A stretch of DNA of 64,000 nt from a bacterium (GTDB lineage Bacteria; Electryoneota; Electryoneia; Electryoneales; Electryoneaceae): positions 1 through 64,000 of the forward strand of contig JAHLLH010000005.1 of NCBI GenBank assembly GCA_020444265.1, given 5' to 3'. Positions 1-64,000 of the stretch are shown here, piece by piece. Each line of letters opens with the position of its first letter. Position 1 is the first letter of the stretch. The notes under the pieces are model-generated. The model was not told where the DNA came from. It searched no databases and saw only the letters and a list, made by a program, of their open reading frames with translations. A program made the translations under genes and the position numbers.

Positions 1-310
1 CCACCAGCGCCGTATCGCTTCCAATGGTCGACAGCGCCGAACTGATCCCCGCTTCTGTCCCAGCGAAATAGGCCGGAGCGTAGCTGATCTCGTTGACAAA
101 GGTCAGCTTCCGCGCATGGCCATCCGCGCTCGATCCGTCGTGGTAGTGCCCACCGTTCGTCACGAACACCGAATTCAACCACTCTGCTGTCACATTCGTG
201 CCCGGCGTACCCGTTTCCGGGTCACGGTTCACAAAGGTCGTTTTCTGCGCCTGAACCTGGCTGGAGAGAATCACTCCAACCAGGACGAGAATCTTGGCTA
301 TCCGCTTCAT
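1..310 (-). CDS. Putative exported fibre-like protein, C-terminus outside window
   Basis: Partial gene: the ATG is at 310 and the reading frame stays open to position 1 (103 codons visible). The first 22 residues (MKRIAKILVLVGVILSSQVQA then Q) are a textbook Sec signal peptide. The mature part contains a GGHYHDGSSADGHA stretch of the kind seen in tail-fibre and collar proteins. It lies directly downstream of the gp48-like baseplate gene, where Mu-like phages encode tail fibres. A signal peptide is unexpected for a virion protein assembled in the cytoplasm. It is either an unusual fibre or a secreted lysogenic-conversion factor. Confidence 0.7.
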   Translation of the reverse strand, partial: MKRIAKILVLVGVILSSQVQAQKTTFVNRDPETGTPGTNVTAEWLNSVFVTNGGHYHDGSSADGHARKLTFVNEISYAPAYFAGTEAGISSALSTIGSDTALV

Positions 311-374
311 GAGAGCCCTCTGTTTTCGTACTCACGTATATTGATATGACAGTCCACTTTTACGGAGTCCAGCC

Positions 375-644
375 ATGCCATACCGCATCATGGTCATCCA
401 CAACAGCTGTGGAGAAACGCCGGTCGGCAACTACACCTACAATTCAGAAGAAGAGTTTGACAGTGGGGACTTTTCGGTACAGTGGAGCACATGCATCCAC
501 TGCTTGAAACGATACCGCTGGACCCATCACAAGCGTGCCCGTGGTGGGGTGCTTCCTGCCTATCTGGAAGGTCATAACCCGGCCGTACGTGCCTTGCTGC
601 GCATGGCCGAACAGAACCGAAAGAATCAGGAGACCGGCAAGTAG
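375..644 (+). CDS. Small Cys/His-containing protein on the opposite strand, moron-like
   Basis: An 89-aa plus-strand gene among minus-strand tail genes. A good ribosome site (GGAG) lies 8 bases before the ATG. The protein has a CIHC motif preceded by an acidic segment (YNSEEEFDSGDF) and followed by a basic segment (RYRWTHHKRAR), suggesting a small metal-binding fold; no family is recognised. The gene converges on the end of the gp48-like gene with an 18-bp overlap. The opposite orientation and isolated position suggest an independently expressed accessory gene. The minus-strand frame over the same bases (394-663) has no ribosome site and looks like a shadow. Confidence 0.6.
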   Translation: MPYRIMVIHNSCGETPVGNYTYNSEEEFDSGDFSVQWSTCIHCLKRYRWTHHKRARGGVLPAYLEGHNPAVRALLRMAEQNRKNQETGK

Positions 645-1201
645 GTGAACCTCGGCTCGACATGCGCCTGGATTACCTTACGCACCGCGATCTCGATCTC
701 GGGAATGCCTGTTTCGTCACGCAGGCTATCCCCGGCAACACTTTCTCCGGCTTCAAAAAAGTCGATCGCGCTCACGTGCTGAAAATGCACAGTCAGGATC
801 GCCGGTCCCGTTTCCTCGACCGTAGCCGTGTATCCCAGGTCCGCGATATACTGAACCAGCCAGTCCACGTTGGATTCGTACAGACTGCGCCAATGCAGGA
901 TGACCCGTTGACGGAAATTTTCGTCCGTCTCTTCAAACAGCTGCACCAGGCCAGCGGCGTCCACCCAGTCATCGAACGTTTCATCGCTGGTTTCCACCAA
1001 TGCTTCGTTCAGCAGGTTCACCACCGCCGCATCGAAACGTGCCGCTTCCTGGGCAATGCCGGCAATCAGGGCGGACATGACCGGTGCACGAAGTAAGCTG
1101 TCCCACAGACGGCCACGCGGGAACAGGGCACGGATCATCTGTTCGTACTGGTCAGCGCTGTAAGGTGTCCATACTGTGATCGGTCGGTAATCAGTCGCCA
1201 T
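626..1201 (-). CDS. Mu gp48-like baseplate/tail protein (DUF2313, YmfQ family)
   Basis: 191 aa. The N-terminal part (YSADQYEQMIRALFPRG followed by LWDSLLRAPVMSAL) and the middle (DDWVDAAGL, FRQRVILHW) match the YmfQ/Mu gp48 family, whose members follow gpJ-type baseplate proteins and help link the baseplate wedge to the fibres. The start is set at the ATG at 1201, which lies immediately upstream of the preceding gene's stop codon. A longer frame to 1228 would begin inside that gene. Its position after gp47 matches Mu order. Confidence 0.85.
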   Translation of the reverse strand: MATDYRPITVWTPYSADQYEQMIRALFPRGRLWDSLLRAPVMSALIAGIAQEAARFDAAVVNLLNEALVETSDETFDDWVDAAGLVQLFEETDENFRQRVILHWRSLYESNVDWLVQYIADLGYTATVEETGPAILTVHFQHVSAIDFFEAGESVAGDSLRDETGIPEIEIAVRKVIQAHVEPRFTYLPVS

Positions 1202-1202
1202 G

Positions 1203-2303
1203 TCACACGCTCGTGAAGGTGATTGCATCCAGCACTGCGTACTGCCCGCCCGTCAGTTCTACGTCAGCAGGCGGGGATACCGCCTCGTATCCTTCGCCCG
1301 TGTCCACCGACATCGACGAGATATCGTACAGTGTCACATTTGAACGCTGCAGCGCGTTGTGCACCAGGCTGATCGCGAACGATCCCCCTGGGTAGATCTT
1401 CTCCAGCATCAGATCCTTCAGGTTGCTGGTGATCAGGTCACGGGTCGTCGTGTTGTTCGGACTGATTCCCAGGGTGAACTGCACCGACACACGTTCCGGC
1501 TCGATCATGATCAGCTGCGCAGCCGAGGGTTTACGGTTCGACGCCCCCACATAGGCCTCAACCGCATCCAGCAAGGCTGCACTCGGGATCGGATCGTCCC
1601 CATCTGCCAGGACGGACAGGCCCACCGTTCCTGCACCATCGAACAGCGGATAACACCACGCCTTCGCCACCCCGGCCACCTCTTCCGCCCATATCTCGTA
1701 GTCCGTATCGGATCCACCCAGGCGCCTGGCACGATCCAGTGCGGCCATACGGGTTTTATAGGCCGTGTCCGTTTCCGCTGCCGTCCCGCCCGTCAATCCT
1801 TCACTCCCGATCGTAGCCGAAGAATCCACCCCTGCGATCGGAGTCAGGATCGTCAGGGATCCACCCCCGGCCGTATTCCCGTTTGTACCAGCCACCTGGG
1901 CTGTCACATTCACCTCGATGGATCCACCAGCGGGAAGGGTCGCCAATTCATCCGTCGTATAACGCACCCCATCCTCACGCTGCCAGATCGTTCCAGCCGG
2001 GACCGATTCACCTTCATCCCCAGTAATGGTGATCGGCCCGGTTGCATAGGTCGCCTGCTTCCGGGTGATTGAACGCACGTACCCGTGACGGTCCAAATAG
2101 GAAGCGTCCGAGGTTTGCACGAACATCTGCTTTCCCTGCCATTCGAGACGACCCCACAGGATGTGGAACAACCCTGCCAGAACCCTGGCGAGAACCCGCA
2201 CCAGGCCACGGCTGGCCACCGCCTTCGATCCGCTGATACGACTGACGATGTCGTTCTCGATCCGGGTGTTCAATTGCGAGATGGTTGGACGTGTTACCGG
2301 CAT
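1203..2303 (-). CDS. Baseplate J protein, Mu gp47-like
   Basis: 366 aa; wedge component of the contractile-tail baseplate (Baseplate_J family). Features seen: N-terminal region with Q at the tail-tube side, a Gly-rich central beta domain (PAGTIWQREDGVRYTT, GGTAAETDTAYKTRM), and the typical DRARRLGGSDTDYEIWAEEV segment followed by a C-terminal domain. The start at 2303 follows an AGAGGG ribosome site and lies 14 bases after the gp46 stop. The frame upstream to 2348 overlaps gp46 and is not used. Confidence 0.92.
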   Translation of the reverse strand: MPVTRPTISQLNTRIENDIVSRISGSKAVASRGLVRVLARVLAGLFHILWGRLEWQGKQMFVQTSDASYLDRHGYVRSITRKQATYATGPITITGDEGESVPAGTIWQREDGVRYTTDELATLPAGGSIEVNVTAQVAGTNGNTAGGGSLTILTPIAGVDSSATIGSEGLTGGTAAETDTAYKTRMAALDRARRLGGSDTDYEIWAEEVAGVAKAWCYPLFDGAGTVGLSVLADGDDPIPSAALLDAVEAYVGASNRKPSAAQLIMIEPERVSVQFTLGISPNNTTTRDLITSNLKDLMLEKIYPGGSFAISLVHNALQRSNVTLYDISSMSVDTGEGYEAVSPPADVELTGGQYAVLDAITFTSV

Positions 2304-2317
2304 GCCACCCTCTTCCG

Positions 2318-2827
2318 TTAGCCCAGGGATACAACCCCGGATTCCCACAGATAGTTGTAACGGTAGACCAGCGGGTCCGCACCCGCTGATACCGACAAAG
2401 GGGCTGTGACCGGGACCAGTGGATCTCGTCTGCCTGCGGCACGTCCCCCTTCGATGGTCACCAGGTAACGGTTCCGCCTGGTGGTGTCACGAGTCACCGT
2501 TACCTCAATGCTGCTGACAATTCCCTCGTCCTGCATCCAGGCAAGGGCATCCTCGATGTAGCTCTGAATGCTGTCAGCCGTCTCCGTGCTGACCTTCGCA
2601 CGGTTCAGGAGCCAAAGCTTCGAACCGAGTGGTTCGGCCGCCAACGCATCGTGCCACCAGCCGCCACGGTTCCCGCTGTTGTCCGGCAACGTGTCCGAGT
2701 CACCCGCAGGAGCATCCGTCAACAGGCTGATCAGGATGGCCGTCTGCAACCCCTCTTCCACCGCCAGGTCGCCCGTCGTTGCCTGCAGGTCGTACCCCTC
2801 AGCCGTTTCCACCAGCTTCAGATCCAT
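2318..2827 (-). CDS. Mu gp46-like baseplate protein
   Basis: 169 aa. The N-terminal MDLKLVETAEGYDL and the GNRGGWWHDAL motif are hallmarks of the Mu gp46 family, which forms part of the baseplate wedge near gp47. It sits between gp45 and gp47 exactly as in Mu. It is separated from gp45 by about 120 bp of hairpin repeat (2840-2945), so the baseplate operon is interrupted by a non-coding insertion but keeps its direction. Confidence 0.9.
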   Translation of the reverse strand: MDLKLVETAEGYDLQATTGDLAVEEGLQTAILISLLTDAPAGDSDTLPDNSGNRGGWWHDALAAEPLGSKLWLLNRAKVSTETADSIQSYIEDALAWMQDEGIVSSIEVTVTRDTTRRNRYLVTIEGGRAAGRRDPLVPVTAPLSVSAGADPLVYRYNYLWESGVVSLG

Positions 2828-2839
2828 CCTTGCTCCAAG

Positions 2840-2945
2840 TCATTGCGAGGGTGGCCCGACTTGCTCGTCAAGTCGGGTTTATTCATCCATGTAGGCCGGG
2901 GTTTCCAACCCCGGCGAGGATGCCGTCAGGCATCGACCGCTTGTC
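2840..2945. repeat. Composite hairpin repeat, modules A+B+C
   Basis: Three consecutive hairpins on the plus strand: A is CCCGACTTG/CAAGTCGGG (2855-2863 with 2869-2877) followed by TTTATT; B is GCCGGGGTT/AACCCCGGC (2895-2915); C is GATGCC/GGCATC (2919-2934). It is preceded by the CATTGCGAGG core of another repeat family. The same modules recur between many genes of this prophage in the same orientation. Confidence 0.85.
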
Positions 2946-2950
2946 CGTTC

Positions 2951-3427
2951 CTACCCCGCCACAAACACCTTCGTACTCGGCACACCCGATTGCCCTGTCG
3001 GCCCGTAGAGCACCGCATTTGCCGGCGTTGGTGCCAGCACATCCCCACCCAGGTGGATCTGCGGCGCATCCACCACCACCTTCGTGGGTGCTGTCACACG
3101 GATTTCCCCATCCTTCAAATACACCGAGTTCCCGTGCGCATCGTAGAGCGCCGCCTCGCCCTCGCCCAGGTCGGCGAAACGATAACTGGCATGTTCAGCC
3201 GCAAGCACCACATGCTGTTGGCCGTCCAGACGGACCAGCAGGACCTGGGCACCATCGGGGGGACGGCCCGCCAAGCCAAAATTCTCCAGGCGGAAAATGT
3301 CATCCAGCACCGTGCCGTCCGGGAGACGCTTCACCTTCACCTTCGACAGCCCTTCAGGGTTGGCGTGCGCCTTGACCAGCACACCACGGACCACTTGGGC
3401 CAGTCGACTTACGACACCACGCATCAC
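2951..3427 (-). CDS. Baseplate assembly protein V, Mu gp45-like spike
   Basis: 158 aa; forms the trimeric membrane-piercing spike under the tail tube. N-terminal helix, then an OB-fold stretch (VLLVRLDGQQHVVLAAEHASYRF cut here to its core pattern), then a beta-helical C-terminal part (NSVYLKDGEIRVTAPTKV) typical of gpV/gp45. Start overlaps the end of the gp44-like gene by 4 bases, showing translational coupling. Slightly shorter than Mu gp45. Confidence 0.88.
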   Translation of the reverse strand: MMRGVVSRLAQVVRGVLVKAHANPEGLSKVKVKRLPDGTVLDDIFRLENFGLAGRPPDGAQVLLVRLDGQQHVVLAAEHASYRFADLGEGEAALYDAHGNSVYLKDGEIRVTAPTKVVVDAPQIHLGGDVLAPTPANAVLYGPTGQSGVPSTKVFVAG

Positions 3428-4455
3428 CAGTCTCCCATCGCCAGATCCGTGTCGACTTCATCCACTTCCGGCTGGAAGAGGAACATGTCCTTCCTGCGCA
3501 AGGTCAGCGAGGTCACCGTCCCGCGATCTTCTGTGACCTGCAGCGTCCGTTCCGCGATCAGCAGGGCGCTCTGGATCCCGAGCGAGGGTGCATTCAAGGG
3601 GGCTTCACCATTCAACGGCCACACCGTGCCGTCCGGCTGCTGATTCCCAGGCAGGGTGACACTCACCCCGACCGCCCGTGCTGCACGGACCGTCGCTTCC
3701 CAGGCGGCACGTTCCGTCAGGTACTGCTCCGAATAGCCGGACACAATCAGCGTTTTAGGGCGATTACGAGGGCAGCCCGCATCACGGGCCCTTCCTTCGT
3801 GCGGCACCGCTTCTCCATCGTCGTTGACCGTGTAGCCTACGATCCTGTAGTCGCTGTAACGGTTCCGGTTGTCCACCACCAACCCCAGGCTGGACAGGTT
3901 GACCCCTTCCTGCAGTCCAGCGGCACGACCCGACGCGCCCGGTTTCGTGAGCAGGATACGGTCCCCCTCTTCATCGTAGAACGGCATCACCATACGTCTG
4001 CGGCAGGCACGTTCCAGCGCTTCCCATGCCGTCTCGGCCGCCTGAAGCGTGAATTCACCCAGCACCGCCCCCTGGTCCACCCCGCTGTCCAGGACGACAT
4101 CAATCTCAAAGGGGTCACACAAGGCAGACACCAGGTCCACCAGGCGGATATCCCGGTACTGCTTCGGGTCGGCTGTGCAGTCCACCAGGTCACCGGTACG
4201 GCTGCGGCCGGTGATCATCAGGCGACGGCCCTGGCTGCCACGGCTTGGCTGCAACACGTCCATATACCCGCGAAGCACCACCGACCCCGACGCTTCAATC
4301 GTGATCAAGGCCGAACGGATCCCTGCCATCAGTTCCGTGTGGACAGGAAACACAGCCTGGAACGATCCCGCGATATCCCCCACCGCGTGACGTACCAGGA
4401 GACTTTCCCACCCCACCACCTCCCGTCCATCCGCCTTGATCACCATCCGCGCCAT
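3424..4455 (-). CDS. Baseplate hub protein, Mu gp44-like (late-control D family)
   Basis: 343 aa. The N-terminus (VIKADGREVVGWESLLVRH) and the organisation as a two-barrel hub protein match Mu gp44 and P2 gpD, which join the tail tube to the spike. Further family-like segments are YRDIRLVDLVSALC and a WEALERACRRRMVMPFYDEE block. It couples to gp45 by a 4-base overlap. The 268 bp upstream (4456-4723) contain no minus-strand gene and may carry promoters for both strands. Confidence 0.9.
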   Translation of the reverse strand: MARMVIKADGREVVGWESLLVRHAVGDIAGSFQAVFPVHTELMAGIRSALITIEASGSVVLRGYMDVLQPSRGSQGRRLMITGRSRTGDLVDCTADPKQYRDIRLVDLVSALCDPFEIDVVLDSGVDQGAVLGEFTLQAAETAWEALERACRRRMVMPFYDEEGDRILLTKPGASGRAAGLQEGVNLSSLGLVVDNRNRYSDYRIVGYTVNDDGEAVPHEGRARDAGCPRNRPKTLIVSGYSEQYLTERAAWEATVRAARAVGVSVTLPGNQQPDGTVWPLNGEAPLNAPSLGIQSALLIAERTLQVTEDRGTVTSLTLRRKDMFLFQPEVDEVDTDLAMGDW

Positions 4456-4602
4456 CCACCACTCCTGGGTGATTCCAACTCCGTTTTCCCATCCAACATC
4501 GATTTGAAAGTGTTTCGCCTCTCAGAGGCGGTAATACAATCAGCAGCAATGCTAGTGTGATCGAATTCCAGCCGAACGACATCAGCGATATTACCGTTTC
4601 TC

Positions 4603-4611
4603 TGCTATCAT
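4603..4611 (+). promoter_or_regulatory. Possible extended -10 promoter upstream of a plus-strand micro-gene
   Basis: TGCTATCAT fits an extended -10 element (TGn followed by TATCAT). It lies in the AT-richer gap 4456-4723, about 110 bp before the ATG at 4724. No good -35 hexamer is seen, so this is only a candidate. The rest of the gap holds a short GCCTCTCAGAGGC palindrome and nothing else I can name. Confidence 0.25.
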
Positions 4612-4723
4612 CTCTTGTCTATTTCTTGCTTTTACAACCATCAATTCCACTTGCTTTCGCTACCTGGGTCAGAGATACTTTTCTGGCAGATGGGTAGATC
4701 TTCTATCAAGATGAGGCCCAACG

Positions 4724-5206
4724 ATGCAGGTCGATCCGATCACAACACTCCCGGACTGGCTAACCGCGTCCGCCGCTGTCGGGATGGTTGTGCTCGGCCT
4801 GTATGACCGCATCTTCCGGCGAAAGAAACGCCTGAAGGACAGGCCCTCGTCAATTCCTCGAATCGAGATCCACATCCACCAACCCCGCCGCATCGACTGC
4901 CAGCATCGCAGCGGCCAGCGCCCTGTCCGCCTGCTTGATGCTTCGGGTGTGCCTTACCAATACCCACTTTCTGGGCCGGTCGATGGTCAGGGCACGCCAT
5001 CCCTGGCTGACGGCATGCAGCAGCGCCTCGATCGCGGTACGTGCGTCGATGGAGGATGGTGCCAGGTCGGCATGCCGATGGTTGTAGAGGATCTGGATTG
5101 CAGTCTGGTAACGGGTCAAAACCCGCTGCCGAACAATCAGGTAAGGTTCGCTGGACATAAAAAGACGCCACCTCTCTCGCGGGTGGGCCGTTGCACCGGC
5201 CGCTAA
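4724..5206 (+). CDS. Possible single-span membrane micro-protein; 3' part overlaps an opposing gene
   Basis: The ATG at 4724 has a GAGG ribosome site 8 bases upstream. The first 42 codons encode a plausible small protein: a hydrophilic start, one membrane span (SAAVGMVVLGL), then a basic LYDRIFRRKKRLKD tail. The rest of the frame, to 5206, is exactly antisense to the minus-strand gene 4850-5158 and has unlikely composition. The sensible part ends where that gene's 3' end begins, so the original stop may have been lost or the peptide is extended. A hairpin plus six T residues at 5277-5316 could end its transcript. It resembles the 32-aa peptide at 6449 (LYDR then basic residues). Confidence 0.35.
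   Translation: MQVDPITTLPDWLTASAAVGMVVLGLYDRIFRRKKRLKDRPSSIPRIEIHIHQPRRIDCQHRSGQRPVRLLDASGVPYQYPLSGPVDGQGTPSLADGMQQRLDRGTCVDGGWCQVGMPMVVEDLDCSLVTGQNPLPNNQVRFAGHKKTPPLSRVGRCTGR
4850..5158 (-). CDS. Hypothetical phage protein, 102 aa
   Basis: No family recognised. Start set at ATG 5158, preceded by a GAGGTGG ribosome site; the longer frame to 5320 would run through a structured leader and is not supported. The protein is predicted mostly helical, with an even spread of charged residues (RTAIEALLHAVSQGWRAL, RKWVLVRHTRS). It stands between the Dam-type methylase and the baseplate hub gene. A 66-nt multi-stem structure (5180-5245) precedes the ribosome site, so its expression may be regulated separately. 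Confidence 0.55.
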   Translation of the reverse strand: MSSEPYLIVRQRVLTRYQTAIQILYNHRHADLAPSSIDARTAIEALLHAVSQGWRALTIDRPRKWVLVRHTRSIKQADRALAAAMLAVDAAGLVDVDLDSRN

Positions 5207-5245
5207 ACCGGCCCGGACGCTTACGCAATTCCGGGAACCCACCCG
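5180..5245 (-). promoter_or_regulatory. Structured 5' leader (possible cis-regulatory RNA)
   Basis: In the transcript of gene 4850-5158 an outer stem (CGGGTGGG at one end, CCCACCCG at the other; 5238-5245 with 5180-5187) encloses two hairpins: CCCGGA/TCCGGG with a 12-nt loop, and GGCCG/CGGCC with a 6-nt loop. The structure ends a few bases before the ribosome site. It resembles no riboswitch class I know. Confidence 0.4.
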
Positions 5246-5276
5246 AGGAAGAAGTGGCGATGATGACAGCAATGGT

Positions 5277-5316
5277 GCGGGAAGGGTTAGCGGACCCTCC
5301 CGCGGTAGCGTTTTTT
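5277..5316 (+). terminator. Hairpin with T tract, plus strand
   Basis: GCGGGAAGGGT (5277-5287) pairs with ACCCTCCCGC (5294-5303) with one bulge, followed by GGTAGCG and six T residues. The spacer between stem and T tract is longer than ideal. On the plus strand it would terminate a transcript from the micro-gene at 4724. Confidence 0.4.
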
Positions 5317-5361
5317 GCAACTGTCAACAAGTGTACTGCCATCATCGCTTTCCTCACAACC

Positions 5362-6267
5362 CTATACCTCCCACTGCCCACCAACTCCACCGATGGACAT
5401 CTGGTCACCCATCGTCCTGCGCCGTGCCTCTACCGCTGTCGGGTTTACCCAGACTACCTCGGTGCGCCTGCGATCAATGGTTGAATCTTCGTTGTGTCGG
5501 GTATGCCCCGCAGCTTTCATCGAGATACTGAATTCATGCCTCTCCCATTCCGCATCTACAAGGGGCTGATAAACATCGTGGTCGTAGCCACTCAGAATCA
5601 CCATCCCCTGCATATCCAGCAGCAGGGCAACAAAAAGCTCATGATCTTCCAGGGTCATTTCGTGACGGTACTGTCCACCTGCTCGAGTTTCTGGCACGTA
5701 GGGTGGATCGCAATAGACCAGTGTGTCTTCCCCGTCGTAGTGCTCTGCTGTCAGTATCGATTGCCATGATAGATTTTCTACCTGAACCTGCATAAACCTC
5801 TGCCCAACTTCATGCAGGTGAGACACAGCATTCAGATACCTTGCTACAGTTTCGACCATCGTTTTCTGGCCGTTACTCGACATTGCGCGGCCGAACGTGT
5901 GCCCGAACATCCCACCAAACGATCCCCTTGCCACATAGAAACAGGCAAAGGCTCGATCGATTTCCGTCCCTTCACCAGACAGAAGTAGTTCACGCTGCGT
6001 GTGCCACTCTCCCCTGCTGTACGGAGTCAGGTACGCCCGTCGCTGGAGTTCGCCGACCTGCATCGGGTCACGAAGCACACGGAAAAACGTGGTCAATGCC
6101 TCATCCCGATCGTTGTAGACTTCCACCTGGGAAGGCCGTTTCGCCAACAGGAGAGATGCAGCCCCCCCGAACGGTTCCACGTAGATCTTGTGTGGCGGAA
6201 ACAGGGGCAGGATGTTCTTGACCATCGCTTGCTTTCCTCCAAACCATCCAAAAGGCGGTTTAACCAT
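5362..6267 (-). CDS. dam: Dam-type DNA adenine methyltransferase (class alpha, N6-adenine)
   Basis: 301 aa. Transfers a methyl group from SAM to N6 of adenine. The SAM-binding motif PPFGWFGGK is at residues 4-12, the EPFGGAASLL motif I at 31-40, and the catalytic DPPY at 187-190; the order FxGxK...DPPY marks the Dam/M.DpnII class. Start at 6267 follows a GGAGGTGG ribosome site; the frame to 6288 is not needed. No restriction nuclease neighbours it, and it is inserted within the tail operon, which suggests protection of phage DNA from host restriction rather than an R-M system. It is one of three methyltransferases in the prophage. Confidence 0.93.
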   Translation of the reverse strand: MVKPPFGWFGGKQAMVKNILPLFPPHKIYVEPFGGAASLLLAKRPSQVEVYNDRDEALTTFFRVLRDPMQVGELQRRAYLTPYSRGEWHTQRELLLSGEGTEIDRAFACFYVARGSFGGMFGHTFGRAMSSNGQKTMVETVARYLNAVSHLHEVGQRFMQVQVENLSWQSILTAEHYDGEDTLVYCDPPYVPETRAGGQYRHEMTLEDHELFVALLLDMQGMVILSGYDHDVYQPLVDAEWERHEFSISMKAAGHTRHNEDSTIDRRRTEVVWVNPTAVEARRRTMGDQMSIGGVGGQWEV

Positions 6268-6448
6268 TACCCACCACCTCCAGCACATCCGACTTGATCA
6301 CCATTTCAACCATCCGGCTCTCTTTGTATCTCTTTGTTTTATTGTGCTCTAAAAATGCTCTCGCCTGAATTTCTTGCTTTGATGACATCCTTGGATTTGG
6401 AAGATCTCAGAATTTTCAGTTTATTAGGTTTCAAAAAGGCCATACCCC

Positions 6449-6547
6449 ATGTTCACCGAAATTGTTTCAACCCTTGCAGGGATTGTTGGCATTACCTGGT
6501 TCGGATTCTACTTGTACGATCGATTCCATAGACGACGGGGTGAGTGA
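6449..6547 (+). CDS. 32-aa single-span membrane peptide
   Basis: A complete plus-strand frame (ATG 6449, TGA 6545-6547) encodes MFTEIVSTLAGIVGITWFG followed by FYLYDRFHRRRGE: a membrane span and a basic tail. A weak AAGG ribosome site lies about 10 bases upstream. It fits neatly between the minus-strand methylase (start 6267) and gp43 gene (stop 6551), ending 3 bp before the latter. The preceding 180 bp (6268-6448) are AT-rich and could hold a promoter. It shares the LYDR-plus-basic ending with the frame at 4724. Possible roles include holin-like, exclusion or toxin-like peptide; none is proven. Confidence 0.45.
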   Translation: MFTEIVSTLAGIVGITWFGFYLYDRFHRRRGE

Positions 6548-6550
6548 CCC

Positions 6551-7726
6551 TCACCCCTGCCCCACCACCTCCAGCACCGTCCCACCTGGCACAAACCCCG
6601 GGTGCTCGAGGCCATTCCGTGCGATCAAGTCCGCTTCCTTCTCCAGGTCCCGGTAATAGTCCCATGCCAGCACCAGGGCAGGAAGTGTCGACGGCACCCG
6701 TACCTCCACCAGGTTGGGAAGTTGAACCGCCAGGTCACGCATCCCCGACAGCAACTGCCCCTGCAGGTCCTGGAGCGTCTGCCCCAGTTCCGGGTCAGTC
6801 GTCACTTCGACCAGCTCCTGGATACGGTCCCCCATCAGGCCGGCCAACTCCAGCGCTTCATCGCTGGAATCGTATGAGGCACGGATCGCGACACGAGCCA
6901 TTGCCGCAAGCAAGTCCGCCTGCATACGGACCCCGGCGATGTCCGCCGTTTCGCTGTCCCCGCTGGGCAACGCCAACCCGGACAGCATCTCGGTGTAGCC
7001 TTCGAGTTCCCCGCTGACACGGCCCGCCGTCAAGCGTGCATCCCCACGCGCATCCGGATCACTGCCCAGTGTGAAGGCTGTCGCCAGCACCTGGCTGATC
7101 CCCTCCACATCGTAGACCAGTTCCGTCAAACGGCTGCGGGCATTGTCGATCGACCGTCGAATGTCCGCCACCGAATTCGCGGCCCTGCGGGCATCATGCA
7201 CCAGGGCGAGCGCGTCGTCGATCGTGTTGACCACCTGCGCAGCACCACGGGCCGAATCATGCGCGATGTCCCACACCTCGTTCATCCACGCCCTTGCACG
7301 GGTCAGCACATTGCCTGCCGTGGTGTCCACTTCGGTGATCGGGTCAAGCACCGCCGTCTGCAAGGGGGAATAGGCCACAAACGGCATCACCACCACGATG
7401 TACTTGCCACGGTCCGAGCGGGTGGTGAAACGCGCTTCCCCATCCACCAGCACATCCAGCGATCCGTAGAAGGGGTGTTTTAGTCGGCCTGGACCTTCGG
7501 CCTCGAGGGCTTGCTGGAGTCTGTGACGGTCCGCCAGGACGGTAGGTCCGATCAGGAACGCTTCGACTTGGAAACGGCCTGTGCTCCGCCCCAAATCTTC
7601 GTGGGTTGCATCATCCCTGCCGGGGATGTCGTGGGAACGCAAACGGCGGCCGTGACGGTCTTCTGTCAGGCTGACATGAAACTCCACCCCGCGAAACGAT
7701 GCCTTTTCCAACCCGCTCCAACCCAT
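6551..7726 (-). CDS. DNA circulation/tail protein, Mu gp43-like
   Basis: 391 aa. The N-terminal third (KASFRGVEFHV, GRRLRSHDIPGRD, GRFQVEAFLIG) matches the DNA_circ_N domain of Mu gp43/N, a tail protein located between tape measure and baseplate hub. The C-terminal half is helical and less conserved. It follows the 234-aa gene with no gap. The next minus-strand gene (methylase) is inserted between it and gp44, interrupting the normal Mu order. Confidence 0.88.
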   Translation of the reverse strand: MGWSGLEKASFRGVEFHVSLTEDRHGRRLRSHDIPGRDDATHEDLGRSTGRFQVEAFLIGPTVLADRHRLQQALEAEGPGRLKHPFYGSLDVLVDGEARFTTRSDRGKYIVVVMPFVAYSPLQTAVLDPITEVDTTAGNVLTRARAWMNEVWDIAHDSARGAAQVVNTIDDALALVHDARRAANSVADIRRSIDNARSRLTELVYDVEGISQVLATAFTLGSDPDARGDARLTAGRVSGELEGYTEMLSGLALPSGDSETADIAGVRMQADLLAAMARVAIRASYDSSDEALELAGLMGDRIQELVEVTTDPELGQTLQDLQGQLLSGMRDLAVQLPNLVEVRVPSTLPALVLAWDYYRDLEKEADLIARNGLEHPGFVPGGTVLEVVGQG

Positions 7727-8431
7727 CTACCCTCTCCTCGTCGCCATTGCTGCCGTCAGATTCCGCTGCAGGATCCCAGCCATGTTCGAGTGTTCCACCG
7801 TCATCTTCACCGTCTCCTCGAAACGCCAGCCACGTCGGATGTCCGCCGATCGCACCAACCAGTAAAGCACATCCAGCGGCCTGCGGTCCCGGCCACGCCG
7901 GCGCACAATCGCCAGCTTCCCGCCCTTCATCGTCATCAGGAATGCCTTAGCGGTCCTACGCTTTCGAGTCCCGCCATCGGCACGACTTCGACCACCCGTG
8001 TGAGGCCCTTCGTAGTCCTGCAGCAAGCGAGCCGGTTTCCACCTGGCACGGACCTTCCCGGACCCCGTCCGGTAGGCTTTCTTCCGCAGGTCCGCCCCCG
8101 GTACTGCGATCCTGCGACCCCGTGGAAACCGCTTTTCCCCACGTTCATGGTGAGGCATGAAGGAGGAGATCCGGTCTGCCGTGTGAACATCTGCCTGGGC
8201 GATTCCGTAACGCTTCAGGTCGCCTTTCCGTGCCGCTGTAATCCGGATCCCACGCGGGATGAATTCCCCATGCAGGTCAAACTGCCTGCGCGTCCGACGT
8301 TGCACCGCCCCCTGCGCATCCTTCGCCACCTGGGTCAACGTTTGCGCGAAAGCGAAGGGCAGTTGCTCCTTTTCCAGCCAGTTCAGATCACGCAAGGCAT
8401 CCTTGTACTGGATCGGTGACTGGACGATCAT
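7727..8431 (-). CDS. Hypothetical basic tail-region protein, 234 aa
   Basis: No family recognised with confidence. Strongly basic throughout, with repeated RGRR/RKRR clusters, including HERGEKRFPRGRRI and a C-terminal KLAIVRRRGRDRRPLD. The ATG at 8431 overlaps the tape-measure stop, giving coupled translation; the frame to 8452 would need a GTG further into the tape measure. Placed between tape measure and gp43, where Mu itself has no equivalent, it may be a minor tail or tail-completion protein. Confidence 0.7.
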   Translation of the reverse strand: MIVQSPIQYKDALRDLNWLEKEQLPFAFAQTLTQVAKDAQGAVQRRTRRQFDLHGEFIPRGIRITAARKGDLKRYGIAQADVHTADRISSFMPHHERGEKRFPRGRRIAVPGADLRKKAYRTGSGKVRARWKPARLLQDYEGPHTGGRSRADGGTRKRRTAKAFLMTMKGGKLAIVRRRGRDRRPLDVLYWLVRSADIRRGWRFEETVKMTVEHSNMAGILQRNLTAAMATRRG

Positions 8432-10086
8432 TCCAACCCCATCCCCGGCCACAGCATCCGGCCTGTATCCGGACTCAATTCAAGCGTCTCTTCAACCGTC
8501 ACCGGCTGACTGCCTGGAACCGTTTCCACACTCACACCCCTCGGCATCCCCTGGAACTTTACCAGCAATTCCGTGGGCCGTCCGCTTTGGCCGGTTGCAA
8601 GCGTATCCGAATTCGGCCCCACCCGGTTCTGAATGATGGCATTCCGATAGGCATCCTTCCCCGTCATCCAGTCCATCAGGCTGTTGAGGCCACCCATTCC
8701 CGCCCCGATCGGACCTGGTAGCGAGGTCGCCCCCTTCAGCGATGCCATCCCGGTACGCACCCCTGGCAGCAGGTTCGAGATGGTCGTCAGGTAAATCGCG
8801 ATCGATGCCAGCCCGCCCACAATCAGCGCGATTGGACTCGTCAATGCCACAAAAACCGGCAGCAGCATCTTGAAGCCCCAGACCACCCCGCCCCCGCCGA
8901 TCAGCAAGGGACCAATCATCGCGAGGGTTCCGCCGACCGCCAGCCCCCAATTCAACACCACCGGGTTCGTCTTGCCAAGCTCACGAGTTGCTGCGGCCAG
9001 TCCCTTCACCTTGGCCGTCAGGATGTCCAATGGTCCGCCCGGTTCACCTGGACGCATCACCGCCAGGCCCATCTCTTCCGCTGCGGATCGCAGTTCCTTC
9101 ACCGCACCAGCAAAGCCACGCATCTGCACCTGCGCGACACGATTGGCCTCGCCATAATTCGTTTGCAGGATCCTCGACAACCGCAGCAATTCATCGGACC
9201 CCTGCCCAACCAATGCCGCCATGCTGGGTCCGGCACGTTCCCCGAAAATCACCAGCATATCAGCCGCGGATGCCCCTGCGGTTTGCAGCTGATTGACCAG
9301 CCCGACCAGGTCAGAGAGGTTCCCCTGGCTGTCCAGCACATCTGCACGGCCAATGCCGAGGGCCGAGAGTCGCTTTCTTGCTTCTGTCGATGGATCGGTG
9401 ATCTTCGAGAGGATGCCACGCAACCCCGTCCCGGCCATCGTTGCCTGGATACCAGCATTGCCCAGCAGCCCGATCGCCGCCGCCGTCTGTTCGAAGGGAA
9501 CCTTCATGGCAGCAGCGATGGGAGCGACCATTTTCATCGCTTCGCCCAGCTGCTCGAGGTTGGTGTTGCTGCGGATGAATGTCCCGACCATCACATCGTT
9601 GACACGATTGATACGGTCCGCTGAGAACCCGTACCCGGTCAGCACATTCGAGGCGATATCAGCGGAACGAGCCAGGTCGATCTGCGCGGCCGATGCCAGG
9701 TCCAGCACCCCCGGCGTCGCCGCGAGGATCTGGTTCGTCTGGAAACCCGCCATCGACAGAAAACCCATCGCATCCGCTGCCTGCGATGCGGAAAACTGGG
9801 TCGTTGCTCCGAGGTCACGCGCCTGGCTGGATAGTTGCGCAAATTGGACGGCATTCGCTTGAGTGAGGACCTGGACACGGTTCATCGAGGATTCGTACCC
9901 GGCCGCCGTGTGGACCATCAAACCCAATCCGAGTGCAAGTGGTGCCGTGACACGAGTCGTCATCAAGCTACCCGTGCGACGCATCTTCCGACCGATGGAA
10001 TCGAGACGCCTGCCGACACGGCCCAGCACATTGCTGGCCCTGTCCTGCCCGATGATCGGCACCACAATCGGTCGTATTCCGCCCAC
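8428..10086 (-). CDS. Tail tape measure protein, TP901 family
   Basis: 552 aa. Residues about 60-260 carry the TP901 core (AAGYESSMNRVQVLTQ, ATTQFSASQAADAMGFL, SMAGFQTNQILAATPGVLDL, TGYGFSADRINRVNDVM). A hydrophobic stretch (GGTLAMIGPLLIGGGGVV and following) gives two membrane-like segments, usual for tape measures. It scaffolds tail-tube length and is ejected with DNA. At 552 aa it predicts a rather short tail. Directly downstream of the tail assembly chaperone and its frameshift product, as in Mu and lambda. Confidence 0.93.
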   Translation of the reverse strand: MGGIRPIVVPIIGQDRASNVLGRVGRRLDSIGRKMRRTGSLMTTRVTAPLALGLGLMVHTAAGYESSMNRVQVLTQANAVQFAQLSSQARDLGATTQFSASQAADAMGFLSMAGFQTNQILAATPGVLDLASAAQIDLARSADIASNVLTGYGFSADRINRVNDVMVGTFIRSNTNLEQLGEAMKMVAPIAAAMKVPFEQTAAAIGLLGNAGIQATMAGTGLRGILSKITDPSTEARKRLSALGIGRADVLDSQGNLSDLVGLVNQLQTAGASAADMLVIFGERAGPSMAALVGQGSDELLRLSRILQTNYGEANRVAQVQMRGFAGAVKELRSAAEEMGLAVMRPGEPGGPLDILTAKVKGLAAATRELGKTNPVVLNWGLAVGGTLAMIGPLLIGGGGVVWGFKMLLPVFVALTSPIALIVGGLASIAIYLTTISNLLPGVRTGMASLKGATSLPGPIGAGMGGLNSLMDWMTGKDAYRNAIIQNRVGPNSDTLATGQSGRPTELLVKFQGMPRGVSVETVPGSQPVTVEETLELSPDTGRMLWPGMGLE

Positions 10087-10103
10087 GTCTACCCTCTCTC
10101 CCT

Positions 10104-10210
10104 GGGTGGCCCGACTTGCTCGTCAAGTCGGGTGTATTCATCCAGTGTAGGCCGGATTCTTGAATCCGGCGAGGATGCCGTCAGGCATCGACCTCACCGC
10201 CGAAGGCGAC
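10104..10210. repeat. Composite hairpin repeat, modules A+B+C+D
   Basis: Same order as at 2840: CCCGACTTG/CAAGTCGGG followed by TGTATT, then GCCGGATT/AATCCGGC, then GATGCC/GGCATC, then CGCC/GGCG. It separates the tape-measure gene from the frameshift extension of the chaperone gene, ending at the extension's stop codon (10211-10213). Confidence 0.85.
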
Positions 10211-10809
10211 CTACCCCACTTCCCGCTTCACCGCTTCCTTCTCTGCCTCGTTGAGCGAGATCAACCCATCCAGCCACCACCCCGCCTCGACATCATCCAG
10301 GGCGAGGGCGTCCTCCGGACGGAAATGCAGGTCACGAGCGAGACGGACCGCTACCAGTCCCCCTCCGACTCGTTCCCACCCGGCAAAAAACCGTTCACCA
10401 CTTTCGTAAGCTGGAAGTAATCATACCCGTCTAGCTGATCGAGTTCGTACTGCTGCAGGCCGGTAGCGGCACCAATGAAATAGGCTGTCTGATCACCGGT
10501 TTTTCCGAGATTCATACCTTCACGGAGGGCCTTACCCGAGAGGCGATGATGGATCTTCACCTCTTCCAGGGTCTTCAGCGCCTTGTTGTTCGTTTTTCCC
10601 CTGATCTCGACCGGGTAGCGCAGACTGTAGATCAATGGCAAATGGAGGCTGCCCTCTTCCGCAGCTTCCTTCGCCTCGTCCACCGACAGGTTCTTCCCGT
10701 CCGCATCCTGAAAGGGATACGTCACGAGATCGTCCCGATCCTCACCCTTCCCCGCGTCCGTCTTCTGGTCCAATGCTTCCATATCCCGCTGCATCTGATC
10801 TTCACTCAT
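10211..10809 (-). CDS. Tail assembly chaperone, -1 frameshift fusion product (gpG-T/Mu gp41-type)
   Basis: The minus-strand zero frame begins at 10809 and stops at 10351. At 10390-10384 it contains the heptamer T TTT TTG in the correct phase (codons GGT TTT TTG). A -1 shift there opens a second frame that runs to the TAG at 10211-10213 and encodes about 57 further residues (starting AGWERVGGGLVAVRL and ending EKEAVKREVG). This matches the G/G-T arrangement conserved upstream of tape measures in lambda and Mu-like phages. The fusion product binds both tail protein and tape measure in known systems. Confidence 0.75.
10351..10809 (-). CDS. Tail assembly chaperone, unshifted product
   Basis: 152 aa from ATG 10809 (an alternative frame start at 10857 lies in repeat DNA). 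Acidic N-terminus, then a central domain (HLPLIYSLRYPVEIRGK, LKTLEEVKIHHRLSG) of the kind seen in Mu gp41 and phage E-type tail chaperones. It lies between tail tube and tape measure, as expected. The unshifted form is normally made in large excess over the frameshifted form. Confidence 0.82.
   Translation of the reverse strand: MSEDQMQRDMEALDQKTDAGKGEDRDDLVTYPFQDADGKNLSVDEAKEAAEEGSLHLPLIYSLRYPVEIRGKTNNKALKTLEEVKIHHRLSGKALREGMNLGKTGDQTAYFIGAATGLQQYELDQLDGYDYFQLTKVVNGFLPGGNESEGDW
10384..10390 (-). promoter_or_regulatory. -1 ribosomal frameshift slippery heptamer
   Basis: T TTT TTG on the minus strand, phased X XXY YYZ relative to the zero frame. Both tRNAs (Phe TTT, Leu TTG) can re-pair after slipping one base back. 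The new frame stays open for about 57 codons. Confidence 0.75.
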
Positions 10810-10842
10810 CGTTCCATCCTTCCCCTGGGGGATTGGCTTATT

Positions 10843-10886
10843 GGTGACTGTCACCAAGACCTTGATTCTTAGAAGTGACTGTCACC
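10843..10886. repeat. Paired-palindrome element S1
   Basis: Two GTGACTGTCACC palindromes whose starts lie 31-32 bp apart, ending 34 bp upstream of the chaperone start codon. Other copies are at 11350, 13328, 26911 and 32841. Confidence 0.85.
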
Positions 10887-10923
10887 TATAAGTCAATCCG
10901 ATTGCCAATCGCTGCTTATCCGA

Positions 10924-10974
10924 TGTTGGCCGGATTCTTGAATCCGGCGAGGATGCCGTCAGGCATCGACCGCA
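10924..10974. repeat. Hairpin repeat, modules B+C
   Basis: GCCGGATT/AATCCGGC hairpin followed by GATGCC/GGCATC hairpin, located just after the tail-tube stop codon (10978) in the direction of transcription. Confidence 0.8.
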
Positions 10975-10977
10975 TCC

Positions 10978-11328
10978 CTACACAAAGTCCCCGTTCGGCC
11001 CTTCAAACACCGCCGAGAGCTTCCTGGTTTGTGGGTTGAAGCTGCGCTCGCCCGAAAACGAACCATCCGTCAGCACGAAGGTCTGCCCGTTCTTGAATGG
11101 CACCTCGATCGTCGCACCATCCACATCGTAGATCGTCGACGGGCTTACGTTGTCCGGCACATACATCTCGATTTCGAGACGAGCCCCTTCACTCGTTTCC
11201 GTGAACCCGGCATGGCCGCTGTGCGACTGCATCGATTCACGCTTGTCGCCGCTGGGACGGCACATCGGTTCGCCGTCTGTCTGGTAACGGGTCCCGTTGA
11301 TCACGAGCCCATCCGCTCCACCCTTCAT
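10978..11328 (-). CDS. Tail tube protein, Mu gpM-like
   Basis: 116 aa, a usual length for Mu-type tubes. Segments typical of the family include GLVINGTRYQTDGE near the start and the beta-rich ARLEIEMYVPDNVS. Start at 11328 follows AGGCAGGAT; the longer frame to 11391 would translate repeat S2. Lies directly after the sheath gene, with an intervening repeat, as in Mu (sheath then tube). Confidence 0.85.
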   Translation of the reverse strand: MKGGADGLVINGTRYQTDGEPMCRPSGDKRESMQSHSGHAGFTETSEGARLEIEMYVPDNVSPSTIYDVDGATIEVPFKNGQTFVLTDGSFSGERSFNPQTRKLSAVFEGPNGDFV

Positions 11329-11349
11329 ATCCTGCCTCACTTTCCAAAA

Positions 11350-11392
11350 GTGACTGTCACCAAGGTTTTGACGTTTGAGAGTGACTGTCACC
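11350..11392. repeat. Paired-palindrome element S2
   Basis: Two GTGACTGTCACC palindromes 31 bp apart, separated by CAAGGTTTTGACGTTTGAGA. The element ends 22 bp upstream of the tail-tube start codon. Confidence 0.88.
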
Positions 11393-11481
11393 AGACCTTA
11401 CCCGGCCACCAGCCACCCCACCCAGGGGCGCCGGGTCCAGTCACCGGCCCACCGCCAGTGCAGGACCCGGCGTTGCCGCCC

Positions 11482-12966
11482 CTACTGCTTGAACTGGAAC
11501 GTGCCGGCAATCGACCGCAGCTGGTTCATCAGGTCCGGAGTCGCCAGCACTTCAACCACGTTCGGATCGCCCGTCTTTCGCTGCACCACGATGCCGTCCT
11601 TGAAGCTGTCGTAATCCTCGACCCAGCCCTTGCTGATCCAGGTCCGGCACAGCCCCAGCATCTCGTTCTTGATCCGCCCTGGCGTCACCACCGGTCCGCC
11701 TTCGGGACCCACACCCGCATCGCTGGAGGCCAGCTTCGCACGTGGGTAACGAGTCTGCATCTGGGTCACCGTCTCGTAACGCAGATGCATCAGGGTGAGC
11801 TTGGTGTTCAAGTCACGGTAGGTCGGGTCCGCAGCACCGGCACCGTTGGTCTGGTACATGGTCACTAGACGTTCAATCCGCATGGCACGGGCACCGTCCG
11901 GAACAACTGTCGCGATACCATCCAACAGGAGCAGCTCACGTTCCGTGCGGGTCAGATCGCTGCCGCGAGTCGGTGCGAGGATCCCCGTGAGGACTTCGGT
12001 CTGGAAGGGACGGGACGGGTCGGCAGATCCTTCCGTCGCCACCACAGCGGCAACCACAGCAGCCACATCTTCCGGTGTGTTCGGGATCCCGTTGCACCCC
12101 ACCGCCGTAACATGCTTCGAGTTGCGCCCGTTGCCCCAGCTGGCCAGCGCTGCCACCGATGTTGCCACCTTGCCTACAAAGACGTGCCCGTCGTGCATCA
12201 CATCCGCACCCCACTGGGCATCCAACACCGCCTCGATCGCAGTCAGGTTGGTCGCGTCCATATAGGGCATCGCGATCACCTGGTACCAGTCCTCACCGAT
12301 CAAGTCGGTGATCGTGGTAACATCCGGGTTGGTCGCACCGGCGGTCATCGCGGATCCTGTGTCACCCATTGCCGCAATGGTCACCGTCAGACCTGCAGGG
12401 ACCGCTTCACCGTCTCCGTAGCTGACACGCACATCGATGTCGTTACCCGCTTCACCCTTGTGACGTGCCGTCAGGCCGATCGTGCCGTCCTCGTTATCCG
12501 TGGCTGTCACCGGCAGATCGGTGTCGGCGTTGATCGCAGCGGCCACATCCGCATCGAGATCCGTGTGGGTATCCCCGACCGCCACCGCGACCGTGACCTT
12601 TTTCCCGGCAATCCAGAGATTGATCGTCCCTGCAGCCGTCGCAGTACCCGCCAGGGTGATCAGCCCGGTCGCTGCCACACCCGCGCCCGCGTCTGCTAGA
12701 CCGCCGCAGTAGAGCGCCGCCTTCGGGTTGGCCGCGAAATAGGCCGCGCACATGCGAGCCAGCTGACTGCCAACACCATAGTATTCTTCCGCCATCGCGA
12801 CAGAGGTCACCAGGTCGATACGGCCCTCGGCAAGGCTGCCAGCAGAAAGCAATCCGCCGATGAAGAGCACCTTGTAAGGCAGAGCCCCCACCCCATCCTG
12901 GGACTGGCTGCCATCAAAGTTGAATGCCACAATGGGCGTCAATCCTGTGGTCGGAAACGTGCTCAT
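11482..12966 (-). CDS. Tail sheath protein, Mu gpL-like
   Basis: 494 aa, normal for the family. Contractile sheath subunit. N-terminal region VAFNFDGSQSQ...LPYKVLFIG, an inserted domain at about 115-200 (VAVAVGDTHTDLDADVAAAI), and the conserved C-terminal sheath domain (LTRTERELLLLDGIATV, YRDLNTKLTLMHLRYETV, KDGIVVQRKTGDPNVVEVLA). Its start overlaps the gp38 stop by 4 bases. Directly upstream of the tube gene. Confidence 0.95.
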   Translation of the reverse strand: MSTFPTTGLTPIVAFNFDGSQSQDGVGALPYKVLFIGGLLSAGSLAEGRIDLVTSVAMAEEYYGVGSQLARMCAAYFAANPKAALYCGGLADAGAGVAATGLITLAGTATAAGTINLWIAGKKVTVAVAVGDTHTDLDADVAAAINADTDLPVTATDNEDGTIGLTARHKGEAGNDIDVRVSYGDGEAVPAGLTVTIAAMGDTGSAMTAGATNPDVTTITDLIGEDWYQVIAMPYMDATNLTAIEAVLDAQWGADVMHDGHVFVGKVATSVAALASWGNGRNSKHVTAVGCNGIPNTPEDVAAVVAAVVATEGSADPSRPFQTEVLTGILAPTRGSDLTRTERELLLLDGIATVVPDGARAMRIERLVTMYQTNGAGAADPTYRDLNTKLTLMHLRYETVTQMQTRYPRAKLASSDAGVGPEGGPVVTPGRIKNEMLGLCRTWISKGWVEDYDSFKDGIVVQRKTGDPNVVEVLATPDLMNQLRSIAGTFQFKQ

Positions 12967-13289
12967 TTCGACCCTCCAGCGTCAGTGTCTTCCCCAGCGC
13001 CCAAGCTCGCTTCAGCGGGCTTCGACGTTTTCTTTGGGCGCGTCGGGGATCCCCCGCCATTCGCACCCTGCTTCGGGGCTACCTTTGATTGATCCCCGTC
13101 AGATGGCACGGGTGCGTCCAGGGTGATGTCCCCCTGCTTCAGCCGACGACGCCAGTACGGTGCCCAGGCCACCGCCTGTCCCGTCGCCGGAATCACCATC
13201 GCCGTGTGCGGGTGACGGACCCGTCGACCTTCGGCCGGGTAGACCGTCACACGTTCACCTTGCGCTGGCATCTGTTTCGTCTCCTGCAT
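12963..13289 (-). CDS. Mu gp38-like small tail protein (DUF2635) with repeat-derived C-terminus
   Basis: 108 aa. The N-terminal 50 residues (VTVYPAEGRRVRHPHT, AVAWAPYWRRRLKQGDI) match DUF2635, the small protein just before the sheath in Mu-like phages. The rest is low-complexity and is encoded across a copy of hairpin repeat family F (12991-13050), so the tail probably arose by insertion of that repeat. The stop overlaps the sheath start. Confidence 0.82.
   Translation of the reverse strand: MQETKQMPAQGERVTVYPAEGRRVRHPHTAMVIPATGQAVAWAPYWRRRLKQGDITLDAPVPSDGDQSKVAPKQGANGGGSPTRPKKTSKPAEASLGAGEDTDAGGSK
12991..13050. repeat. Family F inverted repeat inside the gp38-like gene
   Basis: TCCCCAGCGCCCAA pairs with TTGGGCGCGTCGGGGA. 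Related copies are at 22191 and 28221. Here it is translated in frame as the gp38 C-terminal extension. Confidence 0.7.
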
Positions 13290-13305
13290 CTACAGCCTCC
13301 CTTTC

Positions 13306-13370
13306 GGGTGGCCCGACTTGCGACCGAGTGACTGTCACCAAGGTTTTGAGGTTTGAGAGTGACTGTCACC
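13306..13370. repeat. Truncated module A joined to paired-palindrome element S3
   Basis: GGGTGGCCCGACTTGC breaks off and runs straight into S3, two GTGACTGTCACC palindromes 31 bp apart (13328-13370). S3 begins 39 bp upstream of the gp38 start. The junction suggests that S elements insert into older A elements. The following 13374-13399 contains a short GCCCG/CGGGC hairpin. Confidence 0.75.
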
Positions 13371-13399
13371 AGCCCGATCAAACCGGGCGGTTTATCCAA

Positions 13400-13963
13400 T
13401 TATTGAGGTTCTACCTTGAATCCCTGATCAGCCACATCCTCGCTGCTGTTCATCTGCATCGTTCCGTCGATCGACTTGAAGGATTCTTCCGGACGTTCAC
13501 GCTGGGGACGGTTCTCGTCGTACTCGATCTGGTAACGCGCTACCAGTCCCCCAACCGCCACCAACCCTTCACCCAGGTCCGTTTGATCGTTCAACTCCTC
13601 ACTGCCGGCGGGCACCAGGTCGGTGACCACACCGCCGAGGGTTTCATCCTCCAACAGGGCTACCCTTGCGGACGCTGCGTAATCATCCAAATCGTTCGCC
13701 AGGTCGTCGTACTGCCCGTCATCGTCCGGTGTACGGTCAAAGTCGATAAAGACAAGTTCCAGACGGCCATTCATTTCGTAGGTGTCAGGCCCCCTGCGAA
13801 TCGTCCCCACATCATCCGTGTGGATCCGCACGAGGCAGCAGGGCAGATGCTGGTACCACGTCGGCGATAAACGGCCGCCGTAAATCCGTTTCGGCAAGCC
13901 ATCCGCCGCACGCAACACCTCCAGCACCTTCCGCCTGATCGCCTTCCGTTTGCTGCTCGCCAT
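13400..13963 (-). CDS. Mu gp37-like tail protein
   Basis: 187 aa from ATG 13963; the frame to 14002 would begin inside repeat DNA. The segment EMNGRLELVFIDFDRTPDDD plus its slot before gp38 and sheath fit the Mu gp37/DUF1834 position, usually taken to be a tail-terminator or minor tail protein. Sequence recognition alone is weak, so the call rests mostly on gene order. Confidence 0.65.
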   Translation of the reverse strand: MASSKRKAIRRKVLEVLRAADGLPKRIYGGRLSPTWYQHLPCCLVRIHTDDVGTIRRGPDTYEMNGRLELVFIDFDRTPDDDGQYDDLANDLDDYAASARVALLEDETLGGVVTDLVPAGSEELNDQTDLGEGLVAVGGLVARYQIEYDENRPQRERPEESFKSIDGTMQMNSSEDVADQGFKVEPQ

Positions 13964-13977
13964 CCCTGTCCGTCTCC

Positions 13978-14073
13978 TGGGTGCCCCGGCTTGACTTGCC
14001 AAGCCGGGTTTCTGTGTCCAGTGTAGGCCGGGGTTTCCAACCCCGGCGAGGATGGGCGTTAGCCCATCGACCG
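13978..14073. repeat. Composite hairpin repeat, modules A+B+C'
   Basis: CCCGGCTTG/CAAGCCGGG followed by TTTCTGT, then GCCGGGGTT/AACCCCGGC, then GATGGGC/GCCCATC. Sits between the gp37-like start and the stop of the 125-aa head-tail gene. Confidence 0.85.
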
Positions 14074-14074
14074 C

Positions 14075-14452
14075 TTATACCGTCCTGAAATAGATCGTTG
14101 TCACCCCGTGCCGCTCGATCGGAGGCTGGCTCACCTGGTAGGTCCGCCCCTTGATCACCACCTTGTCATTCGGCTGGATCTTCGCCGTCAGCAGATGCGA
14201 CGGCACCATCAGCTGAGGTGTCGCACTCGGCACCATCACCCCCGAATCCAGGTCCAGCTCCACACCCGTTTCATCGAAGATCCCCGACACCGTCAAGGGC
14301 GATTGGTTCGCCAGCAGCAGCGTAGCCGACACCGAAAATTCCGCCGAAAACACCGCCGCCAGGTCTGCCTGGAATTGCGCATCGATGTCGGACATGACCG
14401 CGAGGATCCCGACCGCTGTTCCCACCGCTGTCCTCGGCGCAATCCCGTTCAC
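14075..14452 (-). CDS. Head-tail joining protein, gpFII/attachment-like
   Basis: 125 aa. GTG start at 14452 has GGAG 7 bases upstream; an internal ATG (14395) lacks a ribosome site. Predicted beta-rich C-terminal domain (LLTAKIQPNDKVVIKGRTYQV) resembles small head-tail attachment proteins of the lambda gpFII type. It lies between head genes and the first tail genes, as expected for a connector. Confidence 0.6.
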   Translation of the reverse strand: MNGIAPRTAVGTAVGILAVMSDIDAQFQADLAAVFSAEFSVSATLLLANQSPLTVSGIFDETGVELDLDSGVMVPSATPQLMVPSHLLTAKIQPNDKVVIKGRTYQVSQPPIERHGVTTIYFRTV

Positions 14453-14462
14453 CGCTTACTCC

Positions 14463-14510
14463 TGAAAGTCATTGCGAGGAAGCGCTCCGCGCTGACGAAG
14501 CAACCCCCAA
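14463..14510. repeat. Family E repeat (CATTGCGAGGAAGCG type)
   Basis: GTCATTGCGAGGAAGCGCTCCGC followed by GAAGCAACCCCC. Related copies or fragments at 2840, 15317, 23812 and, inverted, at about 25066. Confidence 0.7.
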
Positions 14511-14523
14511 CCACACCCACCGC

Positions 14524-14895
14524 TCAGCCCTTCCCCTGCCGCGTATTCGCTTGACGTTCGATGTCCAGCGATTTCGCCACCCCTTTGATCATCTCGACCA
14601 CCCCAGCGAATTGCGCCGTCAGCTTGGAGAAGTCGCTGCGCAGGCTGGTCATCGCACCGTTGAATTCTTCTTTCGCCAGCTTGTTGTCACGCAGATGCTG
14701 CACCCCCAATGCGAGGTTTTCAATCTCCCGCTCGTGCGATTCCAGCTTCTCCTCAACCTTGCCAAGACGGCGGCTGTTGTCACGCAGGGTCCACCCAACG
14801 CCGATGAACCATCCAACAGCACCAGCCACCACGCCCACGATGGCCACCAGGGCCGTTATCCATTCCGGCGTCAACGATAGAGCCATCAGATTCAT
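14524..14895 (-). CDS. Membrane-anchored coiled-coil protein (possible lysis accessory)
   Basis: 123 aa. A single N-terminal membrane span (WITALVAIVGVVAGAVGWFI) is followed by about 60 residues of heptad-rich coiled coil (KVEEKLESHEREIENLALGV). This is the layout of haemolysin XhlA-like and other holin-accessory proteins, but no family signature is certain. Start at ATG 14895 has AGGA 8 bases upstream and lies 2 bases after the previous stop. An unusual place for a lysis gene, in the head-tail junction. Confidence 0.6.
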   Translation of the reverse strand: MNLMALSLTPEWITALVAIVGVVAGAVGWFIGVGWTLRDNSRRLGKVEEKLESHEREIENLALGVQHLRDNKLAKEEFNGAMTSLRSDFSKLTAQFAGVVEMIKGVAKSLDIERQANTRQGKG

Positions 14896-14897
14896 CG

Positions 14898-15305
14898 TCA
14901 GATCCTGAACAGTTTGTTGATTCCGTTGTCCCACACCACCGTGAAGTCTGTCCCGGCTGGGGTGAAGGGCAGGCTGTCATCCGTGTCGAACAGGGCCAGC
15001 AATGGGCTCGCTGCATCATCGCTGTTCAACACCACCAGGAGAACCGCCCCCACATCCCCGGAATGCGTCACAGTGGGCCAGGTCACATCGTCCGCATCGA
15101 AGGCACCCGCCGCCACCGAACAGCCGGTGAGGGTCTGCACCGCGACACGTGCCCCCTCCGGCACATCCGCCAGGCTCGAGTGGTTCACCAGGTCCGGCGT
15201 GTAGAGATCCAGATCGATCAGGAACGCCACCACCTGGTCGCCTTCCAGGTCGATCTGTCCCAGCAGGAACCCGTCACGTGCCCCGTTGTACATCCCGTTC
15301 GCCAT
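14898..15305 (-). CDS. Hypothetical phage protein, 135 aa
   Basis: Starts MANGMYNGARDGFLLGQIDL and is predicted mostly beta; the family 'MYNGARDGFLLGQIDL...' occurs in structural regions of many prophages, where it is usually unnamed. Located between head and connector genes, so a minor structural protein is plausible. Family and role are not certain. Confidence 0.65.
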   Translation of the reverse strand: MANGMYNGARDGFLLGQIDLEGDQVVAFLIDLDLYTPDLVNHSSLADVPEGARVAVQTLTGCSVAAGAFDADDVTWPTVTHSGDVGAVLLVVLNSDDAASPLLALFDTDDSLPFTPAGTDFTVVWDNGINKLFRI

Positions 15306-15316
15306 CGATGCCCTCT

Positions 15317-15345
15317 CAAGTCATTGCGAGCGAAGAAAAGCAAAC
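15317..15345. repeat. Family E fragment
   Basis: GTCATTGCGAGCGAAGAAAAGC, a degenerate copy of the CATTGCGAGG repeat, between two genes. Confidence 0.5.
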
Positions 15346-15362
15346 CTCGTCCGCACGCGACC

Positions 15363-15890
15363 CTATTCTTTCACGTACCGCCACCAGCCACGAACCGCCA
15401 CGGTATCATCCTCCGTGCCGTAAACCGTAACACGGACCGCCAGGGACCCCTTCCAGATCAATTCCGGTTCCCTGGCAGATGGACTGCCCAGCAGCAACGG
15501 ATACCAGGTTGAGTCGATCGGAACAAACCCGACTCCCACCGAGGTGGCGATCCAGTTCGGAGTGCCCCACTCCTCACAATTGGTGTCAATCAGCGCTGCA
15601 CGCCATCCGAGAAGGGCTGCAGCGTCGGTGTCCAGGGGACGCCAGGCCACCCTAATGCTGTCCGCTGGCCCCTGGGCGACCGAATCCACCAGCACCGCGC
15701 CGTAGAATCTGGATGCGGTCGACGGCACGTCGAACGTGAGCGTTGCAGATCCCGACCCGCCTGCATCCACTATCACCGTGTCCGGACCATCGGCCACACG
15801 CCACCCGATCGGTTCACCGAAGACCACCCCGCCCGCGAGAAACATCGTTCCCGCCAGTAGAATCGCAAGACATGTCAGAAGTCGCTTCAT
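15363..15890 (-). CDS. Exported protein with Sec signal peptide inside the structural region
   Basis: 175 aa, no family recognised. Residues 1-25 form a signal peptide (basic MKRLLT, then a long hydrophobic core, cleavage near VVFGEP). The mature part is predicted beta-rich and aromatic (WRVADG, RGWWRYVKE at the end). It is paired with another signal-peptide gene immediately upstream, and both separate the capsid genes from the connector genes. Exported cargo carried by the prophage, or unusual fibre components, are both possible. Confidence 0.6.
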   Translation of the reverse strand: MKRLLTCLAILLAGTMFLAGGVVFGEPIGWRVADGPDTVIVDAGGSGSATLTFDVPSTASRFYGAVLVDSVAQGPADSIRVAWRPLDTDAAALLGWRAALIDTNCEEWGTPNWIATSVGVGFVPIDSTWYPLLLGSPSAREPELIWKGSLAVRVTVYGTEDDTVAVRGWWRYVKE

Positions 15891-15905
15891 CGTTGTTTCC
15901 TTCGA

Positions 15906-15943
15906 ACACCCCGGCTCAGCCTGTGGGCCGGGGTTATTCTGAG
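15906..15943. repeat. Module A-like hairpin
   Basis: CCCCGGC pairs with GCCGGGG around an 11-nt loop, followed by TTATTC, in the plus-strand orientation shared by the other A modules. Confidence 0.55.
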
Positions 15944-15955
15944 TTCACCCACCGA

Positions 15956-16609
15956 TTACCGCCGAAGCAGCAGGATCACATATTCAGCACTGTTCGAGGC
16001 TTCCGCATGGATCGCCACCGCATCAGTCAGCACTTCCGCGTAGAAGTATCCACCCGGATCCCCGATTGCCGTTACCGCGACCTTATCCAGGGTTGTCACC
16101 CCCGACCAGGTCAGGGTGTCTGTCGTTGCCGCATCGAACACAAGGGTATCACAGGCGGCACCTCCAAAAGCCGCGCCGCGCCACACACCTGTTGAGGTCG
16201 CATTCCCGGTCACCGACAGGCTGTCCCCAACCGTCGCAACGGAATCCAACGCGGCCACCCCCGAGACCGTCAGATTGCCTGAAAGGGTTGTCGCACCGGT
16301 CACACCCAGGGTTCCACCAACTGTCGCCACTTCGGCCATTGCCACAGTCGAATCGAACGTCGCGACCCCAGTCACATCCAGCGAACCGAGGGACTCGACA
16401 TATTCCCCGACCCACAGGCTGTCCGTGACATAGGCGTCACGGCCCACCTTCATGTCATAGGTGATACGCAACCACCCCGGCACTTCGGTGTTGCCACGTA
16501 GCTTCGTGGTGGCCTGCCCGCTGATATTGACCCCCACCGCTGCCTGAGTCAGGCCCGGCAGAAACCACATCACAAGCAGAAGCATTGCCAGAATCCATGA
16601 TCTTCGCAT
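15956..16609 (-). CDS. Exported beta-repeat, fibre-like protein
   Basis: 217 aa. Signal peptide at residues 1-24 (MRRSWILAMLLLVMWFLPGL then TQA). Residues about 75-150 contain repeated 10- to 12-residue beta units of the pattern TLGVTGATTLSGNLTVSGVA, typical of trimeric phage fibres and of exported adhesins. The C-terminus is an Ala-rich module. Together with 15363-15890 it forms a two-gene exported cassette in the head region. No adhesin anchor is seen. Confidence 0.6.
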   Translation of the reverse strand: MRRSWILAMLLLVMWFLPGLTQAAVGVNISGQATTKLRGNTEVPGWLRITYDMKVGRDAYVTDSLWVGEYVESLGSLDVTGVATFDSTVAMAEVATVGGTLGVTGATTLSGNLTVSGVAALDSVATVGDSLSVTGNATSTGVWRGAAFGGAACDTLVFDAATTDTLTWSGVTTLDKVAVTAIGDPGGYFYAEVLTDAVAIHAEASNSAEYVILLLRR

Positions 16610-16634
16610 GGGTCCGTCCTTCCATTCTGTCAGG

Positions 16635-17015
16635 TCAATCCGAATGCTTGGCCGCGAGGACCAGCTTACGGGCCGTCGCCTTCCCGATCCCCTTCACCTG
16701 CTCGAGGTCGGCCGGTTTCGCTTTCGCCAGGTCGGCACGGCTGAGGATCCCCAGGGAGATCAATTCCTTCGCCCACGGTTCACGCATGCCGTCCACGTCC
16801 TGCAGGCTGGTGATGGCCGCCTTTGCCAGGTCACCGTCCACACTGGTCGGCGGGTCGGCTCCCTTGTCGCCCTCAGCGGATGCTTTCTCCTCGAATGGTT
16901 CGAGGATCCCCGCATCGACCAACGGTTGCCCGTCCTTTTCAGCGAGCTCGATCACTCCCCCGGGGAGCACATCCCCCGGGGAAAGCGTCGTGTTCGTTTT
17001 GTTCCGGTATTTCAT
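16635..17015 (-). CDS. Head-region protein with helix-hairpin-helix C-terminus
   Basis: 126 aa from ATG 17015. The N-terminus (MKYRNKTNTTLSPGDVLPGG) is followed by an acidic linker and a C-terminal helix-hairpin-helix (LEQVKGIGKATARKLVLAA), a fold that binds DNA or protein. It lies just after the capsid gene, where head-completion proteins are encoded. Whether the HhH contacts packaged DNA is inference. Confidence 0.65.
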   Translation of the reverse strand: MKYRNKTNTTLSPGDVLPGGVIELAEKDGQPLVDAGILEPFEEKASAEGDKGADPPTSVDGDLAKAAITSLQDVDGMREPWAKELISLGILSRADLAKAKPADLEQVKGIGKATARKLVLAAKHSD

Positions 17016-17071
17016 GGTCCACCTCATCCTCGTTTCGCTTTACACGGCTGCTGCCGTCCTGCGATCAGGGG

Positions 17072-18112
17072 TTAACGCACCTTGATCGACATGATGGTTT
17101 TCGGCTCGTGCGGAATCGGAAGCGGCTTGGACTTCAGGAAGAGGAACGTCTTGCTGACCGAGGTTTCCTCTTTGTAAGTGTCCATGTAATACCTTGCGAG
17201 GCGAGGAGCACGGTCATCCTTCAACCATGCGTAGTGGATGATGTTGGTCGCCTTGTTGTTGGCGAGGATGACACGGTTCGCATCGATGTAAGGCGTCGCC
17301 GTCACGTTGCCGTCGTCGTCCTTCACCTCGTAGAAGCCGTGGTGGACATACACCTTCAGGTTCAAGTCGGCGTCGATCAGCTCACCCATCAGGACTAGGT
17401 CGTCATCCAGCCACATCGGGTCGATCTGACCGTTCTTGATCCGCTGGTTGTCGAAGATGTTCTGGAAGTCCGGATCCTTCTGCAGGTAACCGTAGGCGCT
17501 GGAGTCCATGATCGCGATGTTCGGACGTTTACGTCCATCTGTCGCGGCGGTATTCGACCAGGTGCGCAGGTCAGCGATCGGAGAAACACCCTCTTCGCCC
17601 CAGCGTGCGGTCGTCAGCAAGGTCTTTTTGTGTGCGCTCGGGATGCGTAGGTCGATGGTGGTGTTGACCCCACGGCCCGACACCACAATCTGCCCGTCCT
17701 GGATCCCGCGGGCGATCATCTGCTCACGTCTGCGTTCGACACGGCCCATCAGGAAATCGCCATCTTCCTGCAACAGCTGCGCCTTGTAGACCAACGGATC
17801 CACATCCTCGTACTGGTGCGTCCCGGCAAACACCTCTTCCAGGATGTCCGCATTGATTTCCGTCTCTTCTGCGACCGTTGGAGGGGTGATCGTCTCGAGG
17901 ATGAACCCGTCACGTTCCACCAGCACCGCTTCGCCCTTCGAATTGGCGTAGGAGGCCAGGCCCAAGCGGCCTTCCACCTCGTGCACATCGATGCTCGAGG
18001 TGCCCCACACCTTTTCCGTGAAGCCGAGCAGGGTGGCAAGGCTTGCGCCCATGCCCTTCGCGCCCTGCACGACTTTCATCAGACTCTTTCGAGTCAACAG
18101 CTTCACACTCAT
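17072..18112 (-). CDS. Major capsid protein, lambda gpE family
   Basis: 346 aa, the usual length. HK97-fold capsid protein of the Phage_cap_E type. Family-typical features: N-terminal LLTRKSLMKVV, a central SGRGVNTTIDLRIP..., the GRKRPNIAIMDSSAYGYL block and the C-terminal ARYYMDTYKEE...SKPLPIPHEPKTIMSIKV. Follows the decoration protein and protease as in lambda (C, D, E). Confidence 0.94.
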   Translation of the reverse strand: MSVKLLTRKSLMKVVQGAKGMGASLATLLGFTEKVWGTSSIDVHEVEGRLGLASYANSKGEAVLVERDGFILETITPPTVAEETEINADILEEVFAGTHQYEDVDPLVYKAQLLQEDGDFLMGRVERRREQMIARGIQDGQIVVSGRGVNTTIDLRIPSAHKKTLLTTARWGEEGVSPIADLRTWSNTAATDGRKRPNIAIMDSSAYGYLQKDPDFQNIFDNQRIKNGQIDPMWLDDDLVLMGELIDADLNLKVYVHHGFYEVKDDDGNVTATPYIDANRVILANNKATNIIHYAWLKDDRAPRLARYYMDTYKEETSVSKTFLFLKSKPLPIPHEPKTIMSIKVR

Positions 18113-18176
18113 TTGCCTATCCCTTCCGCCTCACCATCTGGCAAGGCATCGTTCACATCTGATATCGCCATCCTGA

Positions 18177-18225
18177 TGGGTGCCCCGGCTTGGCTTGCAA
18201 GCCGGGTTTCCCTATCCAGTCAGTG
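18177..18225. repeat. Hairpin repeat, module A
   Basis: CCCGGCTTG/CAAGCCGGG followed by TTTCCC, between capsid and decoration genes. Confidence 0.75.
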
Positions 18226-18245
18226 AGATCCTACCTCACCCCCGA

Positions 18246-18884
18246 TCAGGTCTGCGCCGCTTCCTCGAGAATCAGGCCGCGGGCTGCCAGCGTCTCGACA
18301 TGGTTGTCCACATCGCTGCCGTCCGCCACGTAGCAGCGACGCTTGTTGATGCGACCCTGGGCGTACGCCACAGACGTCACATCATCATCGGTTGCATCCG
18401 CATCCTCGGCCAGGATCAACTCGGCATCCTGCTTGCCGTCCACCGCGGATTCATCGACCAGACCGTACTTGCCGGCATCGTCACCCGCTTCCACGACAAA
18501 CGTGATCTCGTCGCCCACGATGAAGTCCTGGGCACCATCAGCAACCGTCAGATTGATGTGGTCCGTTTCGTACGCCACTGCGACCGTGAGGTCTTTCAGT
18601 CGTTGACCGCTCGGGGTTACCACCTCGAAGCGGCCAGCGTTTCCGACCGCCTCGACACATGTCAACGTGTAGGTGCCGATCTCCGCTTTCGCGCCGATCG
18701 ACGTGCCGCTGATCGCGCCGTTGCCGGTGTTGCCGACAGTTGCGGCCACCGCACCCTTCGCTTTCTTGATACGGCCCAGCACCGCGCCCTCGAGGTACGA
18801 CACGCCCGATTTCAGTACCACTGGACGGGTCGGCAACGAGAGCGGTTCCGCCAGCACATTCCTGTGCACATACTCCGTGCTCAT
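18246..18884 (-). CDS. Head decoration protein, lambda gpD-like
   Basis: 212 aa, longer than lambda gpD (110 aa). N-terminal ALSLPTRPVVLKSG-like segment and the C-terminal LILAEDADATDDDVTSVAYAQG match the HDPD family that binds capsid three-fold axes. The middle 90 residues (GTYTLTCVEAVGNAGRFEVV and following) are an extra beta domain, seen in other phages with large decoration proteins. Placed between protease and capsid genes. Confidence 0.88.
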   Translation of the reverse strand: MSTEYVHRNVLAEPLSLPTRPVVLKSGVSYLEGAVLGRIKKAKGAVAATVGNTGNGAISGTSIGAKAEIGTYTLTCVEAVGNAGRFEVVTPSGQRLKDLTVAVAYETDHINLTVADGAQDFIVGDEITFVVEAGDDAGKYGLVDESAVDGKQDAELILAEDADATDDDVTSVAYAQGRINKRRCYVADGSDVDNHVETLAARGLILEEAAQT

Positions 18885-18981
18885 CGCTCTTTCCTTCCTG
18901 TAAATCCACCTGGTGACCCGGCGCTCCTGCGTCGGGTGTCACACTATCCCGGTTCTGGCCGGGTACCGCCCCCGTCAGGGG

Positions 18982-20370
18982 TTACTTGCCGCGCATCTCC
19001 TGCGCCTTTTCAATCGCCGTCACCGCGGCCGCGTCGTCATCGCCCTGCACCGCGGCGGGTGCGGGCTGGATGCCATCCAATGCCTGCGCATCGGCATGGA
19101 TTCCTTCCGCCATCGCGACAGTGGTTTTCCGCTCGGCAGCATAGAGGCCTGCCTGGACATCCTTCACCTGGCTGCTGCCATCGGTGAGCGCCGCCTGGAT
19201 CACACCATGCGGATCCGCCGCCTTCACCGCCTTAGCAAACACCGGGTCTGCCTCGATCACCGCTGCGATTCGTTCGCTTTCCGCCTTGGCCCCTTCGGCC
19301 TTCGCCGTTTCGAGTGCGGTCGCCTGTTCCGCTTTCAGGGTTTCCAGGGCCCTGTCGCCCTCGGCCTTACCCAGGGCCTTCCCCTCGTCCAGCACCGCCT
19401 GGTACAGGTCCGGGTGCTTCGCCTGCAGTTCCTTCTTGTCCATCGCACTGTCCTCGCTTTCACCTGCATCGTCGATTATTTCTGTCGTGTCGTTTCCTTC
19501 GGAGGTTCCACGGTTTGCAACCGTACCGCGCAGAACATCATCCAGCACACCAATTCCGTCCACCATCCCGCGCTTCATCGCTTCGGCAGCACCGAACACA
19601 CCACCCGCACCGAATTCCTTGACCACGGTGTTGCGGTCCACCCCACGGCCCGCGGCCACTTCACCGATAAACACCTCGGCCAAGGCGTCCAGACGTTCCT
19701 GGATCAGCTGGTACCCCTCTTCAGTCGCAGGATCCGCCACCTTGTTCGGGGATTGACTAGAGACAATGGTGATCTCCTCAATCCCCATCATCTCCATCGC
19801 CTTCTTGAAATCGTAGTAGATCGCCAACACCCCGATGGACCCCACCTCTGCGGTCGGGGCTGCGATGATCTCACGTGCCGCGCTGGCCAGCCAGTACCCC
19901 GCGCTACAGGCCCAGCCGTTCACATAGGCAATCACCGGCTTTTCGTTGTCCGCCCTGCGGATCTCTTCCGCCAGCTCCTGCACCTCGGTGATGTACCCAC
20001 CAGGGCTGTCCAGGTTCAGGACGATCCGCTCCACCTTACGGTCCTCGACCGCTTCCAGCAGGTCGTCACGGATCGCTTCGATCGTACTTGCCCCACCCAG
20101 CGCGTCGTAGATCCAGGCGATGTAATTATCCCGCGGGAGAATCACCCCGTTGATGTCGATCAGGGCGGTATCGCCGATAATCCGCAACTTCCGGCGCGTG
20201 CCGAAAAACTCTTCCGCGTTACGGTTATTCGCGCGGCCCTGGGGGCGAATCGACTTCACCGAGGTCTGAACTGGCACGTCTCCGAAGGCTGCCTGCAGGG
20301 CCATCGTGAAAGCCCCACGCTCCATCGGCCATGCGCCCTTTGCCAGCGCTGCCAGCAGTTCCTTATTCAT
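18982..20370 (-). CDS. Head maturation protease and scaffold, S49 family (lambda gpC-Nu3 type)
   Basis: 462 aa. Residues about 60-275 are an SppA-like S49 serine protease: oxyanion motif LDSPGG at 120-125, nucleophile Ser156 in NGWACSAGYW, and a likely Lys general base near 210. Residues about 320-430 are a charged helical scaffold (KALGKAEGDRALETLKAEQ), equivalent to the internal Nu3 product. An internal start for a separate scaffold is plausible near 19440 (ATG, MDKKELQAKHPDLYQAV). Start overlaps the portal stop. Confidence 0.93.
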   Translation of the reverse strand: MNKELLAALAKGAWPMERGAFTMALQAAFGDVPVQTSVKSIRPQGRANNRNAEEFFGTRRKLRIIGDTALIDINGVILPRDNYIAWIYDALGGASTIEAIRDDLLEAVEDRKVERIVLNLDSPGGYITEVQELAEEIRRADNEKPVIAYVNGWACSAGYWLASAAREIIAAPTAEVGSIGVLAIYYDFKKAMEMMGIEEITIVSSQSPNKVADPATEEGYQLIQERLDALAEVFIGEVAAGRGVDRNTVVKEFGAGGVFGAAEAMKRGMVDGIGVLDDVLRGTVANRGTSEGNDTTEIIDDAGESEDSAMDKKELQAKHPDLYQAVLDEGKALGKAEGDRALETLKAEQATALETAKAEGAKAESERIAAVIEADPVFAKAVKAADPHGVIQAALTDGSSQVKDVQAGLYAAERKTTVAMAEGIHADAQALDGIQPAPAAVQGDDDAAAVTAIEKAQEMRGK

Positions 20371-21949
20371 CCTGCAGATCCTCCAACGTCTTGTCTGCCG
20401 CGCTGCTGTCTGACCCCGAGGAGGACCCTTCCTTCGACGATTGCAGCCCGAGCCTTGTCAAGGTTTCCTCTTCCGCCGCCAGCCTGTCCATGCTGCTGTC
20501 CCAGTCCCCGCCGTGGATCGCCGTGTGCTCGTCCTCGTGTGTCGTCAAATGGTTCTTCAGTCGCTTCTCTGCGGCATTGACTTCCTTCAGTGGGTCGATC
20601 TGGCCCGGCCCACGGCCCGTCCACCTGGTCGAGCACCATGCGGCACGGATCGCCGGGTCCGTAAAGAACCCGGGCGCAAGGATTCGACCCGAAGCAACCG
20701 CCTCCCACAGGAAAGCCTCGTAGGCTTCCTGCAGGAACAAGTCGACCAGCCAGGTGCGAAGGGTGAGGAAGGTTGTCCAGGATTCCATCAGGGCGGCACG
20801 GCTGGCGCTGTAGCTGGCCGTGAAGTGCATCATCATCACTTCAAAGGCCACGCCCACATTCGCACCGATCTGCATCACAATTGCCTTGAACACGGGATCA
20901 AAATCAGGCTGGGAGGTGGATTGCACCACCTTCACATCATCGCCCTCATCTAGGTCATAGATCGTTCCGGATCCCATTTCGTAGCTCTGCGGATCATCCG
21001 GCTCGACCTGGTCAGATGTGGGCACAGGCGATTCCATCCCATCCGCCTGGTTGTGCGTGATAAACACCGTGATAAACGCCTGGATGATGGCTTTCGTAAC
21101 CGCCGCTTGAGAGAGTTGGGTGATCTGACGTAACGGTTCAATCACCGGCGCAAGGATGCTGACACCCCGGCGCTGGCCGATCCATTCCTTGTTGACCAGG
21201 TGGACAATGTTCCGGCGACCCGTCTTACTCCCAAAGGCAGAAATTTCCTTGCCTGTCAACGCCCAGTCGTTCGAAATCGGGTTCCAGTTACGGATGTAGT
21301 AGGCTTCCGGCGCACCGTACTTGTCGCACTTCACGCCACCCAGCCAGCCTTCACGCATCATCGACAGGTTGTTCCCCACCTGCGCACCATCGATCAGCAT
21401 CACACGAGTCTGGTAGACCTGCCCCTTACGCTTCACCATCGGGAAACCCGCGAACACATCCCCATCACGCATCCAGCTGAGCAAGGCGAGGAAGGCGAGA
21501 CGGTTCAAGCTGTCCGTCTGGGTGGCGTCGCAGGTTTTTGACCACATGCGGAATTCACGTTCCACCTGCTTCGTCCAGGTGGATGCCTGCTCTTTCGGTA
21601 GGCCCAAGGCTTCGTAATCGGGACGGGCCTGCAGGGTTAATCCAGGCCCCACCACCTTGTAGGCCATCCGACGCAGGAGCGCCCCGGATACCGGGGAATT
21701 TTTGAACAGGTCACGGACACCCTCACGGATATCCTCACCCTTATCCACCGTTTCCGAGATCGGGTTTTCACCGAGAGAGCTCCACCCGCGCAGGGATTTG
21801 CGGCTGGAACCAGGCGTCAGGTATCCGGATGATCCGAGCGCGGCAATCGCGAGACGGTGCTGGTAACGGTCCAGCCCCGCCTTGGGGTTGAACAGTTCAA
21901 CCACACGGTCCGTGAATGTTCGCTTGATCCCGATCTGCTTGCCTGCCAT
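20363..21949 (-). CDS. Portal protein, lambda gpB family
   Basis: 528 aa from ATG 21949 (frame to 22018 is not used). Dodecameric DNA-entry ring of the capsid. Family features include LDRYQHRLAIAALGSSGY near the start, ARPDYEALGL, EFRMWSKTCDATQ, and the VGVAFEVMMMHFTASYSASR block with RAALMESW. Overlaps the protease by 8 bases, as usual for this pair, and overlaps the gpW-like gene by one base. Confidence 0.95.
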   Translation of the reverse strand: MAGKQIGIKRTFTDRVVELFNPKAGLDRYQHRLAIAALGSSGYLTPGSSRKSLRGWSSLGENPISETVDKGEDIREGVRDLFKNSPVSGALLRRMAYKVVGPGLTLQARPDYEALGLPKEQASTWTKQVEREFRMWSKTCDATQTDSLNRLAFLALLSWMRDGDVFAGFPMVKRKGQVYQTRVMLIDGAQVGNNLSMMREGWLGGVKCDKYGAPEAYYIRNWNPISNDWALTGKEISAFGSKTGRRNIVHLVNKEWIGQRRGVSILAPVIEPLRQITQLSQAAVTKAIIQAFITVFITHNQADGMESPVPTSDQVEPDDPQSYEMGSGTIYDLDEGDDVKVVQSTSQPDFDPVFKAIVMQIGANVGVAFEVMMMHFTASYSASRAALMESWTTFLTLRTWLVDLFLQEAYEAFLWEAVASGRILAPGFFTDPAIRAAWCSTRWTGRGPGQIDPLKEVNAAEKRLKNHLTTHEDEHTAIHGGDWDSSMDRLAAEEETLTRLGLQSSKEGSSSGSDSSAADKTLEDLQDE

Positions 21950-22173
21950 CAATCCCTCGGTATCACACGTTTGGCCCGCGGGGCTGTCCCGTCGAGCCTC
22001 GAAACCAGCTTGTCCCACTTGTTGAATTGACGTTCCACTTCAGGCAGATCCGCGCGAGTCATCCGACGCTCCCCTACCTGGTAGCTTTGACCCGTCTGCG
22101 CAATTGAGATCAAAGCCGCCTTCCAGGTCGCGCGCATCAGTTTTGCTTCTGCGAGACGTTCCGCTGTGGTCAT
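21949..22173 (-). CDS. gpW-like head-tail joining protein
   Basis: 74 aa from ATG 22173. Small helix-rich protein: MTTAERLAEAKLMRATWKA, then QSYQVGERRMTRADLPEVER, the pattern of gpW/DUF6148 proteins encoded just before lambda-type portals. The longer frame (to 22410) would translate a family F repeat and is rejected. Stop overlaps the portal start (TGATG-type junction). Confidence 0.85.
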   Translation of the reverse strand: MTTAERLAEAKLMRATWKAALISIAQTGQSYQVGERRMTRADLPEVERQFNKWDKLVSRLDGTAPRAKRVIPRD

Positions 22174-22190
22174 GCCTGCACCCCGAGTGT

Positions 22191-22256
22191 CATTCCCAGC
22201 ACGCATGCCGGAGTCAACCGGCAGGGGGTTTCCATTGCGGGCGTCGGGAATCCCCC
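22191..22256. repeat. Family F inverted repeat
   Basis: CATTCCCAGC at one side and GGGCGTCGGGAATCCCC at the other enclose a GCCGGAGTCAACCGGC hairpin. Lies between the DUF5675 gene and the gpW-like gene. Confidence 0.65.
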
Positions 22257-22273
22257 GGCCACTTGCAAACAGT

Positions 22274-22807
22274 TCATACCTGCACCCCTTCCGGATCCAC
22301 ACCCTCGGCCCATTCAATCGAGAGGTCCATGTCCATGCCGCGAGTGAAGAGATGAAGGTCGTCCAGCGTGTCCCACGAGTAGCTGACCGCCTTCTGGACC
22401 CTGTCCCCATGCTTAGGCTTGAAGGCTGTCAGGGCACGGCCCACCCCGATGCAGCCATCCGATTCCGACACCCACCCCTTCGCTTCATCGCCGGCATGGT
22501 TCATCACATGGATCCGCACACCCGCACGGCCCGGCACATCCTGGATCAGGTAGAGGTCTTTGTCGAACCGCTTCGAGTGGTTGAAGACACAGCGGTACCG
22601 GCCTGACGGGATGCAGCTGATATCGTTCTGGTTGCCACGCCAGGGCAGTTCCACAGTTCGGCACGAAAACGGCGCTTCGGGAACACTCGGTGCATCGATA
22701 ACCAGGTGCCCGAACGTCCCCTCTTCTGTTGATTCACCTCGCACCAGCCGTCCAGTAAGGGTGGGTAACGGCGAAGCAACCCCCTTTTGTGAGGTCGCCC
22801 CCTTCAT
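22274..22807 (-). CDS. DUF5675 family protein
   Basis: 177 aa. Matches the DUF5675 pattern: FSCRTVELPWRGNQNDISCI, SGRYRCVFNHSKRF, RAGVRIHVMNHAGD and SDGCIGVGRA. Such genes are common next to lysis genes in phages; the conserved H and C residues have suggested a peptidoglycan-active enzyme, but the activity is unproven. Overlaps the upstream 131-aa gene by 4 bases. The only lysis candidate besides 22804 and 14524; no lysozyme-type gene is seen. Confidence 0.8.
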   Translation of the reverse strand: MKGATSQKGVASPLPTLTGRLVRGESTEEGTFGHLVIDAPSVPEAPFSCRTVELPWRGNQNDISCIPSGRYRCVFNHSKRFDKDLYLIQDVPGRAGVRIHVMNHAGDEAKGWVSESDGCIGVGRALTAFKPKHGDRVQKAVSYSWDTLDDLHLFTRGMDMDLSIEWAEGVDPEGVQV

Positions 22808-23199
22808 CGCTTCCCGCTCCCTTTGCCTTGCTTCACATCCTTCGGCAATCCGACCGGCACACCATCATCCTTGTTGGCAGATTGCTTTGCCCGGCGCAGG
22901 AAACGGCCGATGTTGTCAGTGACCCGAATCGCCAGGTCAAAGACGGGATCTTCCACAAACTCCCAGACCGGACCGATCACAGGAACCCGACGCATGAACT
23001 GGCTGATCTTGAGGCCCCAGGTATCCCCGGCACGTTCCCAAGCGTCCGCTGGACGGAGCCCGAACACCAACCCCAGCAGGCTGCCGACATACGGAATCGC
23101 CAAGACGGTCCCGCTGATCCCCTGCAGGATGTCACCAGCGATTCCCTGAGCTTCCATCCACTGCCAGGCTTGCCCGAGCCATCCAAGTACCTGATCCAT
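22804..23199 (-). CDS. Hypothetical protein, possible membrane-active (holin candidate)
   Basis: 131 aa. Central hydrophobic region (GISGTVLAIPYVGSLLGLVFGL) could span the membrane once or twice, flanked by amphipathic helices and a basic tail (RRAKQSANKDD...KQGKGSGKR). Coupled by a 4-base overlap to the DUF5675 gene, so a holin or holin-associated role is possible. No family recognised. Confidence 0.6.
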   Translation of the reverse strand: MDQVLGWLGQAWQWMEAQGIAGDILQGISGTVLAIPYVGSLLGLVFGLRPADAWERAGDTWGLKISQFMRRVPVIGPVWEFVEDPVFDLAIRVTDNIGRFLRRAKQSANKDDGVPVGLPKDVKQGKGSGKR

Positions 23200-23216
23200 C
23201 GTCTATCCCCTTCCAA

Positions 23217-23330
23217 AGGGTGCCCCGGCTTGTCTTGCCATGCCGGGTTTCTTCATCCATGTTGGCCGGGGTTTCCAACCCCGGCGAGGATGGGCTTCAG
23301 CCCATCGACCGCACCGCCGAAGGCGACGCT
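23217..23330. repeat. Composite hairpin repeat, modules A+B+C'+D
   Basis: CCCGGCTTG-type hairpin followed by TTTCTTC, then GCCGGGGTT/AACCCCGGC, GATGGGC/GCCCATC and CGCC/GGCG. Its end forms the last codons of the gene 23297-23659. Confidence 0.85.
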
Positions 23331-23659
23331 TGATCCTTCAACACCCCGAGCCCACGTAAGACTTCCGGTGCTCGGGGATGGTCCAATACCCACCTCCGCA
23401 TCCGCGCACGGTCCCCGCTTGCCTCCAAACTTTCAGGACCGTAGAGCAGGACATAGGCACGAGCCAGGGTGGCATCGTTCAGCCGTTTAACCGCAGCCAG
23501 TAGCACCGCATGCGGAATCGGTTTCCGGTAGGAAGTCATCGTGGGTGGAGTCGGGCTGCGGAAATAGTCCGCAGCAATAGGAAACGTCACGCCTTGCCGG
23601 CGCAAAGCCGAGGTTTTCCTGGCGGACAGATGGACAAATCGCTGAACGACGGGATCCAT
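23297..23659 (-). CDS. Hypothetical protein, 120 aa
   Basis: Start set at ATG 23659 (MDPVVQRFVHLSARK). Basic and helical (AVKRLNDATLARAYVLLYG, RMRRWVLDHPRAP). No family recognised. The last 12 or so codons lie in the adjoining composite repeat, so its C-terminus was probably replaced by repeat insertion. It opens the packaging/head gene run below the terminator at 23905. Confidence 0.5.
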   Translation of the reverse strand: MDPVVQRFVHLSARKTSALRRQGVTFPIAADYFRSPTPPTMTSYRKPIPHAVLLAAVKRLNDATLARAYVLLYGPESLEASGDRARMRRWVLDHPRAPEVLRGLGVLKDQASPSAVRSMG

Positions 23660-23679
23660 ACCCAACCCCCGGAAACAGA

Positions 23680-23729
23680 AACAGGTCACGCTCTACAGCG
23701 GATTTCTCCGCCGCAAAACGTGACCTGTT
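23680..23729. promoter_or_regulatory. Long inverted repeat with nested hairpin (operator or leader structure)
   Basis: AACAGGTCACG (23680-23690) and CGTGACCTGTT (23719-23729) pair perfectly over 11 bp; the loop contains a second hairpin GCGGA/TCCGC (23698-23711). It sits 20 bp upstream of ATG 23659, so it could be a repressor site or an mRNA leader. The remaining gap 23730-23904 contains a family E repeat at about 23812-23850 and nothing else named. Confidence 0.5.
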
Positions 23730-23811
23730 CTATTCCCAACCCTTCGCATCACCCAATCCAACCAGGGCGACCATGATGCATCAGGGTTCCGTTCGCTTGT
23801 CAGCTGGTGAA

Positions 23812-23850
23812 GTCATTGCGAGGAAGCGAAGCTGCCGAAGCAACCCCCTT
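23812..23850. repeat. Family E repeat
   Basis: GTCATTGCGAGGAAGCGAAG followed by CTGCCGAAGCAACCCCC. Confidence 0.7.
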
Positions 23851-23904
23851 CCACCCGCACCCTCTTCACCGTTCAGCCGTTACATCGTCCACTCCGATTT
23901 CAAC

Positions 23905-23941
23905 CAAAAAAGCGTGGGGCATCATTTCCCCGATGCCCCAT
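23905..23941 (-). terminator. Rho-independent terminator
   Basis: On the minus strand TGGGGCATC (940-932) pairs with GATGCCCCA (923-915), 9 bp, followed by CGC and six T residues. It ends the three-gene run 24032-24775. Confidence 0.8.
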
Positions 23942-24031
23942 CATACACCCAGCAAACGCTCCGCACAACCCCCCAGGTGAGGGGAAAAAAACTTCTCCTC
24001 CCCGGCCTCCTGCTTAATCGACTCCAAGCGA

Positions 24032-24337
24032 TTACAAATCAGGGCTGTCTTCACTTCCGCTTGTCTCAGGGCTATCAGCCGCCGGTTCTTCTAGGGATTC
24101 CTTGTACTTCATTCGACCCAGCATCACATGAAGATGTTCAGGCGGGTCGCCCCCAACAATAACTTTTTCTTTACCCTGCTTCAGGGCTTCAACATGTACA
24201 CAGTCTTTGTCTGGCGTCCAGTCTGGACAATCACAGTAGGTCATTGCTGGCTTATCAATCGGATTATCAAAAATAACATTGGCAATCACACCGCCACCCT
24301 TAACCTTCACCCGCCACTTACGCGATGAAAATCCCAT
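24032..24337 (-). CDS. Small protein with SWIM-like zinc finger
   Basis: 101 aa. Residues about 33-50 give the pattern CDCPDWTPDKDCVHV, i.e. CxC...CxH, as in SWIM-type zinc fingers, embedded in a basic N-terminal domain. The C-terminus is acidic (SPETSGSEDSPDL). Such proteins may bind DNA or protein; the role here is unknown. Lies one base after the stop of the 85-aa gene, in a compact three-gene operon that ends at the 23905 terminator. Confidence 0.65.
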   Translation of the reverse strand: MGFSSRKWRVKVKGGGVIANVIFDNPIDKPAMTYCDCPDWTPDKDCVHVEALKQGKEKVIVGGDPPEHLHVMLGRMKYKESLEEPAADSPETSGSEDSPDL

Positions 24338-24338
24338 C

Positions 24339-24596
24339 TCACCCCTCCATCCCCACCCGCAGCAGGACCCACTCCTGCCGTTCCGGGTAGAAGCCTAATT
24401 CGTACACGTCGCCGGTGTCCCCCTGGAACACATGCACCAGCCGCTCGAGATCTCCGACACGTTCCTTCCGCTGGCTGATCGACCGCTTGACCTTGACCAC
24501 CCGTTGACGCCAACGGATCTTCAGTAGCTTCAACCCACCACCAGCAGGAAACAGGGCCATCACCTCGACCCTGTCCCCTATCTCTTCAAACTGCAT
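24339..24596 (-). CDS. Hypothetical protein, 85 aa
   Basis: No family recognised. A charged small protein (KIRWRQRVVKVKRSISQRKE, then GDVYELGFYPERQEW). Its start overlaps the stop of the upstream 59-aa gene by one base, showing tight coupling with its neighbours. Confidence 0.6.
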   Translation of the reverse strand: MQFEEIGDRVEVMALFPAGGGLKLLKIRWRQRVVKVKRSISQRKERVGDLERLVHVFQGDTGDVYELGFYPERQEWVLLRVGMEG

Positions 24597-24775
24597 CAGC
24601 GACGTAGCCCTCTTTTTTTCGCAGCAATACCATCAATAATTCGATCAGCGAGTTTATCCCCTAGCTTTGCTGCCTTCTCTACCGCCGGGGCTTCCTCCAT
24701 TTTTCCCTGCATTGCACCAAGTACCTGCCCTGCGATGATTGCCTGCATGATCTGCTTAACTTGATCGTCTGTCAT
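24596..24775 (-). CDS. Hypothetical protein, 59 aa
   Basis: ATG at 24775 preceded by GAGG; the frame to 24853 would start inside the preceding terminator. Helical throughout: MTDDQVKQIMQAIIAGQVLG, then AAKLGDKLADRIIDGI. No family recognised. First gene of the short operon below the HicBA terminator. Confidence 0.55.
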   Translation of the reverse strand: MTDDQVKQIMQAIIAGQVLGAMQGKMEEAPAVEKAAKLGDKLADRIIDGIAAKKRGLRR

Positions 24776-24800
24776 CGTTGCCTCACTGTAAAGAAGAAAT

Positions 24801-24829
24801 AAGAAAACCCCCGGATCATCCCGGGGGTC
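24801..24829 (-). terminator. Rho-independent terminator after the toxin-antitoxin pair
   Basis: CCCCCGG pairs with CCGGGGG (24808-24827), followed on the minus strand by TTTTCTT. It closes the hicBA transcript just after the 24838 stop. Confidence 0.85.
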
Positions 24830-24837
24830 TATATTTT

Positions 24838-25062
24838 CTAAAGCTCGTCCCAAAAATCATGCGGCAATTCAAGTCTTCGTTGTAGACCTTTAAGAGCCTC
24901 ACGACTAATGGTGTTTGTTTTCTTCAAAGGGTTAATTGAATAGCGACGGTTGTTTTGTGGATTGATCACCTTTCGATGATCACCCTTTGCTTCGATAACC
25001 TCCAGCCCCTTCCGGGATAAATAACGACAAACGTCTTCATACCTGGCAGTTTTGGGTAGCAA
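24838..25062 (-). CDS. hicA: HicA-like mRNA interferase toxin
   Basis: 74 aa. Pattern KGLEVIEAKGDHRKVINP...YSINPLKKTNTISREALKGL matches the HicA fold (double-stranded-RNA-binding-like), with the conserved G-x-H region carrying the catalytic His; HicA toxins cleave mRNA. Start is a TTG at 25062, preceded by GAGGAAG. That ribosome site coincides with an inverted family E repeat core (about 25066-25085), so a repeat may supply it. Overlaps the antitoxin gene by 26 bases. Order antitoxin-toxin is the reverse of the common hicAB. Confidence 0.75.
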   Translation of the reverse strand: MLPKTARYEDVCRYLSRKGLEVIEAKGDHRKVINPQNNRRYSINPLKKTNTISREALKGLQRRLELPHDFWDEL

Positions 25063-25459
25063 GGCGTCTTCCTCGCAATACCTGACGTGATCCAGCCCGG
25101 CGATTCGTTACCAGCGGACGAGATTTCGGCTTTTTAACCTCGACGATGATTTCGAAGTTATCAGCCCCGTCCATCCGAGCCCAGTGTTCTTTCGGTGCTG
25201 GAGAAAAATAGGTCCCCGACACAACTCCATCGATGTAGTCTTCAAGGACAATTGCCATAGAGACTACCACATTAGCGACAGCAGCCTTCATACTGTCACC
25301 ATCGCTCACCATGTCCATCTCCAAACAATGAGCTGTCCAATGTCGCTCTGCTTCCTTGGAGACTAAAATGCTGAATTGTTCCCTCTTAAAGATGGGCATA
25401 CATTTCAGCAAAAGCGGGAGTACATCGGGAGACCACTCACTTAATTTGAGCGGACCCAT
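25037..25459 (-). CDS. hicB: HicB-like antitoxin
   Basis: 140 aa from ATG 25459, which has a strong GGAGG ribosome site. The core EAERHWTAHCLEMDMVSDGD and SMKAAVANVVVSMAIVLEDY match the HicB partial RNase-H fold that covers the toxin. The usual C-terminal DNA-binding domain is not evident; instead the C-terminus is a basic stretch (RRAGSRQVLRGRRLATQ) partly encoded by repeat sequence. A promoter lies at 25534-25562. Likely stabilises the prophage or gives abortive-infection defence. Confidence 0.65.
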   Translation of the reverse strand: MGPLKLSEWSPDVLPLLLKCMPIFKREQFSILVSKEAERHWTAHCLEMDMVSDGDSMKAAVANVVVSMAIVLEDYIDGVVSGTYFSPAPKEHWARMDGADNFEIIVEVKKPKSRPLVTNRRAGSRQVLRGRRLATQNCQV

Positions 25460-25533
25460 CTCCACCTCCTGTTCCACACTTCCCCCGGCGCCGACACTGA
25501 TCTACCACGTGTCGACTCCTGTCAGCTCCTATA

Positions 25534-25562
25534 ACATTATCGGTCGGATCCGGCCTTGGCAA
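25534..25562 (-). promoter_or_regulatory. Sigma-70-type promoter for the hicBA operon
   Basis: TTGCCA (25557-25562) and TAATGT (25534-25539) on the minus strand, 17-bp spacer. The leader contains a CGACAC/GTGTCG hairpin that may be an operator. The rest of the gap to 25768 contains a GTGTTACG/CGTAACAC inverted repeat near 25615 and no gene. Confidence 0.65.
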
Positions 25563-25768
25563 GAGTCATAAGTGTTTTTGGTCGAGACCCATTTTTCATA
25601 ACATGTTGTTTTTTAGTGTTACGCTCCGTTACGTAACACCCCCCTCGTCCACTGATCAGGGAGAAGAACAATTGTTTTCGTCCCCATTTAGTCGCGGGTT
25701 CGGGTCGAATCATCAGCGATTCATCCCGAACTCGCTACTATTAGACGCTGGATCCTATAGAAAGTTCC

Positions 25769-26878
25769 CTAATTCAACCGCACCGGCATCACCAGGAAGA
25801 GCAGATCCATCCCCTCCGCTGCCACCGGGGCGAACGTCAGCGCCTGGGTGGGTTCCCCCATCCCGATCCGGACTGTTTCATCCGGAATCATCCCCAGCAC
25901 CGTTTTCACATACCCGGCATTCACACCCCAGCGCCCTTCCAGCTTACCCTCGTTGACCACCTTCAGCGCTTCACGGCCCCGGCCGCCCACTTGCATATCT
26001 TCGGCCTGCAGTTCCGCCTTGTGGTCCGCAATATCCAGCATGATCATGTGGCTGATCTTGTTCGCGAAGACCGAGACACGTTTCACCGCATCCCCCAGTG
26101 CCTTCACACCGGCGCTGATCGAGTGTTCATGGGTTGGGATGACAGATGCATAGTTCGGGTAACGGCCCTCGATCAGCCGGCTCCCCATCACCACCCCGCC
26201 CAGGTCCACCTCGAACCAGGTCTTGTCAAACTTCAGGGTTACCGTCCCGTTTTCCGGCAGCCCCTTCACCAGCAATTTCGCCGTCTTGGCCGGCACAATC
26301 ACCGACCGTTCCCCGAACACCTTCCCGCCATTCGTGTGGTAACGGGCCAGGGTGTGCCCGTTGGTGGCCACCGCGGTCACCCCTCCCGACGATACGTCGA
26401 AGAGGATCCCGGTCATCACCGGCCGCAGTTCATCCCCGGACACCGAAAACATCGTATAGGCCAGGGAGTCACGCAGCACTTCCACCGGCAGTTCGATCGT
26501 GTCCGTTTCATTGACCACATGCGCCGTGGGATACTCCGCGCCCGCCACACAAGGGATCGTGTACTCCCCTTCGCCTGCAAGGACACGCATGTGATGCGAT
26601 TCGTCGACGCTGCAGGTCAGCATCACCCCTTCGTCGATCGATCGCAGCAACCCGGCCAGCTTGTCCACCGGCACCGCCAGTTGCCCGCCCTTCTCCACCT
26701 CGCATTCGATCTCGGTCTGCAAACGAGTTTCCAGGTCGGTCGCCAGGAAACGGATCCCCGTCCCATGAATGTCAAACAACACATGCGACAAGATCGGCAG
26801 CGCACTTTTACTGGGCACTGCACCCTTGACCAATTCTATTGCATCCGCCAACACATCCACATCCACCTTGAATTCCAT
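25769..26878 (-). CDS. dnaN: DNA polymerase III beta sliding clamp (phage-encoded DnaN)
   Basis: 369 aa, full bacterial length. Forms the ring clamp that tethers polymerase to DNA. Three clamp domains are recognisable: VDVLADAIELVKGAVPSKSA at the start, the central TGILFDVSSGGVTAVATNGH and SVIVPAKTAKLL, and the C-terminal signature LFLVMPVRLN. Start at 26878 follows GGAACGTGAG; the frame to 26908 is repeat-flanked. It lies among phage genes with a paired-palindrome element (S4) 33 bp upstream, so it is part of the prophage rather than the host dnaN. An uncommon cargo that may let the phage recruit host polymerase on its own terms. Confidence 0.93.
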   Translation of the reverse strand: MEFKVDVDVLADAIELVKGAVPSKSALPILSHVLFDIHGTGIRFLATDLETRLQTEIECEVEKGGQLAVPVDKLAGLLRSIDEGVMLTCSVDESHHMRVLAGEGEYTIPCVAGAEYPTAHVVNETDTIELPVEVLRDSLAYTMFSVSGDELRPVMTGILFDVSSGGVTAVATNGHTLARYHTNGGKVFGERSVIVPAKTAKLLVKGLPENGTVTLKFDKTWFEVDLGGVVMGSRLIEGRYPNYASVIPTHEHSISAGVKALGDAVKRVSVFANKISHMIMLDIADHKAELQAEDMQVGGRGREALKVVNEGKLEGRWGVNAGYVKTVLGMIPDETVRIGMGEPTQALTFAPVAAEGMDLLFLVMPVRLN

Positions 26879-26910
26879 CTCACGTTCCTTTCCGGGTCGA
26901 CTGCCCATGA

Positions 26911-26953
26911 GTGACAGTCACCAAGGTTTTGACGTTTAAGAGTGACTGTCACC
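26911..26953. repeat. Paired-palindrome element S4
   Basis: GTGACAGTCACC and GTGACTGTCACC, 31 bp apart, separated by AAGGTTTTGACGTTTAAGA. It begins 33 bp upstream of the dnaN start codon. Confidence 0.88.
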
Positions 26954-27014
26954 AGCCCTGCTCCCATCCACCCCAGATATACCCCTACCTGGATTTTCCA
27001 CCCCCCTGTCCAAA

Positions 27015-28205
27015 TCAGTTATACGGGTATTCCTCCCACGTCCGCCCGTCCAATTCACGCCCTGCCTTTTTCTTGCCGACTGAGTGCATAATGAAATCGC
27101 CCCACCGAAAAGAACGACGCCCATCCTTGAACGTTTTACTGTCGAAGTCAGGCATCCACTGTCCCCACTGCTTGAAAAAAAACGGCACCCCCGCTGCCTG
27201 GCACTGATCCCGCAACGTCCGGAACCAATCCGGGTGGCTGGGCCGCGCCTTCGGCCCCGATTCACCCCCCGCAATCACCCAGTCGAGTACGGTCGGAGTC
27301 GGGCTTAGTCCCTCTGAACCATAGGTGCCGAACCCCCCTCCCTCGCTTGCTCCGCAACGGGGGCATGAATTCAAATACGAAGTACTTCCACAGCCACATG
27401 GAACCATCTCCCCCTTTTTACCGGGAGGCGGAAACACACTCCCACATTCTTCACATGTTTCTTGATCTCCTGTTTTTTCCCCTACATAGCCACAATGAAG
27501 ACAGGAATACTGTCCTGGTAACCACCCGTCCAAATCCACCGGCCCGATTAGCGGCTCGCAACTAAGGAACCGAACCGCCGCAGGCGTTTCCAGCAACAGC
27601 GGAATCCGTTCATCCGCTGCCGCCTGATTCTCCACCGTCACTCCCACCCACACATTCGGCAGGGGCCATGGAGTGTTGCCGTGCCCATGAAGAGGGACAT
27701 GGCAATCTGGAGATGGACGCACCTTGTAAGAACAGTCACACAATAATGATCCGATCTTCCAGCCCCTCTCTTTGCCAGCTGGATCATAAAAGACGTGTTC
27801 ACGTTCCACCCACTCGAACCACGCCTTCATCCGTTCCGGGCGCTTCGTCAGCACCTGGAACTGGTGCTGCGGGCAAGCCGCCATCACCCCAAACACCGCA
27901 GCGATCTGCTCGAAGCTGAACGAGGTGTGGAACAGGTCCGACATGCTGCACACAAACACCCTGCGTGGTTTTTTCCAGCGTAACGGTTCCCCCAAGGCAT
28001 CCGGATGGAAGGCCGGCGCAAACCCGTCACGATACCGCTTGATCCCCGCGGGGATGGGTGTCCCTTCACCTTCCAATTTCCGGTAGTTCCCCTGCAACCG
28101 TTTTGACATCGTGTCCGCATAGCACCAACGGCACCCTTCACTGATCTTCTGGCACCCCGTCATCGGGTTCCATGTCGCATCCGTCCACTCGATTCCCGTT
28201 CCCAT
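27015..28205 (-). CDS. DUF5131 (phage Gp37/Gp68) family protein with inserted zinc ribbons
   Basis: 396 aa from ATG 28205 (GGAG upstream). The N-terminus IEWTDATWNPMTGC...GCRWCYAD has the CxxxxxGCxxCYA-type cysteine cluster of this radical-SAM-like family, and family motifs VLTKRPERM, VWVGVTVENQ, LSCEPLIGPVDL and VIAGGESGPKARP follow. About 65 residues after the LSCEPL motif carry extra Cys pairs (CLHCG, CEECG, CGCG, CPRCG), an insertion that looks like tandem zinc ribbons. The reaction is unknown; members are frequent in phages beside DNA metabolism genes. Confidence 0.85.
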   Translation of the reverse strand: MGTGIEWTDATWNPMTGCQKISEGCRWCYADTMSKRLQGNYRKLEGEGTPIPAGIKRYRDGFAPAFHPDALGEPLRWKKPRRVFVCSMSDLFHTSFSFEQIAAVFGVMAACPQHQFQVLTKRPERMKAWFEWVEREHVFYDPAGKERGWKIGSLLCDCSYKVRPSPDCHVPLHGHGNTPWPLPNVWVGVTVENQAAADERIPLLLETPAAVRFLSCEPLIGPVDLDGWLPGQYSCLHCGYVGEKTGDQETCEECGSVFPPPGKKGEMVPCGCGSTSYLNSCPRCGASEGGGFGTYGSEGLSPTPTVLDWVIAGGESGPKARPSHPDWFRTLRDQCQAAGVPFFFKQWGQWMPDFDSKTFKDGRRSFRWGDFIMHSVGKKKAGRELDGRTWEEYPYN

Positions 28206-28220
28206 CGTACAATCTCCTGT

Positions 28221-28287
28221 CATTCCCAGCGCCCAATCCGGCACCAGCCGGATTCGCTATCGCCTTTGGGCGCGTCGGGAATCCCCC
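28221..28287. repeat. Family F nested inverted repeat
   Basis: ATTCCC/GGGAAT outside, GCGCCCAA/TTGGGCGC (28229-28236 with 28266-28273) next, and ATCCGG/CCGGAT (28236-28253) inside: a long cruciform-capable structure. Located upstream of the DUF5131 gene. The region 28288-28358 contains runs of CCCC and no gene. Confidence 0.8.
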
Positions 28288-28358
28288 GGCTACACCCACC
28301 CTGTCTCTACAGGGATCCCCCCTGTCCCCTCTGGGGTCCCCCTGTACCCCATTGGGAT

Positions 28359-28595
28359 CTACGTCGCCGTCTCTTCCAGGGTCACCCCCACCCCACCCAC
28401 CCACCTTACATGCGGCGGAAACACCACCACCGGCAGCTGCTCCCCATCTGGCCCTTCGATCATCCTGAAACTGCATGCCACACGGATTACATCCCCCGGC
28501 AATGGCCCGTCCCCCGGCTGCCAGTCGTCCGGAGCGTCCCCACCCACCGTGACCACCAGTTCATCCTTTGCGAGGATCTTCAAGAGTTTTGTCAT
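28359..28595 (-). CDS. Hypothetical protein, 78 aa
   Basis: No family recognised. ATG 28595 overlaps the methyltransferase stop by 4 bases. The sequence is beta-rich with Pro/Gly turns (DDWQPGDGPLPGDVIRVACS, then VVVFPPHVRWVGGV). Coupling suggests co-expression with the methyltransferase. Confidence 0.6.
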   Translation of the reverse strand: MTKLLKILAKDELVVTVGGDAPDDWQPGDGPLPGDVIRVACSFRMIEGPDGEQLPVVVFPPHVRWVGGVGVTLEETAT

Positions 28596-29374
28596 TGGCT
28601 TTCCCGCCACGCATCGATTCGAGCGTTAGCACGATCCACGTTCTCCTGCAGCAACTCGAACCCGATCGCTACACGGCCGGCCATCAATGCACCAAGCACC
28701 AGCGAGCCACCCCCCGCAAAAGGATCCACAACAACTTCCCCTGGATATGCGTAGAGAGAAGCGAGCGCTGAACCGAGACCCGTTGGTTTTTCGGACTGGT
28801 GACGGTCCCCCTGATCTTTCGACCGCCCACCGTTGGGGCGGGTCACACGGATCACATTCCCCTGCCGTCGATCTTCTGGCGTCCAGGTCCAGCCCTTGTC
28901 GCATCGAGTACCCACCAAAATCGCTTCCGCCTGGTAGCGCGGTCCTTCAAATCGGTTTCCCATTCCAGGAACCACCTTGTCCCATATCCCATCTGAGGCA
29001 TCGTCAGCACCAGCCAGGTCATAGGACCTGTGCCATCCCGCAGCCGCCATCGCCCTACCGAAGGCCACCAACCGCTCGAGGCGTTCCTGGGTCCCATAAG
29101 GCCCCGTTGTTGCCAGCACGCCCCAAGGCACAACCACACGCCAGGCTTCCGCAAAAAACTGTTCAGCCAACGCGATGGACTCTTCAGGGGTATCGTTCAA
29201 AATTGGATCGGATGGCCCCGCCTGGAGATGGTGCGACACATATCCGTCACCATACGGGATATCCGTTAAAAACAGGTGCACAGATCCAGACGGCATCTGC
29301 CGAATTGCCTCGATCCCATCCATGCAGTACACTCTGCCAGTTTCCCATTCCCCAATCTTCACCCTACACCCCAT
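28592..29374 (-). CDS. DNA methyltransferase, class beta (N4-cytosine or N6-adenine)
   Basis: 260 aa from ATG 29374, which overlaps the terminase stop. Motif IV is LTDIPYGDGY (residues 36-45; DIPY instead of the commoner DPPY), and motif I comes late (PGEVVVDPFAGGGSLVLGAL), preceded by HQSEKPTGL. This order (catalytic motif first, SAM motif last) defines the beta class. No nuclease partner. Coming directly after the terminase it probably modifies phage DNA before or during packaging to avoid restriction. Confidence 0.88.
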   Translation of the reverse strand: MGCRVKIGEWETGRVYCMDGIEAIRQMPSGSVHLFLTDIPYGDGYVSHHLQAGPSDPILNDTPEESIALAEQFFAEAWRVVVPWGVLATTGPYGTQERLERLVAFGRAMAAAGWHRSYDLAGADDASDGIWDKVVPGMGNRFEGPRYQAEAILVGTRCDKGWTWTPEDRRQGNVIRVTRPNGGRSKDQGDRHQSEKPTGLGSALASLYAYPGEVVVDPFAGGGSLVLGALMAGRVAIGFELLQENVDRANARIDAWRESQ

Positions 29375-31253
29375 CACTGAGCTTGCGAACACCCTTCCGC
29401 CGCTTCGGTACTTGTAGCACCATCGGCCCCGGTCCTTCCACCTTCGACAGGTCGATTCCACGGATCTTCAGCGCGGCCGTCGCGTAGACCCTGCAGTCCA
29501 GCGCCTCGTTTCGTGTCGATGCTGAAGGCTTCGTAAACCGCAGACGTTCCCGGCCCCCCGTCATATACTTTTCGAGATGTTCTGCACGTAGCTGGTTGAA
29601 GTAGTCCTGTTCGAAGGTTTGGATCTCCTGCGGCTTCCCGTCCACCACCACCGCACGCGGCCAATGGCAGAACCCCGGACCCGGTTCGGTGAAGTTGAGA
29701 CGATGCTTCAAAGCCAGTTTGTATTCATCCACCGCTACAATCCGCAGGACCACACCGGGGACGACTGGGCGCTTCCCGCGTACTACGGGCGCAATCCCGA
29801 ATCCTTCCTTCCCCTTGATCGCATAGGCTTTCGGATGCTTCGACGTGAAGGCATACGTCCGCTTCGTATTAAACGAGGAGTCCACCGCGGCAATCATGAT
29901 CGGGATCTCGACCCCCGTCTCGTGCAGGTAGGTTCGGTTTAATGCTTCCGTCAGCAGCCCCCACACCTCCATGCTTTCCGTGGACCCAGTCAGCACTTTG
30001 TAATCAATCGCCCAGCTTTCCTCTCCCTTCCCCCAACCGACCACTTCCATTTCGATACGGTCTTCCTGGATATCCACACCGGCCGTCAGTACATGCACCA
30101 TTTCAGGCACCGGCGCCGGGTAGACTTCCCTGCGCCTGTACAGGTCATCCGTCGAAATCATTGCCGTTAGGCTTTCACGCCACGGTTCCCCCAGCGTGGT
30201 CTGGATCCACGTTTTCAGTGCGGTTGGGTCCCCGGATGCCTTGGCATCAAGAAACTCCTCCACCGCCTGTTTCCAGGAGTAGAAGCCCAGCGGGCTATAC
30301 AGGGCCGAGATGTGGTAGGACGGGAAACGGCCTTCCGGGTTCGTGGCACGCCATTCCCCGGCGGCCAGCATCTTCGTCTTGTGGTGTTCGTCGATCGCTG
30401 CGCCGCATTCCTCGCACACCATCACCGCCGTTTCCGGCTTCCCCTCTTCCCACTGGATGCCACGATGGCCGCTGATTTCGTCCTGCCAGTGAATCACCTG
30501 GTAATGGTCGCAGAAGGGACAGGGGACGTAGTAAAAACGCTGATCCCCCGCGAGGAAGTCACGATTGATCCGGCTGGTTTCTTCTATTTTCGGGGTGGAA
30601 AGTTCGTAGATCTTGTGATCCGGGAAGTTGCTGGTTCGTTTGATCGCCAGGTCAACCGGGTTGCCCTCTTGTGACAGATCCAGCGTATAGCTGTCGACTT
30701 CATCCAATACCAGCTTCCCAACCGGCCTGGATCGCATCCCGCTGGCGGATCCCGCGTGACCGAAAAAGAGTATCCCGCCAGGGAAGTTCCTGCGTTTCGT
30801 TGTGCTGCCCGCTTTACGACCCTTCCCCATCCGGATCAGCTTGGATATCGCAGGCATGGCGGACAGGGATCCCTCGACACGTTGACTGATAAAATCTTGG
30901 ATATCCTTGTCCGTTTTTTGCACGTACAACATTGGACCGGGTGCGTGTGCAATCGTGTAGAAGATCCAATTCAACCCCGTTTCCGTGAAACCCAGCTGGG
31001 TCCCTTTCATCACCACCACTCGATGGACAGGGCTGTCTTTCGACAGGAAATCCATGATTTCACGCAGGAAGGGGAAACGGCTCGTACGCCACCTTCCCGG
31101 TTCGGAGGTCGATTCAGCGGGAACATGCCGGAACCTGTCCGCCCAGTCGCTTACGGTCAACGGCTTGGGGACACGCAGGTACTTGGCCGCGCGTCGACGG
31201 ATATCCGACGCTCTGCCCAGGTCCTGCAAGATTTCCGGACTGATCCCACTCAT
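29364..31253 (-). CDS. Terminase large subunit, lambda gpA family
   Basis: 629 aa. ATPase and nuclease that cuts and packages DNA. N-terminal ATPase: KGTQLGFT (83-90) at the Walker A position, GKLVLDEVDSY as Walker B; a CPFCD...CEECG zinc-like pair in the middle; nuclease domain with GVDIQEDRIEMEVVGWG and later VDSSFNTKRTYAF. The C-terminal end is basic (KRRKGVRKL). Four-base overlap with the small subunit. gpA-type terminases usually make cohesive ends, so cos-type packaging is likely. Confidence 0.95.
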   Translation of the reverse strand: MSGISPEILQDLGRASDIRRRAAKYLRVPKPLTVSDWADRFRHVPAESTSEPGRWRTSRFPFLREIMDFLSKDSPVHRVVVMKGTQLGFTETGLNWIFYTIAHAPGPMLYVQKTDKDIQDFISQRVEGSLSAMPAISKLIRMGKGRKAGSTTKRRNFPGGILFFGHAGSASGMRSRPVGKLVLDEVDSYTLDLSQEGNPVDLAIKRTSNFPDHKIYELSTPKIEETSRINRDFLAGDQRFYYVPCPFCDHYQVIHWQDEISGHRGIQWEEGKPETAVMVCEECGAAIDEHHKTKMLAAGEWRATNPEGRFPSYHISALYSPLGFYSWKQAVEEFLDAKASGDPTALKTWIQTTLGEPWRESLTAMISTDDLYRRREVYPAPVPEMVHVLTAGVDIQEDRIEMEVVGWGKGEESWAIDYKVLTGSTESMEVWGLLTEALNRTYLHETGVEIPIMIAAVDSSFNTKRTYAFTSKHPKAYAIKGKEGFGIAPVVRGKRPVVPGVVLRIVAVDEYKLALKHRLNFTEPGPGFCHWPRAVVVDGKPQEIQTFEQDYFNQLRAEHLEKYMTGGRERLRFTKPSASTRNEALDCRVYATAALKIRGIDLSKVEGPGPMVLQVPKRRKGVRKLSDGV

Positions 31254-31951
31254 GCTTCATCCACCTCCAGCTCGTCAGTATCGCTTTCCAACTGGACCGT
31301 TACCGATTCGAGGGATTCACGAAGCGCATCTGTCAGCATGATTTTCACCGTATGCGGATCCGTTTCAGCCGCCAATTCCGCCGAGATCCGGGGTGCGACA
31401 GCCATCACCGCAGCACGGACCAGCGCATTCGAGTTTTCCATCGTCCGTTCAACATCCTCGACTGCCACCAGTTCGCCGGCTTTTTTACGACGTTCCATTT
31501 CTGCCAGCAGCGCCTTCTCCTTCTCCCCACGCTGCCGCCAGGTCCCGATATCATCTTTCCGGGGTCCACCCCTTTCCGTTTCGGATGCCTCAGCCAATTG
31601 AGGACGATCATCCTCGCTGGGTGCCCCGGCTTGACTCACAAGCCGGGGTTCTTCATCCGGTGAATCAGGTTTCACCGCATCCCCTTCACCCGCGATCACC
31701 ACCGCCCCCGTAATCGAATCAAACCCCACTCCCGGCTTCAGGGTGTACTGGCTGGTCGACAGGTACGATCTGGCTGCGGATGGCCACCGTAACCGCCCCT
31801 TGTCATCCGTCCAGATCCGGCCCGCCTTGACAGCCTTGGAGATCGCTTGACGACTGGGCGGATCCTCACGGACCAATTCCCCGATCCGGCGTGCGAATTC
31901 CGCCCCGGACACCACCTCGTCCACCTGCCCCAGGTTCAGCACGTCAGTCAT
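31250..31951 (-). CDS. Terminase small subunit, Nu1-like
   Basis: 233 aa from ATG 31951. N-terminal winged-helix-like segment (EFARRIGELVREDPPSRQAI then SKAVKAGRIW) for cos-site recognition and a C-terminal helical region with WRQRGEKEKALLAEMERRKK, which in Nu1 contacts the large subunit. The linker at residues 100-120 (EEPRLVSQAGAPSEDD) is encoded by a module A hairpin repeat (31617-31660) read in frame. Overlaps the large subunit start by 4 bases. Confidence 0.82.
   Translation of the reverse strand: MTDVLNLGQVDEVVSGAEFARRIGELVREDPPSRQAISKAVKAGRIWTDDKGRLRWPSAARSYLSTSQYTLKPGVGFDSITGAVVIAGEGDAVKPDSPDEEPRLVSQAGAPSEDDRPQLAEASETERGGPRKDDIGTWRQRGEKEKALLAEMERRKKAGELVAVEDVERTMENSNALVRAAVMAVAPRISAELAAETDPHTVKIMLTDALRESLESVTVQLESDTDELEVDEA
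31617..31660. repeat. Module A hairpin inside the small-terminase gene
   Basis: CCCGGCTTG/CAAGCCGGG followed by GTTCTTC, with the GGGTGCC lead-in seen in other copies, translated in frame without breaking the gene. Confidence 0.75.
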
Positions 31952-32306
31952 ACTGAATCTCCTGCTGCCCCCCAGCGACAGTCCCGAAGCCGTTTTCGTT
32001 CGAGAGGGACTGTCGCGATCCCCCGTCCGCCGCACCCGGCACACCCCCTGCGGCCCGAAGTTTCCGCGCTTCACGCTTCGCTTTATGATCCTCCATCGCA
32101 CCTTCGATGAACGTTTGGATATCCTTCATGCAGCCAGCGCTGAAGACAATCCCGTGCTCTGGGAAGAAGCAGTATTGACGCCAGGGACCGTACCACGAGA
32201 CAGACCCGAGGATGTCGCCATACTTCGTGTTATGGCAGATCCAGACGGTTGTCGATGGATTCCGTGCACCCACCTCGAAGTGGATGTACTTGAAGTGCGT
32301 CTTCAT
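31944..32306 (-). CDS. Conserved phage protein of unknown function, 120 aa
   Basis: N-terminal 75 residues form a compact aromatic domain (FKYIHFEVG, WICHNTKYGDILGSVSWYGP, WRQYCFFPEHGIVFSAGC) that I recognise as a recurring small phage/bacterial domain without a defined role. The C-terminus is a basic helix plus Gly-rich tail. Overlaps both neighbours by 4-8 bases, so it is translated with the terminase. Confidence 0.75.
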   Translation of the reverse strand: MKTHFKYIHFEVGARNPSTTVWICHNTKYGDILGSVSWYGPWRQYCFFPEHGIVFSAGCMKDIQTFIEGAMEDHKAKREARKLRAAGGVPGAADGGSRQSLSNENGFGTVAGGQQEIQYD

Positions 32307-32752
32307 CGCTGTTGACCCTCGGCGCTGTTTGCGTAGGCCGGATTCTCCGAATCCGGAGAGGTGCCTTCAGGCACGTTCCGCACCGCCGAAGGCGACACCC
32401 CCTCGTACACCATCACCGCCTGCAACAGCGCCGTCACCTGGACAAACAACACCTTCGCCCAATCATCGATATTCAGCGACTCCGAGTGCGGCAGATCCAG
32501 AGTATTCACCATCAAGTCGTACATCCCCCTGGGCCAGAACGAGTGGTAATGCAGGCTGTTCGACGGGGTCTGTGCGCGAGTTTCCTCGATCAGCTGCACC
32601 GCACGGTCCACCACATCCGGATACACCGGGGCCAAATCACAGCGCTGCGCAATCGACGCGACCACCGCAGATGTTTCCCGTCCACTCCCGAACATCCAAC
32701 CCCAGCCCGACGCCGTTAGCACCTCTTCACACGTCTTGTCCGTGTCCATCAT
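32303..32752 (-). CDS. Hypothetical protein, 149 aa, repeat-derived C-terminus
   Basis: Residues 1-110 are well-formed and mixed alpha (CDLAPVYPDVVDRAVQLIEE, NIDDWAKVLFVQVTALLQAV). Residues about 118-149 (SPSAVRNVPEGTSPDSENPA) coincide with a B+C+D composite repeat (32330-32396), so the original C-terminus was probably replaced. No family recognised. Overlaps neighbours at both ends by 4 bases. Confidence 0.65.
   Translation of the reverse strand: MMDTDKTCEEVLTASGWGWMFGSGRETSAVVASIAQRCDLAPVYPDVVDRAVQLIEETRAQTPSNSLHYHSFWPRGMYDLMVNTLDLPHSESLNIDDWAKVLFVQVTALLQAVMVYEGVSPSAVRNVPEGTSPDSENPAYANSAEGQQR
32330..32396. repeat. Hairpin repeat, modules B+C+D, inside a coding region
   Basis: GCCGGATT/GAATCCGG-type hairpin, GTGCC/GGCAC hairpin and CGCC/GGCG hairpin, translated as the C-terminus of gene 32303-32752. 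Confidence 0.7.
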
Positions 32753-33813
32753 TTCACCTCACCAATCAGCATTTTCGAAGCTCGCTTGTTCGGATCCATC
32801 AGCAACCCCGCCCGATACCGCTCCTCGATCGACATCCCAAGGTGACTGTCACCAGCCGGTAAAACGTGACTGTCACCAAGACGTTGAGGTTTAGAGTGAC
32901 TGTCACGGTTTACCACCCCCCAGCAGTCGTCACACAGATCCTGCCGGTACTGAAAGGGTCCCTTTCGGGCTGTGTTCCAATTCGCAGGTCGTGGCACCTT
33001 CCGCCGCTTCACATCGCTCTTCGAGCGCGAACATCGGTCACAGCGTAATCCAGCGTTATCCCCATCGTTTTCCTGCGTATTATTGAACACACGTTCATTA
33101 TCGCTGGGGGCGCTATGTCCAGCAATCGACTTGGCTTCGATTTCGCCGTCATGCTTGCGTGGGGGTTGACCCTTGCCGGGGTGGCGATCGGGCACAGCGT
33201 CCACCGCCTTCTGGCCTTGATCCCGTTTATTCCGCCGCCTGCCAGAACGTTTCGCCAGCGATCCAGGTCCATTAGCGACTACTTCACTGACCTTCTCTGA
33301 TGCTCCCGCTGGATTCCAACGTTCCGCCGCTGTCCCTGGCACGTAGTAGTGCCATCCATGCCGACCCGACGTTTTTCCCCAGACACGGCCCAGTCGCCCG
33401 TTCCGAATCAGACCCAGCAACAGCACACCCGGGTTCGGATGGCCAGTCAGGTTACGTACCATCCGGAGATCAGCGGGACGGTCCAGGTCCGTCAATGCAG
33501 CCACAATCGCATTGGACACCGCCGTTGTACGTTTGCCACCAGATCGTGCACGACGCGCCTTGTCTATCTCTGCCCGCCGCTTTTTCCGGGCATCCTGCAG
33601 CTGGGCACGATTCACCTGGTACACCGGTTCAGATCGCACCCACACCGCATCCTGCAGCGACGCCAGCACGACCCCGAGACGGTGGATATCCGGAAACACC
33701 GCCTGCAATTCCGCCTGCGGCACCGGGCGTTTCTTCCCGACCAGGTACCGCAGCACACGGTCTTCCCCCGACCCTTCCGGAAACCCCCACACCCGATCAG
33801 CTTGTCCTTTCAC
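32749..33813 (-). CDS. Hypothetical protein with winged-helix-like N-terminus, 354 aa, repeat insertion
   Basis: Residues 1-70 and 100-150 resemble winged-helix DNA-binding units (VLRYLVGKKRPVPQAELQAV; NAIVAALTDLDRPADLRMV then RNLTGHPNPGV). A central basic linker follows, then Cys pairs (LRCDRCSRSK and LCDDCWG) that could bind zinc. Residues about 303-325 (RDSHSKPQRLGDSHVLPAGD) are a translated triple copy of the GTGACTGTCAC palindrome (32841-32906). A replication or regulation role is possible but unproven. Overlaps the C5 methyltransferase stop by 4 bases. Confidence 0.65.
   Translation of the reverse strand: MKGQADRVWGFPEGSGEDRVLRYLVGKKRPVPQAELQAVFPDIHRLGVVLASLQDAVWVRSEPVYQVNRAQLQDARKKRRAEIDKARRARSGGKRTTAVSNAIVAALTDLDRPADLRMVRNLTGHPNPGVLLLGLIRNGRLGRVWGKTSGRHGWHYYVPGTAAERWNPAGASEKVSEVVANGPGSLAKRSGRRRNKRDQGQKAVDAVPDRHPGKGQPPRKHDGEIEAKSIAGHSAPSDNERVFNNTQENDGDNAGLRCDRCSRSKSDVKRRKVPRPANWNTARKGPFQYRQDLCDDCWGVVNRDSHSKPQRLGDSHVLPAGDSHLGMSIEERYRAGLLMDPNKRASKMLIGEVK
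32841..32906. repeat. Triple-palindrome element S5 inside a coding region
   Basis: GTGACTGTCAC palindromes starting near 32842, 32866 and 32896 (spacings about 25 and 30 bp), read through in frame as repeated GDSH units. Confidence 0.85.
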
Positions 33814-35384
33814 GCCGCCACCTCCACCTGGTCATCCCACACCGGCTGATTCGCACGCGAGATCGCCTCGACCAGCTGGGGTGGCACACTGTTCCCGATC
33901 CGTCCGATCACATCGCTTTTCGTGCCCACCAGCACATACGACTTCGGGAAGCCCTGCGCTTCCGCCAGTTCGTGCGGCTGCAGCATCCGCAGCAGGATAT
34001 CCGCGATCACATAGGTCTCGCCCTTGATCTGGACCGTGACCAGCGCGAAACGGTCCCGCGTCGTAATCGTGTGCATCGGTTCGGCCAGGTCCTGCCCCAA
34101 CCCCTCCCCGTAATACTTCAGTAGGAAGGCAGACACTTCACCGAAATGCGTCCCGCCTGCTGTGATCGTCTGTAACGGGTCACGCGCATCCTGCCCGACA
34201 TTCGACCCCTTCAGCTTCGTCAGGAAGGATGACACCAGCGCGTGACGTGGATTCGTGGAGAGGATGGTCGTCAAGGGCTGATCCGCCCCGTAGGTGCACG
34301 AGGAGCGGCTTCCGGCATTGTCGATGGTGATCAGGCTTGCCGACACCAGCCCCGTTTTCCCCTGCCCACCCGGCATCACCGTGGGCATCGGTTCGAACAG
34401 ATCCGCACCGTCGCTATTGCCGAAGTGACGGACCAGGTTCGCTGTCACCACAGTGTGATGGTCACGCTGGGTGATGGTGTTCAATGGACGACGCAGGTCG
34501 TACCCCACCTTTCCACCATAGTGGAGCGCCATCAAGGCCGCCGATTGTTCATCATCCAACAGAAAGGGATCCTCGGCATCCAGGATGAACCGTTTCACCC
34601 CACGTGCGATCCGTTGCATCGTCTTTTCTGCCAAGGGACGTTTCACCCCTCGCTGGTGCCAGGGTGACCGAAACGCTTTTGCCTCCTCCGGGCTGGCGAA
34701 AATCGAGACAGAAGGGATTGACCAGTCGATGCACTCCGCAGCCGTCCGGTAGGGCTTCGCCCGTCCCGGTCCGTGGGATGGTTCCGGCCAGACAATCGGC
34801 TGGCCGTCACGCCTGGCCACCAGGAAGAAACGCTTCCGCGAGGTCGGTGCCCCGTAGTCACACGCCCGCAGTTCACGCCACTCCACCTCGTAGCCGTGCC
34901 CCCGCAGACGGCTGACATACAGGTCGAAGAATTCCCCACGACGTTCCTTGATCGGTTGTCCTTTTTTCGGACCAGACTTGTGTAACGGTCCCCACTGGCG
35001 AAATTCCTCGACATTCTCCAGCCCGATCACTAGGGGATGCTGATCGGTACGCTTCAGCGCAGCGATCCAACGCACCGCCAGCCACGCCAGGCCACGGATC
35101 TTCCGATCCCGCTGAATCGGCCCGCCCTTCGCCTTGCTGTGATCGGTGCAGTCCGGTGACAACCAGAAGAATCCGACCGGACGGCCCCCGCAAGCCTTCA
35201 GCGGACTGACAGTCCACACATCTTCCGCGTAGTGCTGCGTATCCGGGTGGTTCGCCTGGTGCATCCGGATCGAACGCAGATCATGGTTCACCGCGATATC
35301 GACCGAACGGCCCAGTCCACGTTCCAGCCCCAGGCTTGCCCCACCCCCGCCCGCAAAATTGTCCACCACCAGCAGTTCACTCAT
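33810..35384 (-). CDS. C5-cytosine DNA methyltransferase with repeated target-recognition segment
   Basis: 524 aa. Motif I is VVDNFAGGGGASLGLE; motif IV carries catalytic Cys79 in LSPDCTDHSKAKGG; motif VI is GLENVEEF; motif VIII CDYGAPTSRKRFFLVAR; motif X GRIGNSVPPQLVEAI. The C-terminal part (about 290-455) has five degenerate 33- to 37-residue repeats of the form P(L/M)xTI...VVSAxL (RRPLNTITQ, FEPMPTVMP, DQPLTTILS, RDPLQTITA, AEPMHTITT). No nuclease is linked. Probably protects phage DNA from several restriction systems. Confidence 0.93.
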   Translation of the reverse strand: MSELLVVDNFAGGGGASLGLERGLGRSVDIAVNHDLRSIRMHQANHPDTQHYAEDVWTVSPLKACGGRPVGFFWLSPDCTDHSKAKGGPIQRDRKIRGLAWLAVRWIAALKRTDQHPLVIGLENVEEFRQWGPLHKSGPKKGQPIKERRGEFFDLYVSRLRGHGYEVEWRELRACDYGAPTSRKRFFLVARRDGQPIVWPEPSHGPGRAKPYRTAAECIDWSIPSVSIFASPEEAKAFRSPWHQRGVKRPLAEKTMQRIARGVKRFILDAEDPFLLDDEQSAALMALHYGGKVGYDLRRPLNTITQRDHHTVVTANLVRHFGNSDGADLFEPMPTVMPGGQGKTGLVSASLITIDNAGSRSSCTYGADQPLTTILSTNPRHALVSSFLTKLKGSNVGQDARDPLQTITAGGTHFGEVSAFLLKYYGEGLGQDLAEPMHTITTRDRFALVTVQIKGETYVIADILLRMLQPHELAEAQGFPKSYVLVGTKSDVIGRIGNSVPPQLVEAISRANQPVWDDQVEVAA

Positions 35385-35412
35385 CTATCTATTCCCCAAA
35401 AAAAATCAGGAC

Positions 35413-35440
35413 TTGACAATTCAGAATTCTGTTGTACACT
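35413..35440 (+). promoter_or_regulatory. Sigma-70-type promoter for a membrane micro-peptide
   Basis: TTGACA (35413-35418) and TACACT (35435-35440), 16-bp spacer, on the plus strand and divergent from the methyltransferase. The transcribed leader has two hairpins: GGGTGG/CCACCC (35453-35466) and CGGACG/CGTCCG (35469-35486). Confidence 0.75.
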
Positions 35441-35516
35441 TCATGTATGGTGGGGTGGACCCACCCTTCGGACGGCCATACGTCCGTTGTAACCCTTTAA
35501 CAATGGAGTAATTCAT

Positions 35517-35624
35517 ATGGAATTCCTGTTATTAAGCATCGCTGTCACGATTGACGTGAAAGTCACCCTCGGTTTGGGAGCCTTCATTTCGATGTGGTGG
35601 GGAATGCGCAGGAAGCGGAAGTAA
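35517..35624 (+). CDS. 35-aa single-span membrane peptide in its own transcription unit
   Basis: ATG 35517 with GGAG 8 bases upstream; TAA at 35622-35624. The peptide has two hydrophobic halves (MEFLLLSIAVTIDV then KVTLGLGAFISMWWGM) and a basic end RRKRK, i.e. at least one membrane span. It has a strong promoter, a leader with two hairpins and a strong terminator (35637-35670), all within 260 bp, on the strand opposite to its neighbours. This resembles type I toxins, small exclusion peptides or holin-like peptides. No family recognised. Confidence 0.65.
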   Translation: MEFLLLSIAVTIDVKVTLGLGAFISMWWGMRRKRK

Positions 35625-35636
35625 TTCTGCTTCTGA

Positions 35637-35670
35637 GGGACACCCCTATAGGTGTCCCTTTCTGCTTTTT
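35637..35670 (+). terminator. Rho-independent terminator of the micro-peptide unit
   Basis: GGGACACC (35637-35644) and GGTGTCCC (35651-35658), 6-nt loop, followed by TTTCTGCTTTTT. Confidence 0.9.
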
Positions 35671-35687
35671 CAGCCCAGTATCCCCAC

Positions 35688-36242
35688 TCATACCCAACCC
35701 ATCCGAATCCCAACACCCAACGCAGCCAGCAGCAGGATCCGCACACGTGCGACCATTCGACGATCCTCACGGTGTGCATACAAAAGCGCCTGCAGGGCCG
35801 CGCCCAAGCCATAAAGCCCCAGACCCATCCCATCGACCCAATCACCCCGCCAGAGGATGAACAGGGACGCCAGAATCGAAAATTCAGCGAAGGCAGCAAG
35901 CTGGTTCCGCACCAGGTGGCCCACACTGCGGTCCAGATCCAAACCGGGCGTGTAGACATAAACCGAGAGGAAACCACGAATCAGCCCGTAGACGGTCATG
36001 ATCGCAGCCAAAACCATTTCGTCAATCCGGTCCCCAGCAGCTGATCCCAAAAGCATGACCGCAGTCAGGTATTCGACCCCTACCATGCCGGCACGCATCC
36101 CCGCCAGTATCGACCCACGGCCCCAGCGAAAGGCCACCCCATCCTGGACGATCCCCAGAAGCAGCAGGCTTGCCATCGGGGATGGCCACCACCCCCATAC
36201 AGCCATCACCCCCGCGAACCAGTACAGCACATGTCCTGTCAT
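35688..36242 (-). CDS. Multi-span membrane protein, 184 aa
   Basis: Five or so hydrophobic helices (LYWFAGVMAVWGWW, MASLLLLGIVQDGVAF, VEYLTAVMLLGSAAG, MVLAAIMTVYGLI, ILASLFILW, VRILLLAALGVGI). No family recognised. Begins near the right side of a cluster of small genes of unknown function and is divergently placed relative to the micro-peptide. A superinfection-exclusion or lysis role is conceivable. Confidence 0.65.
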   Translation of the reverse strand: MTGHVLYWFAGVMAVWGWWPSPMASLLLLGIVQDGVAFRWGRGSILAGMRAGMVGVEYLTAVMLLGSAAGDRIDEMVLAAIMTVYGLIRGFLSVYVYTPGLDLDRSVGHLVRNQLAAFAEFSILASLFILWRGDWVDGMGLGLYGLGAALQALLYAHREDRRMVARVRILLLAALGVGIRMGWV

Positions 36243-36311
36243 CCCATCCTCCCGTCGTTGCGCATCCAGCGCCCTTCCCGGCCCACCGCAGTGGACCAGG
36301 AGCGGAACTGA

Positions 36312-36656
36312 CTACACCGCCGCGTAGTGGTTGACATCGTTCATCAGCAATTCCGAACCGGACGTGCAGCTGACTTCACCAGCACATTCACCGGGATCCC
36401 CGCTGCAGCCATTCTTCATCGCCGTGAACTCAGCACCTGTCACATGCCAGTCGGCATGATTCACGGTCGTTTCATCCGGACCACCCATGCTCCCAATACC
36501 CGGAGCAGTCAACGTGTCCGTGGATCCGGCACCCTGCACACGCAGAACACCATCCCCGGCAGATGCAGCTTCCTCGAAGGATTGCCCCCCTTCGATTTCA
36601 CCACCTTTCGCCACTCGATCCTGCTCTGTCGCAGGTACCAGCCATTTCTTCGCCAT
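36312..36656 (-). CDS. Hypothetical protein, 114 aa
   Basis: Start at ATG 36656 (MAKKWLVPATEQDR). Gly-rich and acidic, with four Cys near the C-terminus (KNGCSGDPGECAGEVSCTSG). No family recognised. The upstream 140 bp (36657-36796) contain no gene. Confidence 0.6.
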   Translation of the reverse strand: MAKKWLVPATEQDRVAKGGEIEGGQSFEEAASAGDGVLRVQGAGSTDTLTAPGIGSMGGPDETTVNHADWHVTGAEFTAMKNGCSGDPGECAGEVSCTSGSELLMNDVNHYAAV

Positions 36657-36796
36657 CGTTCTTCCCTCTCGTTCGTTGCTGTCGATCCACCTGCCCGGCA
36701 ACTGCCGAACAAGCCCCTGCAAGGTTTTTCTCTGTTTTAGCCGCTAGGGTTTATCATCTACCAGCCGAGCTTTTCGCGCGGAAATTTTTGCCTCTT

Positions 36797-37045
36797 TTAC
36801 CCCTTGTCAGGGCCGCGATTCAGCCCGATCAGGTCACGGACCGCTGCCCCAGCCTCCTGATCGTCCAGGACGCCATTCAAGGCACGTTCCAGCATCACTT
36901 CCACAGGCACCTGGTTGCCTGCTTTGTGGTCAATCGAGATGCAGATCCCGCGATGGGCATCCGCTGTGATCAGCACCACAGAGTTTCCCGCGGCCAGCGC
37001 CTTCTTCATCTGTTCTTCCACCTCGAGGGTGTGCAGTTCAGTCAT
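36797..37045 (-). CDS. Hypothetical protein, 82 aa
   Basis: ATG 37045 overlaps the stop of the upstream gene by 4 bases. Alpha/beta composition (VEEQMKKALAAGNSVVLITA, then HRGICISIDHKAGN). No family recognised. Confidence 0.6.
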   Translation of the reverse strand: MTELHTLEVEEQMKKALAAGNSVVLITADAHRGICISIDHKAGNQVPVEVMLERALNGVLDDQEAGAAVRDLIGLNRGPDKG

Positions 37046-37275
37046 CGCCGATCTCCCTGCGGGAATCTTTCCCGACCAGTCAGCCCGCCCATCGACCGGC
37101 ACTCCCGTAACACCTGGTCCGCCTGACGGTTCGCCAGCCAGGTCCGAACCCGAAGGCTGAACTGTCGTACCGCCAGGTGAAGATTCTCTGCCAGCCGTTC
37201 CACTTCGCTGATGTCGATCCCAACCCTACCCCGTGGCTTCCTGGTCTGCAGCCCCTTTTTCAGGTTCCGTTCCAT
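37042..37275 (-). CDS. Hypothetical basic protein, 77 aa
   Basis: Basic and helical (RLAENLHLAVRQFSLRVRTW), with a highly charged N-terminus (MERNLKKGLQTRKPRGR). It is the first gene after the candidate origin region and could be a small DNA-binding protein, but no family is recognised. Confidence 0.6.
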   Translation of the reverse strand: MERNLKKGLQTRKPRGRVGIDISEVERLAENLHLAVRQFSLRVRTWLANRQADQVLRECRSMGGLTGRERFPQGDRR

Positions 37276-37339
37276 CTTTGATCTCGTTTCGCTTTGTTTG
37301 TAAACCGATGGGGGCGAAATATCCCGGGTCGGTCACCCT

Positions 37340-37690
37340 GTCAACCATCCCCGGTCCTTTCCGTCCTGCCTTGCCTTCCCCGTCAACCACTCCCCGACCA
37401 ATACACCGTTTGGAGATGGATTCGGAAACCTCCCGTCAACCCGTGGAAACCACCCCACCGCTCCCGCTGTCAACCACTGCCCGCGATGTCAACCCGTCAA
37501 ATCCCGTCCAAACTCTCACCCACCGCGCCTCAGCGTGACCCGCAATGGTCTGATCCCCAGAAGGACCCGTCGAATTGAGAATCCTGAGATTTATCATCCT
37601 CTTTTTTCACACAATTCATGTTTTTCTGAAAAAGAAAAATTCCCCGCATTGAATAGGCGATTTTTCTCAAGATTCTCCGTTACCACCCGG
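37340..37690. other. Candidate phage replication origin (iterons plus AT-rich tract)
   Basis: The 391-bp gap between the primase-helicase stop and the next gene has five GTCAACC copies in one orientation (37340, 37382, 37435, 37469, 37488) plus GTCAAAT at 37496, followed by an AT-rich stretch (about 37575-37680). The AT-rich part is bracketed by an imperfect inverted repeat, GAGAATCCTGAG (37577-37588) and CTCAAGATTCTC (37666-37677). Direct iterons next to an AT-rich unwinding region beside a replication gene is the classic layout of an initiator-dependent origin. Confidence 0.5.
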
Positions 37691-40615
37691 TATATTTTGC
37701 CCGCGCGAACCGCTCGTCTGTGTTTCTTCTATCTTTAGACCAGACTGGCGGGCCTTGTGGCGATCGATAAAGCGAAAGACAGTGGTGTTGCCGTCCGGCA
37801 ACGGATCTACTTGGATACCGACCAGTTCGAACGCTTTGCTGAGCTCGCGAATACGGTTGGAGATGTTCTTCGCCCCACCGTAAGGCGGCAGCTTGATCTC
37901 GCCCTGGTTGTGCTCGAGGAACTTTGGCAGCTCGCCCGGTTTCTTCTCGAACTGGATCAACTGCCTATCGTTGTCGAACACAGCCCGCACAGCAGCCACC
38001 AGCTTGTCCATGTCGACGATGCTGATCGCTTGGGCACGCTGCATCTCCATGATCGCGGCCAGCCCATCCTCGCTTTCCAGTCCAAGCACGGTTTCCGCGA
38101 ATTCGTCGTACCTGGACAGGTCCACCCCACTTGTCTTGGCCGCTTGTGCCCTGCTTCGACCCACCACCTGGCCTCGAAGTGCCTGGTAGACCAGCCAAGT
38201 CATCACGCCATCGCGGGCTGCACGCACTTCCTCGGCCAGTTCCCTCGTCGATCGACGCTGTACGGCCGGCATATCGCCAAAAAAAAGGGGTAGCATACGA
38301 GAGAGGACATCGGGACGACGGGCAAAGGCAGCCGTACGGCTGCTGATGGCCACCGCAGCGGTTGCGCGAAGCTGAACCAGGTCATCATCGCTGTACAGCC
38401 GTCTGGTCTCCAGCATGCCCCCAGTGACAGTGGTTGCCAGGGAATCGGGAAACCAATCAGGCGGACGTTCGTCCGCATTATCCAGGACATGCAGGGCCTT
38501 CCTGGACACCGATACCGCCCAGTCGTGCTCGTTCCTGGACATCGACGCCACATCGAAGGTGGCCCCCTGCAGCAGGTGCAGCAGCAGTCGCAGCAGCGTC
38601 GTCTTACCGCTGTCAGCGTCCCCCATTGCCAGCAGAACCGGCAGGGGACGGATATTCGCCATGATCGCTACCAACCACCCAGTCAGCAGCGTTCCCTGCA
38701 TGGAATCGTCGTACCGCAGGATTTCTGGCGGGTTCGTCAGGGCAGGCTTCAACGCACCAACATCACGCGGATCGATCATGTCGTCAGGATGGAGTAGCTC
38801 CCACTCAGGGAAGACGGCCGTGCCATCGAACAGCACACCCTCTTCCCCATTAGGCAGGGCTTCCATCTTGACTTTGCTGCCTTCCAAGCTGGCCACCACC
38901 ATCTGCCGCGAACCATTGCTGACAAACAGCCGCCCATTCTTCCACGTCGACCACCTGGCAAGCACCACCCTCTTCCCTTGACGGATGCAGGCGGTCTCCA
39001 GTTCATGAATGAGGTGTTTGAACGCATTCTCTGAGGCGTTGACCCCAACACGATTGATCAACACACGCAGGTGCTGACTGTTGCCCATCACTGGCAAGGC
39101 TTCGTGTTCATCCGTCAGGACAAATGCACCGGACGGCCTGGACGAGTCATCGCAAAGCAACCACCCGTGTTCATCGAAATAGCGGCAGACCAGCCCGCTC
39201 GCTTCCTGCTGCATCATCCGTATCGGCATCCCCTTGCGGGGCATATTGAGGAGGGTGTTGACACGTTCTGCCAGGCTTCCAAGCCCATTCAGGCTTTGCG
39301 TGTCGGTCAGATCCTCCACCTTATCGGCAGGGTTGGTATTTTCCCTTTCTGCGATTTCACGCATCCGGGCTTTTAGGTCGTTTTTACCCGCCCCGGAACG
39401 GGCCACAATCAGGTTCAACGCTTCCGCCTGCTCCATCCGGTTCAGACGCAGCACAACGCCCAACGCCTTGTCGACGGCAGGCAGTCGCTTATCAATTGGT
39501 GAAGAGGGGTAGATGTCCTCCAGGATGGCTGTCACATCAGCCAGGGAGGCAGGTTTTTCCGGCTGCGCCGAACCGCTTGGCCGTTGACTTGACACTCTTG
39601 TTCGGTCATCCGACCGAACCCCACGGTCCTCGATGTAGAGATCCCGCATCGAGAGACCCAGCTGGGCCAGGATGTGGTCCGCCTCGCAACCGGCATAGCA
39701 CATCACCGTCGCCTTCCCACCTTCCCCGCGGGACACCTTCAGCGACGGCCGGTCATCATCGTGCGCAGGGCACTGGGCCATCCAGTAGTCGCCATGCTGA
39801 TCGATGGTGCTGCCACGGTTGCCCAATTCGACCAGGATGCGTTCAACCGGATCTTCGCCCTCCTGCAGCTGACGTTCCGGACCTGACCCCGCCTTCTTTC
39901 CATCGAATAGAGTGTTGCTTTTCTTCCTGGTTCCTTTGGCGTACGCCCTGATCCACTCGGGTGGGTTGGACGGGTCGAACGGTTGCCCGTTCCGAATCAG
40001 TGCATGGAATTGACCGTCGGTGTGCCCTTCCTCAATCCAGTCGCTGACATCAAACCCGGACCCGATTTCCCCACCAAGAGGACGATGCAGGTAGACCTTG
40101 GTCGCGATCCCTTCCAGGGCCATCGCAACCGTGACCATGTGCTGCACACCGGGCTTGTCGTTGTCCGGAATCAGGTGGACAACCTTATCCCGCAGCGTTT
40201 CCTCGTACCCGTATTCCGGCTTCCAGCTTTTGGACCCCTGGGCGTTGGTCGTTGCCGGCACATCCCACTTCTGCAGGTTGTCGACGTCCTTCTCCCCTTC
40301 GACCAGCACCACCGTCTGCATGTCCATGATTTCCGGAAGACGGTACAGCACCCGACGCGGGACATCCTCAAACTGTCTGGACTCCTGCCCCTCTTCCGCC
40401 CCGGAGGATCGCTTCGACCAGGAACGGCCCGTTTTCACATACGTGCCGGCCGTCAGGGCGTTCACCCACCCGCTGACACCATCGATGCGACGCCTTTGGA
40501 AGAATCCCTTCGGCTGCTTACGGACCACCTGGTAGAGGAGACGACCCTCCTCATCCAGGTAGTTGTACTGGATCCACCCGTTCTTTTGGACTTCGCCGGG
40601 TCCGGATTTAGGCAC
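37667..40615 (-). CDS. Primase-helicase with Toprim, CHC2-like zinc finger and AAA ATPase domains
   Basis: 982 aa. Toprim at about 100-190 (VVLVEGEKDVDNL, then VHLIPDNDKPG with the acidic pair). A CHC2-like zinc motif follows at about 282-310 (CPAHDDDRPSLKV...CYAGC). The helicase-like ATPase begins at about 663 (MGDADSGKTTLLRLLLHLL, Walker A), with KALHVLDNADERP as a likely Walker B and TAAVAISSR as sensor. The order Toprim before zinc finger is the reverse of standard DnaG-type primases. It stands next to the candidate origin and presumably starts phage replication. No separate DnaB or DnaC is seen. Confidence 0.85.
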   Translation of the reverse strand: MPKSGPGEVQKNGWIQYNYLDEEGRLLYQVVRKQPKGFFQRRRIDGVSGWVNALTAGTYVKTGRSWSKRSSGAEEGQESRQFEDVPRRVLYRLPEIMDMQTVVLVEGEKDVDNLQKWDVPATTNAQGSKSWKPEYGYEETLRDKVVHLIPDNDKPGVQHMVTVAMALEGIATKVYLHRPLGGEIGSGFDVSDWIEEGHTDGQFHALIRNGQPFDPSNPPEWIRAYAKGTRKKSNTLFDGKKAGSGPERQLQEGEDPVERILVELGNRGSTIDQHGDYWMAQCPAHDDDRPSLKVSRGEGGKATVMCYAGCEADHILAQLGLSMRDLYIEDRGVRSDDRTRVSSQRPSGSAQPEKPASLADVTAILEDIYPSSPIDKRLPAVDKALGVVLRLNRMEQAEALNLIVARSGAGKNDLKARMREIAERENTNPADKVEDLTDTQSLNGLGSLAERVNTLLNMPRKGMPIRMMQQEASGLVCRYFDEHGWLLCDDSSRPSGAFVLTDEHEALPVMGNSQHLRVLINRVGVNASENAFKHLIHELETACIRQGKRVVLARWSTWKNGRLFVSNGSRQMVVASLEGSKVKMEALPNGEEGVLFDGTAVFPEWELLHPDDMIDPRDVGALKPALTNPPEILRYDDSMQGTLLTGWLVAIMANIRPLPVLLAMGDADSGKTTLLRLLLHLLQGATFDVASMSRNEHDWAVSVSRKALHVLDNADERPPDWFPDSLATTVTGGMLETRRLYSDDDLVQLRATAAVAISSRTAAFARRPDVLSRMLPLFFGDMPAVQRRSTRELAEEVRAARDGVMTWLVYQALRGQVVGRSRAQAAKTSGVDLSRYDEFAETVLGLESEDGLAAIMEMQRAQAISIVDMDKLVAAVRAVFDNDRQLIQFEKKPGELPKFLEHNQGEIKLPPYGGAKNISNRIRELSKAFELVGIQVDPLPDGNTTVFRFIDRHKARQSGLKIEETQTSGSRGQNIPGGNGES

Positions 40616-40988
40616 GAGCCACCTCCCGCAACCCGTCAGCCGTCATGACAATCCGGATCAGTGTGTTCCACTGGATGGAATAGGAATCAGCGATGAAACG
40701 CCCTACCGCGGCAGGACGTATCCCGGCCGCGACAAAGGAGTGAGGATCCTGCAGCACACGGGCTCGCAAATCACCCATGAACCGCTCGTAGTCGGTACCC
40801 ACACCAGCCTGGGTCATTGCGTCACGCAACGTCGCAGGGCTGAACTGACCAGCCAGGCACCCCCGCACCGTGTGCGGATCGATGCCGAGGGTACGAGCCA
40901 GGGGACGCACTCCGGATGCCTCGACGGCTTCCTGAAGTGCATCCACTCCACTGCGCACATACCCCTCCAGCTGGCCACGGAACGTCAT
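40608..40988 (-). CDS. Small protein with helix-turn-helix-like core
   Basis: 126 aa. The segment SGVRPLARTLGIDPHTVRGC resembles a helix-turn-helix, so a DNA-binding or regulatory role is plausible; no family name is certain. Overlaps the primase start by 8 bases and the upstream gene by 4, placing it in the early operon. Confidence 0.6.
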   Translation of the reverse strand: MTFRGQLEGYVRSGVDALQEAVEASGVRPLARTLGIDPHTVRGCLAGQFSPATLRDAMTQAGVGTDYERFMGDLRARVLQDPHSFVAAGIRPAAVGRFIADSYSIQWNTLIRIVMTADGLREVARA

Positions 40989-41254
40989 GCGGACACCTCT
41001 TCCGCATCACGTTTTTTCGAGGACAACCCCCAATCAGTCAGGGTGTGGACGTCACGTATCGGAAGGGTTAGAACTGGTGTGCCATCTGGACGGGAAGCGA
41101 AACTCCATTCACCATAGAGGTGTGCCAGGTGATGCAGCACGTATCCCTGCTCTGCACGGTCGCCAGAATCACCGATAACAGCCATCCAGGCTCCACGTTT
41201 TTCGAACTGGAACGTGCACCGCTTGATGTACTTGAAGAGTTCGTGTTCCATCAC
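40985..41254 (-). CDS. Hypothetical protein, 89 aa
   Basis: Contains CTFQFEKRGAWMAVIGDSGD and GYVLHHLAHLYGEWSF. No family recognised. Overlaps neighbours by 4 bases at each end (ATGA-type coupling). Confidence 0.6.
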   Translation of the reverse strand: MMEHELFKYIKRCTFQFEKRGAWMAVIGDSGDRAEQGYVLHHLAHLYGEWSFASRPDGTPVLTLPIRDVHTLTDWGLSSKKRDAEEVSA

Positions 41255-41493
41255 ATCCCTCCTCGCTTGCTGGCCAGCGCGACCTTGTCACGTTTCTTCG
41301 AACGGTCCCGCTGGTCTTCCGCATCCAGTAGCATGTCAAATTCGTCCAACGGACGTGTTCCACCGTTACCTGACAACAGGCAGCGCATGCAGCGCCCATC
41401 CACCGACAACTGCACCGGACCCTTTTCGCATGCCCGGCACGTCCCCACCTTCGGCTTGACCCGTCTGGTCCCTCTGTCTCGTCCGTAACGCAT
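41251..41493 (-). CDS. Zinc-ribbon-like small protein, 80 aa
   Basis: Cys pattern CRACEKGPVQLSVDGRCMRC (CxxC-x13-CxxC) indicates a zinc ribbon; the C-terminus is charged (DEFDMLLDAEDQRDRSKKRD). Part of the coupled early operon (overlap with 40985 gene, and abutting the 41493 gene). Confidence 0.65.
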   Translation of the reverse strand: MRYGRDRGTRRVKPKVGTCRACEKGPVQLSVDGRCMRCLLSGNGGTRPLDEFDMLLDAEDQRDRSKKRDKVALASKRGGM

Positions 41494-41756
41494 CAGCCTA
41501 CCTTCCCGAGCATGTTTGGCGTCCAGGTAGCGGATTCAACAACCCGGATCAGGTCTTCTGCCTTGTACCAGACGTTCTTTCCCCGCTTCAGTCGGGCAAC
41601 ACCTTGCTCATCACAGAATTCGGCGAAAAAACGAGGGGACATATCGAAGAGATTCGCAGCCGTCGTGCTGCGGACCAGCAGCTGCTTCTTGTTTCGGATC
41701 CGCTCGAGGATCACATCTGCAGGAAGGGGCTGACGTTTGGAACGGGTTCCACTCAT
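41493..41756 (-). CDS. Excisionase/MerR-type DNA-binding protein
   Basis: 87 aa. LLVRSTTAANLFDMSPRFFA then KRGKNVWYKAEDLIRVVES is a MerR-like winged helix of the excisionase or helix-turn-helix_17 type. It may act as excisionase or early regulator. Stop and start overlap neighbours. Confidence 0.65.
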   Translation of the reverse strand: MSGTRSKRQPLPADVILERIRNKKQLLVRSTTAANLFDMSPRFFAEFCDEQGVARLKRGKNVWYKAEDLIRVVESATWTPNMLGKVG

Positions 41757-42289
41757 CCTTCCCCTCCCAGCCGCGATTCGGAGTCGTTCAATTCCCCCTC
41801 GATGTCGGACAGGCAGCGGCGTATCTCACGGACCCGCTCACGGATCCCGATGATCGCCTTTGCCGACTTCACCTCGTTGGCCGCACGGAACATCTCGCCG
41901 ATGTTGACCGTCATGTCCGACAGTTCATCGTCGATGCGGCCGTTCAGGCGGTCCGACATGCCCGGTTTTGGCACACAGGGCTCACATCCGATCTGATCAA
42001 GGAGTAGGTCGATCAGGGCAGGATCCCCGGTCGCGAGGTAGGAAGACTGCAGGTCCGGCCAGGTAATCACCGTACGGCCAGGCCAGCCGTCGCGACGAGG
42101 ACTTTGCGCGTAGGTCGTCAGCGGATAAACATCGTTCCGCCCCATATGGACCTGCAGCAAACCCGCCGAAAGCCCACGTTCCTGCTGGGCACGGTGGATC
42201 ATCTCGCCGAAAACACGATTCGGTGGGGACTCTTCCCACCGTTCGCGTAGATCTTCGATAATCGGCTTCAACAGAGGCTTAGTCGGCAT
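41753..42289 (-). CDS. Phage regulatory protein, CII/CP76-like
   Basis: 178 aa. The N-terminal 110 residues (VFGEMIHRAQQERGLSAGLL...VYPLTTYAQ...YLATGDPALIDLLL) fit the CP76-type phage regulatory family, the C-terminus is a long coiled coil (RVREIRRCLSDIEGELNDSE). First gene of the leftward early operon, divergent from the repressor. AGAGG ribosome site; no clear -35 upstream, consistent with an activator-dependent promoter. Confidence 0.65.
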   Translation of the reverse strand: MPTKPLLKPIIEDLRERWEESPPNRVFGEMIHRAQQERGLSAGLLQVHMGRNDVYPLTTYAQSPRRDGWPGRTVITWPDLQSSYLATGDPALIDLLLDQIGCEPCVPKPGMSDRLNGRIDDELSDMTVNIGEMFRAANEVKSAKAIIGIRERVREIRRCLSDIEGELNDSESRLGGEG

Positions 42290-42361
42290 ACGTGCCTCTT
42301 TCTACCAGTCCACGGAGATTAGAATTGCCTCGCCCACCCGAGAGGACGATATTTGGACAAA

Positions 42362-42640
42362 GGGACACCCAGCCCCGTACGTTGGTCGCGGGCGAGGCTG
42401 GGTGTGGGTGACGTTCCATCAGCCCGGACAGGGAGGCGCCGGGGTGTGCGTGGTTCACGCAACGATGTGGAACGTCTGGGTCACGCCTCGCGGCGTTGTA
42501 ACCTGGGCAGCGCTCGAGAGAGCGAACGGCCCGGGACAGCGAAACGGGGGGTGTTCCGCCATCCCGGTGCCGGTGTGGATGCGTAGCAGCCGTCCCCACA
42601 GCCGTACGCCCCCATGCTGCACCCCGCTGGACATCCGACG
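42362..42640 (+). ncRNA. Candidate novel structured RNA
   Basis: No coding potential on either strand. Successive perfect helices on the plus strand: 365-374/396-405 (10 bp); 410-418/468-476 (9 bp) enclosing 423-427/439-443 and 447-452/456-461; 483-487/492-496 with a TCGC loop; 502-508/529-535 (7 bp) enclosing CGCTC-GAGA-GAGCG (511-524), a GNRA tetraloop; 560-564/577-581 and 581-585/605-609 compete for one base near the 3' end (numbers are 42000 plus). GNRA polarity favours the plus strand. No known class is recognised. It lies in the immunity control region. Confidence 0.5.
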
Positions 42641-42709
42641 CGCATCGTGAACCAGCGGAAAAAGTCATCTTTGGTTGGGTCGTTGTTTGCACACCAGCCT
42701 CCCGTTCGC

Positions 42710-42738
42710 GTGAGCCCTTAAAAGCCATAATGGCTCAC
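42710..42738. promoter_or_regulatory. Operator-like nested palindromes upstream of the repressor
   Basis: GTGAGCC (42710-42716) and GGCTCAC (42732-42738) form an outer inverted repeat; within it AGCCAT-A-ATGGCT (42723-42735) is a compact palindrome. CATAAT (42726-42731) could serve as the repressor's -10. It is in the 42290-42755 divergent control region, so it is the best candidate for the phage repressor's binding site. Confidence 0.6.
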
Positions 42739-42755
42739 AGGAGACATAATAGGCG

Positions 42756-43580
42756 ATGAAAAACGACTTGTCAAGACCCTGGCGGGACAGGGAGACCGTT
42801 GCCTCGATCATCAACCTGATCGAGACAGTGCTTCTCGTGTCTGGCGGGAAACTGGCAAAAATATTAGATGTAAGTTCAGGCGGTTTAAGCAATTGGCGTT
42901 CAGGACGCCAAGGTATGGCTCCCGAAAAGTGGTCTCGCCTGATTGCGTACTTGAAGGGAACATGGGGCCTGGAACCCGGAGACATACTTGCTCATGATTT
43001 TGCAGATCGATTCAAGAAAGCAGCAGAAAGGGGACAAATCGGACGGGTAGCCTTCATGAAAGGCATCCCTCCGCGTGGTGATTTAGGAAATTCGGAGACC
43101 AGGGAACCCGGCTCAGCGATATCGAGTGCAAACGATCCGGACGAGACGCCGCCCCACCCCGCAAAGCTGGGGAAGGTAAAAATGACACACGTCATCCCGA
43201 CTGGATCAGACGAAGCACCGTATTTGAAAGTTGAGCCAACCGAGCCCATCGACCTGGATGCGTTGCCAGATGAAGAGGTAAATGTTACCGGCGACCAGTT
43301 GTCACACGTCTACGGTGTGCCGGTTCCCCTCCCCCCGATCCAAAACCGAAAGCTGTTAGCCTTTCTCCTCGACCCATCCATCACCAGGGCCATCGGCCTG
43401 CAATGGATCGAGGTGGGCATGCTCGCACGAACCCCTCTCGCAGAGTGGCAAACCTCCACACGGATCCTGATCGACCTGGTCATGCAGTTCCGCGAAGCCC
43501 GCGAACGTGGCGAGATCATTGACGCCCAACTCCGGGAAGAATGGACAACAAGTATTTCAGATTCTAAACAATCACAGTGA
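42756..43580 (+). CDS. Putative phage repressor (HTH N-terminus)
   Basis: 274 aa. Residues about 25-75 form a helix-turn-helix-like unit (LVSGGKLAKILDVSSGGLSN then WRSGRQGMAPEKW), followed by a Pro/acidic linker and a C-terminal helical domain (LQWIEVGMLARTPLAEW). Divergent from the early operon with an operator-like palindrome just upstream, this is where lambdoid-type phages put the CI equivalent. No LexA-type autocleavage Ser/Lys is evident, so induction would work by another route. An AGGAG ribosome site lies 12 bases upstream. Confidence 0.65.
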   Translation: MKNDLSRPWRDRETVASIINLIETVLLVSGGKLAKILDVSSGGLSNWRSGRQGMAPEKWSRLIAYLKGTWGLEPGDILAHDFADRFKKAAERGQIGRVAFMKGIPPRGDLGNSETREPGSAISSANDPDETPPHPAKLGKVKMTHVIPTGSDEAPYLKVEPTEPIDLDALPDEEVNVTGDQLSHVYGVPVPLPPIQNRKLLAFLLDPSITRAIGLQWIEVGMLARTPLAEWQTSTRILIDLVMQFREARERGEIIDAQLREEWTTSISDSKQSQ

Positions 43581-43591
43581 TGGAGAGTAAA

Positions 43592-44221
43592 ATGGCCCAC
43601 AAGAAACAGTCACCAGGACAAATCGCTCTTGGTATCATTATCTGGATTGTCGTTCTTGTCGTCATAAACAATATATTTTGTTCTAACAATGACACTCTAG
43701 AGGGTACATCTTGGAGTAATTCGGGCTCTTCGAATTCCAATAAAACAAATTCCCCAGAGAAAGCTACTCCCACTTTTGCCATCGGAGAAACGTTTACCCT
43801 CGGGAAGTATCAATATCACATCACACACGTAAAACGCGGCAGTGCCATCGGCACAAAATACAACAACACCAAGGCATCCGATGGCGCTGTCTTTGTTGCG
43901 ATTTACTATACAATTGAAAATATAGACAATGAGACTCATGTTGTCGCTTTAGATGATTTTATACTTGTTGACTGGCTTGGACGCAGGTTTGATGCATCCT
44001 CCAATGCGAACACCCAGCTATCATTTCTACTCGACTACAAGGGGCTCTTTTCGGAACAGCTTCAGCCCGGCCTAATGCGGAAAATGGTCACCGCTTACGA
44101 GGTACCCACTCAAGTACTGGAAAATGCCATCACCTTTGAAATTCCCGAGAAAGGCATCTGGAACACAGGCATATCTCGCGTTGTAGTAAAACCTGATCAG
44201 ATCACGGACATCGCCAGATAA
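43592..44221 (+). CDS. Membrane-anchored DUF4352-like protein (lysogenic conversion/exclusion candidate)
   Basis: 209 aa from ATG 43592, preceded by GGAGAG. N-terminal membrane span (ALGIIIWIVVLVVINNIF) followed by a Ser/Asn linker and an immunoglobulin-like domain of the DUF4352 (TRF2-interaction/telomeric repeat-like) type: FAIGETFTLGKYQYHI, FVAIYYTIENIDN, LVDWLGRRFDASS. Base composition is AT-richer than its neighbours, suggesting later acquisition. It is in the lysogeny cluster between repressor and integrase, where superinfection-exclusion proteins are common. TAATG overlap with the integrase. Confidence 0.7.
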   Translation: MAHKKQSPGQIALGIIIWIVVLVVINNIFCSNNDTLEGTSWSNSGSSNSNKTNSPEKATPTFAIGETFTLGKYQYHITHVKRGSAIGTKYNNTKASDGAVFVAIYYTIENIDNETHVVALDDFILVDWLGRRFDASSNANTQLSFLLDYKGLFSEQLQPGLMRKMVTAYEVPTQVLENAITFEIPEKGIWNTGISRVVVKPDQITDIAR

Positions 44222-45336
44222 TGCCCACCCTCGAACCCCGCAAAACCAGTAAGGGCACCTCATGGCGGTTCGTCTACCAGCTTGACGGTCGGCAGAAGAA
44301 AATCACCATCGGGGTGACCAACCAGACCACCGCGCAGAAGCGGTACGTCGAGCTTGCCAATATCCTCGCATCCGGACGTGACCCCGCAGCTGTCGTCAAA
44401 CGCAGCAAAGCGAAAAGCATCAAGCTATCCGAGACCCTTACCCAGGACATGAAGTGGTGCGAGGGGCGACGGCAACCCCGCACCATCGAAAGCTACACCT
44501 ACGCCTGGAACCTGCTGGTCGATCACATCGGCGACATCCAGACCGTCCGTTTGACAAAGGAGGACGCAGAGGACTGGATCAAATCCCTCCTCGCCAGGGG
44601 ATGGTCCCCGGCCGGTGTCGGCATCGTCTTCCGGGCAGTCCGAGCGATCCTTTCACGGGCCGTCAAGGTCCACGGCATCCTCGAATCCAACCCCTTCAGC
44701 GGCGTCCAGGTGCCAAGGATCGACTCGAAACGGAAACAGGCATCCACCAGGCCGCGATACCTCACCCACGCCGAAGTGACTGCTTTGCTCCAATTAATCC
44801 CGGATGGCGAGCTACACCACCTGGTCCGCTTCATGCTGTTGACCGGCGCACGGCCCAGCGAGGCGCTCGAGATCACATGGAAAAAGGTCGACCTCGACCA
44901 CAAGGAACTGTGGCTCGGCGACCCCAATAGCCTGACCAAATTGTATCGACGATTCCCGATCGGTGACCAGCTGCGCGAATTGATCCTGCAGATCCCACAA
45001 GGCAACCCCAGCGACCGCCTTTTTGCAGGCATGGCCACCGACCACCGCGCCCTGGACAAACGATTCAAACGCCTGTTTGAATCAAAGCGGTACACTCCTA
45101 CCCACCCGGCACCACCGGAAGAGGACCAGAAGCGTCGGCAACAGCTGATTGATACAATCGGATCGACCACACCCTACGTCCTTCGCCACACCTTCGCCAG
45201 CCATGCATTACTGAACGGTGTGCCGATCAAAGTGGTGGCATCCTGGCTTGGCCACACCACCACCTACACTACTGAACTGTATGGCCACCTCATCACCGAG
45301 ATTAGCGATGAATACACCGACCGCATTAACTTCTAA
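44221..45336 (+). CDS. int: Tyrosine integrase
   Basis: 371 aa. SAM-like N-terminal domain at about 85-165, catalytic domain 175-365. Catalytic residues seen: Arg211 (TGARPSEAL), Lys about 240, Arg322 in PYVLRHTFASH (the usual first His of HxLR is Tyr), His345 (WLGHTTTYT) and nucleophile Tyr354 (TELYGHL). Cuts and joins attP and attB by site-specific recombination. The gene ends 80 bp before the tRNA-Pro half-site, the usual int-att spacing. The 45340-45395 stretch is a polypyrimidine tract that may hold accessory sites. Confidence 0.95.
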   Translation: MPTLEPRKTSKGTSWRFVYQLDGRQKKITIGVTNQTTAQKRYVELANILASGRDPAAVVKRSKAKSIKLSETLTQDMKWCEGRRQPRTIESYTYAWNLLVDHIGDIQTVRLTKEDAEDWIKSLLARGWSPAGVGIVFRAVRAILSRAVKVHGILESNPFSGVQVPRIDSKRKQASTRPRYLTHAEVTALLQLIPDGELHHLVRFMLLTGARPSEALEITWKKVDLDHKELWLGDPNSLTKLYRRFPIGDQLRELILQIPQGNPSDRLFAGMATDHRALDKRFKRLFESKRYTPTHPAPPEEDQKRRQQLIDTIGSTTPYVLRHTFASHALLNGVPIKVVASWLGHTTTYTTELYGHLITEISDEYTDRINF

Positions 45337-45416
45337 TTTCCCCTATTCTTCCCTTGCGTTCATTTCCCTTTTCTATCTCCTTTCTATATAACGCCTTTCC
45401 GGCTCGTCACCCCGGC

Positions 45417-45458
45417 CTGGGGGTCAGGGGGTCGCTGGTTCAAATCCAGTCGCTCCGA
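45417..45458 (+). other. Phage attachment site: 3' half of tRNA-Pro(GGG)
   Basis: The sequence corresponds to tRNA-Pro from anticodon loop CTGGGGG (GGG anticodon at 45419-45421), the 3' anticodon strand TCAGG, the T arm GGTTCAAATCC and acceptor strand CGCTCCG to the discriminator A. No 5' half precedes it: no D arm and no CGGAGCG acceptor partner. CCA is not encoded. It is the duplicate left at the right phage end; the full tRNA gene should be at the left end, outside this window. Confidence 0.8.
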
Positions 45459-45467
45459 CATTGAAGA

Positions 45468-45503
45468 GGACTTTCGGGAACCACCCGAAAGTCCTTTCTA
45501 TTT
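45468..45503 (+). terminator. Terminator of the host tRNA-Pro gene
   Basis: GGACTTTCGGG (45468-45478) and CCCGAAAGTCC (45484-45494), 11 bp with a 5-nt loop, followed by TTTCTATTT. It lies 10 bp after the tRNA half and would be the native end of the tRNA transcript before integration. Confidence 0.88.
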
Positions 45504-45610
45504 AAGACATTACACCACCTTCTCCCATTTCTGGCCAATCCATTCTTGGTACAGTGTTTGCTTCTCTTGACACCATTGTATCCATCTGGTACACGCTCAC
45601 AGAGAAGACC

Positions 45611-46894
45611 ATGAAGAAGCAGGTACCACCCAGCGATGCTGGATCCAGTTCACACTCGTCCGACAATCTCGAAGAAACTCTGACACGTCTTAGCCTAGCG
45701 GTTCAGGGTGCAGAGCTTGGTACGTGGGATTGGGACATCCAAAATGGACATGTCCGGTTCAATGACCGATGGGCTGAGATGCTCGGGTACGGGAAAGATG
45801 AACTCGAACCGAGTGTACAAACCTGGGAAAAGCTCCTCCACACCGATGACAAGAAAGCTGTCTCGGACAGCTTGCAAGAGCACCTGGACGGCCATACCAC
45901 ACAGTACTCCACCGAACATCGTTTACAGCATAAGCATGGGCATTACATCTGGGTTTTTGACAGCGGTCAGGTGTACGAGCGCACTGAGGGTGGTACTCCA
46001 CTCCATGCAGCGGGAATCCACCTTGATATCACCGACCGAAAACGTCACGAGATGCAGGAAGCGGATCAGAAACGTTTCATCCATTTGAGCAGCGAATTAA
46101 TTCAGTCCCTCGTCCATATTGACGATATAGACAGTGTCATCCAGAACCTTCTCGAACAGACTGGCCGCTACATGGATGTCTCTCGGGCCTACCTCTTTCG
46201 TTTCGACAGTCAAAACGGGTTTTACAGCAACACCCACGAGTGGTGTTCAGAGGGTGTTGAACCGCAGATTGACTACCTGCAAGGGCTGCCAGCAGAGTCG
46301 ATTGCCTGGTGGGATACCTCCATGCGTGCTGGTGAAATCGTCAGTATTGATGACATAGAAAATTCAGATATTCCGGATGAGTTCAAAGTATTTCTCATCC
46401 CACAAGGTATTTCGGCGGTGTTGTCCATTCCGCTCTATGTTGATGGAACATTGCACGGCTTTATTGGTTTTGACGAGACTCGTGGTCCTCGCATCTGGCA
46501 CACCAACGAAGTCGCTATCCTGAAAAGCCTGGTTGATTCGGTGGCCTATGCTTTCGAACGAGATGAACGTGAACAGGTCAAGGATGAGCTTGAGAAGATG
46601 AAAGCGGTCAACAAGATGGGTGTTACGATCTCCCACGAATTCAACAATGCCCTGGCCGTAATCAGCGGTTCCATCGAGCTTCTCCAGTTGCGCCTGACGG
46701 ATACCTCGGCGGAGAACAAGGAGTTCTTTGCAAAGGCGATGGAACACGTGGACCGTATGCGCGACCTCGTTATGAAAATGACCAAGCTCCACTCGCTCGA
46801 AGAGATGGACTACGCCCTCGGGTTAAAGATGTACAACTTGCACAAGAGTGCCGACCCCGAAACGTCACCAGGTACTGGACGCAAGGTGAGCTAG
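45611..46894 (+). CDS. PAS-GAF-HisKA protein lacking an ATPase domain
   Basis: 427 aa from ATG 45611. Residues about 25-145 form a PAS_3 domain (LGTWDWDIQNGHVRFNDRWA, HLDITDRKRHE), about 165-325 a GAF domain (SRAYLFRFDS, VLSIPLYVDGTLHGFIGFDE), and about 330-400 a HisKA helix with His342 in TISHEFNNALAVISG. The protein stops soon after, with no N, G1 or G2 ATP-binding boxes. It therefore cannot be a normal kinase alone; it may be a truncated kinase, phosphotransfer partner or decoy. The first host gene beyond the phage end. Confidence 0.85.
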   Translation: MKKQVPPSDAGSSSHSSDNLEETLTRLSLAVQGAELGTWDWDIQNGHVRFNDRWAEMLGYGKDELEPSVQTWEKLLHTDDKKAVSDSLQEHLDGHTTQYSTEHRLQHKHGHYIWVFDSGQVYERTEGGTPLHAAGIHLDITDRKRHEMQEADQKRFIHLSSELIQSLVHIDDIDSVIQNLLEQTGRYMDVSRAYLFRFDSQNGFYSNTHEWCSEGVEPQIDYLQGLPAESIAWWDTSMRAGEIVSIDDIENSDIPDEFKVFLIPQGISAVLSIPLYVDGTLHGFIGFDETRGPRIWHTNEVAILKSLVDSVAYAFERDEREQVKDELEKMKAVNKMGVTISHEFNNALAVISGSIELLQLRLTDTSAENKEFFAKAMEHVDRMRDLVMKMTKLHSLEEMDYALGLKMYNLHKSADPETSPGTGRKVS

Positions 46895-46920
46895 CCAACA
46901 GGTAGAATTCGACACAGTAA

Positions 46921-46957
46921 AAGAACGGGCTTGTGACAAGATCACAAGCCCGTTCTT
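46921..46957. terminator. Bidirectional terminator between convergent genes
   Basis: AAGAACGGGCTTGTGA (46921-46936) pairs perfectly over 16 bp with TCACAAGCCCGTTCTT (46942-46957). It serves the kinase-like gene on the plus strand and the PQQ protein gene on the minus strand. Confidence 0.85.
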
Positions 46958-46973
46958 CCTGGTTGCTACGTTA

Positions 46974-49202
46974 TCAATCAATCTTGTAGCAGGTCACACT
47001 CTTGTCACCCACAACAAACAGTTTTCCCATGTTGTCGGTAAAGTGCAGATCCGCTTCCTTTGCCAGTTTCTCTTTCGATTCCCAGAGTTGGGAACCGTCC
47101 TCCAGCGACACCATGCGCAGCTTGTCCTTGTACTGGTAGAGCATTCCGCCGAGAGTATTGGTGGGGATCAGGTTCATCTTTGAGGGATTCCACTTCCAGT
47201 CGCCCGTGTAGAGAACATTCCCATCAAGATCGAGCAATGCTGGCCCATCGGGACCACGCACCATCATCTTGCCATCCCCAAGCCAGTCGACATAGAGGGC
47301 ATGCTGCACCGAGTAGGTCTTTTCGGTGATCATATAGTCCCCGGACTGGTGGCCCGAAATGCCGGTCAAGACAAACGCGATGGCGTTCCCCGCCTCGATC
47401 CGTCCAGTCAGATCCTTCTTAAAATCGAGTTCCCAGGCAACACCCGGTTCAGGGATGTTGATACGCTGAAGTGTCTCACCATTCGAGAGGTAGTATGCCT
47501 TGGTTTCTTTATCGAAGTAGGTGAATTGTGATCCCAACGGGTCCTTCACCTTGCCGGGATAGGTCCACAGTTCCTCACCTGTCGCTGCATCGAGCATGAA
47601 GAAGCCGTGCTTCTTTGACTCGAGGGTGGCGTCCTTCGCCTTCTGATTCTCAGTGATCCAACGGAACTGAGCATACCCGATAGTGCCAACAAGTTTGCCA
47701 CTGCAGAGGTTCAGGTAGCCGGTATGCTCATAGTCCGGACTCGACCAGATTGTTTCGCCCGTCTCGAGGTCCACCTTGACAGCACCCGGTTCCGCCACGA
47801 TATAGGCATTGCCATCGTTATCGAGAACGGGGTGCGGGAAGACATTGGTATCCACCCAGGCACCCGGATCCTGTCGGCCGTAGGCCGCATTGCGACGATG
47901 TTTGCTCCAGTTGTCAAAGAGGACGAGATCGGTCCGGTACTTCAGCTCGCCGGTTTTCATGTTGTAACGAACAAATCCTTCGCTACCGTTCGGGTGACGA
48001 CCTGCGACATTCATCCCATATGTCTGGCTCGGATCATCCTCGATTTTGTACGGTGATGCACCAAAGGTTAGCAGGATGATCTCTTCATCCATCACCTTCA
48101 CCGGCCAGATGGCCGCCTGCATCTGCCCGAAAGCCGAGGCCGCTCCACTCCAGATAATGGGCAGCGGTCCATACTTTTTCTCCCCCGTCATCAAGTCAAA
48201 TCCATAGCCAAAGAAAGCGGATCCAAGGCCGATGGCTTTGGATTTGAAGGCGATCAGCGCAAGCGTTCCATCCTCATACACCTCCTGGTAGACCGGCGTG
48301 ACCTCGGTGTCATCATCCGTGCTCCACAACACATCACCGTTCAGCAGGTCGAGAGTGGTGAATCCCTTCTTGTAGTTAAGCAGAGCATACTTCCCACTAT
48401 CATGCTCAAAGACTTCGTAGCCGTAGTCGGGATCAACCGGGTAGTCCACACGCCAGACCTCGCCACCTGTTTCCAGATCGATCGCAACCGTACCATCCTT
48501 GCATAGGATACCCAGCAGGTTCTCGCTGATCTCGAGGACAGGGTCCTCGCCCTCGTTGCCACTGAACGAGACCGGCACCTTGCCGAGAATCTTGCCGGTT
48601 TCAGCGCTGTAGAGGTAGGTGCTCTTTTCACCGAGCAGCAGAAGACGATTCCCATAGGGACGTTCATAGCTGAAGACCGTCTCCAGTCCGTTCTGCCACA
48701 ACTTGTTGCTGTAGCCGAATTCTTCCTGTGTCCATTTGACTTCTCCCGAATTCGGGTCGAAGCCGAGGATTACATCCTCGAAGGTCAGGATGAAGCCAGT
48801 CGGGAAATTGTAGTAGTCGTAAAACTCGTTCATTTTCATCTTACGGTCGGTTTTCCAGGCCTCTGAACCGTCCGAAAGATTGAAGGCGATCATCCCCTTT
48901 TTCATGGACGCGATGTAATAGGTGTCGTTCCATACCATGTTGAGCCCATCGTCCGTAGCTTTTGGCACCTCCGCTTCCCAGAGCACGTTTCCTTTGTTCC
49001 CATCATACATGAACAGCCTGGATTTGTTGTGCAGGAAAAGCTTATCGGCATCTTCACCGATGGTGTAGATGTTGGTGATGGGTTTTTTCAGCTTCAGTGA
49101 AAACAGCAGCGGGGCATCACCCGCAATGGCAGTCGATGCAACAAACAAAACCAGCAGAACCCCAATCAAACCAGCCCGTCTCGAAATGCTTGAGTACCTC
49201 AT
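46974..49202 (-). CDS. Secreted PQQ-like beta-propeller protein
   Basis: 742 aa from ATG 49202 (GGAGGAG upstream). A signal peptide occupies about residues 1-27 (LIGVLLVLFVASTAIAG). Repeated blades of the type GNVLWEAEVP, GEVKWTQEEFG, GGEVWRVDYPV, GDVLWSTDDDT, GEELWTYPGK and GSQLWESKEK follow, the PQQ/pyrrolo-quinoline-type repeat (as in BamB or quinoprotein dehydrogenases). No cysteine or metal-binding set of a dehydrogenase is evident, so a binding or structural role outside the cytoplasm is more likely. Monocistronic, with its own promoter and terminator. Confidence 0.88.
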   Translation of the reverse strand: MRYSSISRRAGLIGVLLVLFVASTAIAGDAPLLFSLKLKKPITNIYTIGEDADKLFLHNKSRLFMYDGNKGNVLWEAEVPKATDDGLNMVWNDTYYIASMKKGMIAFNLSDGSEAWKTDRKMKMNEFYDYYNFPTGFILTFEDVILGFDPNSGEVKWTQEEFGYSNKLWQNGLETVFSYERPYGNRLLLLGEKSTYLYSAETGKILGKVPVSFSGNEGEDPVLEISENLLGILCKDGTVAIDLETGGEVWRVDYPVDPDYGYEVFEHDSGKYALLNYKKGFTTLDLLNGDVLWSTDDDTEVTPVYQEVYEDGTLALIAFKSKAIGLGSAFFGYGFDLMTGEKKYGPLPIIWSGAASAFGQMQAAIWPVKVMDEEIILLTFGASPYKIEDDPSQTYGMNVAGRHPNGSEGFVRYNMKTGELKYRTDLVLFDNWSKHRRNAAYGRQDPGAWVDTNVFPHPVLDNDGNAYIVAEPGAVKVDLETGETIWSSPDYEHTGYLNLCSGKLVGTIGYAQFRWITENQKAKDATLESKKHGFFMLDAATGEELWTYPGKVKDPLGSQFTYFDKETKAYYLSNGETLQRINIPEPGVAWELDFKKDLTGRIEAGNAIAFVLTGISGHQSGDYMITEKTYSVQHALYVDWLGDGKMMVRGPDGPALLDLDGNVLYTGDWKWNPSKMNLIPTNTLGGMLYQYKDKLRMVSLEDGSQLWESKEKLAKEADLHFTDNMGKLFVVGDKSVTCYKID

Positions 49203-49236
49203 GGACTCCTCCCCCCAATGAAAGGTGCTGCAGCTT

Positions 49237-49265
49237 TTTATCCTCTTCAGAACCGTCCTTGTCAA
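49237..49265 (-). promoter_or_regulatory. Sigma-70-type promoter of the PQQ-propeller gene
   Basis: TTGACA (49260-49265) and GATAAA (49237-49242), 17-bp spacer, minus strand, 35 bp before the start codon. The rest of 49203-49522 is non-coding and shows nothing else identifiable. Confidence 0.75.
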
Positions 49266-49522
49266 GTGAGTCGTGTGCAGACTAAGAAAATGAGGTCGTC
49301 ACCAAGCCGGATTCGAGTGATCCAGGTCAACTCACAAAAACACGAAATTCGGAGTTCTCTCAGAGAAGTCCCTTCCATACCCATGGTTAGAAAACTATTT
49401 ATCATACAGTTAGATGGCACTAAGAATTATTCCGAAGTGGATAAATAGTTGAAGGTTCGGGAGGGGTAACATTGGCAAGGCCAACAGGTTGGGTTCGACT
49501 TCGTCGATTCCTACGGTCAGCT

Positions 49523-51295
49523 TTAGCGGAGGAGCATCAGCTTGCGGATGAGACGTTTGTCCTCTGTTCGCAGGATCAGGAAGTAGATCCCGCTCGACTC
49601 GTTGGACAAGGCCAGATCGATAGCGTGGTGCCCCCGTTCAAGACGGGAGAACGTTCGCTCTTCGACAATCTGCCCCAGCAGATTTGTGATGGTCATGGTT
49701 AGCGGGGTTGGCTGTGAGACTGTTACGCTGAGACGTGTGGTGCTGTTGAACGGATTCGGTGCCAAGTTCGTAATCTCGAAGGTGCGGGGCTGGGGTGTGG
49801 GATCGGTCACCTGAGGAGCATTCAGATCCGGTGGAACGGCGGCAACCGCTTCCCATGCCTGGATACGTCCCGCTCCGTAGTTGTTGTCCTTGCCGACCAC
49901 ACCACGATCCAGCGCGGTGGTTTGCAGGATCGAATCAACCTGGGCGGGAAGAAGGTGGGGATTTTTACTGAGCATCAGGGCAACGGTCCCCGCCACATGG
50001 GGTTGTGCCATCGAGGTGTTGAGGAAACTGCTGTAGTGGATGGTGTCACTGTAGACCGTGGACAATCCATCGACACAGGGCGCACAGACGTCGGGCTTGA
50101 TTAATCCGGGGCGCAAGGCATCGAGCGGGAAGTCGAACCAGGGCGCTTCCTCCTGCCAGGTGACCGGGCCGGGGCTTGAGACGATAGTGATGTTGTCTTG
50201 ACGGTCGATCCCACCCACTGTGATCATCCCGCTGCGACTGCCGAAACTATTTTCCTGCGGGTTGCGCCATGGTGAGGGGACATCGCCGGGGACCGAGATC
50301 GATTCAGGTGGAAGGTGAGATTCCCTGCGATTCCCTGCCGATTTCACATTGACAATCCCGGCCGCATTCAGCAGCGAGTAGTTGTTGCGCCAGATTTCAC
50401 GGTCCTCTTCGCCCGGGTTGCCCCAGCCAAGCGACATACTGGTGATATCCGCGCCATGTTCGAGGGCAAAATCCTGCGCCGCCCAGGTGTCGGAAACCGT
50501 CCCCAGCGAGAGATTGCTACGGACTCGCAGACACATGATCCTCGCCCCCGGCGCGACACCGGTCCTCGTCCCGCTGGTCCCATCCCCCACCAGGATGCCT
50601 GCGACCAGCGAACCATGCCCGGCCTCGTCCATCGGGTCAAGGTCGCCGTCGTAGAAGTCGTAGCCGTGGTTGGGAAATTCGTCGCCGCCGTCCCACAAAC
50701 GGTTCCGCAAGTCATGGTGATGCCAGTTGACCCCGGTATCGATGCTTGCGATCAGGATACCCGAACCATCGATCCCCTCCGCCCACACCTGCGGTGCGCC
50801 GATGTGCTCCACACTCCAGGTGATCTCATCCGTTTCGGTTACCTGCGGTTCGAGCGGAACGACCTCCCGCCACTCCCACTCATCGAGGAGTTTCGGACGA
50901 TCATCCAGCAAGCCGGTGACCTCAGGACGATTCATCAGCTCGAGCAAGACTTCCGGCGTCGCATCGAGGGCGATACCATTCGCCAGACGCAGAGGTCTCA
51001 CTCCAGCCACATCCATCCTGCCGTCCAGCTCGCGCAGCAATGGCTGCATCTGCGGTTCAGTCCACTCGAGCAACGCCTGCCAGACTACCTCGCTGCGTTC
51101 GTCTCGCGGCAACCCCTCGACCAACTCCTCGAACCAGACTGGATCGGGACCATCTCCCAGCACCAGCACCGCACGCAATGTTTGATTCTGCGGCAGATCG
51201 GCGAGTTCAGTACTAGCGAGACGAGCTGCCTGAGAGGACACAGCTACTATCCCAAGAACAATCCAGGCAAAGCAATATCGCTGCAACCGTTTCAC
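49523..51295 (-). CDS. Secreted subtilisin-like serine protease with C-terminal sorting domain
   Basis: 590 aa. Signal peptide about 1-23; a propeptide-like region to 165; S8 catalytic domain with Asp186 (IASIDTGVN), His227 (EAGHGSLVAG), Asn322 (VKSAGN oxyanion) and Ser428 (LNTSMAQPHVAG). Residues about 505-590 are a FlgD/Por-type sorting module (LAPNPFNSTTRLSVTV, TITNLLGQIVEE, SGIYFLILR). The module in related phyla directs export across the outer membrane. Lies behind the terminator of the next gene upstream. Confidence 0.93.
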   Translation of the reverse strand: MKRLQRYCFAWIVLGIVAVSSQAARLASTELADLPQNQTLRAVLVLGDGPDPVWFEELVEGLPRDERSEVVWQALLEWTEPQMQPLLRELDGRMDVAGVRPLRLANGIALDATPEVLLELMNRPEVTGLLDDRPKLLDEWEWREVVPLEPQVTETDEITWSVEHIGAPQVWAEGIDGSGILIASIDTGVNWHHHDLRNRLWDGGDEFPNHGYDFYDGDLDPMDEAGHGSLVAGILVGDGTSGTRTGVAPGARIMCLRVRSNLSLGTVSDTWAAQDFALEHGADITSMSLGWGNPGEEDREIWRNNYSLLNAAGIVNVKSAGNRRESHLPPESISVPGDVPSPWRNPQENSFGSRSGMITVGGIDRQDNITIVSSPGPVTWQEEAPWFDFPLDALRPGLIKPDVCAPCVDGLSTVYSDTIHYSSFLNTSMAQPHVAGTVALMLSKNPHLLPAQVDSILQTTALDRGVVGKDNNYGAGRIQAWEAVAAVPPDLNAPQVTDPTPQPRTFEITNLAPNPFNSTTRLSVTVSQPTPLTMTITNLLGQIVEERTFSRLERGHHAIDLALSNESSGIYFLILRTEDKRLIRKLMLLR

Positions 51296-51345
51296 AGGTT
51301 TTCCCGGTCAGATGGGCTTCGGTTTAAGGTAGGCAACCTCAGAAC

Positions 51346-51379
51346 AAAAGAAAACCCGACAAGCCATTGCTTGCCGGGT
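51346..51379 (-). terminator. Rho-independent terminator
   Basis: On the minus strand ACCCGGCAAGC pairs with GCTTGTCGGGT (51379-51354, one mismatch) and is followed by TTTCTTTT. It ends the transcript of gene 51403-53463. Confidence 0.85.
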
Positions 51380-51402
51380 GGATACCATGCTAGTGGGACG
51401 GA

Positions 51403-53463
51403 TCACTTCATCAGCATGATCTTCTGTGTCCGGGCGAGGTCGCCGCTAGTGAGGCGGACGAAGTAGACCCCGCTGGCCAGATCATCTGCGAGGAAAGTCA
51501 CCTGGTGCTGGCCTGCGGCCATCGGACGGTTGACCAAGGTCGCGACCTCACGTCCCAGCAGATCATAAACCGTCAGCTTGACCGACGCCGCCGCGCCCAA
51601 TCTGAATGAAAGCTGGGTCGAGGGGTTGAAGGGGTTCGGGTAGGCCGGGTTCAGCTCGAACTGGTCGGGCTGTAGCTCGGTACGGTCTGGAACGAAACTG
51701 CCCGTGCGGAAAAAGCCGCCCGCTTCGGCCCAGGCATAGCTCTGGTCATCCTCCCAAAAGCCGCTCGAATCAATGTGCATCGGGTAGTTGGGCAGCCATT
51801 CGGCCTGTTCCTCGAACTGGTCGATCACAGCCTGTTTGGCGACACGATGAAGGATGAATGGGCTGTCGGTGTGGATCCCTTCGGCTGGATCGCTGATGGC
51901 CGAGCCCGGATCGAGGTCCTGCACGTAGCTGATGAAGAGGTAATCGCCATCATTGTTGACGGAGAGCGAAGGATCCATCTCGCTACGGCTTTCACCCGGC
52001 TCCGGCGGATTTGGTCCACGCCAGATCGTGCGCGTCAGGTTGACACCCTTCGCCCACAGCTTGCCATTGTAGGTACCGGGGGGCGAGGCGGTGATCCAGA
52101 CATCGCTGTTCGCCTTCGCACCATTGTTGTCGACCACATCGAAGGTATCCGGGTAGGAACTCACCTTGCGGTAAAGGCACCAGAGGATACCAGTGTCGGG
52201 ATCGCTGTAAAGGCTGGGACGATCCGCGGCACGTCCCCATGCTTCCGCCTGTCCGATCAGGGAATCGGGCGAGGAAGCATCGGCGATCTGGGTGTAGAGG
52301 CCGCTGGCGCGGTCCCAGTGAAAGATATGCGAATAGACATAGCCCGCATCCCAGACCGGGAAGTACTCAGGTGTAGAGAAAGCGACATGAACGTTGTTCT
52401 CGCTGTCGTAGATCACGCTGCCATCGGTGTAGGCACGCAGCGAATCCTTGTTGGCGGCCATCGAATCCGGCAACAGGTCCCCATCCGGGCCAATGAAGTT
52501 GGTCACATTTTCCGGAGAATCGAAGTCCCAGGTGTCACCGCCATCGGTGCTTTCCCAGAGGTAGACATCGTTGTTGAACTGGGTGCCCCCATCTGACCAG
52601 ACTTCATCCAGGGTGAATTCACGGCTGACAGTTTGGGTGATCGCAACGTTTTGCCCATCCGCGCTGGTCGCCACATCGCCCGAAATGTTCATACCATCCG
52701 TGGTGATGATCCTTGGCAGCTCACTGGGTGTGGCAGCGGTGAAGATAGCATTGTTCGGGTCCCAGGCCCATCGCTGGTAGGTGATACGCATCGGGTCAAC
52801 ATTCCCGGAACGCACCTCGTGGGTGACCACGTGGGCAAACCCATTGCTACCGTAGACAGCATGCGGCCAGCATTGTGCATTGCCGCCGAGCGGTTCCTGG
52901 ATAAAGGTGCTGAAGAAGTCCGGCACAAATACAGACTCCGCAGCAATCCGTGATCGTGAATCCGGTGAACCAAAAGCTGTATGGAAGGCGGGGAACGCAT
53001 TGCCCATCTCCGCATCCATCGCGAGGGTCGTATAGCCGGCGCGTGGCTCACCATCCACCGGGCTGGGAACAACGTAGAGGTCCATCCCACCCGCATCATC
53101 CATCTCGACGCGAGCCATACGGATATGACGTGTGGAACCGTTGGACGGGCCATCCAGCTTCATCCAGATCACATAAGCAGTCGCCGGGTTGTCATCGTCA
53201 CCCGGAGTAAAGCCGACCATCCGTCCAACCTGACCGTTATGCTGTGTATCCCAGTAAGTTGATCCAACGACTACGGTATCCCCGATGATTTCATCAAGTT
53301 CGTTGTGCCATGGAATGATACCGGGTGCATCGGCAGGGACGGTCACCTCTCTGTCGCCAACAGGTGTAGAGGGGGTGACTCGTGGATCAATCCGTGCCTG
53401 CTTTCCTGCAAATGTGGGCACTGCCAGGGCGAAGAGGAGACAAACTGCAATCAAACGCTTCAT
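51403..53463 (-). CDS. Secreted Asp-box (BNR-type) protein with C-terminal sorting domain
   Basis: 686 aa from ATG 53463; signal peptide about 1-20 (MKRLIAVCLLFALAVPTFAG). The middle includes at least one Asp-box (STDGGDTWDF) and aromatic beta stretches, indicating a sialidase-type propeller; no sialidase active-site set is evident. The last 85 residues are the sorting module (LNPAYPNPFNPSTQLSFRLG, VYDLLGREVATL, SGVYFVRL). Likely extracellular or surface-bound, function unknown. A CTGATT/AATCAG palindrome (53527-53540) lies upstream. Confidence 0.85.
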   Translation of the reverse strand: MKRLIAVCLLFALAVPTFAGKQARIDPRVTPSTPVGDREVTVPADAPGIIPWHNELDEIIGDTVVVGSTYWDTQHNGQVGRMVGFTPGDDDNPATAYVIWMKLDGPSNGSTRHIRMARVEMDDAGGMDLYVVPSPVDGEPRAGYTTLAMDAEMGNAFPAFHTAFGSPDSRSRIAAESVFVPDFFSTFIQEPLGGNAQCWPHAVYGSNGFAHVVTHEVRSGNVDPMRITYQRWAWDPNNAIFTAATPSELPRIITTDGMNISGDVATSADGQNVAITQTVSREFTLDEVWSDGGTQFNNDVYLWESTDGGDTWDFDSPENVTNFIGPDGDLLPDSMAANKDSLRAYTDGSVIYDSENNVHVAFSTPEYFPVWDAGYVYSHIFHWDRASGLYTQIADASSPDSLIGQAEAWGRAADRPSLYSDPDTGILWCLYRKVSSYPDTFDVVDNNGAKANSDVWITASPPGTYNGKLWAKGVNLTRTIWRGPNPPEPGESRSEMDPSLSVNNDGDYLFISYVQDLDPGSAISDPAEGIHTDSPFILHRVAKQAVIDQFEEQAEWLPNYPMHIDSSGFWEDDQSYAWAEAGGFFRTGSFVPDRTELQPDQFELNPAYPNPFNPSTQLSFRLGAAASVKLTVYDLLGREVATLVNRPMAAGQHQVTFLADDLASGVYFVRLTSGDLARTQKIMLMK

Positions 53464-53526
53464 GTGACACTCCAGAGGGTACGCCGGCTCGCGTATGAGG
53501 AGATACAATTCAATCTTGTAATCTAT

Positions 53527-53540
53527 CTGATTTGAATCAG
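53527..53540. promoter_or_regulatory. Short perfect palindrome upstream of the Asp-box protein gene
   Basis: CTGATT-TG-AATCAG, 64-77 bp before ATG 53463. A regulator-binding site is possible. Confidence 0.35.
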
Positions 53541-53575
53541 GTACGCCATCGCTCAACAACATTGAAGCAGAGTTT

Positions 53576-56500
53576 TCAATCCAGGGGTCGTTTCAGGTTA
53601 AATTCTTTGATCTTACGGTAGATGGTCTGACGTGACAACCCAAGATCATTTGCGGTCTGCTGAATGTTCCATTCATGTTGTTCGAGGCTGGCCAGCAATT
53701 CGTCTTTCTCTGGCGCACGATGGGCCTTGCCCCCATTTTCGTTCGTGCCATTTGTTGCTGCACGCGTCCCACTCCCCGGAGACACCTTGGCTTGATCGGA
53801 CGTATCTGCGTGAGTGACAGAGGATGTGGAACGTACCAACTCACGAAAATGGCTTGGCTGTAGAGTTCCTTCACGGCAGATCAGGCAGGCACGCTGCACC
53901 TGATGCTTCAGTTCACGAACGTTTCCCGGCCACTTGGAGTTGATCAGCAGTTCAAGCGTTTCAGGCGAAACTCCGGTGACGGGTGGGTCCGCCTCTTCTG
54001 CAAACATCTGGACGAAGTATCGTGTCAGCAGCGGGATGTCTTCAGCACGTTCCCGCAGCGGCGGCAGGTGAAGGTGGATCACATTCAAACGGTAGTATAG
54101 ATCTTTCCGGAACTCCCCTTCCTCCACACGCTTCAGAAGGTCGCGATTGGTGGCGGAGATGATCCGTGCATCCGTTTTCAGGGTAACCGTATCCCCGACT
54201 CGCTCAAACTCCCCTGTTTCCAGCACACGCAGCAGTTTCACCTGCATGTTCATTGGCATTTCCCCGATTTCATCGAGGAAAAGAGTGCCACCACGCGCTG
54301 CTTCAAATCGTCCTGCACGATCCCGTACCGCACTTGTAAACGCCCCTTTGACATGCCCGAAGAGTTCACTCTCTAGAATGGTTTCGCTCAGCGCTGCACA
54401 GTTCAGTGCGATAAAGGGACCTTCTGCCCGGATGCTGCTGTGATGCAGGGCGGAGGCAACCAACTCCTTCCCTGTCCCCGACTCACCTGTAATCAGGACC
54501 GTCGCCAAGGTGGTCGCGAGATCTTCGATCATCGAGTAGATCGCCTGCATCTTCGGATTCTGACCGATGATGTTGTGGTAGCTCTTGCGGTCCGCGACCT
54601 CTTTCTCGAGATGGTAGAGACGAGTAACATCGCTCATTACCACCATAATTTCGCTGCTCTCTTTATTCTCAAAGGGTAGCGGTTGGGCATTAATCTTCAG
54701 CAGCAATTCCCCTGTCGTCCGGTCCGTGACTTCGGTAATCGCCCCCCGAACATCCCGCCCCTCTTCAACAGCTTTCAATACATCGTCAATGGGCACAAAA
54801 TCAACCAGACGACCGCCCTCAACCATCGATTCTCCAAGCTGGAAGAGCTGGCTGAATCCCTGGTTCGCTTTGGTGATCACACCATCCGCATCCACAGTCA
54901 CAATCGCATCATGCACGCCATTAAAGATTGACATCAGGTGCGTGTGATGACGCTCAACTTCCTGCTGAACCACTTCACGTTTTGTGATCTCACCACGCAA
55001 TGCCTCGTTGCTAAGCGACAGTTCGCTCGTTCGTTGCTGGACAATCTCCTCCAACCTGTCGCGGTGGTGGATCAACTCTGCTGTCTTCTCCTGGACTTCC
55101 GTACGCAGCAGGGTGGAATAGCGCTGTTGCAGGAATAGACGGTATATCAGAATCATTGTTGAGATTAAGGTGACCAGCATCAGGAAGAGGAACCACCATG
55201 TCCGCCAGAACGGCGGCAGGATGGTTATCATTTCGCTGGTTGTCTGCCCACTCCACTTACCTAGCGCATTACAAGCTTCGAGATGGAGGCGATATTTCCC
55301 CGGTGGCAGGTTGGAAAAACGCAGGGTGTTTGAGGTCAATGGTTGCGGCGGAGTCCAACCATCCGATGCCCCTTCCAGCCAGTAACGGAATTCGTTACGA
55401 GATTCATCAAGCATGGAGACAAAGCTGAAGACAAACGACACTGTATTATCATTCGAGTTGAATTCTGCCTCAACCCCTTCGGCAAAGGACCTTCCGCCAC
55501 CCCGAACCTCCGTAATCGCAATTTCTGGGAGGGGAATCCGTTGGGTGAAATCATAGCGACGTTCATAGCGTGACAACCCCGAGCTGGTGCCGATCCAGAC
55601 ACTTCCGGTCCGATCAACATAAAAGCCTTTCCGGTTCGCTTCCATGCCAGCGAGGCCATGAATACGGGTATAATGGATCGACTGTGACCCATCCCAGATA
55701 AAGATTCCGTTGTCCGTCCCCAGCCAGAGTCGCCCATCACGATCCCGGTTGATGAAATAGGAGGGACGCCGACCAAAGGGTTGATCAGGCAGAAACCGTT
55801 CCAGCTTGTCATTCTGAATGTGAAACAAGCCATCGTAGGTTCCGACAAGTACATCACCGGAGGTCTGCGGATAAATCGAAAAGATGTTATTCGCCGCTGG
55901 GGATTCCTCCGAGGAGAAGTACCGTCTCCTGCCATTGTTGATCTCAATAACACCCTCGTCCCCCGAACCGAGGTACAACTCGCCATTGGCCCCCTTCTCA
56001 ATTACGCGAACGAATATGTCTTCCGTTTTGTCGATGGCGTCGTAAACAAATTTATCCTCATCCGGTGAGTAGGCAAGCAGCCCCATTCCGCTCGCAACAA
56101 TTAACTTGCCGGTATCATCCACTTCCACCGCGCTGGCAATATTTCTGTCATCGAAGGGGTAGGAATACCAGTCGTCCTCCCCCCTCAGCTCGAGATGATA
56201 CATCCCGGCGGAATTGATGGCCAGCCAATAGGAGTGGCTGTCGATTCGTTCAATATCCAGGATTCGGGTAATCTGGTTGGGTGCTGCAGGATGAATTGTG
56301 AAAGGATGCGCTGTAATCGAGCCATGATCGTAGATCGAATAACCGCTGTTATGGCCAAGCAGGAGACGATTTTCGTCCATCCAGGAGATGCTCGCGACAT
56401 CATCTTCCAGCATCCCATCCGCTTGTGTGTAGTTACAGAAACGCATGCTGGGGATCTTGCTCAGTCCTCGTCCCCCTGCGAGCCAGATGCAATACTCGCG

Positions 56501-57496
56501 ATCCACAAAGATCGCATAGGCACCTTCCGACTCCACGTTGGCGGATTTGTTGAAATAGTTCAGGTTGCCAAACGCATCGAGATGATACAGCACATTCTGG
56601 TTACCATAAATCAGTCCGCCACCGTAATCCGGTGATGGACGAGATACCCACCAGTATTTATTGATGCCTACAGGACTGAGGAAGGGTTTTCGCTCTACAA
56701 AGACATGTTGTTCGATACTACCCATCCACGTGTCTCCCGTGATCCAGAGACGGCGTGGCAGATTGGTTCCACGCAGATCGGGCGCTTTCATGTACTCGAT
56801 GGCAAAACCGGTTACAAAGGAGGTTGGAAGTACGAGTTTACTGTATACGCTTTCGACAGGTTCGAAAGTTTTTTCATCCAGCGAGAGTATCCCTTTGGCA
56901 GTCGCTAACAGCAAGTAGCCATCGTGAAACATCAGGTCGCCGACAGTATCAACGACAAGCCCTTCCCTGGAATAGATGTGCTTCCACTCTTCATCCTTCA
57001 GGATATGGAGACCGTCGGCTGTCGTCGCGATGGCCATAACATCCTGACCGTCCACAATGGAAAAATCACAGGCATTGAAGGTCAAGGGTGTCAGAGTGGA
57101 AAGATTATGCTGAGGAAGGCTGCGCCACCGATTGTTCTCGTTGACATAGACACGCACCCCACGGCTGACAGCCCAGACACGGTCCCGTTCATCTGCCTTG
57201 ATGAAATGAAAATCCGTGATCGGCGGACGGTTGTCATCGGGGAAGGTGTACCAGTTGATGCCATTGTAATTGGCAATGCCGTTCCGTGTAGCAATCCAGA
57301 TGCGACCATCACGAGTCTGGGTCACACCCCGGACCTGGTTTGCGGGCAGGCCATCAAGCTCGGTGTAAGTATGAGTCAGGTAGGATTGTCCAAAAAGTTG
57401 CGAAGGGGCAAGGAGAAGAAAGAGAACAAGGCTCACGAGTCCTGGATGAGACCGTGTCCGTTGGCTTCTCCGACTCTTCCTGCTCCCGCCTCTCAT
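53576..57496 (-). CDS. Membrane one-component regulator: Reg_prop/Y_Y_Y sensor fused to sigma-54 activator
   Basis: 1306 aa. Signal peptide about 10-37; periplasmic propeller repeats to about 660 ([61 protein letters not shown]); Y_Y_Y domain about 665-755 (WLEGASDGW...[12 protein letters not shown]); membrane span about 760-784; coiled coil; PAS about 860-960; sigma-54 AAA+ with GESGTGKE near 1003, loop GAFTSA near 1052 (usual GAFTGA), [10 protein letters not shown]; Fis-type HTH at the end ([19 protein letters not shown]). No histidine kinase or receiver lies between, so signal and output sit in one chain. Start overlaps the upstream stop (ATGA). Confidence 0.93.
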
Positions 57497-60150
57497 TTCA
57501 CCAGCACGATTCGTTGCACCTTGTCCACGAGTCCTTTGGCATGCAGTCGGACCAGGTAAGTACCGGTCGCATAGCCTGTAAAGTCAAGGTAAACAGGACG
57601 ATAGCCCGGTTGGAGGTTTCCGACACGTTGTGATATGACTTCACGTCCGAGAAGATCATAAACACTGAGCCGCACGTCAGCCTGGTGTGGAATGGCAATG
57701 ACGACCGTCACCGCAGCATTAAAGGGATTCGGGTAGGCATTGGTGATGCCAAACTCCTCTGGCAAAACAAGTTCTTCCACACTCAGGGAATTCAGCGGCA
57801 CAATGAAATGACCCGCCTCGGCAACGGTCCACTCACTCCCATTTGTTTCCAATGCTGTAACCGTCCACCAATACTCGGAAGTGGGTAACTCGTCTACTGT
57901 GGCAACATGGAAGGTGTCTGCTCCATCCGATTCAAGTACGGGCTCGATCAGGGATGGATGATCGAAGACTTCCAGGCGGGAAGAGGTTACATCTTCCTGC
58001 CAACCAGCCGGGTAGGTCCATGTGAACGTGAATTCTTCTTCCTCGATCACCGTATCGTCAACTGGTCCAAGCAATTCCGGTGTGTAGACCGGACGGATGT
58101 AGAAATGCGATGGACCACCATTACTGATGACGGTGTCCTCCCCGGCAATCGCGATGACCTGCCAACGCCATTCGGCACGCTGCCCATCGGGCATTTCGAG
58201 GGTCCACTCTGTTCCCGTAAGCTCCTCAGCAAAGTATTCCTGCACCGGATCCGGTACATCCGGAGTAATCCGTGCACCGAAAACCGAATAGGTAACATCC
58301 TGATCGGGATCAGCATCGATAGACGTTGTCCAGCGAAGGACCACAGGTTCCATGCCACGGAACGTGGTTCCAGGTGCAGGTGAAACAAGGTCGAAATGGG
58401 TCGGACGATCTGGAATCACGACGGTTAGAGTGCGTTCCGGCGAGCCAGTTCGCAGTCCTGCAAGATCGACGGCATCCACCTTCCAGCCAAGGATCAGGTC
58501 TTGCGGCAGATCATAAACCTCTGTCTCGTCCGGGAGTGTCCGGATAACTGGATTTCCCTTCTTCCCGCGTCCGGAGGTTGCTGTTGACGAGCCCCCCGCT
58601 TCTCCCCCATCCGACTCCCTCACTTTTCGCGTATCACGTTTTCCGGCAGGATCCTGCTTCTGAGATTGGGAACTGCTAACCATCGAGTGACGAATCAATG
58701 TCACCAGATCCGTCTCTTCCATCTGCCAGGAGGTATCCTGCCCGACGTGAATGGTATCCCATGTTGTGCCCTCATCGGCAGTGATCAGGAGGTCATATAC
58801 CAGTTCATCACCCAAGTCCGGATCAGAAGAAGCCTGCCAGGAAAAGCTGGGAGTCGAATCCTCAAGCTCAGCATCATTTTCTGGCAAAAGCAATGAAGGA
58901 ACTGTGGGGGCATCTGCAAACTCAGCCCAGGCATTGTAGACATCAGAACTGTAACGGTAACTACCATCCTCCGCTTCAGCACGGACTCGCCAGATGAAGC
59001 GGGTCCCTTCGGTCAACGGAAGCTGAATATTGTATTCATCCAATTCGGTTTCGCCAGGAATGCCGTCGCTTGCAAATCCCGGAGCAGGATTCAACGATTC
59101 ATCGTTGCCACGATTCCGTAGACGACCCAGCTCCCCATCACCATGATCAGGTACGGCTTCTGAGAAGGTCAAGGTGAGTTGAGGCTCGCTGATCCCGTCT
59201 ATCCATGACCCGCCGATGAAATTAGTACCTGTGGACCACTGCACATGATATTCGATGGCCCCTCCATCAGGATGAGCTGTCTCTTCCCACTGCAAAGGCA
59301 TACCAGAAAAAGCCGGGCCATCTTTTTTGGGATATAGCAGGTCGAACACTGCGGGACGTGCCCCTGCAGGAAGGATATCCAGTTCAACCATGGTGGTGTC
59401 AAAGAACTGCCCGTCGGAAACAACTATCGGAAGGGTAAACTCCCCTGCAAAGGTCAAGGGAACGTCCCAGCTCCCCGCCAACACACCAGTCTCAATCATA
59501 CTGAGGGACACTTCACCCGATTCCACTCCCAGCAGTGCTTCGAAGAAAACCGGGACTTCATCATCGTCTACCTGCAACTCAAAATGAAACGTCTCCCCAC
59601 CGATAGGTTCACCCGCGAGCGGGAGTAGAGTCACTTCTGGTGGTTCATTGTCCAGGTAGCCATACATCCCCGTTGGGAGTTCAACCCGTGTCTGGCCCAA
59701 GCTCACGCCATCCCCCGGAGTGAATAGGGTGGAGGTGGTAAACCATGACTCTTGGCTGATTTGATCGGAGTTGTAGACCCGAACGAAGGTATTCATCTCG
59801 AGTTGGGCGGCGGATTCGGTATCCACGGTAAAGAAAAAAGCGAAACTTCCACGCGGAAGGAACCCTGCCTGTGGCATGCTGAAAACGGTTGATACAAGGA
59901 GGGAATCATCCCCTGTATCCGGGTGAGTATTGCGCCCCGTGCTCAGCACCGGATCGATGCCGTCTCCCTCCCGGTCAACGTAATACTCGACCAGGATATC
60001 CCCTTCGAGAAGTTGACCTGAGGTGTCGTAGAGACGTGTCCCGTTGCCATCCGCTCCGATATTGGAAACGATCCAGGGTTGCGGCACCGCATGTGCAGTC
60101 GCGCAAAGGCCCAAAATCAGAACGAGGGCTGTAAGTGTTATCCGCATCAT
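57493..60150 (-). CDS. Secreted multidomain beta-sandwich protein with C-terminal sorting domain
   Basis: 885 aa. Signal peptide about 1-21 (LTALVLILGLCATAHA). Several Ig/fibronectin-III-like domains (PEVTLLPLAGEPIGGETFHF, SLLLPENDAELEDSTPSFSW, LVSPAPGTTFRGMEPVVLRW) and a final sorting module (NAYPNPFNAAVTVVIAI, VYDLLGREVISQ, GTYLVRL). Coupled at both ends by 4-base overlaps, so it is made with the 293-aa protein upstream and the sigma-54 regulator downstream. Possible cell-surface partner of the regulator's propeller. Confidence 0.85.
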   Translation of the reverse strand: MMRITLTALVLILGLCATAHAVPQPWIVSNIGADGNGTRLYDTSGQLLEGDILVEYYVDREGDGIDPVLSTGRNTHPDTGDDSLLVSTVFSMPQAGFLPRGSFAFFFTVDTESAAQLEMNTFVRVYNSDQISQESWFTTSTLFTPGDGVSLGQTRVELPTGMYGYLDNEPPEVTLLPLAGEPIGGETFHFELQVDDDEVPVFFEALLGVESGEVSLSMIETGVLAGSWDVPLTFAGEFTLPIVVSDGQFFDTTMVELDILPAGARPAVFDLLYPKKDGPAFSGMPLQWEETAHPDGGAIEYHVQWSTGTNFIGGSWIDGISEPQLTLTFSEAVPDHGDGELGRLRNRGNDESLNPAPGFASDGIPGETELDEYNIQLPLTEGTRFIWRVRAEAEDGSYRYSSDVYNAWAEFADAPTVPSLLLPENDAELEDSTPSFSWQASSDPDLGDELVYDLLITADEGTTWDTIHVGQDTSWQMEETDLVTLIRHSMVSSSQSQKQDPAGKRDTRKVRESDGGEAGGSSTATSGRGKKGNPVIRTLPDETEVYDLPQDLILGWKVDAVDLAGLRTGSPERTLTVVIPDRPTHFDLVSPAPGTTFRGMEPVVLRWTTSIDADPDQDVTYSVFGARITPDVPDPVQEYFAEELTGTEWTLEMPDGQRAEWRWQVIAIAGEDTVISNGGPSHFYIRPVYTPELLGPVDDTVIEEEEFTFTWTYPAGWQEDVTSSRLEVFDHPSLIEPVLESDGADTFHVATVDELPTSEYWWTVTALETNGSEWTVAEAGHFIVPLNSLSVEELVLPEEFGITNAYPNPFNAAVTVVIAIPHQADVRLSVYDLLGREVISQRVGNLQPGYRPVYLDFTGYATGTYLVRLHAKGLVDKVQRIVLVK

Positions 60151-61028
60151 CGTGACCCCCGTTCACGTCTCCCCTGTCGAGGATCATCGTTTCCTTGTTC
60201 ATACTGCGGCGGTGTTGTCAAAGTCGGCACCTCGAAGCGAATTTGCTCAACCCATTCAACACCCTCACCGTCAATGACCGGATCATTGCCGATAGCGGAC
60301 CGGATCAACTCCCAATCAAAATCTCCGCCACCGGGGGCACGCCAGACGATGTAGCCCCTTTCCGGTTCGAGCAGGAAATGGTTGCCGTTCCAGTTGCTGC
60401 CATTATTCGCCCAGGCAGTCAGGAACCCTTGAGGGTCGTAGCTGGAGAGCCGATCCGTATTCATTGCCATCGACCCGGGTTCGAACCCGCTTTCAATCAA
60501 GCCGCTCGCTGCGAGGGTGATCGCAAAGGGGACAGGTGCGGCGACCAGGTTGAGACCTTCCTCGATCGTTCCAACGGACACGGTATCCGCACCCAGCGAG
60601 GTACCTACCAGGGTCAGGGTGACGGGATCGCTTCCCTCAGGAACCACCAGCCAGTAACCCTTCTGAGGTTCGAGCCAATGAAGCGAACCTGCCCAGTAAT
60701 TGCCCGCACTGTTGTACCAGGCTGATTCATATCCTTCTGCACCGAGTGTCACAATGCGTGTCGCCTCCTCGTAGCTCGCCCCAGCGGGGAAGTGGTCCGC
60801 GAGAAGGGTTGTAACAGTTGCCTCTTCCGGCAAAAGGGGAAAGGAGACCAGGTGGGTACCGGGTAGAATTTCCATTTTCCAGATGCCGGCCAGATTGGAC
60901 GGAGAGCCAAAATCTCCGGCCTCGACCCGAGAGAGGCATGTGGTCACGATCAGGAGGAAAACCAAAGAAACCCAAGGGACTCTGCGTTTCCTCGCTGTTT
61001 GACAAAGCTGTGTCACTCTGGCCCCCAC
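60147..61028 (-). CDS. Secreted protein with two internal repeats, 293 aa
   Basis: GTG start at 61028, one base after the upstream stop. A signal anchor or peptide is at about residues 17-38 (VPWVSLVFLLIVTTCLSRVEA). Two related units follow: WYNSAGNYWAGSLHWLEPQ with KGYWLVVP, and WANNGSNWNGNHFLLEPERG with YIVWRAP. No sorting module is present. No enzyme family recognised. Part of the coupled operon 61030-53576. Confidence 0.75.
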   Translation of the reverse strand: MGARVTQLCQTARKRRVPWVSLVFLLIVTTCLSRVEAGDFGSPSNLAGIWKMEILPGTHLVSFPLLPEEATVTTLLADHFPAGASYEEATRIVTLGAEGYESAWYNSAGNYWAGSLHWLEPQKGYWLVVPEGSDPVTLTLVGTSLGADTVSVGTIEEGLNLVAAPVPFAITLAASGLIESGFEPGSMAMNTDRLSSYDPQGFLTAWANNGSNWNGNHFLLEPERGYIVWRAPGGGDFDWELIRSAIGNDPVIDGEGVEWVEQIRFEVPTLTTPPQYEQGNDDPRQGRRERGSR

Positions 61029-61029
61029 C

Positions 61030-64000
61030 CTATTTAATCAGAAGCACTTTCCTTGTCGCATGGAAAGAGCCTGCTTCAAACGTTATAAAGTACAACCCGC
61101 TGGCCTGATGATGCGCATCCCAGACCGTTTTATACGTACCCGCAGTCCTTCTCTGGTTCTCGAGCAGGGCAACCCGTTGCCCGAGCAGATTGTAAACTTC
61201 AAGACGAACACTGCTTGCTCGTGGCAACTCGTAGGGAATCGTCACTGCAGCGTTGAAGGGGTTGGGGTAACCAGCTCCGAGGCTGAAACTGCGGGGAAGA
61301 TTCGTCTCTTCGTCAACACCCAGCGAGGGCAGAACCAAGCTGCGTGGCCCACCCGCATTGGCGACTGTATCCCCCTGGGAGACAGCATCCACCTGCCAGT
61401 GCAGCAGATGCTCACCTAATCCGACCCAATCAAAGGAGCGAACGTCGAGTGTAAGAGTCGTATCCAGAATCCCGGTGCTGTCAAACTGGCCTGCATCCCC
61501 CGTCAACCGGAATATGTACTCGACCTGAGTACGAGGATCTGGATCAACTGTGGGTGCCCATGAAAAGGTGCGAGGTTCGGTCCGAACTGTATCCGCATCC
61601 TCCGGGGCAAGCAGAGTGACCGGAAGCGGAGGCTGTGTGTTGATGGAACGAGTGATGATCAAGTCATCGATGTACCACCCCATATGCTCGGGCGAATCGG
61701 CACCATCGGGCTGATAAAACTCGAGATCCCGCATACGGCCATAGTATGTGGTCAGGTCCATCACGACTTCTTCCCACTGGGCACTGGTACCCGAGAAGAC
61801 GTCGTAGGATACACCTTCCATCGGCTGAAGTCGGTAATCGTAGACTGGCAGGAACACCGGACCCTGTAACCCATCTCCGACCCACCAGACGAGTCCTCCC
61901 TGGAGTGCAACACCCGGTTCCTCAGCCACTGGATAGTCGATAAACTGGTGAAAGGAGAGAATCAGGGGACCGTATTCCATCCTCCCCACATTGGGAAGAG
62001 TGAGGGTGGTACCAAAACCTGACGGGTAGGTACCGTCAAGATTTGTCCCCACTACATTCGATCCGCTATGAGCCAATCCCGGCGGGTCAGACTCTGGCTG
62101 CCCATGTTCCCACCCACCCAGAAACTCCATCTCTTCCGGGTAGACTTCAAAGTCCCACGTACGAATCATGGTAGGAGAATTGAGTATCTGGAAGGCGTAC
62201 CATTCCTCTACACCGGGTAAGACAACCGGGTTACCGGAAGGACTGTTGTCATGTGTAATAATCTTGTAGCTGACCCAATCAGATTGCCCGATCCCTTCTT
62301 CCGGTAATTGAACACCGTAGGCATGGGACCAGGGGCTGATGAGGGCCATCTCCAGCGTATCCGGATCGAACGAATTGACCTGGTAGACCACCTTGATGTC
62401 AGTTAGCTGCTCATCGTCCTCAACGATGCAACCGATCCATGCGGGCCAGGCAGAAACAGGGTAGAGGTCAAACGGTTGATGATCGGGTACAATCCCCTCA
62501 GTATCATTCGGGATGGCACTCATCGTGTTCGAGAGTGGACCACGCGTACCGTCCAGTTCGACACTGCGAACTGCAAAATGAACCTCCCGGCCCTGGAAGG
62601 GACTACTGACTTCGATAATGTCGTCAAACTGTACCCTCTTCAGCCGATTATCCTCAATCCCTGTAAGCACAACAGGACTATCATCAGTAAGATCGGCCGT
62701 ATCGGATACAACCTCGATCCAGGCACGGTAATAGTCGAATCCTTCCTCGCTCACCTCGAGATGGACCTCTCCATTGTCGCCCATAGTCAGTTGCGAGATG
62801 GAGGGGGAAGACGTTTCCAACGGCTCCTGTGGAGTGGTGAACCATTCCAGCCACGCTTCCAATCCTGCAAAGAAAGGATCGTAAAACTCGAGCCATGGGA
62901 GATAATCTTCCCATGTGGGAACACCACGCGGGTCATTCACCAGGTCCAGCAGTTCAAACCCTCCTTCATCCAGGTAATGTGGCCATTCATCCAACTCCAC
63001 ATGGAGAAAGGGTGCAACTGCCTGGTCAGGGGTATAGGTCGGCACATCATGAATGTGAATGGCCTGCACGTTGTGGGGATCACCCAGATGTGATGGGGGT
63101 CGTTCAATATCGAAAATACTGCCCCCGGGCATCACCACAGTCAAACCACCGATGTGATTGACCCCGTAAAAGGGGTCGATCTCGAGTGGACCAAGCCCCT
63201 CGTAGGTCCCTGCCTGGACAGGCGGTTCGGGGGTCTGTTGGATAATGCTGTTGAACCCGTCGCTCTGCCGGTCACGGTAGGGCAAAAGGGGCGAAGGCCA
63301 GCCAGCTCCCTCAGATATAATCACCGGAGTATCATGGTTGTTGCTACGGTCGAAACTGTGCATCTGCGCGACAAGGGCACTGTGGGGATAGTCATCCTTG
63401 AATCGATCCACGAAGGCTTCATGGAAAGTCTGGAACGGAGCACGGCCATTCCTTGAAGGGTCAGACAGGGAACGTGAATTGGTCGAACCACCACCATCGC
63501 GCACGACCACCTCACGTCCCGCACCGTTAATCGAGATCGCTCCCGCGCCGAGCCGGAAGAAGAGATCGATTGCCGCCTGTACCCCGATGAAGTCATCACA
63601 TGGATGTGTCATTTGGATCATCAGCCAGGGACGAGGAGCCTCAAGATCGACCACATACAACCCCCACCCGTTCCGGAAACTTCCGATCACATCATCTGCG
63701 GTACCTGGAGTATTTTCATCGACAAAACTCGAATCAAGTTCCTCGCGAAGGATGAGGACATCACGGTCACGGTCGGTGTCGGTGAAACGTACGATATCAT
63801 AAAAGAAGGTTTCCGCCGAATCCTGCAGCAGTACGCCCACATTGACTTCATGACCGAGCAGGAAGGAGTCGAAGATGCGACGCCAGTGGTCCAACAACCG
63901 ATCCCCCGCTGGTGAATCCGGGACAATACGGTAGGCGCCAAACCCGCTGTTCTGAGGGTCCAACCAATCCGGACCGTAATCGTTGTAGCCCGGATTATCA
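61030..64000 (-). CDS. Large secreted protein with C-terminal sorting domain, N-terminus outside window
   Basis: At least 990 codons; the frame is open through the window edge (64000), and the internal TTG near 63963 is not a convincing start. Visible parts: an N-terminal-side domain with MIQMTHPCDDFIGVQAAID and a DPSRNGRAPFQTFHEAF segment, which I cannot place; an MPGGSIFDIERPPSHLGDPH segment; an Ig-like SISQLTMGDNGEVHLEV domain; a jelly-roll-like region; then fibronectin-like and sorting modules (GAGYPNPFNAAVTIPYEL, VYNLLGQRVALL, SGLYFITF). First gene of the coupled operon with the regulator last. Confidence 0.85.
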   Translation of the reverse strand, partial: DNPGYNDYGPDWLDPQNSGFGAYRIVPDSPAGDRLLDHWRRIFDSFLLGHEVNVGVLLQDSAETFFYDIVRFTDTDRDRDVLILREELDSSFVDENTPGTADDVIGSFRNGWGLYVVDLEAPRPWLMIQMTHPCDDFIGVQAAIDLFFRLGAGAISINGAGREVVVRDGGGSTNSRSLSDPSRNGRAPFQTFHEAFVDRFKDDYPHSALVAQMHSFDRSNNHDTPVIISEGAGWPSPLLPYRDRQSDGFNSIIQQTPEPPVQAGTYEGLGPLEIDPFYGVNHIGGLTVVMPGGSIFDIERPPSHLGDPHNVQAIHIHDVPTYTPDQAVAPFLHVELDEWPHYLDEGGFELLDLVNDPRGVPTWEDYLPWLEFYDPFFAGLEAWLEWFTTPQEPLETSSPSISQLTMGDNGEVHLEVSEEGFDYYRAWIEVVSDTADLTDDSPVVLTGIEDNRLKRVQFDDIIEVSSPFQGREVHFAVRSVELDGTRGPLSNTMSAIPNDTEGIVPDHQPFDLYPVSAWPAWIGCIVEDDEQLTDIKVVYQVNSFDPDTLEMALISPWSHAYGVQLPEEGIGQSDWVSYKIITHDNSPSGNPVVLPGVEEWYAFQILNSPTMIRTWDFEVYPEEMEFLGGWEHGQPESDPPGLAHSGSNVVGTNLDGTYPSGFGTTLTLPNVGRMEYGPLILSFHQFIDYPVAEEPGVALQGGLVWWVGDGLQGPVFLPVYDYRLQPMEGVSYDVFSGTSAQWEEVVMDLTTYYGRMRDLEFYQPDGADSPEHMGWYIDDLIITRSINTQPPLPVTLLAPEDADTVRTEPRTFSWAPTVDPDPRTQVEYIFRLTGDAGQFDSTGILDTTLTLDVRSFDWVGLGEHLLHWQVDAVSQGDTVANAGGPRSLVLPSLGVDEETNLPRSFSLGAGYPNPFNAAVTIPYELPRASSVRLEVYNLLGQRVALLENQRRTAGTYKTVWDAHHQASGLYFITFEAGSFHATRKVLLIK

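Follow-up and report, generated by a model that had tools for sequence, protein, structure and literature searches.

Genomic setting of the folded spacer

The window analyzed here is a stretch of 64,000 nucleotides that opens at base 1 of contig C2, already within a prophage. The right attachment site (45417..45460) matches, over 44 identical nucleotides (C16:904-947), the 3' end of a tRNA-Pro(GGG) gene on contig C16, where the prophage has its other end. This tRNA gene adjoins 900 bases resembling the terminal part of a phage tail gene. Because the attachment core is common to both contigs, we infer a prophage of about 46.4 kb in the tRNA-Pro gene, divided between C2 and C16.

All lytic genes (terminase, portal, tail, methylase, primase) are encoded on the minus strand, downstream of a 466-base spacer, and the plus strand carries the integrase (44221..45336, 371 amino acids; Pfam Phage_integrase, 2.8e-19) and a putative repressor. 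The spacer separates the divergent repressor gene (42756..43580, plus strand, 274 amino acids), which has weak helix-turn-helix matches to PHROG 4441/638, from a CII-like regulator (41753..42289, minus strand, 178 amino acids), which heads the early lytic operon and has matches to Pfam Phage_CP76 (E 5e-5, under the cut-off) and PHROG 101 (E 0.007). Further along the same operon lies a Toprim primase-helicase (37667..40615, minus strand, 982 amino acids), whose primase zinc-finger and AAA matches are weak.

Viral scans with the CII-like, repressor, primase and integrase proteins, and with DNA patterns, identified one sister phage, IMGVR_UViG_3300028883_000081, at 71-94% nucleotide identity where aligned. 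The sister contig stops on either side of the segment of interest, such that 37.5-43.1 kb of the window is missing from it. Between the repressor and the integrase, the window encodes a DUF4352/DUF5067 protein (43577-44221), likely a lysogeny cargo gene; the sister phage lacks it, and its integrase directly follows the repressor. A dispersed repeat of about 95 nucleotides with three hairpins occurs at 2849-2942, 10101-10193, 13965-14082 and 23218-23312, and at least 40 copies, complete or partial, are spread across the host genome. At the site of the 13965-14082 copy the sister phage has none, and it has another copy where the window lacks one. This repeat is like a REP or MITE element, in phage and host alike.

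The spacer holds a non-coding fold best read on the minus strand

The original prediction described an unrecognized, structured RNA at 42362-42640, between the CII-like gene and the repressor, read on the plus strand. The gene assignments above bear out its position, and the helices are where it had placed them: a 9-bp stem enclosing two hairpins (GACGTTCCA/TGGAACGTC on the plus strand, 42410-42418/42468-42476), a helix of 10+ bp (ACACCCAGCC.../...GGCTGGGTGT, 42365-42377/42393-42405) and a CGCTC-GAGA-GAGCG hairpin on the plus strand. The choice of strand is not supported. Over the same coordinates the shuffle z score is -4.86 on the minus strand versus -1.74 on the plus strand. The proposed interval is indeed folded, but it is too short, as a further 7-bp hairpin at 42624-42658 belongs to the structure.

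For the extended element, 42362-42665, the minus strand folds at -159.8 kcal/mol (z -5.52), with none of 100 shuffles folding as well and a centroid of nearly the same energy as the minimum (-158.3 kcal/mol); the plus strand reaches z -2.94. The energy difference between strands is -4.0, against a shuffle mean of +8.2 (sd 5.0), and 0 of 60 duplex shuffles match it. Mean pair probability is 0.93 in the minus fold versus 0.71 in shuffles. The plus fold is as sharply defined (likewise 0.93), thus the strands are told apart by energy only and not by sharpness of the ensemble. Eleven of the 108 minus-strand pairs are G-U pairs, available on that strand only, and three of these fall within a 15-bp helix (42531-42545/42553-42567). 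The domain that contains this helix accounts for most of the strand bias.

Read 5' to 3' on the minus strand, the structure begins with a hairpin, CCGCUGG/CCAGCGG (42624..42658; 7 bp, with an inner hairpin; pair probability 0.99, z -2.5), followed by domain A (42505..42623), a four-way junction with GCAGC/GCUGC as its closing pairing and three hairpins, among them the 15-bp helix with its G-U pairs (z -5.5, versus -1.9 on the plus strand). Next comes a hairpin, ACGCC-GCGA-GGCGU (42479..42503; z -2.4, plus strand -1.2), capped by a GNRA tetraloop. The loop had been reported as GAGA, which is what the plus strand shows; on the relevant minus strand it is GCGA, at 42488-42491. Domain C (42410..42476; z -3.1, plus strand -2.6) consists of the 9-bp stem GACGUUCCA/UGGAACGUC around two hairpins, and domain D (42365..42405; z -4.3) is a long terminal hairpin, ACACCCAGCC/GGCUGGGUGU. 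The domain D hairpin is not followed by a U-run, and a terminator was not called there. Several of the helices are perfect inverted repeats at the DNA level.

The GC content of the stretch is 70%, and the whole leader interval (42290-42710) has a z score of only -2.2. Ranked by a composition regression, the element is third among 458 windows of 280 nucleotides, and so is unusual, yet not the most folded place in the window. One 280-nucleotide register, at 23522 on the minus strand, has a shuffle z of -7.3, stronger than the element; strong folding alone is thus no proof of function in this prophage. Overlapping that register is a non-coding region with several strong hairpins (23690-24031, minus strand) whose counterpart in the sister phage is 94% identical. 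A strongly folded spacer at 25478-25768 (z -5.6 in the 25482 plus-strand register), downstream of a DNA polymerase sliding-clamp-like gene, has no match in the sister phage.

The original claim that the stretch is non-coding stands. Its longest frame (minus strand, 42279-42728, 149 amino acids) has a codon-usage score of -0.25 versus +0.34 for the CII-like gene, and every tested frame in the stretch (at least 47 amino acids) scores negative, from -0.05 to -0.28, versus +0.18 to +0.34 for the neighboring minus-strand genes. The codon test is informative mainly for the minus strand, because the repressor, a plus-strand gene, has a score close to zero. The 149-residue frame has no match in PHROGs and no tblastn match in phages, nor is it common to the spacer of the second prophage described below. 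On the codon scores, the absence of PHROGs or tblastn relatives and the absence of a shared frame, we rejected coding on either strand. The element is thus real, non-coding, folded beyond chance and best read on the minus strand.

Searches for RNA families and homologs

The RNA had also been called unrecognized, and this agrees with a scan of the whole window against the Rfam 15 covariance models, C4 (RF01695) and ROOL/GOLLD included, which gave no match at the gathering threshold; relaxing the threshold brought up nothing but mir-9193 and aceE-II noise, with no C4 (RF01695). DNA similarity searches of 99 relatives, phages and plasmids returned only the element itself and a 27-nucleotide match in one relative (G049), which we take to be chance. 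Matches to 16-mer patterns covered short stretches of the region only and were likewise treated as chance. Single-sequence covariance models of both halves, run against 39 genomes and viral loci, found the element itself and one weak match (L033, E 0.044) that lies antisense within a reading frame and was also set aside as chance. When genomes were scanned with alignments of CII and of the primase, only distant Toprim proteins were recovered, none adjoining a CII-like gene. Integrase and primase relatives from the same phylum were not counted, as the elements that carry them are different ones that lack CII-like and repressor genes. None of these searches, whether by DNA, protein neighborhood, pattern or single-sequence covariance model, found a homolog. 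The element is a good candidate locus, short of a discovery.

A second prophage with the same gene order

Another prophage in the same genome (locus L015, G000:C17:60000-76000) has the integrase, repressor, long spacer, CII-like gene and primase in the same order. In L015 coordinates, the integrase (4075-5202) and the repressor (about 5378-6046) are on the minus strand, and the CII-like gene (6367-6915) and primase (11184-14105) are on the plus strand. The CII-like proteins of the two prophages are 38% identical and the primases 44%; the putative repressor and its divergent counterpart are 26% identical over the alignment. A promoter match, TTGACA-18-TAAACT (10/12 bases), lies over the repressor start and reads into the CII-like gene. 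The control region also contains TTGCGTA-type repeats, operator-like in look.

The whole L015 spacer folds strongly on the lytic-sense strand (z -4.7) and is palindromic on both strands. In the leader proper, the antisense strand has z -7.4 versus -3.3 for lytic-sense, so the bias towards lytic-sense is absent, which weakens the strand argument there. The spacers of the two prophages have no sequence similarity and do not align. Given the unaligned sequences and the antisense folding, the parallel backs the presence of a folded spacer at this position, not a common RNA family.

Two explanations that involve no functional RNA bear on these observations. First, the stretch may act as DNA, through protein-binding inverted repeats, as a replication origin or by forming a single-strand structure, and the RNA fold would then be a by-product. 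Several helices are perfect inverted repeats, the L015 spacer is palindromic on both strands too, and a primase gene lies within the same operon. We nevertheless regard this as rather unlikely, as G-U pairs and a minus-strand bias are unexpected for DNA palindromes, and iterons are absent, with only two-copy repeats of 9-15 nucleotides present. Second, the fold could be an accident of high GC content (70%) or of gene decay, with no selected function. The element is a single copy with no homolog found, other stretches of the window have similar or stronger z scores, and the L015 spacer shares neither its sequence nor its strand preference. Against this, not one of the 100 shuffles folds as well, the strand bias and tightly defined ensemble are unlike an accidental fold, and the codon score is unlike that of a decayed gene; we consider this explanation unlikely.

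A predicted leader of the early lytic transcript

Just one strong promoter-like site occurs near the spacer: TTGACA-17-TATTAT (42746..42774, minus strand), a predicted early lytic promoter that matches 11 of 12 consensus bases, identified by consensus match only; 0.2 promoter-like sites are expected in the region. Read in the 42774-42746 direction, it overlaps the first repressor codons, and its expected start, near 42739, falls just ahead of a palindrome, GTGAGCC...GGCTCAC (42710..42738), whose operator-like role is suggested by its position between the divergent genes. With a predicted minus-strand promoter over the repressor start and the lytic genes on the same strand, the folded stretch is most likely part of a leader of about 450 nucleotides on the early lytic transcript, ahead of the CII-like gene.

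Our preferred reading, held tentatively and at somewhat under an even chance, is that this structured 5' leader controls the CII-like/primase operon in cis. Once the repressor releases, RNA polymerase would transcribe the leader first, on the minus strand from 42774-42746, and the RNA would fold into the 5' hairpin, the four-way junction, the GNRA hairpin, a three-way junction and the long terminal hairpin. The leader may then decide in cis, by antitermination, attenuation or protection, whether transcription or translation enters the operon, perhaps as a switch in which two alternative 9-bp pairings exchange with the main fold. In short, we infer the function, transcription, cis action and switching of the leader. 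A regulatory role, one of two that the original prediction had offered, is the most natural one from the lytic-leader position; the other, packaging, is without evidence. A packaging signal was accordingly dropped, the terminase being 11 kb distant.

Alternatively, the element could be a stand-alone phage RNA, trans-acting or with a scaffold-type role of the GOLLD/ROOL kind, encoded here by happenstance. Several well-defined domains, junctions and a GNRA loop would suit such an RNA, and GOLLD and ROOL are themselves phage-borne RNAs of unknown function (PMC12286853). However, the element is about 300 nucleotides long versus often more than 800 for GOLLD, has no Rfam match, and lies immediately before an operon and not by a tRNA island. 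Neither a promoter of its own nor a U-run terminator for a separate RNA is evident at the element. We find this alternative quite improbable.

Alternative pairings within the leader

The leader contains five exact 9-nucleotide self-complementary pairs, where 0.56 are expected in shuffles, a number exceeding all 300 shuffles; when 300 prophage windows are compared, the top 9-nucleotide pair counts fall on its span. Three of the five pairs fall within the main fold, and two lie outside it. The first of these, UGGUUCACG/CGUGAACCA (42646..42654 with 42451..42459, minus strand), has one arm in a domain C hairpin, and forcing it gives a fold 2.1 kcal/mol above the minimum. The second, GCCUCGCCC/GGGCGAGGC (42390..42398 with 42327..42335, minus strand), costs 6.2 kcal/mol above the minimum, and its arm at 42327..42335 lies between domain D and the ribosome-binding site. 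Since two spare 9-mers would not be unusual by chance, a switch built on these pairings is a lead.

The same pairings raise the possibility of RNA-based immunity, in which the leader is cut or ended to give a stable small RNA, such as domains C-D. This RNA would terminate the lytic transcript, pairing upstream (42646-42654) and downstream (42327-42335) in the manner of P4 CI and P1/P7 C4. P4 likewise has a primase-helicase in the operon downstream, as seen here. Two exact 9-nucleotide complements flank domains C-D and rival the main fold at 2.1 and 6.2 kcal/mol, and in P4, CI pairs with seqA and seqC, one on each side (PMC4825925). The resemblance is incomplete: P4 uses one CI RNA for both targets, whereas the complementary 9-mers on both sides of domains C-D come from two different stretches, and a protein repressor gene is present. 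With no match to C4 (RF01695), and with two extra 9-mers that are not rare by chance (0.56 pairs expected in all), RNA-based immunity seems distinctly unlikely.

The preferred cis-acting leader also has a bolder form, in which the element would represent a new leader RNA class of about 300 nucleotides with several junctions, replacing a protein antiterminator or repressor, and a near-isoenergetic switch would set the choice between lysis and lysogeny. The two related prophages of one host would then do the same job with unrelated sequences. We consider this form unlikely.

Comparison with known RNA control systems

To our knowledge, few temperate phages steer an early operon by RNA alone, namely through HK022 put, P4 CI and P1/P7 C4. 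These systems have been worked out mainly in enterobacterial phages, and HK022 put suppresses termination via the beta-prime zinc-binding domain of RNA polymerase. The HK022 put sites, putL and putR, are cis-acting structured RNAs in phage early leaders; putR lies about 270 nucleotides downstream of the PR start, and put is about 70 nucleotides long with two stem-loops (PMC9378689). Similar to put, the element is a structured RNA predicted in a temperate phage's early transcript, after a near-consensus predicted early promoter. Unlike put, with its two stem-loops in about 70 nucleotides, the element extends over about 300 nucleotides and five domains.

With P4 CI and P1/P7 C4, the element shares an apparent place in an immunity-region lytic leader and self-complementary stretches within it, but it has a protein repressor gene and no Rfam C4 match, and two separate complementary pairs take the place of one CI RNA with two targets. 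ROOL and GOLLD resemble it in being phage-borne, large and intricately folded with no known protein partner; the element, however, is much shorter, has no family match, and lies away from tRNA genes, in a putative leader. The best reading is of a cis-acting RNA leader tuning early transcription, analogous to HK022 put or to P4 CI/P1 C4, by likeness and not by established membership of either. If this is true, RNA steering of the early operon would be more widespread than these examples, with far bigger RNAs, and would extend to a sparsely sampled phylum.
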